Source: Geosiphon pyriformis (Eukaryota; Glomeromycota; Glomeromycetes; Archaeosporales; Geosiphonaceae). Taken from it: a stretch of DNA of 64,000 nt. Made by a program: the position numbers and the translations under genes. Below the pieces are notes generated by a model. That model worked only from the letters and a program-made list of their open reading frames with translations. It was not told the origin of the DNA and did not search any database. This document shows positions 1-64,000 of this stretch, piece by piece. Position 1 is the first letter of the stretch; each line of letters begins with the position of its first letter. The stretch lies in the NCBI GenBank assembly GCA_016748015.1, contig JAAOMT010000175.1:346212-410211 (forward strand), written 5' to 3'.

Positions 1-848
1 GCTGCTTTTGAAAAGAGTTCAAATGCTTTTTCCTGATCTTTCGTTGTCCCCAATCCATAGTGATAGCAGCATCCAAGTTCATATTGTGCATATAAATTTC
101 CCTCCTCTGCTGCTTCTGAAAAGAGTTCAAATGCTTTTTCATGATTTTTCGTTGTTCCCAAACCATATTGATAACGGAATCCAAGAATTAATTGTGCATC
201 TATATCTTCCGGGTTTGATTCTATTGAAAATCGTATAGATTCTTTTTCTAGATTTTTCGTTGTTCCCAAACCATATTGAAAATGGAATTTAACGCGATGA
301 TCAAGATTGAATTGTGATTCTGTTTCTGCCGCTTTTGAAAAGAGTTCCCATGACTTTGTCTAGATTTTTCGTTGTTCCCAATCCATCTCGATAACAAAGT
401 GCAAGTTCATATTGTGCATTTGAACTGTTAGCTTCTGCTGATTCTGAATAGAGTTCAAATGCTTTTCCTTTATCTTGTAAAGTACCAATACCATTTATCA
501 TAACAATAACCCAAAAAAATATTTTCCAAAAGAAATCTTTTAGATTTGCTGCTTTTTTGAAATTCTAAAAATGCTTGTCCTAAATTGGGAATAGTTCCAA
601 TCCCATGCTCTAAAGAAAAGCCAAGTAAAACATAGTCTATCGAACGCTTTATGGTTTTTTTTATTTAAGTAATAGAAAAATTCTTTAGATGTTTTTTAAT
701 TGTATTCAAGATATTTTTTCACCAAGTCAGCAACTTTTGAATAATTATGATCAGGAAAAATAGCCAAGCCTTCTTTAATGACAATAAATGCTCCTTCAAG
801 CCAGTCGGAAGGTAAAGTTATTTTTTGAATTGATAAAGTTGAAGACAC
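1..848 (-). pseudogene. Sel1-repeat kinase family gene, inverted partial copy, broken
   Basis: Read on the minus strand, this is a near copy of the 5' part of the Sel1-repeat gene at 4846-9224 and it continues beyond the window's left edge. Three defects are visible. The ATG of the other copy is GTG here (848-846), and the next codons differ over about 25 bases. The frame breaks at the same 'gataaatgg' site as in the other copy (about 490). One extra base near 340 shifts the frame again, so the 66-codon frame at 501-301 stops early. After the first complete Sel1 repeat, the sequence jumps directly to what is repeat 20 or so of the right copy (right-copy 5279 joined to 7316), an in-frame loss of 679 codons. 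Sel1 repeats are about 36-residue helical pairs that mediate protein contacts. This copy is almost certainly non-functional. Confidence 0.8.
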
Positions 849-1100
849 TGTTTTCAAACAATAAAGAAATTAAGAAACGTAAAGATTTTGTATGAGGAAA
901 GAAGGAATTTTTTTAAGAATTTACTTTTTAATAAATAAAAAATTCAACTTAAATTACATTGGCGAAAAGGCTAAGCCTTAAACCTTAGAATATGAAAGAA
1001 ATTTCTAAAATAGACGCCTACTTCATAAAGCCTATATTACCTTTTTGAAATTGTTTAAAAGGATATAGTCTAGTTTTAATAACTCTAAAGTGCATAATCT
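1..1100. repeat. Left arm of large imperfect inverted repeat
   Basis: The reverse complement of this arm matches about 4590-5280 and then 7316-7720. The match extends upstream of the coding part: short recognisable blocks such as 'aaaaaggyaat' and 'aagccta' line up at about 950-1070 and 4640-4730. The arms are therefore an inverted segmental duplication of gene plus upstream region, diverged outside the coding part, with a spacer of about 3.5 kb. Confidence 0.75.
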
Positions 1101-1399
1101 AATTTTAGCATTCGCCTTTTACAATAATAGTTTTGTTTAGAAAAATCCAATTTAATACAAAATTTTTCACATGTGACAATTTTTATAATCAATAGGACGC
1201 AGAGAAACCTTAATATATATTCTATAACATTTGTGAAATAATTTTTTTTTAATTTTTATAAATTTAAGATTTATTTTCTAAACTAATATCTAATAATTTT
1301 TTTAAACCATTTTGAATGTAACAAAACAGATCAAATAATTTATTAATAATATTTTTATTAACTAAAATATTTGAAGATGATTTTATTCAAATTCAATTC

Positions 1400-2850
1400 T
1401 TATATCAATCAATCAATCAACCCACTCATGGGAAAAAATTGAAATGATTTCTTTTCTTAAATTTTCAAATTGAAATATTTTAAGTCTCACATGATCAATA
1501 ACCTGAAAATGTTTCGATTTAAAATCAAAAAAATCAAAAAATTTTACTTGAAATAATTTTAAATCATCATCATCTGAAGTATCGTCATTTCAAAATATGG
1601 TCCTCGATGTATAAAATCACCTGCTATATTATTTATTGGTTGGGCAGTATTGTATTCCTTCAAGTCAATTATTGTTCTCGAACTTATTAACATGTATTTA
1701 TTTATCTAATCAAATAAAATAAAATAAAATAAAATAAAATACCAACCTCATTTTCTCCAGACATGACTCTATTCGGAAAATAAGTTTCAAAAACTTTCTT
1801 ATGCTGTTGCCAACTTTCTGGGTTATAGTCAAAACCCATATATTTATAGGATGAATATTTTCATTATTTTCCTCTGTTGAACATTCACATGGAAAAATCT
1901 AATACTCTGTTTCAAAAGGTTATTTTCAACCTCACGTAGTGAAAAATGTGGGACATGATTGTTAAAATAGGTGATTTATCAAATTTTCAATATTTTGTTA
2001 ACCATTTGAGTAAAGACAAAACATTACCAACCCTCGGAGCACTAAAAGTAATGGTGCTGAGTTTCAAGATAGAAAATTTAATATTAGAAGTAAAACTGGT
2101 ATTATTGATTCAAATTGAATCAATTCTCCATCTCAATGAAGCGATTTTTGCATAAGGTATTAGATTTTTTTGGTGAAATAATTTTTTTTTGAGTTTTTAG
2201 AAGGTTTTCATTTCAAAAAATACCACTACCGATTGTATGCTCAGTAAAAAAAATGGTTCAAATAGGTCTTTTATTTTTTGGCCAGGCAAGTAGTGATGCA
2301 GTGATTCAAGAATAAAATTACATAGCTCTGAATGAATAGCCAAAAAATTTGTTTGCAAATCTTCCTCAACCTATTGGGTTTGAATTTTTCCATTCCATAT
2401 GTTCTTTGCTTAGTGTTTCGAGTTGCCCATTGATTTTTTGTCAACTCAGGTCCTTTGATCAATGAGAATAATTTTAAGGCAGAGTTTCTGATTTCTTGAT
2501 GATAAAAAATTTGAGTTATATAATTTTTGTTAACCTTTTAATTTACAATTAATCATCTGGTGGATTCTTTTATATTTATTAACTTCAGATAGAATAACAA
2601 AAATAATTAAATCAGGCTTTTAAATTCTCAAGTTTAAATAAAGATTGAAACTTTTTAAATGGTTACTAGGAACAATTGCCCCCAATAATTTTATTTTCTT
2701 TGCAATTAATTTGATTCAATTCATGAAAGAACTTTATATCCTGTTTGAGATCAATCAATCGCTTTAATGTTTGATTCAATTTACGATTATTCAAGATAGA
2801 TGAATTTAATTTTTGATTTAAATTATGACGTAAGATAGCCTCCTCCATGA
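1400..2850 (-). pseudogene. Decayed multi-exon gene of unrecognised family
   Basis: Several short frames on the minus strand read like protein rather than random AT-rich DNA. There is a 60-codon Lys/Asn/Leu-rich frame at 2848-2666. A 63-codon frame at 2462-2271 continues in another frame after about 2370 (residues like ELCNFILESLHHYLPGQK). A frame at about 1845-1742 (KYMGFDYNPESWQ) ends near a possible donor. A frame at about 1660-1590 (EYNTAQPINNIAGDF) and a last block at about 1495-1420 ending in a stop follow. They could be exons of one gene damaged by frameshifts. I do not recognise the family. The gene lies in the spacer between the two inverted Sel1-kinase copies. Confidence 0.4.
1712..1740. 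repeat. (AAAAT)n microsatellite
   Basis: About six tandem AAAAT/AAATA units, lying inside a presumed intron of the decayed minus-strand gene. Confidence 0.85.
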
Positions 2851-3854
2851 TGAAAGCGGTATTTTTAAGGACCGATGAGTTTGGAGTTTTGGGAAATATT
2901 TAGATAAAATGAACAAACTTTGATATATAATAAAATTAAAAGAGAACATAAGATTATGATTAACAATGAATTATTTGTAGCTAAAATTTTATAAATTTTC
3001 AAATTATTGAAGACTCCAAACCCAAAAAATAAAACTTTATAGGTTCAAAAGTTTCGATGTTTAATTGGTATTCCAAATAAAGACCTCATTTCTTAAAAGT
3101 TTTTTGATACTCTTTTTCCAACAGAACAATTGAACTGATTTAAACAATCAATAATTAGTAAGCATTATGTTTCTTTGTTTTTTTTGGATAAAGAATTTTT
3201 ATTTCATACTTTCACTGAAATTGAGATCATATTTCCCCTTATTGCAACCACAATACTTTGCATATATATAAATTTGTACCTAAGTAGAAAAAAGTTTATT
3301 TAAATTTATATCTCAAGAATATTTTAATATTTAAAATATTGTCTTACCTTTAATTCACATTTTTCATAAAATATAATTTGCAAATTTGAAAATCGCTTTC
3401 CAAAAAACCATAAACTACTTGAACTTTATTGGTTAAACTAAAAATCTTATTAAAATCTTATTTGATATATTAATTCAAATCTTTTCTTGTTATACTTTTT
3501 AAAAAATATATCTAACCTAGAAAAATATGCTTATTCCAAGTAAAATATAAAATTAAAACATATATTAATTTCGACCTCAATTTTGTATTAAAGCTAGAGG
3601 ATACGCAATTTTTGAAGAGTAATTAAATTGTAAATTCATGCTAAATATGCATTAATAGTTTTAATCAGATAAATATTCATTTTATTTACAATGCCACATT
3701 CGAACAAAAACATAAATAGTTGTGAAAAACAAAAAAAACTCTCAATCTCAGTTTATAATTCTTTGAAATTCAACTTAAAAGTTTAAATCATTTTTAAGAA
3801 ATAGTAAAAATTATATAAATAAATAAATTTATATTATTGTGAAAAATTTTGGGT

Positions 3855-3955
3855 ACTTGACCACGCGTAGTTTGTTGGGCGATCCACATCTAACGTACGA
3901 TAATTGCGTTGTACGAAAATAGTTGGTGGCTGGATTACACCGGATATGCGAAAAA
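3855..3955. other. GC-richer island with short inverted repeat
   Basis: About 100 bases of balanced composition stand out from AT-rich surroundings. They contain the inverted pair CGTAC/GTACG separated by about 12 bases (around 3894-3916). No long open frame runs through the island. It could be a transposon end, a small non-coding element or a fragment of a repeat. I cannot tell which. Confidence 0.4.
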
Positions 3956-4232
3956 AATATTTTTTATTTTAATAAAATTTACAAATAAAACAATAATATT
4001 AATTATTATTAAATTAATTTTTTTTACAAATTATTTTTATATTTTTATATAAATATTGACTATTAAAAAATATTAATATATAACAACAGACATTTAAAAA
4101 AGTTGAAGATTCAACCGAAAAAATTGTTATGAATAAAAAATATTTATTAACCATTAATATGCTTGTCATTTGTTTTCTTTATCATTTGTTTTGGTTATTC
4201 TAAAAAAAAAATGCTTTTCTATATTCTAAAAG

Positions 4233-4269
4233 TAAGAAATTAAAGAAGCTAAATGACTTTTAAACATTA
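4233..4269 (+). repeat. Dispersed repeat, copy 1
   Basis: About 37 bases (taagaaattaaagaagct followed by aatgactttt and aaacatta) recur nearly unchanged at 61931-61969 on the same strand. The surrounding 60-80 bases are loosely similar as well. Confidence 0.6.
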
Positions 4270-4589
4270 CAATGCGCAATTATTATTGCTTCTTTACTAT
4301 GAATTTTACTTCGAAAAATAAAATAAAATAAAATAATTTTTTTATGCGTGCATTATCTTCAAAGTTTCTGATATCTTTAGACGTTAGTTTCTCATAAAAG
4401 TTTATCCGCATCGATTTTTTAAAAAAAAGATATTTTTGGGTTAATGAATATCATCTACATCTAGATTTCGTTAAAAAACAGAAAATCATAAAAAAGAAAT
4501 TTATCAATGAATTTATAAAACCTGTTTTACGCAGCCAACTTTATTATTTTCCTATTACTTTTGAAGCTCCCAAAGATGGGGCTATTGGT

Positions 4590-5280
4590 TTTAATTTAAT
4601 TTGAAAACAGCAATAAGACCTTTTGCGCCTCTATCCATTAAGCAATATCAAAAAGGCAATCTAGCTTTTATGAAGAATGTTTATTTAGAACTTTCTTTCA
4701 TATACTCAAGTTTAAAGCCTAGGCTTTTTGGGCATTGTGATTTAGGTCGAATTATGTATTTATTAAGAAAGTAAACTCCTAATAAACGCTTTATTTCCTC
4801 CAACAAAATATTTAAGTTTATTAATTTCTTTATTCTTTGAAAGTCATGTCTTCAACTTCATCTCCCGACTGGCTTGAAGGAGCATTTATTGTCATTAAAG
4901 AAGGCTTGGCTATTTTTCCTGATCATGATTATTCAAAAGTTGCTGACTTGGTGAAAAAATATCTTGAACACAATCAAAAAACACCTAAAGATTTTTTCTA
5001 TTACTTAAATAAAAAAACCATAAAGCGTTCGATAGACTATGTTTTACTTGGCTTTTCTTTCGAGCATGGGATTGGAACTGTTCCCAATTTAGAACACGCA
5101 TTTTTAGAATTTCAAAAAGCAGCAAATCCAAAAGATTCTTTTGGAAAATATTTTTTGGGTTATTGTTATGATAAATGGTATTGGTACTTTACAAGATAAA
5201 GGAAAAGCATTTGAACTCTATTCAGAAGCAGCAGAAGCTAACAGTTCAAATGCACAATATGAACTTGCCCTTTGTTATCG
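4590..5280. repeat. Right arm of large imperfect inverted repeat
   Basis: This is the upstream region and first exon part matching the reverse complement of 410-1100. Similarity resumes at 7316-7720, which matches 1-410. Confidence 0.75.
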
Positions 5281-8200
5281 AGATGGATTGGGAACAACGA
5301 AAAATCATGAAAAAGCATTTGAACTCTTTTCAAAAGCAGCAGAGGGTGCAAATGCAGAATATAATCTTGCACTTTGTTATCAAAATGGATTGGAAATCAA
5401 GAAAATTTTTTTAAAAGCATTTGAACTCTTTTCAAAAGTAGCAGAGGCGGCAAATTTAAATGCACAATATGAACTTGCTCTTTGTTATCGAGATGGATTG
5501 GGAACAACGAAAAATCAGGAAAAGGCATTTGAACTCTTTACAAAAACAGCAGAGGCGGAAAATTCAGATGCACACTACGAACTTGGACGCTGTTATCGAG
5601 ATGGATTGGGAACAACGAAAAATCAGGAAAAGGCATTTGAACTCTTTTTAAAAGCAGCAGAGGCGAACAATTCAAATGCACAAAATAAACTTGGATGGTG
5701 TTATCAATATGGATTAGGAATAATGAAAAATCTTGAAAAAGCATTTAAACTCTATTCAAAAGCAGCAGAAAAGGGACATGCAAATGCAGAATATAATCTT
5801 GCACTTTGTTATCAAAATGGATTGGGAACAACGAAAAATCAGGAAAAGGCATTTGAACTCTTTTCAAAAGCAGCAAAGGCGGGACGTTTATATGTACAAT
5901 ATGAACTTGGATGCTGCTATCACTATGGATTGGGGACAACGAAAGATCAGGAAAAAGCATTTGAACTCTTTTTAAAAGCAGCAGAGGCAAACGATTCAAA
6001 TGTACAAAATAAACTTAGATGCTGTTATCACTATGTACTGGGAATAACCAAAATTTTTGAAAAGGTATTTGAATTCTATTCAAAAGCAGCAGAAAAGGGA
6101 CATGCAAATGCAGAATATAATCTTGCACTTTGTTATCAAAATGGATTGGGAACAACGAAAAATCAGGAAAAAGCATTTGAACTCTTTTCAAAAGCAGCAG
6201 AGGCGGGACGTTTATATGCACAATATGAACTTGGATGCTGCTATCACTATGGATTGCGGACAACGAAAGATCAGGAAAAAGCATTTGAACTCTTTTCAAA
6301 AGCAGCAGAGGCAAACGATTCAAATGTACAAAATAAACTTGGATGCTGTTATCACTATGGATTGGGAATAACCAAAAATCTTGAAAAGGTATTTGAATTC
6401 TATTCAAAAGCAGTGGAGGAGGGACATGCAAATGCAGAATATAATCTTGCACTTTTTTATCAAAATGGATTGGGAACAAAGAAAAATTTTTTAAAAGCAT
6501 TTGAATTCTTTACAAAAGCAGTAGAGGTGGGAAATTTAAATGCACAATATGAACTTGGATGCTGTTATCACTATGGATTGGGAACAACGAGAAATCTTGG
6601 AAAAGCATTTGAACTCTTTTCAAAAGCAGCAGAGGCAGGAAATTTAAATGCACAATATGAACTTGGATTCTGTTATCATTATGGATTGGGAACAACGAAA
6701 AATCATGAAAAATCATTTGAACTCTTTTCAAAAGCAGCAGAAGCGGGACTTTTATATGCACAATATGAACTTGGATGCTGCTATCACTATGGATTGGGGA
6801 CAACGAAAGATCAGGAAAAAGCATTTGAACTCTTTTCAAAAGCAGCAGAGGCAGGAAATTTGGACGCACAATACAAACTTGGATGCTGTCATCAATATGG
6901 ATTGGGAACAACGAGAAATTTCGAAAAAGCATTTGAAACCTTTTTAAAAGCAGCGGAGGCGGGAAATTTAAATTCACAATATGAAGTTGGATGCTGTTAT
7001 CAACATGGATTGGGAATAACGAAAAATTTTTCAAAAGCATTGGATTTCTTTTTCAAAGCAGCACAGGCGGGAATTTTAAATGCACAATATGAACTTACAA
7101 GTTATGAAATCATATTGGAAGGAAACATTGAAAAACCATTTGAACACTTTTTAAAAGCAGCAGAGGCGGGAAATGTAAATACACAATATGAACTTGGATG
7201 CTGTTATGACTATGGATTGGGAATAACGGAAAATCAGGAAAAAGCATTTAAACTCTATTTAAAAGCAGCAGAAAAGGGACATGCAAATGCAAAATATAAT
7301 CTTGCAGTTTGTTATCGAGATGGATTGGGAACAACGAAAAATCTAGAGAAAGCATGGGAACTCTATTCAGAAGCGGCAGAAACAGAATCACAATTCGATC
7401 TTGATCATCGCGTTAAATTCCATTTTCAATATGGTTTGGGAGCAACGAAAAATCTAGAAAAAGAATCTATACGATTTTCAATAGAATCAAACCCGGAAGA
7501 TATAGATGCACAATTAATTCTTGGATTCCGTTATCAATATGGTTTGGGAACAACGAAAAATCATGAAAAAGCATTTGAACTCTTTTCAGAAGCAGCAGAG
7601 GAGGGAAATTTATATGCACAATATGAACTTGGATGCTGCTATCACTATGGATTGGGGACAACGAAAGATCAGGAAAAAGCATTTGAACTCTTTTCAAAAG
7701 CAGCAAAGGCGGGAGATTTAGATGCACAATTTAATCTTGGACTTTGTTATGAAAATGGATGGGGAATAACAAAAAATCAGGCAAAAGCATTTGAGCTCTA
7801 TTCAAAATTAGCAAAAAATTCAGTATGGCGAAGTGAATACTTGAAACGTTTCAATTTAATATTTCAAAATCGAAGTTTTAATTCCATTGAACAATTTTTA
7901 AGTTTTGAAACTGTCTTAGACCAGCTTACAGATGAATTCAAGTGTCTTAAATGTGGCAACTCGAGCATAATGTTTCCTAGTTCCACTATTTGTCTATTTT
8001 GTGACGCTAATAATATCCTTAACGCCGACTTGTCCAAATGTCCAGAATGCTGCTGCCCATTAAAAGATCCTTTTTGGTGTGTATCTTGTGAATCATTCCG
8101 ATTTTCAAGGACTTGGGGAACATGGACTAGTGGAAATTCAAATGTTGATCAGTACATAGAATACACACAACGAATTTCTGAAAGCCGCAGGGGCTGCCTG

Positions 8201-9224
8201 GAATGGATTTCTCCCGATGTGATCAGATTTTTAGATGTTGTGGGAGAGGGAGGATTTAGTGTTGTAAAAAAGGGTACATGGGAGGGAGGTAAAATTCTTT
8301 TTTGGGATAAGAAAAATCAAAAGCATAAACGAAGTGAAGTTACGAAAGTTGCTTTGAAATGTCTTAAAAATAGCCAAAGCATGGAATATGTCAATCCAAG
8401 TGAGGTATTTACTTTTAAAAAATTTCCGTGATTATATAATTCTTTTTCTTTTTCTTTTTCTTTTTCTAATAGTAGAAAATGACTTGAAATAGTTTATTGC
8501 GCATCTCAACTGTGCCTCTTGCAAATACATCCTTGAATGCTATGGAATCACAAAAGACGTTAAAACCAATGAATTTATTATGGTCTTACCATTTGCAGAA
8601 CACGGGGATCTCAGAGCTTTTCTTGAGGTTAACAAAGACACTATTAGTTGGGGCACATTTCTTGATATTCTTTTTCAAATCGCTAGTGGCTTAAGATTTA
8701 TACATGGCTCAAACCTGGTGCATGGGGACTTACATCCTGGGAATATCCTTATTTTGAAATCTAACCCATTAAAAGTTGTTATTTCTGATCTTGGATTCTG
8801 TCGCCCTGCCAATTATTCTCCACAATCTGACAGAATTTATGGTATGGTTCAATACCTAGCGCCAGAAATTTGTAACTCATCCCCTCATACTAAGTATAGC
8901 GATATCTACAGTTTCGCTATCATTACCTGGGAAATTATTTCAGGAGAAAGACCTTAGAATGATGTTGAAAATCGTATGTACATTCAATTAGATATAATTC
9001 AGGGAAAGCGCCCCATAATCGAAAAGCATACACCACAATGTATTCAGGAAATGATTCAAAAAAATTGGCATGATAATCCATATTGGCGTGATAGCGCAGA
9101 AGAACTTCAACAAAGAGTTATTGCTTCCCGCGATAATTGTAATTTAAATGAACCTGCCCGAGCAAAAAGAGTTAATTCCGAAGCGATACAAGGTGTTAAA
9201 TGTAATACAGAAAGATATAATTGA
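4846..9224 (+). pseudogene. Sel1-repeat / zinc-ribbon / protein kinase fusion gene with three lesions
   Basis: The architecture is an N-terminal domain, about 24 Sel1-like repeats of 36 residues (5170-7850), two zinc ribbons built from four CxxC pairs (CLKC, CLFC, CPEC, CVSC, about 7940-8090), then a protein kinase. The kinase shows a glycine loop (GEGGFSVV), the VALK lysine, HGDLHPGN as catalytic loop, DLGF in place of DFG, and APE. Sel1 arrays bind partner proteins. The kinase may be weak because HRD is HGD. I start at ATG 4846; the open frame before it has no other ATG nearby. One inserted base near 5171 shifts the frame. A 76-bp intron (8400-8475, GTGAGG to TAG) restores the kinase frame, but TAG codons at 8490-8492 and 8955-8957 interrupt it, the second where an aromatic residue is expected after GERP. 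The frame then stays open to 9224. It is probably a recent pseudogene; read-through is the alternative. Confidence 0.8.
8400..8475 (+). other. Intron in the Sel1-kinase gene with (TTTTTC)n tract
   Basis: The donor GTGAGG follows the codons VNP, and the acceptor TAGTAG precedes AAAATGAC. Joining restores a kinase frame reading NPKNDLK before the TAG. A (CTTTTT) microsatellite fills 8441-8467. Confidence 0.65.
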
Positions 9225-10152
9225 TGAATTATAAGTGATCTGATTGGAGATAGTCATAATTTTTATTAAATAGAAATTAACTACTTAAGTTCTGATGAGA
9301 CCAACGAAATCGGTAAGAATCTTAAATCTTTTTAAACGAAGATATAAATTATTTTTATTAATATTAACTATAAAATGGTTTCAAATAGATGAAGACTTCG
9401 AGTGAAACATTAGTTCTTTATTTATAATAAGAAATATAACCATAACCTGTCATCGATAATTTTTCTTATCCTTTTTTTTTTTGGTTAAAAAATAATTCAA
9501 AGTGTGAAATCTTATTTTACATGTTAACACATTTTAAAGGCTTTATTTTCGGATTATAGTTAAAATTGTTTATCCTTATATTTCTTTAGAGAATTGAATT
9601 ATTACCACTTTATAAAAAGTATCTTCATTTCTTTTATACATGCTTCGATCCAATTCTCATGAAGTAAAGGAATGTCTGGTATTAAGCCTAGCACTATTTT
9701 TTAGCATCTTGCAACTATTTAAATTTTGATTCCATTGAAAAAAAAGCAAATAATATCATATATAATAGGTATTTTTCCTTCGTTGGACACGAATCTGGTG
9801 GAGTTAAAAAGGTTTAAAAATTAGAAAACTCATTTCCTAAATATATTTTTTATATTGGGAACTCCCCACATAGGAACCAAACAATTTATAAAATTTATTG
9901 AAAAAATATTCGTGACTAAACAAACAACATTTGGCAAAAACAGACTTTAATTAAATTTATGTTTCAAGAATGTTTTTAATATTTTATATTATCTTACTTA
10001 TAATTCATGTTTTTTATAAAATGTAATCTGCAATATGATAAATCGCTTTCCGAAAAGACGATAACTACATATATAGGACCATAATATTTTTAGATGTTAT
10101 TTTGAAATTATGTAATTATGTAATTATGTATTTGAATATTTAAACAATAAAT
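9225..10152. other. AT-rich 3' flank, no gene seen
   Basis: Stops are dense in all frames and no recognisable domain or RNA gene is present. Confidence 0.6.
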
Positions 10153-10461
10153 AAATATTACTATTTTGAACTTTTTCATAAGAAAGCAATAATGGTTATA
10201 AAATTTATTGAACAAAATTAAAAAAGTTATTTTAAGTTTTTTGTCAACTGATAATAATTAATATTGCTTAAAAAAATGTCAAAAAACATAATATTTAAAT
10301 ATATCTTTCGAAAATCTAAATTATTGGTATTTTGTTTTTTAGAATCGTTTTTTATTTTACCTAAATTTAATTATTAATTTAATCAAGATTAAAAAGAATA
10401 ATTTTGTATATAAAAAAGCTAATTATTAAAAATTGTCTTTAAATTACAAAAGCTAAATTTT
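10153..10461 (+). repeat. Duplicate of sequence across the assembly gap, copy 1
   Basis: These 309 bases recur exactly, as far as I can read, at 10482-10790 immediately after the 20-N gap. Identity and the gap-adjacent position point to an unmerged contig overlap rather than a biological repeat. Confidence 0.9.
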
Positions 10462-10481
10462 NNNNNNNNNNNNNNNNNNNN
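10462..10481. other. Assembly gap (20 N)
   Basis: There are twenty undetermined bases between identical flanks, so the real gap size may be zero or negative. Confidence 0.98.
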
Positions 10482-10790
10482 AAATATTACTATTTTGAAC
10501 TTTTTCATAAGAAAGCAATAATGGTTATAAAATTTATTGAACAAAATTAAAAAAGTTATTTTAAGTTTTTTGTCAACTGATAATAATTAATATTGCTTAA
10601 AAAAATGTCAAAAAACATAATATTTAAATATATCTTTCGAAAATCTAAATTATTGGTATTTTGTTTTTTAGAATCGTTTTTTATTTTACCTAAATTTAAT
10701 TATTAATTTAATCAAGATTAAAAAGAATAATTTTGTATATAAAAAAGCTAATTATTAAAAATTGTCTTTAAATTACAAAAGCTAAATTTT
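10482..10790 (+). repeat. Duplicate of sequence across the assembly gap, copy 2
   Basis: This is the second copy of 10153-10461. Confidence 0.9.
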
Positions 10791-12831
10791 AAATAATAAA
10801 TTTAATAAAATCAAAAATTTTATAAGTTTTTAATGTAAAGTTTAATAAATATAATAAATAAAAAGCAGTTCTCAGTTGCTTTAGAAGCAGTTTTTTCTCT
10901 TTGGCTAAAAGTTTGTTTTCAATCAAAGTTCTATTCAAACAGCACACCAAAAATAGTTTTAGTATTGCTATTATAATTACCAAAAGTTTTAAAACTTTTA
11001 ATATTAAACCAGTAGTTAATTTACTGCTTTTTTTTATTATTTCTAATACCAACTTTCAAATAATCAAAATAGAACCAAAATAAAACCAAAGTAGTAACTA
11101 CTTTTATAAATATTAATAGCAAACTTTTTTTAAATCACTAGTTTTATGTTTTTAAAAACTTTAAACGTTTTAAAACTATCTTTTTTTTATATATATTTTT
11201 AAATAATAATATTTTTAATTTTTTTATTATTTTTTTAAATATTCTAGTAAACTTTTTTAAAATACAATTTACTTTTTGGAATTTTAATAAAAATTTTAAA
11301 AATTAAAATTTAATAATATAATTTAAAAATAATAATATAATTAATTTTAGTTTAAATTGATTTTTGGCTGTATTATTTAATATATTAATTTTTAATCATA
11401 TTTTTACATGTGTTTTTAATCAATTAACTTATTAAATTACTTAATATTAAAGATTAAATTAATTAAATAGAAATTAAAAATATTTTTTCTTTATTGTTTT
11501 TTAATAATACTGTTTTTAATAGTGTTTAAAAAATAATTACTAATCATTAAAAATTTGTTAAATTAATATATAATCTTTATTTTAATGTTTAATATCTTTT
11601 TAAGATTAAATTAACTTTTATTAAAACTGTATTTTAATTTGTATATAGTTTTATTGGTGTTAATCTATGTTTAAAGATAATTTAAACATGAAATTTGCCT
11701 TTTAAGTTTTTTTAAATATTATTTTTCAAGTTAAATTTACTGGTTTTATTCTTTTTTTTACTTTTAAAATTATTAAATCTTTAATAATTTCTGAGTTTAT
11801 TTTTTTTGATATTGTTTTATATAATATATTTAAAATTATATTTATTGTTAATATTAAAATAACTCTTAATACTTTGATAAAATTTTTTAAATTACATTAA
11901 AATTAGTTAATATTTAGTAATATATTTTTGTTTATTTTAAATTTTTTAATATAGTTATAATTATTTTTAATTGTTAATTAGTTTTAATAAACAAAAATAG
12001 TATTAAAATATTTTTTTTATTAATAAAAAAAATTATTATTTTTATAATATGTTTTAAATTAATTTAATTAATTTCTTTTTGGTGTTTTTAAAATTAATAA
12101 TTTGGTTAATAATTATATCTATTTTATTTTTTATTTTTTTACTATTGATTCTAAAAAAAATTTAAATATTGTTATTATTAAAACTAATACTTTAAAAAAT
12201 ATTAAATTTGATAAAAAAATTTTGACTATAATATTATTTTAAATATTAAAATTCAGATTATTTAATAATTAATTACAAGATATTTTTACTATTTTTTTGG
12301 AAATTTTTGTTTAAGTTTATAATTAATTTTAAAATTTTTAAATCATATTTTATTAATATTAAATTTTATATTAAAACTTCTGTTTTATTTATATTTTTTG
12401 TTATTGTTTTCTTATTATTACTTTTGTAAATTTTTTAATTAAGCTGGTTTTTTTGGAATTTGAATTAGTTATATTGGTTTTATTAATAAATTAATTATTA
12501 AGCTTATCAGTATTTTAATTATTTTAATTATTTATTACTTTTTTTGTTTTGTATATTAAGTTAAAAAAAAGTATTTTGTTATTTTTAAAAATAAGTTAAA
12601 CAAATTACATAGAAAATTTATAAATTTAAAATTAATTATAATATTAATAATAAAAATAAAAATATGTATATATCTAATAATAAAATTGATAAAAATATTT
12701 TTTTTAATTAATAACTTTTTAAAAACTGTAAGCTTTTAATATTAAGTTAAATATATTATAAAATAAATAAATAAATTAGTTTTAATATATTAATAAAAAT
12801 ATTATTATTTATAAAATATTTAAATTATTAA

Positions 12832-12864
<33 letters not shown>

Positions 12865-15800
12865 TTATAAATATGGTTTATGTTTTTTTAAACATAAAAA
12901 TTTGTTAAATATATTTTTAATTTAAATTTTTATAAATAAAAATCAAAATTTTAGTTTTATTAAAAGTTTATTTTTAATAAACAAAAAAATACAATTAAAA
13001 TTAATAAACTTTATTATAAATTTTATTAAATAAAATATTAAGTCAATAAACTAATTAATAAATATTTTAAAAATAACAAAAAACTTAATATATTAAAAAA
13101 AATAGTTTTATAACCAAAACAAAATAATTAAAATTTTAATATGTTAATATTCAAAAGTTTTTTTTACCAAATATTACTTTTTTTAAAATGATAAAATATT
13201 TTTAATAATAATTAAATTAAAAAAATTAAAAATAAAATAAACTAAAAAAAAAAGCTTAAAAAACTTTTTTTTTCTTAATTTTATAACTATAACTAAAATA
13301 AAGAATAAAAATGTTTCAAATATTACTTTTTATAATTAATTAATAAAATTTTAATAAAAAAAAAATTTTTGTTATTAAAACAGTTAAATAAATCATCTTA
13401 ATAATATTTTTATAATAAAAAACCGTTTTTAATAACTTTAAACCATTTTTTTATCTTTAAATGGTTTTTTTAGTTAAAATTCTTTTAAAAAACACATTAA
13501 AATTAGTTTTAATATTTTTTTTATTTTTTTTAAAAACTCTAAAGTTTAATAAGTTAATTTTTTTTGTTTTTAATAATAATATTATTATTATTTAGCAAAT
13601 AGCCAAAAAGACCAAAGATTTCAAAAAACAACAATAATTATTTATGTTTATTATTATCACATTAAATTTTTAAATAAAATCTTAGATAAAATTTTTATAA
13701 TAATAATTAGCTCTCTTTTTAATATAAATAACAACAACAATATTATATTTTTTAAGACAAATTAAGATTAATTATTAATTATATTATTAAATATAATGTT
13801 TTCTAACAGATTATTATTAATTCTAAAAACAAATCAATTTATTAAATTACTTAATCTTAAAGATTAGATTGATTAAATAAAAATTGAATTAATTTTTATT
13901 TTATATTTTAATATTATTTTTAATAGTATTTAAAAAATAATTTCCAGTTATCAAAAGTTTTTTAGACAAATAATCTCTACTTTAACGTTTAATATTAGTT
14001 TTAAAATTAAATTAATCTTGGTTAATTTTTTGTTTTATTTGTTATTTGGTTTTATTAAATTTAAATTAGTTTTAAAAGACAATATAATATTGTTTTGTGT
14101 AAATTTTGCTTTTAATATTTTTTGGTTATTATTATTAAAATTTCTATTGGTAATTTTTTTTAATTATACTTAAAATTGAAGTTTTTTGTAATAATTTTAT
14201 TTATTTATTTATTTATTATTATATTTTGTAATTTTTCTCTAAATATATATTTTAATAAAATTAAAAAATGCTTTTAGTGTTTTTAATATTATTATTTTTA
14301 TTAAGTTAAAATCTGTTGGCTTGTAACAATATATTATTGTTTAATTTAAAAACTTTTTTTTGTTATTGTTGTTTTTACTTATTAGTTTATATTAATTAAA
14401 AAAATAGTAATAAAATTTTTTTTGGTTAATTAGAAAAAAATTATTATCTTAAAAACATTTTTAAGACCAAATTAATTAATTTTTTCTTTGGTTATACTTT
14501 TTTTAAAATTAGTAATTTAATTTTCAAGTTAATAATTATATCTGTATTATTTTTTGTTTTTTTAATTCTTATTATTATTAATGTTTTATTATTATAATAT
14601 TTAATTTTTAGAAATTTTAAATTTTAGTGTTCTAAAAACTAGTATTTTATATAAGTATTATATTTAATAAAAATTTTTTAAATATTATCATTATTATAAA
14701 TATTAAAATTTAGATTATTTATTTGTGAATTATAAAATATTTTTATTTTTTTCTCTTAAGTTTACTAACAACTTTAAAAAATTTGATTTGATTTTTATTA
14801 ATTTAAAATTATATATTAAAACTATTATCTTTTTAATTTTTTTGCTGTTGTGTTTTTGTTTTATTTGTTGTTATATTTGTTGTTAATTTTATAATTAGTT
14901 TTAAATTAACTTCTCTAAAATTTCAGATTTTAAATTTGGCTGTTTTGATTAAATTTGTTGTTAAACTAATTGGTTTTTTAATTATTTTAATTATTTTTCT
15001 TTTAACTAAGAATATATACAAAAATTTCAAGATAAAAAAAGCTATTAAGAACTTTGCTAATTTTTTAATTAATATATTTAAAAACTTTATTAGTTTTAAA
15101 GCTAAAATAAAATTTAATAATATAAATAAAAATAAAAATAATAATATTAAAACATTTTTTTTAAGTAATAAAACTATTAATTATTTGGTTATTTTATGAC
15201 AAATATCTAATTTTAATATTAAGAATAATATTGAAAAACCTATATTATTTTTAAGTAAATTTATAAAAAAACTTAATAAGTTGAGTTTATTTTTAATCTT
15301 TTTTAATTTAATTTAATTAATGTTTTAATTAATTTAGATAGTTGGTTATATATAAAAAGCATATAATTTATATTTAATATTATAAAAAATAATAGTAATA
15401 TAAACTATTTTATTTTTAATTTTAATAGTTATATTTAATATTAAAATATTTAAAAAACTTTTAATAATTAGTAACTATTTTTTAATTATTATTAAAATTA
15501 ATAATGTTTTCAAAAAAAACAGCTTTAGTTTTTATTTTATTAAAGTTATATATTTGTTTTATTGTCTAAATTAACAATTATTAATTAAATCTATTTATAT
15601 TAAATTAAGATTAAGTATTATAATTAATATTAATAATACAAAATTCGTAAAAATACCAAATAAAATCAATGTTTTATTTTTCAAAAAAAGAAATTGTTTT
15701 TTTGTTAACTTGGCTTTTCTAATTTTTTGTGTAACAGAAAAAAAAAATAGGTTTGTTAATAGCTTATTGTTAAAAACTTTATAATATTATATAATAAATT

Positions 15801-16270
15801 ATTTAGAAAAGACTTTTGAGTTGCATTATTAAAAACTATAGAAAAAGTAATAGTTGCTTATTTTTTTAGTTTTTGCTTTAGTTGTAATTATAAAAATCTA
15901 AAATATTAATAATAACAGCTGCAATTTTTTTTAAAATATGTAAAATTTTTTAAAATAGAATAATTTTATTGTCAATTTATTTTATTTTAATGTTTACTTA
16001 TTTAAAACCAAAAAAAACAAATATATAAAATAAATTATATATAATTCATATTTTTAATATTGATTAATCTAACCGGGTAACAACAAAAAATATCTTTTTG
16101 TTTACAAATATAACTTTTTAATTTAATTAAGAATTAAGAATGCCAATATTTACTAATATTTTCAAAATAAATTGGACATTTATTAACATTAAACTTATCT
16201 ACAATGATAACAAGTTGCTGAATAATGTTTATCATTTTTTTCATATTTTCATATTTTTTAAAAAAAAAGG
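10791..16270. other. AT desert with two related blocks
   Basis: Sequence is almost wholly A and T with no convincing coding frame. The 87-codon frame at 14936-15199 is Asn/Lys/Ile/Phe-rich, as expected from composition. Two blocks, about 11400-12560 and 13815-15000, are recognisably related in direct orientation: 'ttattaaattacttaat.ttaaagatta' at 11430 and 13835, 'ttaataattatatct' at 12105 and 14530, and 'attaaaact' at 12375 and 14815. They look like two very old copies of one element eroded to AT. A tentative relation of 14936-15199 to the linker after the LINE endonuclease is only a hint. Confidence 0.55.
12828..12864. repeat. (ATT)n microsatellite
   Basis: About twelve tandem ATT units lie inside the AT desert. 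Confidence 0.9.
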
Positions 16271-16470
16271 AGCTAAAGAAAACAATTCGCGCGCAGAAAT
16301 ATACCTTTGTCTCTGATCAGATGACATTTTCTATACTAATATACATAATGCTATAATTGCACCCTGATTATTTCTCACGACTTCAATTCTCTCTGCGCCT
16401 CATTGGTTCTTTAACCGTTTCAAACCTAAACATAGGCCAAACTAAATAACCCTTTGAAATCTCCCTTATA

Positions 16471-17988
16471 ATGACCATATGTAGATATTATCTTGAGGGC
16501 CGTTGCGAGTTCGGCAATCGATGTAAAAACGAACATCGACAGCCAAACAATAATCAGTACGATCGAGGCGGTGCTTCTACAAACTTATACCAACGACTGG
16601 GATATAGTAAAAAACTTCTTTTTAAACTCTGCTTAAAATTACAACTTTAGCTTAGGGCTGAGTCTATAGCCTTTATCTCTACTTACTATTTTCCGCATAA
16701 TATGCATTTAAATAAAAGCTGGCAGTGGAAGAAATCAACAAGCGCCATATGAGTATGTCTTTTCAGCCCTTTAATCTTTACATATTTCAATTCTTTGCAT
16801 TAACGATTAAAATAATCATTCTTTAGTGATAAAACTCTAAGAAGTGACCTTACCAAGGAAGTGCCAATTTATCCATTCTCAGTCTTCGCTCCAGCAAAAG
16901 AGGAGCCCAATTTGATTGAAGGTACAGATTTCTCGCCGGAAGAATTACGGGTAGAATTCTATAAACTTAGGAATGGCGGTGAAATCCAATATGTATAGAT
17001 CTTGATTTATATTTTCTAGTTTTGGAACTTTATTTGAAGACTAATCGTATGAATTTTACTTGAACGTATTTCGAAAAATGACATTAAATCAACCAATCAA
17101 TAAAAATAGCAAAATGAAGTATCTCGAATGAAAAACACTGTGGACTCAAAAATAAATAACATTCTAAAAGATGTGCGGGGAGCTTTGCGAAATTTCGATA
17201 ATAAGAAAAGGCAGCTCGAGCAAGGAACTGGTTTTGGATTTGGGTTTGGAGGATCTCAAATTAACACCCAATCAACCTCTGTCTTTGGGCAACCAGTGGG
17301 TAGTAATCCAATCGGATTCGGGGTCAATTCGAGCGCAATCGCATCTCCTGCTTTTGGGGCACCTGCAATGGGCCTTGGAACATTTGGAGGAAATCCTCCG
17401 TTTAGTGCAAATACCTTAAATAATGGATTTGGGGGAGGTAGCCTTAACTTGGGAAGAATCCAGCCAAACCCTATACAACCTTTTGGAGCCCCTTCAAATT
17501 TAGGAAATAATGCATTTGGTGTGGGTGCTGCTGATCCATTTTCTATGGGTCCCAACGCAGGTAGTGAAGGCTTTGGACAATTTGCTGCAAATGGGTTTCC
17601 TCTAAATCAACAACAAATAACTCCAAATCCCCAGCAATTATACCAACAACAACAACAACAACAACAACAGCAGCAGCAGCTACTACAAGAACAACAATTA
17701 TTTCAACAACAATTGTTGCAACAACAACAACAACAACAACAGCAACAACAACAACAACAACAACAGCAACAACAACAGCAGCAGCAGCAGCAGCAACAAC
17801 AAACTGCTACACAACAGCCAAGCTTGTTTGGGCTTCCACAAGAAACAGGAACTCCTAATAATAATAATAATAATAACCCACAGAACATTGCACAATGGCA
17901 GATAGATGCTTTTGCTGCACAAAAAGAATTCGATATGTATATGGTTCCGGATGTGCCACCGCCGACGTCCACATCCTTTCCTCAATAA
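16471..17988 (+). CDS. NUP42: NUP42/NUPL2-like nucleoporin: CCCH zinc finger plus FG repeats
   Basis: The four-exon model is 16471-16606, 16719-16752, 16842-16992 and 17110-17988, 399 codons, with all junctions GT-AG and in phase. The N-terminus (ICRYYLEGRCEFGNRC then H) is a CCCH finger matching the start of NUP42/NUPL2 (yeast Rip1/Nup42). That nucleoporin sits on the cytoplasmic side of the pore and helps Gle1/Dbp5 release mRNA. Exon 3 encodes a conserved-looking PIYPFSVFAPAK block. Exon 4 holds GFGFGFGG, many FG dipeptides in a Gly/Asn/Pro-rich low-complexity region, then glutamine runs and a short C-terminal segment (QWQIDAFAAQKEFDMYMVPD). The FG region would be disordered and bind transport receptors. 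The first ATG sits directly before the finger, as in homologues. The long polyQ tract is unusual for the family. Identity is well supported; exon ends were judged by eye. Confidence 0.85.
17629..17819 (+). repeat. CAA/CAG repeat encoding polyglutamine
   Basis: Mixed CAA and CAG codons form two Gln runs separated by a short LL/EQQLF stretch. The mixed codons slow slippage, but length variation between strains is still likely. The reverse-strand open frames here (poly-Leu, poly-Cys) are shadows. Confidence 0.95.
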
Positions 17989-18859
17989 AGATGTTGGTTA
18001 TCCAAAATGAGAGAATCAAATAACGGTTGCGAAGTATGCTTATTACAGGGGTAACTATTCTTGAGCATGCAATGTCTACTTCAATATTTTAATTCCTTAC
18101 CACGAAATTGATCGATTTTTTAAATTCAGACTTATTCGAAAAGTTCTATTAGGAAACGAAAAGAGCTTTCTGGTTTCCTAGAGAATGAATATATTTGAAT
18201 ATATCACTGCCTTTGCTTGATTTTCACAAGCACTTTTAAGTAATGCAACGCGCAATATCAATTTGGATTCACAGTCTTACCTCCGCTGATCCGCTGGATA
18301 GACTTATTCCCGCATTTGTTCTAGTAATCAATGAAAAAATGATCGTATAAAATATGGGATTCAAAAATCACATATCGAGTTATTTACACATGTCCCTTTG
18401 GAGCTTCCACATTTTGATTATACGCTTAATATGCTTATATGTCGTTTTTTTTTTAAATTTTCAATAACGATCTAAAAATGCTATACGAGGTTAGATCGTA
18501 GATATTATTAGTTGAATACGTTTTATTAGTTTTGACATCTAGATCCCACAATTACTCTAATGAATTGACCAATAATAGAAATGCATAAAAAACACCAAGT
18601 CATCCAGATTCAATCACACCGTCACAGGTTTTAATTGAACCTCTTATTCATATTTCGTCTTTTCAAACGAAAATGAATAACGGAGTGATGGGAGAAAAAC
18701 TCAAAATACGCTAGTTGTAAAAGACAACAATATGAGACATAACCTCCAATGATCATTGTTGTAAGAGTACTTGCGACATTTTTAAAAATCCAATCGCGTA
18801 CGACAACGGCTCTTGTTGAATCTATATATAGAAGTCTGTTTCTAATTTTAGTAACGATC
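17989..18859. other. Intergenic, no gene seen
   Basis: This is the 3' flank of the NUP42-like gene. Composition is moderate, frames are short and unsupported, and no RNA gene is recognised. Confidence 0.5.
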
Positions 18860-18919
18860 CTGAAATTCAAGGTCTATTTTCTCACTTTAAACTATTAAAC
18901 TTCCCTTTCCTCAAATCGT

Positions 18920-19485
18920 CAATCAATCCCACTAAGAAAGGGAGGATCAATCATTCCTTTCGACCCAACTACTATGTTCTGTTAACAGAACTACACGATA
19001 CTGAGATTAACGAAGAGTTAATTTTCAATCACAAAACTGATTTCCATCATTTCTTGAAATAAAATTTTGAAACCATTCAATGTTAAGTTCTACGAATGCC
19101 ACTCAAAGATGTTTTTACGGGATTTTCGAGCTTAGATGATTTATATAATGAAAAAGATCCTGACGCTCTCCCTTAATTGATCGACTTTGATCCGGTAAAA
19201 TTCATGAAGCTTACACTCGACGCTGTTCAAATTCAAGACAATGCCTTGAGGTAATTTCTATCATTCTTTGTTTTGACAAGACTGAGTAGCTTTAACAACT
19301 AATCAATGTTTACAAGATTTTGCACATTTATTTTCTTGTGGATTCAGACTCTGGATTTTGACAAAGCTCCCAATTTTGGCCGAAATACGATTGGTGATAG
19401 TAACATTGAAATGTTGAGATCGCACCCTTGTACGACAGTTAAGTTATATTATTTACGCATTCTGTTGACTCTTTAAAACTTGGAA
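18920..19485 (+). pseudogene. Possible gene remnant, unrecognised
   Basis: Three consecutive stretches on the plus strand stay open with protein-like codon use. About 18934-19062 ends HHFLK. About 19095-19251 begins MPLKDVFTGF and carries one internal TAA. About 19348-19441 begins near a possible acceptor and reads TLDFDKAPNFGRNTIGD. The second could join the third through a GT donor at 19252 and an AG near 19347. I do not recognise a family, and the TAA argues for decay. Confidence 0.3.
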
Positions 19486-20422
19486 TCACATTTTAAGCTC
19501 AATCAAATGAGTCAATCTATCGGGTCCTAAGAACTATGTGAATGATTAATTTGTTTTCCAAGAATCTATTATTTGCGTGAAATATAAAAATAATTTCCTG
19601 CTATCTTGATAGTGATAAAAGGAAAAAAAATATCCATATCGCGACCGGTCAACAATAATGAGATTGATTGTCTCGCCACCCAAGGTAACACGCACAGAAG
19701 AAAATATATTTGACAATCACAACTCTTGTATTCCTTCTAGATCTTATTTCCCTAAAGTCAGCTTCCACCTGTATGAGTTGGTGGGAAAGGAGTCCTGACT
19801 GAACGTGACTTTCTAATTGACCTCTTCGCTTGGTCAAATCCTTTGTCATCGACTAGATTGGCAAGCCTTTTCTCACATTGCGAATGCTGAAATGAGATTT
19901 CTTTTGTCTCAAGTCTGAAGAAAGGTTATGGGGACCAATTGTATGACCAAAGCTGAGGATCGTAAAACACAAATAAGGCTTTTCTCCTGCAAACTGTGAG
20001 TCTTTTGATCCGGTAGATGAGTAGGTGATATGAAATGAAAAAACCTCTATGTTTGCGTTCCATTTTAAGTTTCATTTGAAAAAGTTTGTAAAATGATGAA
20101 TGAGATGAATTGATGTGGTTTGAGATCATTTATTGTTTCATCAAGATCCTTTGATTTGCTGCTTACGGTGGATCAGAATCATGTAAAAGTTACGAGCTGA
20201 GATTGCCATTATAAACCATAAGCATTCAGCGATACATAGATCTTGCTCATATTATAGGATTATGCTACTTATGTAATTAAAGATATAATCATCATTCACA
20301 CATACAGTATAAGGTTGAGTTTTTGCAATTCAATGTTTTTTTTGGGAGGGAAGGATTGAATTACTAAAGTCGGACGATAACTACAGCATTAACTTGTTCT
20401 ACATTGCCTTGATCAGAAAGTA
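19486..20422. other. Intergenic, weak minus-strand frames only
   Basis: Two minus-strand frames of 66-67 codons (19849-19649 and 20129-19926) are present. The first begins with a charged stretch, MTKDLTKRRGQLESH. Neither shows a known domain or clear partner exons, so I do not call genes. Confidence 0.35.
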
Positions 20423-22030
20423 CTAAAAACTGAATTCCCCATTACCCTTATTAAAAAGATAGTCTTTCCCGTTGGCAGACATGATCCCATCCTTCAGTAC
20501 ACATTTCCATTTATTCTTTGTGCGCGTAACCTAAAATATCAGAGAGGCAACATAATGTATATTAGTTATTGTTTAATGTTTATGATATACAATCAAGGAA
20601 GGACATCATAAACCTACTTTATCATACAAACACAAGACAATGTTCTGTGTGTCTTCACCCTCGGCATTTGCATCCTCCTCATCAGAATCATCAAGATCAG
20701 AATTGATTATATCATCATCTAAAAAATCACGTGACATAATCTTCCGCTTCTTTGCCGCTGGCTCTATTTTTTGATCCGATAACGGCGCAGGGGTAGAAAT
20801 TGAATATGTTGCTCGGGTACCAGGAATCTCTGGCGTTTGTGCAACAGGTACATGTACAGATCCCATGTGATTGTAATTTACAGGTGTAGCACTACGCGGT
20901 AGGAGCTGTCCTTGTTGTTCTATCTTCCTCGGACTCTCGGCTGGGTTATGAAGGTCAAATATCTTAAAAGGCTAAAATTTCGATTGAATTAGGGATTTAA
21001 ATTTAGATGAAATAATACTCAGAGCTAGGTTCTACCTCAATTGGTTCTTGAAGATATATCTTTTTATCTTCTGATTTAAGAGTTTGTTGTGAAGCGGTTA
21101 TCTGCCCTGGTACGTTCGCAGCACAACAACCAAAGTCTTTAAAGAGCAGGCTTGACCGAGTATTTTCGATGGCAGTATATAGCAGTCTGAACAATACCTG
21201 TTAATCTAGCATTAGGAGTTCCAATTGTGAGGTTGTTCGTACTTGTTAATGAAGCCGAAGTCATATATGCCCGATTAGGTTCAGATTTAATAACATTGTT
21301 ATTTTCCGGTTTCGGAATCTGTGTTTTGGGTCAATTTCGATAACCGTCTTTTAAATGGGCACACGAAGAAATGAAGAAAAAATCTTTGGAATTTCAACCT
21401 ACCAGCTGAGGTTGAGGCTTTCCCATTCCATTATTACCATTATCAGTGTGTAACATGTCACCAACTGCCAAGGCTGATAGGTGTGCTGCTGGAACCCCTT
21501 GATTATACTTTTATTTAACCATCAGTTTATTCACATATTTATATCAAAAAGTATTAAACCTCAGATTTAATATGAATATATAGAGAAATAAATAAAATTC
21601 ATGCTACCTTGGTCGACTTATTTGTTCCATTAAAGGTAGAGTTAAGATCCGTTGAATCATGGGAATACCTCTCTTGATAAAAGTTATCTCCTAGATCCCA
21701 CGTTGCCGCGTTTGTACTAACCACTTTATGCTCCCAAGACTGAGACGAAAAACCCATATTACAGGGGAAAACTTAATATTATCAACGGTTGTAGGTGTAG
21801 TAATTGTTAAACAACTTACTCGCTTGAGTTCACTCAAAATGGATTCATCAACTCCCATTTCTTCAAAGTCTTTCTTGACATTTTGGATAACGTCATCAAT
21901 GACCCCTCGGTATACATTTGACTTGTGGGTTTTATAAATTTGTTTTATGGAATCAAAAAAAAAGGAAAATATGTTTGTTGTTAAATTTTCAAGAAAAATA
22001 AAAACCTCATACCACAACGGTATTTGACAT
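20423..22030 (-). CDS. TOA1: Transcription initiation factor IIA large (alpha/beta) subunit
   Basis: The eight-exon minus-strand model is 22030-22013, 21921-21820, 21739-21608, 21507-21403, 21318-21198, 21106-21036, 20971-20618 and 20530-20423, with every junction GT-AG and in phase, giving 336 residues. The N-terminal four-helix part (SNVYRGVIDDVIQNV, then MGVDESILSELKR and SWEHK) and the C-terminal beta-barrel part (NIVLCLYDKV, KNKWKCVLKDGIM, DYLFNKGNGEF) are the two conserved TFIIA domains. They are joined by a variable linker of about 190 residues and an acidic stretch (DDSDEEDANAEGED), as in yeast Toa1 and human GTF2A1. With the small subunit it stabilises TBP on TATA DNA in the nucleus. 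The first exon encodes only six residues (MSNTVV). It is transcribed away from the SPOUT1 gene, whose start lies 296 bp off. Confidence 0.93.
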
Positions 22031-22325
22031 TTTTTTTTCCAGCCACGTTCAGGTTCAAGAGGGGTTTATATATGGCGGCTAGAAACCTAATAAGAGACAA
22101 AGGGGTATTTATACCATTTAACGGGTTGAAGCGATGGTAACTTAATTGTGTTACATATAACAACATCATATGTGTAAAGCACGTGATTTATGTGGAGTTA
22201 AAGAAAAGTCGCGAATCTTTTATTGGGCATTTCTGATCTAGGCTTAAACATCGTGGCTTGATATTGACAATTTGTGGCTTACAACATATCGTCAAGGATT
22301 ACGAAGTTCTAGCACTTAACATAAA
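22031..22325. promoter_or_regulatory. Shared divergent promoter, TOA1 / SPOUT1
   Basis: These 295 bases between two divergent start codons must hold both 5' UTRs and core promoters. A TATATA-like run (about 22067-22074) and a CACGTG palindrome (about 22181) are visible. No function is demonstrated for either. Confidence 0.5.
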
Positions 22326-24155
22326 ATGTCTGAAGAAAAAACAGGAAAAAAGGTACTTTAGATTAAACTCCTGATAATTTATTTTTCTTTTAACTGACTT
22401 TCCTTTCTCTGTAGCGTAAAAAATCCCACCCTAAAAAATTTAAAGTTGCTGCGCAGGATTCTGTGTCAATCCCGAATTTAAACAACGGCAATAACCTGGA
22501 AGCAATCAAAACAGTTACTTCGTCCTCTTCTCTACAAGTGAAAGACGGTCACTCTACAAATCCATACCTTTTTGGCCGCAAATACACGGTGAGCGTTGCC
22601 TTGCCCGGGTCAATCATTGATAATGCTCAGTCAAATGAATTAAAGACTTATCTTGCAGGTCAGGTTAGTTAGCATGCTATTTTTTATTTAATGTAGCGAA
22701 ATGTAGATTTCACTACTATATAAGATTATTTTTGTGTTTTTCAGCTCGCACGTTCCTTTGCAATCTTCAATGTAGACGAAGTGGTAATTTTCAATGAAGC
22801 ACGATGGAAAGACAATGCAGTCGCTTCTGGTGGAGCTAACAAGGAAGGAAAAAGAGGGGAAGACAAACATATATCTTCAGATCCTAATGTTTTCCTTGCT
22901 AGGATATTACAATATTTGGAAACCCCACAGTAAGCCTATTTTTTGAAAGTTGTAACCTGCTAATAAAACTCAATTTTTAACAATTAAAAAACTAGATATT
23001 TACGGAAAGCTTTATTTCCCATGCATAAGGATTTACAATATGCTGGTAAATTTTTCTTTGGCTTTTATCCCTAAAAGCTTTCAAAGTCTACTATTATTGA
23101 TTTACTTCAATTTAATCGGTTTTAAGGCTTGTTGAATCCATTGGATTGTTCCCATCATTTCCGTCAAGAAGAGAAAACACCCTATCGTGAGGGGGTTGTA
23201 ATAAGCAAAGTCCCCAAAGGCGGGAAAGGTTCTTTAGTTGATGCGGGCTTAAATAAGGTATTTTCTAACGTATAATTAAATCCACTTTTGGTTTAAAGAA
23301 ACTACATCTTTAAGCAATAAAAAAAAGAACTAATAATTTAAACCCTTGAGGTAGAATGTGATAATCGATAGATCACTCAAACCCGGTATACGGGTGACGT
23401 TGCAAATTGATAATTTTGATACAATTAATGAGGGAAAATGTATGTTTGATATCTGTTTTTATTATAATTGGGTTTTTATAGTTTGATGCTATTATTGAAA
23501 ACCTTGTCTAGTGTCAAATTACATCCAAGCTAAAGTTATCTCACCCAAAACTCCCCGAGAACAATGTGGTTTGTACTGGGGTTACCAAATTCGACTAGCA
23601 AATTCAATATCAAAAGTGTTTACAGAATGCCCATATACAGTAATTATTTTATGGCATTATTATTCTTTTAAAGTTTAGGTGTTTCTCTTTACGTATATTT
23701 ATGTTCTTTTGTTTTATTTATTTTATTTCAGGATGGTTATGATGTATCAATTGGAACTTCGGAGCGAGGCCAACCAATTGATCTAGTGATAGAAGAGATA
23801 CCAGAATTCAGGTACGTTCATTGCTTTTGCCAATATTATTTGGAATGTTAAACTGGAATTCTGACTTTGATAAGCTAGGCACTTATTGATAGTATTTGGA
23901 GGGTTGGGTGGTCTCGAGCTAGCTATCGATGCAGATGAAGATTTGAAATGCGGTGGCGACGAGGCTGATGCCCTTTTTGATTTGTGGGTAAATACTTGTC
24001 CTCATCAAGGAAGTAGGACAATACGTACTGAGGTAAGTTGGTTATGTTCGTGTTCTTAATTCTACAGTGCTAATGATATTCTCTTCTAGGAAGCTATATT
24101 GATAAGTATGTCCTCGTTACAATCAGCTATTAAGAAAAAGGGTAAAAATGACTGA
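22326..24155 (+). CDS. SPOUT-fold RNA methyltransferase, C9orf114/SPOUT1 family
   Basis: The ten-exon model is 22326-22352, 22415-22663, 22745-22929, 22996-23045, 23127-23257, 23355-23439, 23512-23639, 23732-23811, 23879-24032 and 24090-24155. All junctions are in phase, giving 384 residues against about 376 in the human protein. Diagnostic segments in order are: YTVSVALPGSI (first strand); YLRKALFPMHKDLQYAGLLNPLD; VVISKVPKGGKGSLVDAG; KPGIRVTLQI; CGLYWGYQIRLA; GYDVSIGTSERGQ; HLLIVFGGLGGLE; and NTCPHQGSRTIRTEEAILISM, the trefoil-knot cofactor site. The family binds S-adenosylmethionine and methylates RNA; the human member has been linked to the spindle/kinetochore. The basic N-terminus suggests nuclear or nucleolar location. 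The start codon follows a short leader and precedes a Lys-rich tail that fits homologues. Confidence 0.93.
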
Positions 24156-25984
24156 AGTATATTATGAGTAAGGACAATACCAAAAAAAATGTTATGGGCT
24201 AGCTTGCCAAATCAGTCTACTCCAAGTACTGACAATTCAGCTTGTCAAATTGTGGCAATTCAAAACGATAAGTATGCGGAGAACCAGAGAATTTAAGAAG
24301 GTTAAAATTTCCCATCTGGATCCATTAAACATGGACTTATAGATGATGAAAATTTTAATTGGAGACTTGCAAGCTTTGTCGAAAATAAATGAATGAAAGG
24401 TATGATGCGTAATTTTCCATCAAGCCTGTTGTTTGGTCATCAAATTGTTGAGTTCGAGTTACAAATTCAATTAAAGTGATTAAATGTTCATTTGGCAAAT
24501 TTCAACCTTTCGAAAATTGAAAGCATTTCGCTATAAAAAATCGTGACCAGTTACCATTGTTCTAAAAAAATATAAATAAAAAAATTATTATTTTGAATTT
24601 TTAATAAATTTTAATTTTACAATTTAAATAATAAATAATAAATTTTGGTTTTGTAATTATAAAACAGTAATTAAACCATTTTTTTCAAATATTATTAATA
24701 CAAACATTTTTTTAATGATAAATTAAAATTATTATTTTTTCAATAATCTTTATTATTTTTCATAGTTATTATTACTATTTAAAATTATAACAACAAAAAT
24801 TTTAATTTTTAAAAAAAGTTTTTTGATATTTTTTAACATTAATTTTGTGTTTTTTAAAGACTTTAAACTTTTTTTTATAGTTTTAAAGCTTGGTTTTTAA
24901 AATAAGATTTTGGTTTTTTTATACTATTAATGTTTTTATTGATTTTTTTATAGTTATAAACATAAATTAATATTTAATTATATTATTTAATATAAATAAT
25001 TTTTATTAATTATTATTGTTTTTTTGTTTTTTTATTTACAATAATAAATGTGGTCTAATTATTATTTATAAATTAAATATAATTTATGTTTTTATTATAT
25101 ATAACTAATAATTTAAATTAATTAAAACTATAATTTTTTAATTAAATTTATATAATACATTAATTAAATCTAAATTAATAAAAAAAAATCAAAAACTAAA
25201 TAATTAGCAACTTTTAAATTAAAAATTTTTTGTCAAAACTTTTTTTATATATATTTTTTCTATCATAAATATTATATTTTAATGACTATTATGTAAATAA
25301 TAATAATATTTTGATTTAACATAATAAATTACAATATTAAAAAAACAATTATAAATACAATAAACAAAAATATTTATTTATATATATATTTATTAACAAT
25401 AAATAGTCTTTTAACCAAATTTAATATACACAAAAACACATAATTTGAATTTTTTTTATTTTTTATTTAAATAATAATAATAAGTATTTAATATTTTAAT
25501 ATAATTGATTTTAATAAATTTTTTATTAATATACAATAATAAATAACAATTAATATTTAATATTTTATTTGTTAATTTATAATTTATCTTATTTTAACAT
25601 TTTAAAATATTTTTTATCTTTAAACTAATTAATAAACAAGTTTTTTTTTAATAATATCAATAATATAATTTTACTTAATCTAATATTTATTATAAAAATT
25701 CAAAATTTTTTTGCTAATTTAATTTTACCAGAATTTAAATTTATTTAATTGTTTAAATATATATTAATATTACCAAAATTAGATATATAATTTAAGATTA
25801 AAACTATAATTTAAAGCTTAATTAAAATAAAAAACAAAATATTATTAATATTTATATTTAAATTTAAGTTAAAAAAATATAATAGTATTATTAAATATAA
25901 TAAATAATTTAAAATTTTTAATAATTTATTTGTAAAATTAATGTTATTAATTTTTTTTAATCAAAAACTTTTTTATTTTTATTA
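24156..25984. other. 3' flank turning into AT desert
   Basis: About 400 bases of ordinary flank are followed from about 24560 by near-pure A/T sequence. I see no gene, RNA or recognisable element. Confidence 0.55.
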
Positions 25985-28160
25985 ATTTTATTATTATTAT
26001 TAATTTATGAATACAATCTAATTATTATTTAATATACAGAAACAAATTAAGTGTATCAAACTAAATATGGTTTATGTGCTTATTATACATAACTGGCTAC
26101 TTGAGCCAATTAAAGTCATATTACATACTCATATTACACACTTATATTAATTTTTAATCTATTATCTAAACTTGAAAAGAACAAATAGGCTTTGTATAAT
26201 CCAAAATTAACCACAAATAATTTAATAATTCCAAACATATGGATTATTTTAAACAAAAAAAATTCAAACAGGCCACTGTATGTCTTAAAAAAAATTCTCA
26301 TGTTTTTTACTAAACCACTTTTTTCTATATTAACCTTATACTTAAATCTAAAATTCTATAATCTACTATAATATGCATTAGCCAAATATCAGACAAAATT
26401 AACTATCATTATTATAGCCTTTTTTTATTCTCAATTCTAGAAACAGCTTTACTAATCTAATTCTTAAGAACAAACTTTTTAAACAAGATCTCATAAATGT
26501 TAACATTCAATGTTCTTAACAGAAGAGTATATAATACTGAAAAAATTAGTGGAAAACAAGATCCTATTAAAAAAGTTCACAATTTAATATAATCTAACAA
26601 GATTTTAGAGCATGTTGAAGTGTTTTTTAAACAAGTAAAAACATAATTAGATAGTTTAACATTATTATAAACAGACATAATACACTTAAGTATTTTATAT
26701 TATAAAGCCTTTTTTTAACTGCAATTAACAATTTCTTATAAACCATTTTTATTAAATATGTGTAAAAAGCTGTTAAAAATTTGCTAGTATAACCAGAAAG
26801 CATATAAGAATCAGAGTGTCATACTAAAAAAGTACAGTACTAATTAATAGTCTGAATAAAAAAATTTTATAAAATCCATATATTTAAATCTACTTTTTAT
26901 TAAAATGCTGAGTATTATTCAAAATAACTAAATTATTTGCCAAAATAAATTTTTCATGAACATTAGTAAGTAAAAAAATATAAGACTATTCTATAATACT
27001 TACAAAACTATTAGCTTTATCATTGTTAATATTTCCTGAATGACCTTTGATCTTTACTCACTTAACAAAAATGTCTTTGAATCTAATTAAATTAATCACA
27101 TGCTGTCTTTTAATCCAGTATTTATTTCAGAAATTAAGCACAAACAGTATAAGCTCTAATATATATGTATTTATAACAGCTTGACTGTTTATCTGTAAAA
27201 CTACTAAGCAAAATAAGAGGATCTATTTTAGAGTTAGAGTAATAGTCTGCAATTCTGACAATATTAACAATAGCAAACTAAAAACTCTTACACTAAAACC
27301 CACTTTGATCTCAGAAAAATATACTGCTATTTTATTTGTTATATTAATAATACCTAAATTATATAGAAAATTATCAGTGTAAACATTAATTTTTTCTGTT
27401 TAAAGCTTATGTAAACACTCTTAAACATTTAAAAATTCACCCAAACTACAAAAATCTAAACTGTTAAGATCAAAGCTGTATTCAACAAGATTAACAAAAA
27501 GATTATTTATATAATTAATAGCTTTACAAACTATGTTGACACAAAATTCTTTGAACTCAGCTTTTTTAAATGATAAAAAGTCTTTCAATTCATAATAAAG
27601 CTATGTTTGTTCAATAATCTATTACCAAAGACAATACCAAAATGTTTTAAAGAATAAGTTACATCAAAATAATATGAGTTATTTAAAATTTCTAATATAG
27701 AGAAGCAACTGAAGAATCAGAATACATAAGGTAACTTATTTGCCAAAAAAATATTGTTATCTAAAAAAATTTTTCTTATGTCTACCAAAAAATTGTTTAT
27801 AAAATGAACTTGTAACTTGACAGAAAATTATAGTAAATTCCTTGGCATTCAACTTATAATCTGCAAATACAGAAATCAATACATAAATAGACTACCAAAT
27901 TAACAAAGCCATTTTGCTTTTTATCTAAAACTACTTAAACAATTTAAGTCTATACAATAATAGATAATATAGAGCTTTATTGGAAAAAAATTTTGGCAAA
28001 TTAGCTTTTAACTTAAGTTTTTTTTTAATCATAACATTCCACTTTTGATACATACTCTTAAACATAAAACTAAATTACATTTGATAATCAATGATAGGCT
28101 GCAAAACTGCTAAAATTAAGTAAAAAAATTGCTTATCTAACAAAATTTATTAATAAATTA
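25985..28160 (-). mobile_element. LINE copy E, 5'-truncated and heavily decayed
   Basis: Reverse-complement reading matches the end of LINE copy A from late RT (SDKQF region at about 28145) through RNase H (SELQ at about 27265, replacing AELQ) to the 3' hairpin (26091-26111) and an (AAT)n tail near 25985-26000. Stops are frequent and almost all differences are toward A/T. The copy retains a fully pairing 3' stem, AACTGGCT with AGCCAATT. Confidence 0.75.
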
Positions 28161-28354
28161 ATTTATAAAAACAATATTAAAATATTTTAAAGAATAACAA
28201 CAAAAAAACAAAAAATCTTGAACACAAAAATGTTTTTGTATATATAAAAAATAATAAAAATCTTATTTATAATAAAAATCGTATATATATAAAATTTTTT
28301 AATAATATTAATCAAATAATTACATAATAAAAGCTTTATAAAAAAACTTTATCA

Positions 28355-29345
28355 TTTTTTAATTATTAATTATTATTAATTAAGTAATTTATTAAGTGAA
28401 GCCCAACTGTTATTTAGTACATAAGACCAAACTAAGTAATTCAAATTAAATGTAACTCATATACTTACTATATATAACTAGCCACTCAAGCCAGACAAAA
28501 CAATACTATACACTTATGCTAATACTTATATCACAATTAAAACCAAAAAAAAAAACATGATCTATAATAACCAAAACTAATAGCAAAAGACTCAATAATG
28601 CCAAGTATCTTGACCATACCATTCGACAGTATTGACATTAAACTACAAAACAAATCTGATATTATGCTGCCATCTCCAACCAAGCCAGTTCTTTCCATAT
28701 CAACTCTAAACTTAGATTTTATTAGCCAGATCCTAGAATAATACAATTCTACCAGATATTTTACAAAATTAACAACAGCAGAGGTAGTCTCCTTTTTATC
28801 ATTAAAAATTCCAATAGCTTTTGCATATTATTTCTTTAACACAAATCTCTTGCACATAATTGCATAAGTCCTAGCATTTGATGAATGACAAAAAAGCACT
28901 TATAAGACAGCAGAAGAACACAAACTATAAGTGCCAATCAAAGCAATCTAATGCTTGGAGGCCTCAACCAAAATTTTTTTCTGAATATCAATATTCTGAG
29001 CACAAATAAAAACATGATCTGATAATTTTACTTCACTACACAGCAAATACAGCACACCAAAATACTTTTTATTATACAATTTCTTTCTAATAGCAACTGG
29101 TAATTATCTGTGTATTGCTTTTATTAAGTATATACAAAAGTTAAATGACTTTTGACTAGTAAAACCAATGAGCATATATGAGTCAAAATGCCAAACTTTT
29201 GCAATAACATTCCAATCTACATTTTTAATTAATACATTAGAAATTACATTATGACCAGAACCAGCTTTTTAATAAGTATAACAAACAGACTTAAAAATAT
29301 CTCTGACAAAATAGCAAACATTGTATTTTTAATTATCAAATTTTA
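28355..29345 (-). mobile_element. LINE copy F, short 3' fragment, decayed
   Basis: The reverse complement matches the region after RNase H to the end of ORF2. A 69-codon frame at 28746-28537 (GLVGDGSIISD, VKILGI, FGYYRSCFFF) aligns with the ORF2 C-terminus. The 3' hairpin lies at 28476-28496 and the AT-rich tail near 28360. It lies just 5' of copy E in the same orientation. Confidence 0.75.
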
Positions 29346-30963
29346 TTTTTTATAATATTAATAAAATAATAATAATCATTAAAAGTTTTTTATTATTAAT
29401 TTTGTAATTAAAATTTTAATCTAAAAATTTATCTAAATAAAAAACAATTAAGTATTAATTTTGGTTATAATAAAATAGTTCCAAATATAAAATTTAAAAC
29501 ATTAATTTTAATAATTTATAATTTAATAAAATAAACATAAATTAATATAGTAATAAAAATAAAAATTGGTTTTAAAAATTTCAATATAATATTAACTTAA
29601 AATAGTTATATAAATAATTTTTTTTTGTTAATACAGTTAATAATAATTTTATTTTTAAATAATTTTTAATAAACTATTAACAAAAATTAACAAACTTAAA
29701 ATTTTTTTGCATATTTTTTACAAAATAAAGCATTTTTTAATTTAAAATTGTTTAAATTTTTTTAAAAAAATAATATATTTGAAAAATCAATTTAAAATTA
29801 ATTAAATTTATATTTTTAAGCTTAATATATAATTTATATTATTGTAATTATTTTAATATTAAATATATATGTATTTTATATTTTTTTAATTTTTAAAATA
29901 AATAAAAATATTATTAAAATAACAAATAATAAATTAATTTAAATAATTTTTAAAAACTTATTTATTAAATATTAAAATAATAAAAAGTATTAAAATATTT
30001 ACTAGATACTTAAATTATTAAATCAAAAATTTTTTCTAGATATTTATAAAAAACTTTAAATTTTCATTCTAAAAAATTATAAATTGGTTTAAATAAAAGT
30101 GGTTTACTTTTTATTAAGTTAATAAAATAATTATATAAAAAATGTTTTAATAATAAATAAACTTTTTTTTATATATTTAAAATTTTTTAAAAAATAAAGT
30201 TTTTAAAAAATTTTTTTTTATTTTTATTTTATTTTAATATTCAATTAAATATTTTACAACTTTTTTTGTTTAAATACAAAATTACTAATATTGTTAACAA
30301 TTTGAATATAAAAAAGATAAAAAAAAAATCTGGTATTAGTTTGGCTATCATAAATTTAACTGTTAAAAAAAGTACAAAAATAATGTATTAAAAAAACCAG
30401 TTGTTGATATTAATGTAAATACTTTTCAGAGTACATGTTAAATTAGTAAGATAGCTAGTTTAAATATTAAAAATACCATAAAATTAAAGAATATAAACAT
30501 AAAAAAAAATTTTAATAAAGAAAACAAGTTTTTAACTTAAAAATAATAATAAACATAAGTTTAAAAATATTAACATAACTTTTAAAAAACCAAAAGTTAT
30601 GACAAAATATATGTTTGAAAAGTTTTTTAAAAAAATTAATTTTTAATTTAATAATAATAATAATAATATAGTTTTGAGTAATTTAATTTAATTTTTTTTT
30701 TTAAAAACTATTAATTAATATTTTGGTTTGTAAATTTTTTGCTTTAAATATAAATTTTTAGCTATTAATAGTAAATTAGTTTAAGAAAAATTAAAATTTA
30801 TTAAAAATTTGTTTTTTAATATAAATAATTTTAGAATAGCTTTTATTCTTTCAAAATTTAATAATATAATCTAAAAAATTTTTACTTCGAAAAACAATAA
30901 TAAATACTGCAAAATTAATAAACAATAAAGATATTATAATAAACATTAATCTTAAAAGACCAG
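29346..30963. other. AT desert
   Basis: Nothing coding is seen. This was probably continuous with 37746-38924 before LINE copy A inserted. Confidence 0.5.
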
Positions 30964-30975
30964 TAAACAATTACA
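30964..30975 (+). repeat. Target-site duplication of LINE A, left
   Basis: TAAACAATTACA is repeated exactly at 37734-37745 directly after the element's A-rich tail. Confidence 0.85.
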
Positions 30976-31044
30976 AAAACTTCTTTCTTTCCTTCATCCA
31001 AAATTCCCAAAAAAGAGTCAAAAGTTTTTTTGAAAGAAGTTTTT
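30975..31044 (+). promoter_or_regulatory. 5' UTR inverted repeat of LINE A
   Basis: AAAAACTTCTTTC (30975-30987) and its exact complement GAAAGAAGTTTTT (31032-31044) could form a 13-bp stem with a 44-base loop. The same pair occurs in copy C (41749-41761 and 41806-41818), while the loop has diverged. Confidence 0.6.
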
Positions 31045-32913
31045 ACCATTCAGTACGATAAATCAAAACCGTTTTTTGATTACAAAGCCACTGTTGGCTC
31101 TGTTATTGCTGTTATGAAAAAGACTGCTAAAGTTTCTGGTTCTGAGAGTGGTTTTAAAGTGGTTGTATCAAGGAAAAAGAGGAAGGGAGGTGTGTTGGCA
31201 GAGGGTGTTGATAATGGAAGGGTTGCTGCTGAAGTTCCTGGTGTTTGTTCATGGAGTTTGAAGACTGGTAACACTATGGAATCTGAGAGTATTGACATGG
31301 AAGAAGAATGCTTGGTGGAAGAAACCAGTGTGGACTATAGTGATGATGGTCTTTTTGTGGGAGAGGATCCTGATCAAACACCTAGAGGTTTGTGTGTGAA
31401 GACCAAAAAGGTATTAGGGAAGCCATTGGGTGTGATTGATTATGATGCTGTCGATGCGGATGGTGATGTGTTGGATGAGTTTCTTCTTCTACTGCCTCTT
31501 TTTTCAGTCAAGCCATCCATTCAGGTGCCTGTTCGCAAGTCCTTCACTTTGGATATTGATCTGGTGACGGTAGTAAGTAAATCCTCTTAGGAAAAAGTCA
31601 ATTTTGTTAGAAAAATCTTTTCAGGTGTAAATGGTTTTGGGGGGGCCTCTACCCCCTTAAAATTTGGTGGGATCATTCGGGCCACTTTCACTTCTGAAGA
31701 GGTGATGATAACTGCAGCTAATCTGGCTAATGACCATGGTGTAGTGGTAAACACCAATCTCAAGCACCCTGTCAACAATCGTACAAATCGGGCTATTGTG
31801 CTGAAAAAAATTCCTGTGGGAACTTCTTTGGAGGCTGTGCGTACGGCTGTAGCCGAATTTGGTATTATTAAGTCGATCAAAATGCAGCTGGTGGGTTTAT
31901 GGCAAAAGGTGATCATCGAATTGGAAGATCAAGACCAGGCTGATTTTCTGGCCTCTAAGTGGTCTATCTTTATTGGGAAGAACGCAATTCGGGTGGCCAG
32001 GGCTGATATCGACAAACAATCGTGGGATGCCAGGGATAATTTTAGGGCTTTGCTATATACTCTTCTCATGGGAACCACTGCTCATGATTTGTGAGATTTT
32101 ATTGGTTCTATTGGTGGGAAAACTTGCTTCATCAATTGCAATTCCGTCAGTTATTCTCATGCCCACTGTGCCACTGTGTGTTTTGGCTTGGAAGTAGAAT
32201 TAGTTAATGCAATGACAATGATTCCAGTTATAAAGAGCTTTGGTCTCCATTGGTTCCGTCTTTTTTTAGCTTCATGTGCAGTTTGTGAGAAATTTGGTCA
32301 TACTTCTTTTGGTTGCAGAACAGTCAAGGGTGCTGGAATTGTAGGAGGCAGAAGGGCTCCCCTTTCGGTTTAGGACCAATCCAGATTGGCAAAAATTTAT
32401 GTAAAGAGATCTGCGCCTATCTCTCATCCTTTGGCTTTTGATGGTAAAACTTGGGCATCGGTGGTTAGCACTCCCTCTGCTCCCTCTCTCTTTGGTGGTA
32501 AGGCAAGTTTTGGTTCCATCATTGATGGTAAACCTACCCCTCCTGTTGCAAAAGATCCGAAAAAAAGACTGGTCAGTATCGAAGATGGTCTTGTCAGTCT
32601 CGCAAAACAAATTGATGGGTTGGCCAAGAGGTTAGATTTGCTTGTGCTAGTGGTTCCCCAGCCTGGTCACGGATGCCGGCTGCCAGTGGTCGCCCCGCCA
32701 CAAAATTCGGAAAGTAGTGTGACATTGGATATGGACTTGAGTATGGCTGATGGCCATGAGTCTGCCACAATTGTGGGTTCATCCACGTCCTCCCATGTTG
32801 TCAAGTTGGAAAATATGTTGGAGGGCCTCTCCAAATCTGTGTTGATCTTGTCCACTTGTTTCAATAGTCTGGCTTTGGCTGGTGGTGCGAACTTCCAATC
32901 CCCCTCCCAATGA
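31000..32913 (+). pseudogene. LINE A ORF1 (nucleic-acid-binding, zinc knuckle), three nonsense codons
   Basis: One continuous frame is interrupted only by TAG 31588, TGA 32092 and TAG 32371 (first bases). The frame is open from about 31000 but the first ATG is about 31114, so the true start is unclear. It contains a charged N-terminal region, a middle region with an RNA-recognition-like pattern (WAVVLKEIP-type motif; here AIVLKKIP, then GIIKSIKMQL), and a CX2CX4HX4C knuckle (CAVC, H, C at about 32275-32320). ORF1 proteins of LINEs coat the element RNA and chaperone priming. Its stop overlaps the ORF2 ATG as ATGA at 32910-32913. Copy C encodes the same protein with an equally good knuckle (CAGCGKLGHTLLAC). 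Confidence 0.85.
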
Positions 32914-35900
32914 GTGAATTAGTATAGAAAGTTGCTACATGCAATGTTAGAGGAATGAACAACCCTGCGAAGCAGAGTGATGTCGTTTGTTGGCATAAGG
33001 ACATGGACAATTCAATTTCGATTTTTACTGAAACTAAGTTAAAAGGTAAGGTTCGGCCCTGGATCATTAACAAGTTTGATGGGGTTCAGGTGTTTACTAC
33101 TGGTTTGGATTCTGGGTATCTGGGTGCTGGTGTGGCAGTGGTTATGAACTCTTCTTTGGCGAGACATGTGTGCAAGGTGTCTGAGGTCCCGGGTCAGTTG
33201 TTGTCTATCAAGTTACTTTTTAAGAACAGGCTCTCTGTGTCAATTTTGGGACTGTACGCTGGTGCTTCTTTGGCGGTCCGGTTCTCTCAAGCAGGTGAAA
33301 TCAACTCTATCGTCGCAAAGGCTGTTAACGAGTCCTCCTTTGTTATCCTCAGTGGTAATTTTAATGAAGACGGCTCTCATAAGTGTGTGAGTTTCAGGAA
33401 GTGCCTTGATTTGGGATTGATTAACTCTTTGGTCGGGAGCCCAGCTGTGAAAATGCCCACTTGGAAGAATTCTAGAGGTGTCAAAAGAACGATTGATTAC
33501 GTGTTTGTCTCTCCAAATCTGGTCAATGCGATGGTACATTGTAATGTTTCGGGTGTTAGTGAGCACTTTGACATGGATCATCAAGCTGTTTCAGTGTCTT
33601 TAGGTCTGGGTGGGCTTCTGGATATGCAATTGAGCTCTTTTCGCAAGCAAGCAAACAGAGACAGATGGAAATTTGATTTCAAGAGTGCTGATGAGAGTAA
33701 ATGGATCGATTTTAAGTGTGCCACATTGGCTAATGCAACAATGTTCTTAGATAAGTTTGCTGTTTCTGTAAGGTTTTTGGATTTGGACGCAATGTGGGAT
33801 GTTGTTTGCAGAATAATGATTCTTTCGGCTAATGAAGTGTTCAAGAAAAAGTGGTTCAAGGAATTTGATGGTATCTTTACCAAAGAGTCGTCAAGGTTCC
33901 ACAAGTTGGAGCTTTTGGTTTCAAAAATTATTAAGGCATTTCGTGTGAAGTGTGCTGTGGATTTTGCTTCTCTTATGATGTGTTGGGCTACTCTGGACAG
34001 TGTCAAGGCTTCGGTCATTCAGGATCTGGTGGACTCTGGTGTGGAATCTGGTCGTGTTTGTTCTGCTCTTTTTGGTGCCAGGAAATCTTATCAAAAGTCC
34101 AAGCTCATTGAATCTCAGAGTGCTAAAGAAGCATGCATCAGATCTGCAATAGACAAGAGGATGGAAAGCTTTAAGGTAAATAAAGGTCATACAATAAGAA
34201 GTGTGTTGAAGCGGCCATTTCGTAAGATTGTGCTGGATCATTTAGTGGTTGATGACGAGTTGATTTTGGAATCTGAGCAGGTCAAGTCCAAGGTTGATGC
34301 AATCATGGAAAGTTGGACTAGGAAGCATCAGGTGGTCGATAATGTTTCGGATGATTGGCGCCTCCAATATCAGCCACTGGAGTATGTTTTTGACAAAGCT
34401 TTTTCTGGTGTCATGTGTTCAATTGGGTATGATAAGTTCCTTGGGGTGATTTCTGATCTTCCAGAGGGTAAAGCGGCTGGTTTGTCAGGTATTTCAAATG
34501 AGCTTTGGAAACATTGTGATAGGTCAGTTTTGGATATGTTGTTGGTGTTCTTGAACTCTTGTTTGTCTAGTGAATTAGTGCCCGGCCCTTGGAAGGAAGC
34601 ATGGGTCTCGATGATTCTGAAACCTTATGAGTAGGAAGGTGTTTTAACGAACACACGTCCTATTGCTTTGATTGAAACGGCTTGCAAGGTTCTTTCCAAG
34701 ATACTCTCGGACAGGATTTCTTTGGCGTGCAGTACTTTTGACGTGCTTTGAGGGGCTAATTTCTCAGTTTTGAAGGGTACGACAACCCAGTCCCCTATTT
34801 TTGCAATTGGTTCGGTGGTCGAAGATGCTTTGGAAAAAAACAGGGAGCTATGGCTGGTTCTGCAGGACATGCAGAAGGTGTATGACTCGGTTGGCTGGGA
34901 GCATCTCGAGAAAAGTTTGGTTAGGATTAAGATGTGTAGCAAATTTATTCGGTTTTTTGGTGGTATTCATAGGGATCGTACCAACCGAGTCATGACTGAT
35001 TTTGGACTGACAAGCGGTTACCGTGTGCATGATGGTTTGGACCAGGGAGAGGTTTTCTCTTCTCTTCTCTAGCGCATATTTTATGATCCTCTTTTGTGCG
35101 AAGTCAAGAAACAGGAGAGTGTATGTGAGTATAGGTTGAACTCTCACTTTGTTTCCAAGAATGGTCGTTCCGAATTCCAGACTGGGTTTTCTTCTTTTTT
35201 TGCTGCTGGTGCTTTTGTTGATGATACGATTTGGGTTGGTAGCAGTCAGACGGCTACTCAACATATTCTCAATGTTGCTAGTGAATTTTTTTTTATCAAT
35301 GACATTTCTATTAACGACGACAAAACAGTAGCCATTCTTATCAATAGCAGAGTCAGCAGTCCCTCCCTGTCTATCAGCGGTTCACCCATTTCTATTGCCA
35401 AAAAGGGAGAATCTCACTGATATTTGGGCATTTTCCTGTCGACTGAGGGTCTTTCGAAGCCTAGCTTGGCTAAGGCGCATTCAGACATTTGCTTTTTCAC
35501 CAATCTGGTGTTGAGGAAGGCGGTCTCAGATAAGCAGTTTTTGTATTTGGTGTCGGCAGTTCTGCATCTGATAGTTAGCTATAGAACTCAGTTCAGTTTT
35601 ATTCCTGTTGGCATGTGTGGGAAGTAAGATGCTCTGATTCGTAAAAGTTTGAAGCTCAAGTCTGGTTTGCCACTCGATTTCCCCAATGATGTGGTTTACC
35701 ACCCTTTGTTTTATGGTTTGAAGTCATTTTCTCAAGTTCAATCTGAAAGCAAGATCGCTTCTCTTGTCAGTTTTGCAAACTCTGATGATATCTTGGGTCA
35801 TTTGTTTTCCCACAGGTCTTATGACTTGCAAGTTCTGTGTTAGCGCCCTGTTCATCCGTTGTGTTCTCCTGTTCGTATTTGTGTCAGTGCTTCTAATAAC

Positions 35901-37598
35901 TTTCTGGCAGGCATGGTTCGTGTTCTTGTTGATTGCAATGTGTCTCTGGGTGGCTCTTTGGTTAGTTCTTTTTGGTCTCATGGTGGAGTGCCTATGTCTG
36001 AGGTTCTGGGCGAGTCAAGGTTTCTCAAGTTTCTCCCTTCTCTTTAGTGGTATGGTATTGCCTTTGTGAATCAATTTCGTGACCGTCATAGTGCTGTCTA
36101 TGATTGGTACACTTTCAAGTAGTGGAAGAGATTGGACCCCCGTGGCCCAGTTCCTGAATGGTTCAAGCATTCTGTTTTGTTTCTCAATAGTGTAGGATCT
36201 TCTCGCGTTCAGTCTCTAGTTTTGGGGGATGGTAGTCCTTCGAACATTCTTGAATCTGGTGGATTTGTGTCTATTCGTGATTGTCTCTTGGCAACTGGTG
36301 CTAGCAGCCTGTCAGTATATACAGATGGATCTCTTAGTGGTCTTGGCACGGTTGGCTGTAGAGCTGGTGCTGCTGTTTTTTTTGAGGACATTGGTTTGGG
36401 TTTGGGTGTAAGGGTTTTGGGTTTGATGTCGTCTACTTTGGCGGAATTGCAGGCTGTTGTTTTAGCTCTGGAGTGTGTTCCCCTGTCAAGCTCTGTTTGT
36501 TTGTTCTCAGATAGTCAATTGGCGTTGGATGCTTGCAGGTCGGAGTTAGATCTGGTGTGTCCCAATTTTCGTAATCAGTGTTGGGTCGAACGTCGTCATA
36601 TTGTCAACATAATTCGCAGTAAGAAGTTAAGGGTTAGCTTTCGCAAGGTGAAGGGTCATTCTGGTGTTTTGGGAAATGAGCATGCCGATGCGATCGCTGG
36701 TGCCGCTTCTCTCTCCAATTGGTATCTTCCCTCTTGCTTGAGTAAGCACTTCTTGGCAGCTGATAGTGATGTTGTTTCTGGAAATTTGAGGCATTTTGTT
36801 CGTAATATTTATCATTCTATTTGTCGTGTGCGATGGGAGGTTGGTTCCAGTTCTGGGGTTTTGGTTGGCAGCTTGTCTTCTGAGGTTGATTGGCCCCGTT
36901 TGTCATTGGTGTGGCATCCTGATTTGCACATGGCTGCAGGATTTACCAGCAGGTATTTGTCCAGTGTGCGTACTTATTTTATGAAGTCTTTGCACCATCA
37001 GTTGCCGGTTGCTGTTCGGAAGTGCCTCTATGATAAACATTATCCTAGTGTGTTGTGCTTGTATTGTGATGAAGTGGAGGTGTCGGATCATGTGTTCTCT
37101 TGCAAGGTTGACAAGTCTGTTCGGCGCCAGTTGCTGAATTCTCATGTAGAGTCCTGGAAGGCGCTTTCTAGTTCATCTCACTCCTCTTCGAATATATTGC
37201 AGCTGTTGTCATCCAGTGTTTCTGATTCCTCTGTGTCTATAGCTCTTTTTAAGGGCTTTGTTTTCAATGGATGGTTTAGTGAGGCTGTTTCCGTCTTTCA
37301 CGACCCCAAGATTGCTGTTTTGGAGATTGTCAAGTTTGTGTGCTCTCTTGGTCTTGCTTTCAGGGAGGATGTCTGGTCGATTCGTGCTAAGCATTATGTG
37401 TATATAGAGAAGAATGGACTGATCCTGCTAGATGGTTCAGCCGTCGTTTCGGTTCATGGTTTGGCTTCGAGGTTCTCTGCAGGAGTGGTTAGGTTACTTG
37501 GCATTACTAGTGCTTTAGGTGTTCATTTTGGTTTTCGCAAGGCTTGCTTGTTCTTTTCAGATATAGGTGAATCAGTGTCGGTTCATATAGCTGCGTAG
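32910..37598 (+). pseudogene. LINE A ORF2: endonuclease, reverse transcriptase, RNase H; nine nonsense codons
   Basis: A single frame of about 1,560 codons has no frameshift but stops at 32925, 34632, 34749, 35070, 35418, 35625, 35841, 36045 and 36120. The endonuclease (32930-33640) shows TCNVRGMNN, TETKL, GNFNED in place of the usual GDFN, DYVFVS and DMDHQAV. RT (34400-35450) shows DMQKVYDSVGW, GLDQGEVFSSLL and the catalytic FVDD box (about 35213). RNase H (36310-36710) shows YTDGS, AELQA, SDSQ and NEHADA, so all four acidic residues are present. The C-terminus has CLYC-x7-H-x4-C (about 37060-37100). Together these enzymes would nick the target and copy the RNA there. Most stops replace codons that are Trp, Gln or Arg in other copies or by context. 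Confidence 0.9.
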
Positions 37599-37607
37599 TG
37601 TTGTTCT

Positions 37608-37628
37608 GATCAGCCCGAGTGGCTGGTC
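37608..37628 (+). promoter_or_regulatory. Conserved 3' UTR hairpin of the LINE family
   Basis: GATCAGCC, loop CGAGT, GGCTGGTC forms an eight-pair stem with one G-U. It starts 10 bases after the ORF2 stop. Equivalent stems are at 49237-49257 (C), 53054-53074 (D), 26111-26091 (E, minus) and 28496-28476 (F, minus), and in weaker form in B near 40380. It is followed by a second short palindrome, GCATGATTCATGC, at about 37644-37656. It is a plausible recognition structure for the element's own reverse transcriptase. Confidence 0.65.
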
Positions 37629-37733
37629 ATGTGTAGAAAGTGCATGATTCATGCCTAGTTTAGATCAATTCCTTGATGTATAGTGCTAGGTTGTGTTTGG
37701 ACCTCACTCGTTAAGCAATAATAATAAAAAAAA

Positions 37734-37745
37734 TAAACAATTACA
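37734..37745 (+). repeat. Target-site duplication of LINE A, right
   Basis: This is an exact copy of 30964-30975. Confidence 0.85.
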
Positions 37746-38924
37746 CAAATTAAACAGTAATTATTAAAGAAATTTATATAAAAATATTAAGAAAGATTAT
37801 AAAAGTTGTATTAACTAAATTTATTATAATTAAATTAATTAAAATATAATTAATAAAGCTACAACAAAAAGCCATTATGGATTAAATAATTAGAATCAAG
37901 CTGATTTTTTGGTATCTTAATGATTTATTTTTATTAAAAAAGATATAGTTTGTATAATTAAAATAAATATTAATAAACAATTATAAATACCAAAAATATA
38001 TATAAAGTATTAATCTATAATCTTTTAATGAATATAACTGTTATTATAAGTAAATTTTTAAAATAGTTAGATTATTTTTATAATATAATACTTAAGTTGA
38101 TTATTGTTATTATTTAACAATTTTTATATAATAAACAAAAAGTTATTGTAATTATAAATAATACTTAATATTAGTTTTTTTTAATATAATAACCAGTTTA
38201 TTTTGGTATTTGTACTTTTTAATAAGCAATTTTAGTTTTAATAATTATATCTACACTTTTTTTTGGTGTTTTTTATTAAGTAATTTTTGACATTATAATT
38301 TTAGTATTTTTTTTTAATTAATAAATAAAATAAAATAAACAAACAAAAAAAGTAATAATAAAATAGTAATTAGTATTTTAATATTATTAAATTAATATTA
38401 ATAATACTAATAGCATTAATATAAATAGTTTTAAGTTTTAATAAATTAAGTCTAAATTTATAGATTAATAAGATTTGAATATAATTAATAAATATATTTT
38501 ATTAAAAATAATTATAATTAATTAAAGTTATAATAGAAAAATAAAGTAGTTTTTAATTAAATTTGTCTGGTTTTAAAATAATTTGTCTTTTTGGCTTTTA
38601 ATATTTTTATTATATATATATATTTTTATAATACAAAATTTCTGAAATTTTTTAAGTTATGTTTTAATAATTTTTTATTTTGTTATTGATTATTTATAGT
38701 ATTATTATTTTTTTGTTTTTCTATATAAATAATAATATCTGTTATTTTTGCAAACACATAAAATATTTAATTAATTAATATTGAATGTAAATAATACATA
38801 AAGCATATAAAAATAATTATTATATATTACTTTAAATATTCAAAAATTAGTATATACTGTTATTATATCAATATATAATTATATATTAAAATACAAAAAC
38901 TTATTAACAATAACCAATAATAAT
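37746..38924. other. AT desert
   Basis: Sequence is near-pure A/T with no gene seen. It is the other half of the desert split by LINE A. Confidence 0.5.
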
Positions 38925-40512
38925 CAATTCTGTTCCTAACTGGTTTGGGTGTTTTGTCAGCTTTTTTAATGATGTGGCTTCTTTTTTTGCTTGTTTGGCT
39001 TCTTTGGGTGTTTCTAAATCTTCAAATGTTTTAAAAACTAGTGAATTTAGACTTGCACATAATTGCTTATTGGATATTATGGCTGACAGTCTTTTTGTTT
39101 ATACTGATGGATTTCTGAAGAAATTAGAAAGTGTGGATGTTAGAGCTGGTATAACAGTTTATTTTGAAAATATTAATCTGGGTTTAAAGGTCAGAGTTTC
39201 AGGTCTGATGTTTTTTACTCTGGCAGAATTGCAGGCTGTTGCATTGGCTCTCAAGTGTGTTCTCTCTCTTAGCTCGATTAGTCTTTTTACAAACAGTCAG
39301 ACTGTTTTGGATGTATGCAAATTGGAATTAAGTTTAGTGTATCTAAATTTTCAGAATTGGTGTTGGATTGAATATTGGCACATGATAAAGATTGTTCAGA
39401 AAAAGAACTTAAACATTAGTTGGCACAAAGTAAAAGAGCATTTGGATGTCTCAGATAATATGTGTGCTGATGTGTTTGCTGATGTGGCTTCTTTTTCTTT
39501 ATGGTGTTTTTCTTCCTGGTTGAATAAACATTATATTTTGGCTAAAGATAATATTGTTTCTGGCAATTTTAGGCATTTTGTTCATAAAATCTTTTGGTCT
39601 ATTTATTGTGCATATTGGAAAGTTAGTTTTGGTTCTAGAGTAGTTTGTTGTTGGATGTTAATTGATCTAGCTTATTTTTGGTATGGCATTTTGATTTGCA
39701 CATGGCTGCTGGTTTCACTAGTAGACCAACTGTTGGCATTTATACATATTTTATAAAGGCTTTATACTATCAGCTGCTAGTTGCTGTTCAGAAATGCCTG
39801 TATAACAAATATTATCCAAGTGTGTTATGTCTGTATTATGGTAATATTGAGATCTTAGATTATGCTTTTTTTTGTGTGGTTAATAATTCTGTTTGCCATT
39901 GATTGTTGAATGCCTATGTGATTGCTTGGGGTGTGTTTTCTGGTCTTTTCTGCTTTTTTTCATGTATGTCTCAATTGCTATCCTTCTGTGTTTTAAATAT
40001 GGCAGTATGTATGACTCTTTACAAAGGTTTTGTCTTTAATAATTGGCTTTAAGAGACTTTGTTTATCTTTAAAGATTTAAAGGTTGCAGATCAGAAGATT
40101 GTGGACTTTGTGTGTGACTTCTGCTTTGCTTTTAGAGATGAGGTTTGAGTTGTCTGTGCTGAGCATCATGCATTTATAGAAAAAAATGGACTAATATCAC
40201 ATAATAATTTGGCTCTGGTTTTGGTTTCTGTGCTGCTCTCAATGCTTTTTGCTGATGTGGTTAAGTTGCTTAGTATTGTTAAGACATTTGGTACTAGCTT
40301 TGGATTTCATAAGTCTCACTTGTTTTTTTTGAGTATTGAGAATTCTGTTTCTGTTTATATAAATACTTAATGTTGTCTTAATTGGCTTAAATAGCTGGTC
40401 ATATATAAAAAATGCATGATTCATGCCTAATTTAGATCAATTATTTGATGTATTGTATTAGGTAGTATTTGGATCTCATTTGTTAAATAGTAAAAATAAT
40501 AATAATAATAAT
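38925..40512 (+). mobile_element. LINE copy B, 3' fragment
   Basis: The copy begins just before RNase H (SVPNWF aligning with PVPEWF of copy A) and runs to the 3' UTR and an (AAT)n tail at about 40490-40512. A frame of 260 codons (38974-39756) is still open and keeps YTDG, AELQA and a degraded SDSQ (TNSQ). GHSG is EHLD and the last catalytic motif NE-AD has become NMCAD. After 39700 the frame shifts and stops accumulate. Wording is strongly AT-shifted relative to copy A. Confidence 0.85.
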
Positions 40513-41706
40513 CAATCTAAATTAATATTTTAAATCTCAAAATTAGTATATATAAAATCAAAACATGATGGTTCAAAAAAACTTAAATCATATAAAACTC
40601 AATTAACAAACTAATTCAAACTACTAAAATTATCAACAAACTTATTTTAATATACCAAAAAACTTGAATCTTAGAAATAATAATAATAAAAACATAATTA
40701 AAGTTTAAAATTAAAAATTAAATTAAATAATACTATTAGCAATTCTTACAAAAAACAATAATTTTACAATTATTATTTTTTTGAATTAAAAAAAAATAAA
40801 GCCATGTTTAATAAAGCATATTAAATAAAAAATACTTAATTATTACTATATATATAAAAGTAATAGTAAATAATATTTTAATTAAATTTATTTTAAATAA
40901 TAGATTTGTTAAAATATTATAATAATTCAACTAGTAAATTAATTAAATTTTAATATTAATTATGCTATAATATTATAAATTATAACAATTAATAAAAGTA
41001 TTAAGTTACTATATAGTAAAATTAATTTATTCTCTTTTAAGATTAATAAAATTTTTATATTTACAAAAGTATTAATAATAAATACTACATAATATTAAGT
41101 TTTAATAAAAAATAATTAGTTAACAAAAACAAATACCATTTTGAACTAAACTACACAAAAACAATTTATTAGTTCTAATAATTATCATATAAAAATTTTA
41201 GTTATTTATAACTACTTTTAAAAATTCAGTATTAATTAAAAACTTATTTTTAAATACAAAAAAAACCCAGTCTTATTAGTTTTTAAAACTTATTAGCTCT
41301 TATAAATTAATAATTAAAAAACAGAACTATTAGCCATATTAACTTAAATAAATAAAATAAGATTTAAATAAAGTTAAATAACATTATAAAAAAATCACTA
41401 ATAATACAAACTAAAGCTAAAATATTTGGTTTATAAGAAAAAGTTTTTGTTTTTGTAAAATAAAATTAATAATTAATTATTTATCAAAAATCAAAAATAC
41501 AAAATTATTAATAAAATTTTGAAAATATTATTTTTTATAATATTTAAAAAATTAATTATTATAATAACTTATATTTTTAATAATTTTATTTAATATATTA
41601 ATATTTAATAAAATTAATAATAAATTTAAACATTATTATACAATTTAAAATAAAATTAATTAATTAATATATATTTTTTTTCAATTAATATTATATATAA
41701 ATTGCT
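40513..41706. other. AT desert
   Basis: No gene or recognisable element is seen. Confidence 0.5.
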
Positions 41707-41720
41707 AAAATTTTATAGTA
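41707..41720 (+). repeat. Probable target-site duplication of LINE C, left
   Basis: AAAATTTTATAGTA recurs at 49357-49370 after the element's A-tail. The AT-rich wording makes chance matches easier, so this is probable only. Confidence 0.55.
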
Positions 41721-41852
41721 AAGAATATTAAAACAATTAAAAGAAATAAAAAACTTCTTTCTCTCGTTCATCCCAAATTCACAAAAAAGAGCTAAAGTAT
41801 TTTTTGAAAGAAGTTTTTTTCCATCATTCAGTCTGTTAAATCCAAACTGTTT

Positions 41853-43688
41853 TTGCTTGATTACAAAGCCACTATTGGCCCTAGTATTGCCGTTTTAAAC
41901 AAGTTTATCATGGAATCTAGTTTCAATATTAGTGTAAAGTCTGCTGAGTCTAAAAAGAAGAGAAGGAGTGATGCTTTGAAGGATAATATAGGTAATAGAA
42001 AATTTACTGCTACTAAGGTGCCAAGTAGTCATTCATGGGGTTCTAAGACAGATGACATCATTGAATCAGATAGTGTGAACATGGAAAAAAAATTTTTGGT
42101 TGAGGAAACTAGCTTTGATTATGGAGAAGGTGACATTTTTGCTGGTGAAGACTTGGAACAAACTCCTAAAAGTTTGAAAATTCTGACCAAGAGAGCACTG
42201 GGTAAGCCACTAGGGAAGATTGACTTTTTGGGCAATGATAGTGATAACATTCTCTTGGACAAATCTGTAGTTCTCCCTCCTCCTTTAAGAAACTTGGTCA
42301 ATATTTCTGTTAAAAAATCTTTTGCTATAGACATTGGTTTGGACAATGTTGTTGGAAAATCTGCTTAGGAAAAGCTTATGGTAATCAGAAAGTTATTTTC
42401 TAAAATCAATGGTTTTGGAAGGGTCTCTACCCCCTTAAAATTTGCTGGAATTATCAAAGTAACATTCACTTCTGAAATGAGTTTGGCACAGGCTTCAAAA
42501 AAGGCTGAAGAAACAAAGATCTTGGTAAATACCAATCTCAAAAAATTCTCTGAATGTTCAAATTGGGCTGTGGTGTTAAAGGAAATTCCAATTGAAACAT
42601 CAACAGAGACTGTGCATGCTGCGCTATCTGAATTTGGATTAATTAAGTCGATTAAGATGCAGTTGGTAAGGCTGTGGCAAAAAGTGGTGGTTGAATTTGA
42701 ACAGATTAATCATGCTGATTTGGTTGTGGCGAAATAGTTTATTCTGATTGGGAAAGATGCAGTGCGTGTTGCTAGATCTGACATGGACAAAAAATCTTGG
42801 AATGCATAAGATGTTTACAAAGCCCTTTTGTACACTCTGCCAATGGGAACTAATGTACATGATATTTGTAATTATGTTGCTTTAGTAGATGAAAAAACTT
42901 GTGTAATTGACTATTATCCAGTTTTTTATGCCTGGGCCAGATGCACTACTGTTTGTTTTGATTTTGTTGAATCATTGAATGCTGTCATAAAGACCACACC
43001 TGTTCTAAAAAAGGCCAATCTGCACTGGTCTTGTCTTGTTTTAGCCAAGTGTGCTGGGTGTGGGAAATTGGGCCATACATTATTGGCCTGTCTTGTTGGT
43101 GAGAAAAAGAATATTTCTTCTGGTGCTTTATTATGGAAAACTTTCTCGAACTCGGATAAAAATAAACTGGCTGCCATATATGCCAAATGCTCAGCTCCAG
43201 TTGCTTGTCCTGTTTCTTTTAATGGTGTCTCATGGGCACAAATTGCTGGTGAGTCTTCTTTCCCTTCTTCTCCTGGTCAGAATATTTTGTTAAAAGCTGG
43301 CTTCTCTTTGAAAATGAAGTCTATCCCACTGGTGTCTTTGGAATTGAATGATAGGTTTGCCATTCTTAAATGCAGTCTTACCAGTCTCGCAGAGTGTGTT
43401 AACATACTGGCTAAAAAGTTAGACACACCTAAGCCAACAGTTTCCCAGCTTAACCCTAGATATCAGCCATTGGTGATCCCTTTATCACAGAATCAAGGGA
43501 TGAATATAGTGATGAATGAGGGTTCAGGTGTGGCCACTGATGGTAAAACTGTTTCAGAAATGATGGTTTTTAATCCTACAGTTATCTCGAAAATAGAGAA
43601 AACATTGAACAATTTTTTGATCACAGTTATGAGCTTTTTGGTTAAAATAGACAATGCTGGTTTGGTTTTTACTTCTCTTCCTTTTTAA
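41853..43688 (+). pseudogene. LINE C ORF1, zinc-knuckle protein with nonsense codons
   Basis: One frame has stops at TAG 42366, TAG 42735 and TAA 42807. The knuckle CAGCGKLGHTLLAC (about 43051-43092) is intact. The frame ends TTT TAA, and the A of TAA is the A of the ORF2 ATG (TAATG at 43686-43690), a stop-start overlap like that of copy A. The TAG at 42366 sits at the same place as TAG 31588 of copy A. Confidence 0.8.
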
Positions 43689-46340
43689 TGAGTGATATGA
43701 TCTGAAAAGTTGCGACTTGTAATGTTAGAGGAATGAACAATCTTGCAAAACAGGATAATATCATTTGTTGACATAAGGAAAAGGACAATTTAGTTTTTAT
43801 TTTCATGGAATCAAAGTTAAAAAGAAAGGTTCACCCCTGGATTGTCAACAAATTTGATGGTCTGCAGGTGTTTACCACTGGTTTAGAAGCTGGTTATCTG
43901 GGTGCTGGTGTTGTGGTTGTCATGAACTCTTTTTTGGCAAGACATGTATACAAAATTTCAGAAATGCCTGGTCAGCTCCTGTTTATCAAGTTGTTTTTCA
44001 AAAATAAACTTTCAGTGTTAATTTTGGGGCTGTACACTGGTGTCTCTTTGGTGGCTCGGTTTTCTCAGGCTGGCAATATCAACTCTCTTATAGTAAAGGC
44101 TGTCAATGAATCTTTTTTTGTCATTTTCGAAGGTGATTTTAATAAAGACAGTTCTCATAAGTATGCAAGTTTCAAGAAATGCCTGGATTTTGGTTTAGTT
44201 AACATCTTAGATAGGAGCTCTTATGGAAAGTCACCAATGTGGTCCAATTTTCAAGATGTAGTTAAGATAATTGATTATGTGCTCATTTCTTCAAACTTGG
44301 TCAATGCAGTGGTAAGTTGTGGTGTGTTTGGTGTTGGGGAATACTTTGATACTGATCATCAGGCTGTCTTAGTGTTGGTGGATTTAGGTGGTTTACTCGA
44401 TGTCCGATTAAACTTTGTTTACAGACAGACAAATAAGGATTATTGAAAGTACAATTGCAAAGGTGCAGATAATATTAAATGGGCCAAATTTAAGGATGAT
44501 ACAGTGGCAAATGCTACTATGTTCCATGACAATTTTTTTGTGGCCAGAATGCATTTGGACTTGGATGCAATATAGGTTGCTCTTCATAAAGTGTTATGTC
44601 TGTCAGCTGAGGCAGTTTTTAAGAGAAAGTGGTTCAAGAACTATGATTGTGTTTTTGTTAAGAAGTCATCCAAGTTTCACAAGCTGGAGCTCTTAGTGTT
44701 GAAGTTAGTTGAGGTGTCTTATTTAGATTCTTTTGAAGAATTTATGTCCTTGCTTGACAAGTAGGAAAGTTTAGATTTAGTTAATGTGGTAAAGTCTTTT
44801 TTTCTGTCAGATTCTTCCTTTGATGCCATTCGGTTGGTTCTGTCCAAGGTTAGAAAGTCATATTACTTTTCCAAAATATCAGAAGTGGAATGTGTTAGGA
44901 AATCTAGTATCAGGTTAGCAATAGATAAGAGGATAGAAAGTTCGAATTGAACAAGAGTCATACTATTAGGAGTGTGCTGGAATGTCCTCTCCACAAAGTG
45001 ACTTTGAATCATCTGGTTATGGATAATGAATTGGTTTTGGAACCTGATTTGGTTAGAACCAAAGTGAATGTGATCATGGAAGAATGGACTAGAAAGCACA
45101 ATGTGGTTTCTGATGTCTTTGGTGTATGGTGTCACTAATATCAGCTTTTGAAGTATGTTTTTGATGCCACTTTTTCTGGTGTGATGTGCTCAATTGACTT
45201 CAATGAGATGTCTGATGTCATCTTAAATCTGTCTGATGAGAAAGCAGCTGGTCTTTCTGGTATCTCAAATAAGTTATGGAAACATTATGACAAATCAGTT
45301 TTGGATATGCTTTTGGTGCTTTTGAACTTTTGCTTGGATTGTGAATCTGTTTCTGGGTCTTGGAAGGAGGCTTGGGTGTTGATGATCTCCAAACCATATG
45401 AATAGGAGGGTGTTCTCATGAACACCCATTCTATTGCTTTGATTAAGACAGCTTGCAAAATTCTTTCCAAGATTCTTTTGGACAAGATTTCTTTTGCATG
45501 CAGTAAGTTTAATGTTCTAAGAGGGGATAATTTTTTTGTTATAAAAGATATGACCACACAGTCTCTTATTTTTGCTATTGAATTAGTTGTTGAAAATGTC
45601 TTGGAAAAAAACCATGAGCTGTGACTGGTCTTGTAGAACATGTAGAAAGCTTATGATTTTGTTGGTTGATAGCATCTAAGGGAGAGTTTAGTCAGGATAA
45701 AGATGTGTGACAAGTTTATTCGGTTTTTTGGTATTCACAATGGTTGAGTCAACAAAGTTATGACAAATTTTGGATTAACCAATGGATATTAAGTGCATGA
45801 TGATTTGGACCAAGGGGAGGTGTTTTTTTCTCTTCTTTGGCACATATTTTATGATCCTCTTTTGTGTGAAGTCAAAAGACAAGAAAGTGTGTGTGGATAC
45901 AGATTGGACTCTTATTTCATAACCAGGACTGGTTGCTCTGAATCTTAGGCTGGTTTGACTTCTTTTTTTACTGCAGGTGCTTTTGTTAATAACATAATTT
46001 GGGTTGATAGCAGCCAGGCTGCTATGCAACATATTCTCAATATTGCTAGCAAATTTTTTTGGATCAATGATATTTTGATCAATAATAACAAGACAGTGGC
46101 CATTCTCATTAATTGCAGAGTTTCTGACTCTTGTTTGCTAATCAGTGGTTTGCCTATTTCAATAACCAAGAAAGGGGAGTCTTATTAGTATCTGGGCATT
46201 TTCTTGTCTACTGAGGGTTTGTCAAAGCCTAGCTTGGCTAAAGCTCATCTGGATGTCCAATTTTTCACCAATTTTGTGCTGAGAAAGACTGTTTCTAACA
46301 AACAATTCTTATATTTGGTGTTGGTGGTATTACAGATGAT

Positions 46341-47203
46341 TATTTGGGGTCTCAAGTCAAATAATAAATCTGTAACTTGGTGCTTAGTTGGTATTCAGGT
46401 ATTGATATCTGAAGGTTTTGGTTGTGGAGTTTTTTGTATAATGAACAAAGATTTAATAGTTGTTTTCAGTAGCCTCCTGGAATTGCAATTCTGTCAAATT
46501 TCTTTTTCAGTGTGGTGGCTGGTAATCCTTCTGGTAAGTTATTCTCAAATTTATGAGTGTTCTACCCTTGTTTCACAGGTTTTTTACCAGTTCCTATGAT
46601 GTCTGTATCTTAGTGCTTAATCCTTAATCAATTTAGTAAAACCAAAGAAATAACAAAAAGAAATAAAAACAAACAAAAGAAGATAAAGAAATAAATGGCA
46701 GCAATTGCAAGTTAGTATCCCGTCAATAGCTGTGATCAAAAGCTATTGTTCTAGTGTGGTTAAGTATCAATTACTATCAACATGAAGTGTTAATAGTGGA
46801 GAGTGGGTTGAGATAGTGGATAATTATTTATTAATATTTGTGATGTAGAAGGTTTTGAACTAATGGATTCTGCTCTTTCTACTTTTAATGCTATCACTAT
46901 ATATACATAATTGATGTTCTACAAGATCACTCATATTTCCAAGCAATGTGCTATAATTTTTTAAGTAATGCTCACATTGCTGAGTGATATGCTCTCATTT
47001 TCTAACATTACTCCATATTGCTGAGCAATATGCCATGTTTTCTGACATTGCTTCATATTGCTAAGCAATGTGCTGTGATTTCTATCATTGCTTTACATTG
47101 CTGAGCAATGTGCTTACGTGCTATATACTATTCGCTTATTGGTCTACTATTTTCCCTATATCTGTCTTTTTTTTATGAGTAACAGCAGTTCTTTATCTTA
47201 TTA
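46341..47203. mobile_element. Unidentified insertion of about 0.86 kb in LINE C
   Basis: Copies A and D are continuous where C is split. The site sequence, gcagttctgcatctgatagtt in copy A, appears in diverged form on both sides of the insert (about 46328-46350 and 47186-47208), as expected from a target duplication of about 20 bases. The insert has no long frame that I recognise. It contains a run rich in AAATAA/AAAGAAATAA (46640-46695) and the minisatellite at 46943-47118. It may be a non-autonomous element. Confidence 0.6.
46943..47118 (+). repeat. 40-42 bp minisatellite of palindromic units
   Basis: About four and a half tandem units of 40-42 bases are present, each ending in and beginning with parts of the palindrome ATTGCT-g-AGCAAT (for example at about 47096-47108). 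The units differ by a few bases. Confidence 0.75.
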
Positions 47204-49356
47204 TTGCCTATAGAACTCAGTTTAGTTTTGTTTTTATTAATGTGTATACAAAGTAGGTCACAATAATTCGCAAGGGTTTAAAATTCAAATCTGGCTTGCT
47301 GTTTGACTTTCCCAATGATGCTATTCACCACTCTTCTCTGTATGGTTTGAAGTCTTTTAAACAGGTTCAGGCTGAAAGCAAGTCAACTTTTGTTGTTAGT
47401 TTTGTCAATTCTATTGGTATCTTGAGCCATTTGTTTGCACATAGATCACATAACTTGCAGGTTCTCAGCTGGCGCTCTTATCACCTCTTGCTTTTCTCTT
47501 TTCGTATTAATGTCAATCCTTTAGATAATTTTTTGGCTGGTGTTGTCCAGATTTTTTTGGGGTGTAATTTTTCTCTAGGTGGTCTTGTGACCAATACTTT
47601 TCATTTTCAAAATGGAACTCCTATGTCTGTCATTCTTGGTGAGCCCACTTTTTACAAATGTGTCTCCTTACTTCAGTATTATGGAATTGTCTTTGTTAAG
47701 CAGCTTCACAATTATACTGGTTCTGTTTTCAAATAAATGACTTTTAAGTGGTAAAAGAGATTGGACTCTTGGGGCCCAGTTTCTTATTGGTTTGATGTTT
47801 CTGTTTGCTTTCTGAATGGTTTTAAGCCATCTTTTGTTTGCAATCTTTTGTTGCCAGATATTGGTTTGTCTAATGTTTTTGAGTCTCATGAGTTTGAAGT
47901 TGTGTGCAGTTGTTTGTTGAGGGTTAATTCAGATCATCTTTCTTTGTTTACAGATGGTTCTCTAAGTGGGCTGGATACTTCTGATATAAAAGCTAGTGCT
48001 GCTGTTTTTTTTAAGGACATTAATTTGAGTTTGGGTGTAGAAGTGTCCAGATTGGTTTCTTCTACTATGGTAGAGTTGCAGGCCATTGCTCTGGCTCTTG
48101 AGTGTGTTCCTCTTTCTCATTTAGTCAACTTGTTTTCAGACAGCCAGGCTGCTTTAGATGTATGCAAATTTGAATCCATGCTGATCTGTCCAGATTTTAG
48201 GAATTGGTGTTGGATCAAGTATTGTCATATTACTAATGTCATTTGTCACAAGAATTTGGTAGTTAATTGGATTAAAGTTAAGGGTCACTTTGGTGTCTTG
48301 GGCAATAAGTGTGCTGATGCTTTTGCTGGAGCTGCTGCACTTTTTGATATGTGTCTTCCTTACATGATTGATGAACATTTTCTCAGAGCTGGTGGTACTA
48401 TAGTGTCTGGTAATTCTAAGCATTTTGTTCACAGTGTTTTTTGATCAATTTACCATGTGTGTTAGGAGATTGGTTCTGGTTCTTGGGTCTTGATAGACAG
48501 TCTGTATGCTGATGTTAATTGGTTTAGATCTTCTTTGGTGTAGCATCCAGATTTTCATTTGGCTACTGGTTTTATTAGTACTCAAACTGCTGGCTTTCAG
48601 ACATATTTTATGAAGGCATTGCATCATCATCTTCTGGTTGCTGTACATAAGTGTTTTTATAACAGAAGTTACCCTAGTGTGATATGTCTATTCTGTGATG
48701 ATGTCAAGGTCTCAGACCATGTGTTTTTTTGCCCATTTGATGCTGCTAATCATGCTTGGTTGGTAGAAGTTTATGCATTTGCTTGGGAGACATGTTCAGG
48801 TTTATCTTGCTCTTCTTTATGTGTTTCGCAGTTGCTTTTTACTTGTGTCTCCAATGTTGGTGTTGGTACAGCTCTGTGTAAGGGCTTTGTTTTCAAGGAG
48901 TAATATCGTGAATTTGTTGCTGTTTTTAAAGATTCTAAGATTGCAGCTTGGAATATTATGGCCTTTGTATGTGAATTTTGTCTTACATTTCATAATAATG
49001 TTTGGCTAGTGCATGCTAAGCACTGGGCTGTTATAGAGAAAGGTGACTTGATTTTACATAATGGTTTTGTTTCTGTTTCAATCTCTGGTTTCTCTTTGGT
49101 GCTTTTGGCCAGTATGGTTAGGTTGTTGGGTATTGTGGATGTATTTGGTGTTAGTTTTGGGTTTCATAAATCTTGTTTATTCTTTTCAGATATAAGTGAC
49201 ATGGTTTCAGTACATATAAGTGCCTAGTGTTGTTCTGACTAGCCTGAGTGACTGGTCACGTGTAGAAAATGCATGATTCACACTTAGTTTAGATCAATTG
49301 TATAATGTATTGTACTAAGCAGTATTTGAATCTTACTTGTTAAATTGAAGAAAAAA

Positions 49357-49370
49357 AAAATTTTATAGTA
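49357..49370 (+). repeat. Probable target-site duplication of LINE C, right
   Basis: This is the partner of 41707-41720. Confidence 0.55.
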
Positions 49371-50077
49371 TAAATTAGAATAAACCAATTTTTTTGTTAA
49401 AAATAACAATTAATTGAACAAAATTTGGGTTTTATTAATATTTTAAATATTGTTTTAAAAATTTTTAAAAATTTTAAAACAGCAAAAAATAATTTTTAAT
49501 TAATAACAATAAACCAATAATTAATATTATTTAAATAATACCAAAATTAAAATTTATAAAATCTTAAAACTTAGAATAATTATTGTTAAACTTTTTAAGT
49601 AAGCTAATTTTTGGTTTATAAGTAATAGTTTATTTTTATATTATTTGTAATATTTTAACAATTTTAACAAAATTAATTAATTTTAAAAACATAATAAGTA
49701 CTTAAAAAAATCAAACTATTAAAATTAAGTAAAAAATTAACATAAAACAAATATAATATTAAAAATAAAAATAAAATAAAAAATAAATTTGATTAAATTA
49801 ATAAACTAATTTGTAAATATTTTAAAACAATTTGGAATTTTTTTAAATAATCTGTATTTTATAATATATAAGTTGTTTATAATATTAAAATTAATAAGTT
49901 TTAATGTAAATTTAAATAATTATTATATGTAAATTGTGTTTATTATGTAATATTTTTTCTTATATATTTATAAATTTAATTAATTACAATTAATTAAAAT
50001 ATTATTAAAAACAAAAATATTATATTTTAAAAATACAAAAATCAATAAAATTATATAAATTAATTATCTTAAATTAT
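49371..50077. other. AT desert
   Basis: No gene or element is recognised between LINE copies C and D. Confidence 0.5.
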
Positions 50078-53000
50078 ATAGAAGGGTGTTCTCATGAATA
50101 CCCGTCCTATTGCTTTGGTTGAGACGGCTTGCAAAATCCTTTCTAAAGTGCTTTCAGACAGAATTTCATCGGCTTGTAGTGTTTTTGACATTCTGAGAGG
50201 GATAATTTTTCTGTTTTAAAAGGCATGACCACGCAGTCTCCTATTTTCACTATTGGATCAGTTATTGAAGATGCTTTGAAGAAGAACCGAGAGTTGTGGC
50301 TGGTCTTATAGAATATGTGAAAGGCTTATGATTTGGTTGGCTGGGAGCATCTAAGGAAGAGCTTGGTCAGAATAAAAATGTGTAACAAATTCATTTGGTT
50401 TTTTAGTAGCATCCACAATAATCAGGTCAACAGAGTTATGACAGATTTTGGGTTGACTGATGGATATTGGGTACATGATGGTTTGGATCAAAGGAAGGTG
50501 TTTTCTCCTCTTCTCTGGCACATATTTTATGATCCTCTTTTGTGTAAAGTCAAGAGACAAGAAAGTGTATGTGGATACAAGTTAGACTCTCGTTTTGTTG
50601 CCAATACTAATTGCGCTGAATCTCGGGCTGGTTTGACTTTTTTTCTCGCTGCTGGTGCTTTTGTCGATGATACGATTTGAATTGGTAGCAGCCAGGCTGC
50701 CACCCAACATATTCTCAATGTTGCTAGTGAGTTTTTTCAAGTCAATAACATTTCGATCAATAATGACAAAACAGTGGCCATTCCCATTAATTGCAGAGTT
50801 TCCAGTCTTCATTTGTTGATCAGTGGTTTGCCTATTTCGATAGCCAAAAGGGGGGAGCCTCATTGGTACTTGGGTATCTTTCTGTCTACTGAGGGTTTGT
50901 CGAAGCCTAGCTTGGCTAAGGCACACTTGGATGTCCGATTTTTCACCAACCTTGTTCTGAGAAAGGCTATCTCTGATAAGCAGTTCTCGTATTTGGTGTC
51001 AGCGGTTCTTCATCCCATAGTTGTCTACAGGACTCAGTTTAGTTTTGTTTCTATTAGTGTGTATGCGAAATGGGACGCTATGATTCATAAAGATTTGAAG
51101 TCCAAATCTGGCTTGCCACTTAACTTTCCCAATGATGCTATTCATTATCCTTCTCTGTATGAGTTGAAATCTTTTGAGCAGATTCAGGCTGAGAGCAAGT
51201 CAGCTGCTGTTGTTTGTTTTGCCAATTCTGTGGGTATTTTGGACCGCCTGTTCACACATAGGTCTCATAATTTACAGGTTCTCAGCTGGCGCCCTTGTCA
51301 CCCCCTGCTTTTCCCTTCTCATATTAATGTCAGTCCTTTGAATAATTTTTTGGCTGGTGTTGTCCGGATTTTTTTGGGTTGTGACCTCTCTCTGGGTGGT
51401 CTCGTGACCAATGTTTTTCATTTTCAAAAGGGGACCCCAATGTCTATTGTTCTTGGCGAGTTAGCTTTTTATAAATATGTCTTTTCGCTTCAGTGATATG
51501 GAATTGTCTTTGTTAAGCAGCTTTGTGATCGAACTGGTTCTATTTTTAAATGGTGGACTTTCAAGCGGTGGAAGAAACTGAACCCTCGGGGCCCGATTCC
51601 TGATTGGTTCAATGCTGTTGTTCGCTTTTTGTCTGGTTCTGGGTCATCTCCTGTTTGTTCTCTTTTGCCACTGAATGTTGACTTGTCTGACGTACTTGAA
51701 TCTTGCGAGTTTGATGTTGTTTGCAATTGCTTATTGGAGGTTGATTCCGATCACCTTTTTGTGTTTATGGATGGTTTTTTGTGTGGGCTGGGTACTCTTG
51801 GTATGAAGGCTGGCGCTGTTGTTTTTTTTGAGAACATTGATTTGGGTTTAGGTGTGGAAGTTTCTGGTTTGGTTTCTTCTACCATGACGGAGCTGCAGGC
51901 CATTGCTTTGGCTCTCAAGTGTGTCCCTCCTTCTTGTTCAGTTAATCTGTTTTCAGACAGCCAGACTGCTTTGGATGCATGCAGGTCAGAGTTAATGTTG
52001 GGGTGTCCAGATTTTAGGAATTGGTGTTGGGTCAAATGCTGCCATATTTCTAATGTTATTCATCACAAAAATTTGGATGTTGATTGGATTAAAGTTAGAG
52101 GTCACTCTGGAGTCTTGGGCAATGAGCGTGCTGACACTTTGGCTAGGACTGCTGTGTCTTTTGGTGTGCATCTTCCTTACAGGATTGATGAACATTTTCT
52201 CAAGGCTGGCAGTACTGTGGTTTTTGGTAATTCTAGGCATTTTGTTCGTAATGTTTTTCACTCTATTCACCATGCACATTGGGAGGTCGGTTCTGGTTCT
52301 CGGGTATTGGTGGACAGCCTATGTGCTGATGTTGATTGGTTCAGGTCATGTTCGGTGTGGCATCCAGACTCTCATTTGGCTGCTGGTTTCACTAATGCAC
52401 ATACTACTGGTTTTCGAACGTATTTTATGAAGACATTGCATCATCATCTTCCTGTTGCTGTGCGAAAGCATCTTTACGATAAGGGGTACCCCAGTGTGAT
52501 GTGTTTGTTCTGTGGCAATGTTAAAATTTCAAATCATGTGTTTTCGTGCTCATTCAATGCTGGTGATCATGCCCGGTTGATGAATGCTTATGCATCTGTT
52601 TGGGAAATGTGCTCAAGTTTATCTCACTCGACTTCATATGTTTTGCAGTCACTTTCTGCTTGCACTTCCAATGCTGTTGTTGGTGCGGCTATATATAAGA
52701 ACTTTGTTTTCAATGAGTGATATTGTGAATTTTTTTCTGTTTTCAAGGACTCTAAAACGGCAGCTCAGAATATCGTGGCATTTGTGCATGATTTTTGTCT
52801 TGCATTCTGTGATAATATTTGGCTGGTTCGTGTGAAACACAGAGCTGTTATGGAGAAGAGTGGCTTGATCCCACGTGATGGTTCTATTCCTGTCTCAGTT
52901 TCTGGTCTTCCTTCGGTACTTTCGTCTAGTGTGGTTAGATTATTGGGTATTGCTGATGCAATTAGTATTGGTTTTGGGTTTCGTAAATCTAGTTTATTCT

Positions 53001-53177
53001 TTTCAGGTATAGGTAACTTGGTCTTGGTGTATATAGGTGCCTAGTGTTGTCCTGACTAGTCTGAGTGGCTGGTCACATGTAAAAAGAGCATGATTCACGC
53101 CTAGTTTAGATTACTTGTATGATGTATTGTACTAGGTAGTGTTTGGACCTCACTCATTAAATAAATAAATAAAAAAA
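50078..53177 (+). mobile_element. LINE copy D, 5'-truncated in the RT domain
   Basis: The copy begins at the codons equivalent to 34632 of copy A (TAG then KGVLMNTRP) and runs to the 3' hairpin (53054-53074) and an A-rich tail. It is the second-best preserved copy. After a 1-base loss near 50205 it stays in one frame to 53043, with a small number of TGA/TAG codons. RT keeps FVDD (about 50663) and Trp (50864) where A and C have stops. RNase H (51750-52160) keeps AELQ-type TELQA and SDSQ, but its first motif is MDG rather than TDG; NERAD is kept. A possible duplication AAATTATAT lies at 50071-50079 and 53178-53186. Five-prime truncation is typical of LINE insertion. Confidence 0.87.
50774..53044 (+). 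pseudogene. LINE D ORF2 C-terminal half (late RT, RNase H, zinc finger)
   Basis: Open frames at 50774-51496, 51629-52720 and 52775-53044 are in one register and separated by single stops, such as TGA 51494 where other copies have Trp/Gln-Trp-Tyr, and TGA 52718 where copy A has Trp. RNase H contains VSSTMTELQA, SDSQTALDA and GHSGVLGNERADT. The finger CLFC-x7-H-x4-C follows near 52505-52550. It would need the missing N-terminal half to work. Confidence 0.85.
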
Positions 53178-53986
53178 AAATTATATTAATATTATTTTTT
53201 GTAATTTACTATATATTACTATTAAAATAAACATGTTTATAATAAAAATATTGTCAATTTTACAAATAAAATTCATTAAAATTATTATTATTTTGTGTAA
53301 TTTTGCTTAATTGATATAAATATTGCTGTATCTGATATTTATAAGATACAATTTTATTATTTAAATGTTATTATTATATAATAACCAATAAAATCAAATT
53401 CACATGATAAAATAATGTTTTAATTTTCAATAAAACGTTTAATTTTATATACTCCTAATTTTTTTCACATCATTTTTTTTTAAAAAAAATTACTTATTTA
53501 GTTTCTTAAAAATATATATATATAAAGTGCTAATGGGTTTTGAAGTTACTTATTTTTATTATTAAGTTTAGATAAGATGCACCATATAATTTCACTTATT
53601 AAAAATATAAAAAGCATAAATATAATTTAAAAATTAATAACAAATAAATGGGATGATTTGTTAATAATTTAATTTTTATTTTGGGGTTTATTGAGTTTAT
53701 TTTTACTTGCAAAACACTATGGAAACGAAACAACCCGGCGACTAGCCATCCGATTTTTGTATTCAGTTTATTGGTAAGATTTACATTCTGATAGTCTAAA
53801 TTCTGGTATGAAATATCAAAAATTTACAATTTGAAAAGCATGCTAATCCTATTTATATTGTCCGAGAATTACCTCTGTTCAAATGCAATCCTTTATGTTG
53901 GTCAAAATTCTCTATCACCCGATTGATCGATAGCATTAGAAAAGATGGGATTTAGCAAGGTTATAGTCAAAATTTTCGATAAAATT
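53178..53986. other. AT-rich flank, no gene seen
   Basis: This stretch contains the 3' flank of VPS11 on the other strand and AT-rich sequence after LINE D. No RNA gene was found by eye. Confidence 0.5.
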
Positions 53987-56900
53987 TTAATCTATTAATT
54001 TGGCAAAGGCCATCGTATTTTTGGAAAAGTAATCAGCAATCACTCCAAATCCATCATCGGATTCCTCCAACTACAGGTCGAAAGAAGTATTAGTGAAATC
54101 TCACCCAAAAAAAAAGATAAAATAAACCTCACCTGTTCAAAAAATAAATCATGGTTATCAGCGTTATCCTCCTGAGCGCGCCGAATGTCCACAATCATAC
54201 GATGTTGAATTGCACATTGCGGACATTCTCGGTCAGAGTCTAATAGACACCTTTTTTTATAGATACAAACCATTCGTTATTAATCTTTGATAATTAGGGT
54301 GAGAAGGCGAAAAATCTAGTTACCTTTGATGATAAGAGTGTCGGCAAAGGAAATGGACGGCAGGCAAATCGAGGTTCGTATGACATCCGGTACATTTCGT
54401 GACCTGAAAAATTCGGGCACTTAACCAAAATACGGAGAAAGTTATTTGATGAAATGACTATTGATCAATGTGATGAGAAAAGTTAATTGAAAGGTCCTTA
54501 CACGCTCTTTAATTCTTGAATTTCTTTCCTCTTTTTTTCTGTTTCTTCACGATAACTTGCTATTAATTTACGGTCAGCTTCACAATCTTTACGCTCTAAT
54601 TCAATTCGGCGTCTCATATGTTCCTTCACCATTCCCAAAGTGGCTACTGAATTCCTGCTTAAAGCTTGAACAACTTGCAGTGGTGGTAATAAATTATGTT
54701 GATCAATGTAATCCAGGATTTCTAAAAGTTCTTTTGTCGAAGAATCCAAAGTTGCGGGGGAAGAAGAAAAATATGTTAAAGTTAAGGGGTACAAGGATTC
54801 ATCTTGGGGTCTGTTTAGCGTAAATATTGAAAAATATTTGTTGTATTAAATGTCAAAAAAAAATTTAACATCAACAAAGCATTATAATCATTCTTATTTA
54901 CCCGTATTTCTGCAAATTCTCGATAACTTTTTTAGTATTGTCTTTAGCCATATAGAACCTCAGAATATCTTCATACATGCGCATTTTTTCATACAAGTAT
55001 ACGATTCCATCATCAAATTGAGCCAGATGACAAAGCACCAATGCTTGATTGGTATCATATGAAATCTACAGAGAACAATGGGGATTATTAAAAAGGAAAC
55101 AATTATGATCATATAAAAGGTTAAGGGACATAGTTTTCACCTCTTCGTCCTGCAACAATTTCAGAGTTTTATCCTTCCGGACTAATCGCTCCTTTACCCG
55201 CTCTGTTTCAGTCGCAACAGAGAAGACACCAGGTGCACCGTTCTTCCTGCCTTTGTTGTCTTTAGCATTAACTACTGGAGGAAGGTAATCTTCTGATAAA
55301 TATAATTCTAAAAGAGTGTTCCAAACTGCCTTCTTCTCTTCCCCTTCATTATCATTAATTTCATCTAGTTCATCTTCTAAGGCCCCTGATAGGCTGTGAT
55401 CGTCCATGGGCTGTTGCTGAAAACCGCTAATATTACTATTTATTTCTGAGGAAGCAGAAGGTTTCTTTGCGACTCCGAACCCACCCCATCTTTTTTCTGA
55501 TACTTGCTCCAAAAATTGTATCAAGTAATTGGGTTGGTCAACAAATAATGACATGAAAATGCGAACTGATGGTGGTTTATACGTAGGAATACCCTTCTCC
55601 TTCGGAATTGGGGCTTGCGGGGAAGGGGGGGGTGGAGGAGGTTGTTCTGCTTGCATGACGTGGGCAAATTGCAAGAAAGTTTGAGGATAAGAAGTGACTG
55701 GTACAGTAGGTGCTTGGACGACCAAATCATCTGGAGTTTCACTTCGCTGACCAGACATGAATAAATTCCCGGTACATAGGTCTATTAAGAGGGTAGTTGA
55801 AGCTTGGGGAAGATGATTGAGAAGAACCTTGCCATATTTTTGCAAATTACGGTCGGCCTGTAATTGAAATTAATTAAACTTGGTTGGTAATGACGAAATA
55901 AATAGTATTGGAGCCGAGAAAAGACACACCTCAAATGGACCCAATTTTCGGATGTACTCTAAAGCATTCTCATAATCTTTCACATCTTCAATTTGAATTT
56001 TAAGATATCTTGGGCAAACAAAATAATAGTAAGTTTTTACCTTGGGAAGGTCTTTAGCACATATACATAAAAACAGAATCGCAAAGCTTACAGGTCGTGC
56101 TCATCAAATTTTTTAGCCAAATATACGGCGTGTTCATAATATCCTGCTTGCCGACAAACTTTAATCGCCGTTTCAAGATCAAAAGTGAGCTCATTATCCG
56201 TCTAAGCGACGAAAGCAAGTCATATTTATTTCAACTTGCGATAATGTCCAAATTATTCAATAATGGTATTACCTTTATGAATTGATCTAATCGAGCCACA
56301 TCCTTTAATTTTGTATAACAATTCAACAACAAAGTAGTATGATCTGCATTCGCGAGATTATGCGAATGCAACTCTTGCAGGTAATTGACAAGATTATGAA
56401 TCCGTTGAGCATCAAGGAACTATCAAGTCACGGTTCAGTGAGAGTGTAAAAGGAAAAATCAAAGAGCCAGGAATTAGTCGTAATATTTTTGGAAATAAAT
56501 ACCTTACGGATAACATATGAAGGTTCGAGTTGCCCTATTGTTCGTATATATTGGGCCATAGCGGCATCATAGTCTGCTTTATCACTTCGTATCCATATAA
56601 AATTTTTATCAATCAATGTCCGTAAAGCCAGTCTAGGGGAATTTAGGGCTAAAAGATTGATCCAAGTTCAGACCTGTATAAGTGGTCCCCATATTTCTTA
56701 AAAATTTCAGAAATACTGGAATCGTCATATTTTTGACTGTGAGCTAAATTGATGGCGAGTTGATACATATTTTTTTTGAAAAGCAGTTCAAGTTTGGTGG
56801 GTGTGTCTTTTTCTTCTAAACGATAAAGCTTTGAAAAAATTTATATAAGTATAAACAATTAAAAAAGTTTCTTATAAAACAAAGCTTTATAATTAAACTG

Positions 56901-58570
56901 ACCTTCCCATCCATTCCCAAAAGAAAAACAGCTCCCCATTCACAAGTAATGGTTCTGACACCTTGAGAAAAGTTACCTACGTATGCAATAAACCTGTTAA
57001 CAGTATCAAATATTGTTACTTTAGTTAGCTCATAAGGAGTCGATGGTTTGGTAGTCGGACCGAGAGATAACGCGGGTCGAGTTAAAGCAGTCAGTTTCTT
57101 AGGCTGTGAGACCGGAGGTGATACAATAATGAGGTAAGATTTGAACCATATCATCGATGTTTTTGACCCTATTATGTTCAATTTGACCAAGTTAATGGTA
57201 TTCTTTGTATTAATTAAAATTAAAAGACTGGGTTTTACCTTCATAAACAAAACAGGGACCTCTGCCATCAGATGTGTAAAAATAAATGGCCTTAAGAAAA
57301 CACAGAAATATGATAAGAGGTGTGAATTAATTAATATTTAAAAAATCCAAGTAACTTTACTTCATCTCGAGCGATAACCATGTCATGCGTAACATCGCTC
57401 ATTATGGCACAACCCAAATCACAACCCTGTTCGTCGATAATTGCCTAAAAATATCAAAATCATGTCAAAAATAAAGGTACAATAATTTGAGCTGAAGATT
57501 ATCATTAGTTTATTTCAACAAACCGGAGGAGACCGTCCAGTTGTATTATATGTCAAAATTTTGTTGATGGTGACAATGAAAAGTATGATACTCCTACTCT
57601 CCTCTCTAAACCCAAGTCCTTGATAAAGGAGTGAGTTTTATTCACTTTGGTATTAGATCTTGATGCTCAGAGAAATAATCCCAAAATACCAGTTATTGGC
57701 TCATCACTGTCATGCACAATCCTTTGTTTTGTATATCGATCCCTTGAAATGTCTCCTTTGATTAGAATGACTATACCACTAGTGAATCCGATAGCAATTT
57801 GACTCATATTCTCCATAACAGCAAATGTTGTAACTGGAAATGGCTTTTTGCTATGCTCGACTTTGATGGTACGCTGACAAATCGGTGTCCCTTTCGATTT
57901 ATCTTGTTTGTCAAGATCCCAAATTTTAATTATTGGAGTTGGAGCTATTGGATCATCTTCCTATTAAGAAAACCATCACATAAATGGATAATTAAATATA
58001 TTTGAAAGAAAATTGATTTTATTTACCCCAATTGTCACTAGTAAATTTCTTTGCTTCATTTGCTTCATATGGGTTACCCGTCCACCATCATAAGCCATAA
58101 ATTTTTGCACATTAAAGTTTCTATCGATGATGTACACATATCCTGAGGAGTGTATAAACGGAGTCATAAAGTTAAGCATATTTATATTGTTTAATTCAAT
58201 TTATGAAATATTGAACTCAAATATGTTATATCGGAAATAAAAATTCACAGCACACGATAAAAGGATATCAGCTAGTATTATGTTACCACGACCACTAGTG
58301 CTTATTGACAGATCGGGTCTCTAGAGAAGTTGAAAGGTTAGAATTTAAAGTCTAAGGATTAAGGAATTCAAGGAAATTCATACTTGAAAAATCTGAGGAG
58401 GTTTAGTAGGATCATTGGGATCCTTGATCTGCTGAATGTCAAAAAAGTTGAATTGTCGCCTTTGACGTGGACGATAAAGAGTTAGCACTTAAGCAAAAGT
58501 CATTCAGGAATACATTTAGGAGTTGTGAAAAGTCTTGAATACAAAATTGGTACCATTGCTTGTAAGCCAT
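53987..58570 (-). CDS. VPS11: Vps11, HOPS/CORVET tethering-complex RING protein
   Basis: The twenty-exon model runs from ATG 58570 (MAYKQW joined to RQFNFFD) to TAA 53989-53987, 1,026 residues. Yeast Vps11 is 1,029 and human 941. All junctions are in phase and GT-AG except intron 3 (AT-AC). Order: N-terminal beta-propeller (SGRGNIILAD, KIWDLDKQD, AIGFTSGIVILIKGDISRDR); clathrin-heavy-chain-type helices (YGDHLY, AAMAQYIRTIGQLEPSYVIRK, ANADHTTLLLNCYTKLKD, QAGYYEHAVYLAKK); a linker with six prolines (about 55633); then YREETEKKRKEIQELK and a C-terminal RING (CTGC, CRHSYHQRC, CPQC). Vps11 is a core subunit of the HOPS and CORVET complexes that tether endosomes and vacuoles before fusion. It is head to head with PDI, 338 bp apart. 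Identity is firm; exon ends were read by eye. Confidence 0.95.
58152..58268 (-). other. U12-type AT-AC intron 3 of VPS11
   Basis: On the minus strand the intron starts ATATCCTTTT, a full match to the U12 5' splice consensus, and ends TTTATAC. ATGCTTAAC, resembling the U12 branch site, lies with its adenosine about 20 bases before the end. Splicing G|AC gives LADSSGYVYII, which keeps the residue spacing of the animal Vps11 GDMEGQIWFL segment. The only in-phase GT-AG alternative (donor GTAACA near 58286, acceptor near 58142) would delete this strand. Confidence 0.8.
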
Positions 58571-58908
58571 TTTATTTGAAAAGAGTATTTAAGCGGGGAT
58601 GTATTATTTGAAATGAGTATTCATAATTTTAAACTTTGTCAAAAAGGCTTTAGCAAATCATAGATTCATCATTAAACTTATCCTTTTGGGTTTAGATCGT
58701 GAAAATCAAATTTAGAAAATTTCATACTAACTCCATTACCACGATTTTGAGTGGCGCCTCGGGTAAATTAAAACTTTTTTGATAATAATTTGACCCAATC
58801 AAAACTTGACAACGTAGAAATTCCTTGAACTTCTCGCTCATATTTTGGATATAAACCAAAGTTTTTGATGGCCATACAACCAATTTTATTACTTTTTTAC
58901 AAACAGCA
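58571..58908. promoter_or_regulatory. Shared divergent promoter, VPS11 / PDI
   Basis: These 338 bases separate the two start codons. CCAAT (58795-58799), ten bases, then CAACG with an ACGT core (58810-58815) is a near match to the ER-stress element CCAAT-N9-CCACG. That would suit a PDI gene, but the spacing is off by one and one base differs. Confidence 0.4.
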
Positions 58909-60646
58909 ATGTTTAAAAAAACGCTTGCTGGGTTGGCTTTTCTAGCCTGTTGCTTTCTGACGTTCGCTGAGAATACTGATGTAGTTTCACATGTTATTTC
59001 TCTAACAAAGGACACATTTCATAAAGTTGTAGCTCCCGAAAAACTAATTTTAGTGGAGTTTTTTGCCCCATGGTGTGGTCACTGCAAAGCTTTAGGTAAG
59101 CTGATGCAGTTGATTTAGCTGTCTTTGAACCTTAACAACTCCTTAAAAATCTCAAATCCTTGCAGCCCCGGAATATGAAAAGGCAGCTAAAGCTCTTAAA
59201 GAGCATAACGTCAAATTAGCGAAAGTTGACTGTACGGCAGAGACTGAACTCTGTCAAGAATACGAAGTCAAGGGGTATCCTACTTTGAAGGTGTTCCGAG
59301 AGGGTAATGCAACCGATTATAATGGTGGTCGTAAAGAAGATTTAATTATCAGTTACATGAAGAAGTAAGTATACAGTGATATCTATAGAACCGAATTTGA
59401 CTATATTTAATTCCCTTATTCTTATTTCACACACAGGCAAGCTTTACCACCGGTCTCGGATATTGATTACGAAAAACTTGATAGTTTCAAAGATTCTGAG
59501 AACGTCGTCATTGTCGGCTTCTTTTCTGAAGATAGTCAAGAAGAATACAACACGTTTGTTGAGGTCGCGGAGAATCTCCGCCAAGAATATCTCTTTGGTG
59601 CTACCGGACAAAAGAAAGCTGCCATCAAGGCAGAAGTGGAACCGCCAGTCGTTGTACTTTACAAAAAATTCGATGAACGCAACGTCACACTTAAACCACC
59701 TTTTGACAAAGAACAGCTTACCACATTTATAAAAACAAATTCAGTTCCTTTGTTGGCTGATATTGGACCCGAGAATTACTCTTCATATGTAGACTCTGGA
59801 CTTCCCCTTGCCTTCCTCTTCCATGAAAATGATGAACAAAAAGCTTCTCTCGGTAAAGCAATTGAACCTATTGCTTTGGAATTTAAAGGCAAAGTGAACT
59901 TTGTCTATATCGACGCGAATAAATTCGGTAGCCATGCTGCAAACATTAACCTTAAAGAAGAATGGCCAGCTTTCGGTATTCAAAAACCCGAAGAAGGATT
60001 AAAATATCCCTACGATCAGAAAAAGGAGATAACCACAGAAAACATTCGAACTTTCTTGGAAAAATTTGTCAAGGGTGAGATTCCAGCCAGCATTAAGTCA
60101 GAACCTATCCCAGAGACAAACGATGAACCCGTGTTTGTATTGGTCGCTGACTCTTTTGAAGAAAACGCATATGACAAGACGAAGGATGTCTTGATTGAAT
60201 TTTATGCTCCATGTAAGTTTACACTATAATTCCTTTAGCATTTATCGTTTGATCAAAAAATTAAAATTTCTATATTCGAAGGGTGTGGACATTGCAAAAA
60301 ACTTGCACCCATATACGAGAAACTCGGTAAAGCTTATCAATCCTTCAAGGATCAGATCTTGATCGCAAAAATGGACGCCACAACCAACGATCTCCCTTCC
60401 AGAGTTCCCTTTAAGATTAGCGGGTTCCCAACAATCAAACTTTTCAGAGCTGGGGATAACGAAATCATTGAATATCAAGGAGATCGTACATATGAAAACT
60501 TTATTGAGTTTTTAAATACGAATGGTGCCAACAAAGTTCAAGTGAATACTACCTCTTCTGCCTCTGAAAGCGAGGCAGCTGTACCTCCTTCGGTTGCACC
60601 CATACCTGAAGAAAGCGCTGAAGAACAGAAACACGAGGAGCTATAA
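58909..60646 (+). CDS. PDI1: Protein disulfide isomerase
   Basis: The four-exon model is 58909-59095, 59166-59364, 59437-60212 and 60282-60646, all in phase, 508 residues, the usual PDI length. A signal peptide (hydrophobic [11 protein letters not shown], residues 9-20) is followed by thioredoxin domain a with [10 protein letters not shown] (residues about 53-62), two inactive domains b and b', and domain a' with a second [11 protein letters not shown] Ser/Ala/Pro/Glu-rich acidic tail ends KHEEL, an ER-retrieval signal of the HDEL/KDEL class. The enzyme forms and reshuffles disulfides in the ER lumen. The third intron splits the Trp codon of the second active site (T|GG). It is transcribed away from VPS11. 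Identity is secure. Confidence 0.96.
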
Positions 60647-61184
60647 AGAAAATATCTAGAACGATTTCTTTTAAATTAAATTATACTGCCTACGTTAATT
60701 AAATAGGTGGTTAAAAAACTAGCATTTGCATGACCAACGATTCCTCTTCAATTTTGTTGTTTTTAGATAATTCAAGGTTTTGACTTGGCAATTTTAGTTC
60801 GCGATACTTATATATGGGATATATGATATTGTTTGAAAAAGCGAACGTGTCAACGCTACGCGCATTTGTTTTATTACAACTTAGATTCTATTAGCGTTTA
60901 ATCTTATGAATGGATCGCGAAAATTTTTTATTTACTTTATCCAATTACGCCACCTAAATCACAAAAGAAAAAATTAAAATACGCATGATCGTATGAGAAT
61001 GATCCTAGGTTACATAACAGGCAACTCGCTATTTACATGTGTTCTTACACATCTTGTTTGTTTATAAAATAGAAATAAGATGGATTGGTGGTGAGACGAC
61101 ATGTTAGACTTAGGATTTTGATAATATATATTTACTTTTGATTTATATGTACCAGATTGAATTTTTACAATTGGTAGAGTAATT

Positions 61185-61186
<2 letters not shown>

Positions 61187-61217
<31 letters not shown>
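61187..61217. repeat. (AAT)n microsatellite
   Basis: About ten tandem AAT units. Confidence 0.9.
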
Positions 61218-61395
61218 TGATATCAGATTGTGTACTTTTTTTGTCTTTTTATTTCCTACCGGATTAAAGATTAAATGCTTAAAAATTAAAGATAGCGCAA
61301 AATACAAAAATTGATTATTTTTAAATCATTATTTTCTAAATGGATCATAAATAAAAGCTTTTTAAAAAAATAAAATTTATTTTTATTTAATAATC

Positions 61396-61422
61396 ATTCA
61401 ATTCAATTCAATTCAATTCAAA
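61396..61422. repeat. (ATTCA)n microsatellite
   Basis: About five tandem ATTCA units. Confidence 0.85.
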
Positions 61423-61488
61423 TTAAATTAAATTATTCGTCTAGATGCTCATTGCATGGAACGATGTTAAAAGCGTATCCAGATAAAT

Positions 61489-61728
61489 GATAGTCTCTAT
61501 AGACTTAGAGATGGTTTGGGTAATATTGATAGAACGGACATTATTGAATAATTTATACGCTATAAATTGATCATAGATAAATATCAAAAAGATATCAATA
61601 GCGAGGGATATTGCTAAGAAACTTGTGGTAATGGATTCTTTGACATCGGGGAAACGTGTAAAAATTTGCAACCTCTGATTATTCTAAATGAGCTTAAACC
61701 TGAAAAGCTCATCTTAAATGAAAGTTAA
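61489..61728 (+). pseudogene. Possible gene scrap, unrecognised
   Basis: An 80-codon stretch reads like protein (DSLYRLRDGLGN, later LQPLIILNELKPEKL) with only two internal TAA codons, fewer than expected in such AT-rich DNA. No start or family was identified. The overlapping 76-codon minus-strand frame (61671-61441) is the rival reading. Confidence 0.2.
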
Positions 61729-61930
61729 ATAATGGATATCTTTATTCCACTTTGTATTGTTAAACTCATTGGAAAGCTACATGAGAAGATATTGAAACCA
61801 ATGATAAAGTGTTTATAAAGTAGTACAGTTTAACAGATTAAAGATTTAGTTCCAATTAATATACTTATCAATTTTGTATTGGTCATTCTAAAATAGTCAT
61901 TCTAAAATAGCTATTCTATGTCTTTGAAGG

Positions 61931-61969
61931 TAAGAAATTAAAGAAGCTGAATGACTTTTTTAAACATTA
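61931..61969 (+). repeat. Dispersed repeat, copy 2
   Basis: This matches 4233-4269 with one base change and two extra T. Confidence 0.6.
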
Positions 61970-62135
61970 ATTTTGTGTAATTGTTTAACAGCTTTTTTCA
62001 TATTATAATATATAAACCAGAAATAGTTAAAAGAAATTTATATATTTCTATTTTCGTAAGTATACGAAAAATAAATTTACTCAGCCATGATTAAATTTAT
62101 TTTCTTTTTCTAAATAAAAATTTTTTTTTTTTTTT

Positions 62136-62152
62136 GGTAGGTAGGTAGGTAG
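62136..62152. repeat. (GGTA)n after poly-T
   Basis: About four GGTA units follow a run of about 15 T (62121-62135). A T-tract ending in a tetranucleotide repeat can mark an old retrotransposed insertion, but I see no body for one. Confidence 0.7.
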
Positions 62153-62574
62153 CAATATGACAATGGGAAATATGATTGGGACTTGATCAGTCGAAGGAAT
62201 AATTGGATTGTTTTTGACGTTATATTACAATTGTATTTTTAAAAAGGTAGTATCTTGTGGTATATATTGAATGACTACAATAGGAATTTCGGTTCAATAG
62301 ATAAAATGTCAGTAATAGGTATTTTTAAAAGGGCAATTTAAAAATAGTTAGTTTTAAGCTGGCGTTAACTAAACTTGGTAAATATTATTAATATTCAATA
62401 AAAACCACATTTGTGCCAAGAGTATCTATCGAGAAACTTACTCGAGCTTTGCCAATTCAAAGTAATAGATAGAATAATATTTAAAATAAGAAAAACATAT
62501 TGTAAAGAAAATAAATTTCAAGAAAATTCCTAACTCCAATATTTTGACTTCAGATAAAATCTCTTTATGTTAGA

Positions 62575-62828
62575 CAAATGAAATATTGTTCAATATTTAA
62601 TAATAAAAATGGTAAAAAACGAAAAGGTCATTATCGTCCTGTTAAGGCAAAAACTAATAATATCGTTAGTGCAATTTTGAATAATTTTGATTGATACAGG
62701 CTATTTCCTTTGCTCGTTCTCAGTGGAAAATTAATGCCAAGCTCGAATTTACTATGTCATGAGGTGTTCATGTTTTTAATAACATTCGATGTCAGGATAA
62801 GTGCTTGAAGAATGTAAAGCACAAATGA
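62575..62828 (+). pseudogene. Possible gene scrap, unrecognised
   Basis: A short frame from about 62577 (MKYCSIFNNKNGKKRKGHYRP) ends at 62690. A second frame after an AG at about 62699 reads AISFARSQWKINAKLEF, hits one TGA, and continues to KNVKHK. A very short intron with GTTAGT donor could join them. The family is unknown. Confidence 0.2.
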
Positions 62829-62996
62829 AAATCATATTAAAGAGAACTAAATATTTTATACTTATTCGCTTCCTATGCTCTTATGTATTTGAAAAATGGA
62901 GATATGTACTTCCAAGGATTCGATCTTGGGTGGGTTTATAAAATCTGAAGAATTTGACTCTAAAACTGTCGTTACTTTATTCCATTGCGTAACAGG

Positions 62997-63227
62997 TTAT
63001 TTAGCTCTCTTTGCTCGAGGATTGAATTCTGTAGTCTCACATGAACGTGACTTGACGGCTTTCTGTTGAGTAATATTTTGAGTGTCATTCATCTTGACAT
63101 ACAAGTATGCTATTGGCTCTAATGAATTTGCAACGTCAACCCTTTGATTGCCAATGTGAAATTTGAAAAAAGCATTATCAGCCTGATAAGTATAAATTAA
63201 AATCTTGTCTGCTTCATTGTAAACCAC
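62997..63227 (-). CDS. Hypothetical 76-residue ORF
   Basis: This ATG-initiated frame has balanced, charged composition (MVYNEADKILIYTYQ at the start, basic FNPRAKRAK at the end) in a region where random frames are short. No domain, signal peptide or membrane segment is seen. It could be the last exon of a longer minus-strand gene or chance. Confidence 0.25.
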   Translation of the reverse strand: MVYNEADKILIYTYQADNAFFKFHIGNQRVDVANSLEPIAYLYVKMNDTQNITQQKAVKSRSCETTEFNPRAKRAK

Positions 63228-64000
63228 CTTTATCAGAGAGACGCGTTAAAAAACATGATTTATTATAAAGTACAAAATAAATGATGAATGGGAATGTTTA
63301 TTTTCGGGACTTTAGAATAGTTGTATAATGCCTAATTGGAAAGAGTGACATATGATGCTTGTTACAAGATGTCGCCTTAGTTTGAATTAAAAGTATATTC
63401 CAGACAATCTCTATCCGTTTAAGCAGAGGAAATTGATACTTTACAAAATCCAAGGATCCGAATTTTTTTTATTTATAAACTTGTATTCCTAACTACTAAC
63501 TAATTTTAACTTTATATAAAAATTCCTTCAAACCACAGTTTTTAAAGCTGTATCTTATAAAAGATATCTTAAAAAAAATATCCACATTCCTCTTAGTGTC
63601 ATCTTTGTTAGCCTCCTCATCCTAAAAGTCTAAGATTTACGGTAACCAGGTATTTTTTCTAGTTTTTTCTGATTAATGTTTCATCCTTACTCTATCATGA
63701 TTGAAAAACTATCATTGACTCAAAGAGTAAGTAATTAAATAACCCTTATAACCTCTAATTTTTTTCATTTTTATTTTTTTTTTCACCTACTTTTAATCTT
63801 CTCTTATAGTTTAATTATCTCATATTTTTGAGTTTCAGAAACTATTTCAATGCAATAATTTTCTTTCTTTAAAATCACATAAATCAAATGATATTTTTCA
63901 AATACAAGTTAATTTATTTTATTATAGATTAATAAAATAATTGGTTGATTAGAATTATTTAATTCTATAAAATAAAAATTTATATTTATCTAATTATTAT
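63228..64000. other. AT-rich end of window, no gene seen
   Basis: Stops are dense in every frame, with poly-T and A/T runs, and nothing is recognisable. Confidence 0.55.

Follow-up and report, generated by a model that had tools for sequence, protein, structure and literature searches.

We found that a 117-nt segment on the minus strand of the window (the whole 64,000-nucleotide stretch of DNA analyzed here), 58268..58152, is in all likelihood a minor-spliceosome (U12-type) AT-AC intron in a fungal VPS11 gene, removed via U11, U12 and U6atac. The segment constitutes intron 3 of the gene and interrupts the coding sequence in phase 1. We refer to the genome as fungal because it encodes chitin-synthase N-terminal (Chitin_synth_1N) domains.

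The host is a complete vacuole-sorting gene, with a coding region at 53987..58570 (-) that comprises 20 exons, encodes 1026 amino acids, and contains the Pfam domains PF23341, PF23266, and PF23356. Its identity as VPS11 is given by the match to PF23341 (PEP5_VPS11_N, 8e-135), and the predicted protein aligns with yeast Vps11 (7zu0) at 5e-49. When the whole gene was built, it contained 19 introns, 18 of them GT-AG and one, intron 3, AT-AC. The gene is single-copy, with no second copy or retrocopy, which would have exposed the splice, found in the assembly; a scan of prokaryote genomes returned no relatives of VPS11, as expected. The neighboring gene, at 58908..60646 (+), is protein disulfide isomerase-like with CGHC motifs in its frames; its start lies about 340 bp from VPS11, and the two genes are divergently oriented. 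Elsewhere in the window, several degenerate retroelement copies with endonuclease-like and RNase H frames occupy 30967..52720 (+), where their GC content is mostly 35-45% compared with about 8-25% in the adjoining AT-rich stretches. A 5-kb stretch at 11001..16000 has a GC content of about 8-12% and is devoid of recognizable long frames, and at 5108..8957 (+) a long frame carries approximately 20 Sel1 repeats (24 tandem 108-bp units), with a protein-kinase domain in the frame after it. The Sel1-repeat and kinase genes, together with the AT-rich DNA, would suit a member of Glomeromycotina.

Intron 3 begins with the U12-type 5' splice site ATATCCTTTT (58259..58268, -), an exact 10-base donor that matches RTATCCTT. 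The branch-site-like element ATGCTTAAC (58171..58179, -) keeps the core CTTAAC and differs from the consensus TTCCTTAAC (TTCCTTRAY) at two of nine positions, with the second A of CTTAAC lying 20 nt upstream of the intron end. The 3' end at 58152 on the minus strand reads ...CGTTTATAC, so that the 3' splice site is TAC (58152..58154, -). The first-pass annotation of this DNA had proposed such a donor, a CTTAAC about 20 bases from the end, and an AC terminus, and all three were borne out to the base at 58268..58152 (-). On its own, the donor motif is unexceptional: RTATCCTTT occurs twice in the window compared with about 2.3 occurrences expected by chance; the coincidence is its placement in the gene. 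When the intron stretch was dinucleotide-shuffled 100,000 times, ATATCCTT appeared within the first 20 nt in 166 shuffles, and in 3 of these a CTTAAC and an in-frame AC were present as well.

Retention of intron 3 leads to a stop codon, and removal of 58268..58152 produces ...GNIILAD-SSGYVYIID..., which keeps both the VPS11 frame and the two-residue spacing of D-SS-G. Exon 3 (58269..58320, -) encodes RPDLSISTSGRGNIILA and the first base of D, and exon 4 (58027..58151, -) supplies the remainder of D, then SSGYVYIIDRNFNVQKF.... The alignment with yeast Vps11 has no gap at this junction, in agreement with the earlier claim that splicing here preserves the reading frame and residue spacing. With ATATCCTTTT as the donor, the TAC at 58152 is the only acceptor that restores both.

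Among the five end types listed, 52 candidate introns keep the frame open, and only 4 of these are GT-AG. We scored eight splice models, rather than all 52, against the Pfam profile PEP5_VPS11_N, and the AT-AC model ranked at the top of the eight with 449.7 bits; two longer variants reached 436.7-437.6 bits, about 12-13 bits lower. A major-spliceosome GT-AG intron would require a donor at 58295, 58292, 58289, or 58286 and an acceptor at 58143. All four donors are in frame and CTCCTCAG would serve well as a U2-type acceptor, but each of these pairs removes the strand NIILADSS or more, with a loss of approximately 9 to 12 residues around a propeller strand and a profile score of 413.1-421.7 bits, 28-37 bits under the AT-AC model; we consider such an intron very improbable. 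Because all in-frame GT-AG choices lose the strand before the junction, the first-pass claim that any GT-AG choice would run into a stop or cost a conserved strand holds, although the acceptor it placed near 58142 is actually an AG ending at 58143. Use of a GT-AG pair had been named there as an outcome that would overturn the AT-AC reading, and, as judged by sequence, every in-frame pair of this kind yields a worse VPS11.

Alternatively, the intron could be U12-type with AT-AG ends, keeping the ATATCCTTTT donor and ending with the AG at 58143. Minor introns with AT-AG ends exist, and the model is in frame with a CAG at 58143, but it deletes D-S-S and scores 436.7 bits, 13 bits lower than the AT-AC model. 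Furthermore, AT-AG pairs are disfavored, and the branch would lie 29 nt from the intron end compared with an optimum of 11-13 nt for U12-type introns (PMC3584512); we give this arrangement as little chance as the GT-AG models. A third possibility concerns the exact borders, because the protein does not separate 58268..58152 from 58266..58150: the junction codon is GAC in one case and GAT in the other, both Asp. A U2-type AT-AC intron at 58266..58150 would thus leave the protein identical, and introns of that class exist in other species, but its start, ATCCTT, matches neither consensus, and it ignores the exact U12 donor that begins two bases upstream and that separates the two pairs of borders. 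This placement is scarcely credible.

The U12-type reading of 58268..58152 presupposes a minor spliceosome, and we searched the genome, which totals 124.7 Mb across 406 contigs, for its components. Genes for U11 (contig C312, 80.9 bits, beginning UAAAAGGG), U12 (contig C150, 55.1 bits, containing GAGUAAGGA), and U6atac (contig C365, 70.9 bits, containing AAAGGAGAGA) all scored over their Rfam cut-offs. The U4atac candidate on contig C191 is full length and carries a 3' AAUUUUUGGA Sm-like site; at 43.7 bits it is under the Rfam cut-off of 53, making it a plausible gene that is weaker than the other minor snRNAs. Therefore all four snRNAs, whose absence the first-pass annotation had held to be damaging to its reading, are present, with U4atac below the Rfam cut-off, and the pairing segments of the minor snRNAs are intact. 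A second U4atac candidate (L004, G000:C282:31527-31660) was rejected as the major U4 snRNA gene, which it matches at 111 bits. The genome also contains genes for two minor-spliceosome proteins, recovered as fragments. Three stretches score above the family cut-off for CENATAC, which acts in human cells to promote AT-AN minor introns (PMC8280824), and the U11-48K fragments comprise its CHHC finger and another conserved segment, with a match to the human U11 snRNP protein (E 2e-10). A search of the CENATAC fragments against solved structures was without a match.

The calculated pairing of the AT-AC donor with the snRNAs sets it apart from the rest of the gene: among the 19 VPS11 donors, it pairs best with both U11 (-7.4 kcal/mol) and U6atac (-6.6 kcal/mol) and worst with U1 (+1.3). 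Further AT-AC introns occur in the genome. The pattern ATATCCTT...TCCTTAAC...AC was counted at 5 places, compared with 31 for a backward control and 0 for a permuted pattern; the raw count is therefore no evidence and was rejected as such, and we used only the three places at which conserved domains are joined. At these, full-motif AT-AC introns join XPG_N (1e-30), ATG9 (2e-28), and UQ_con (4e-11) in frame, the last in a ubiquitin-conjugating-like (UBC-like) protein. The other 2 of the 5 places showed no recognizable protein. Given the snRNA genes, their pairing segments, the donor pairing, CENATAC, U11-48K, and the three AT-AC introns, minor splicing in this organism is well supported at the sequence level, and the U12-type interpretation first offered for the VPS11 intron is likewise supported.

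Several properties of the intron are less typical. The pairing of ATGCTTAAC with U12 is weak and unremarkable among the 19 introns, as computed with a simple duplex model that gives no advantage to the bulged A and uses a predicted U12 segment. The spacing of 20 nt between branch and intron end is over the 11-13 nt optimum, and in the three supporting AT-AC introns this distance is about 12, 15, and 24 nt. Another AC, at 58163, lies 9 nt past the branch A, and its use leads to a frameshift to a stop. It is conceivable, as a long shot, that the sub-consensus branch, long spacing, and frameshifting AC make splicing here slow or prone to error, and that the level of VPS11 is tuned in this way through the activity of the minor spliceosome. 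In the mechanism that we propose, U11 would pair with the ATATCCTTTT donor while U12 would recognize CTTAAC as the branch site by pairing; U6atac would next take the place of U11, and removal of the intron would create GAC (Asp), bringing together the two strands of a hairpin within the beta-propeller at the N terminus of VPS11. That the transcript is actually spliced at these borders, and by the minor spliceosome, we infer from the features described above.

Minor introns have been described in other fungi. For Rhizopus and Phycomyces, U12-type introns were reported in 2010 (PMC2846911). According to a 2023 survey, the glomeromycete Rhizophagus irregularis has about 205 minor introns, all four minor snRNAs, and a bias of minor introns toward vesicle-transport genes, and Basidiobolus meristosporus has 249 minor introns; VPS11 goes unmentioned in the survey's main text (PMC10639083). 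The VPS11 intron resembles the minor introns of R. irregularis, as presented there, in its fungal host, its U12 donor and branch-like motifs, and its phase 1, which is favored in that species, and the two genomes are alike in the presence of all four minor snRNAs, with the minor-intron hosts of R. irregularis enriched for vesicle transport (PMC10639083). Phycomyces and Rhizopus are similar in being early-diverging fungi with AT-AC U12-type introns and minor snRNAs; unlike here, only a handful were found, with 8-9 and 1 AT-AC introns (PMC2846911). Our literature search found no paper linking VPS11 with minor or U12-type introns.

The novelty implied by the first-pass annotation is weaker than it suggested, as the full minor snRNA set and about 205 minor introns were already published for R. 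irregularis (PMC10639083). Since a 2023 report had described minor splicing of about 200 introns in that species, the VPS11 intron is a new case within an established class; it fits what is known for some early-diverging fungi and leaves the known picture unchanged. Gene finders that consider only GT-AG introns would mis-model this VPS11 gene, and its AT-AC intron is usable as a marker in intron-position comparisons. With our analysis, the few fungi known to retain this machinery gain another genome with a full set of minor snRNAs, along with one well-defined minor intron.
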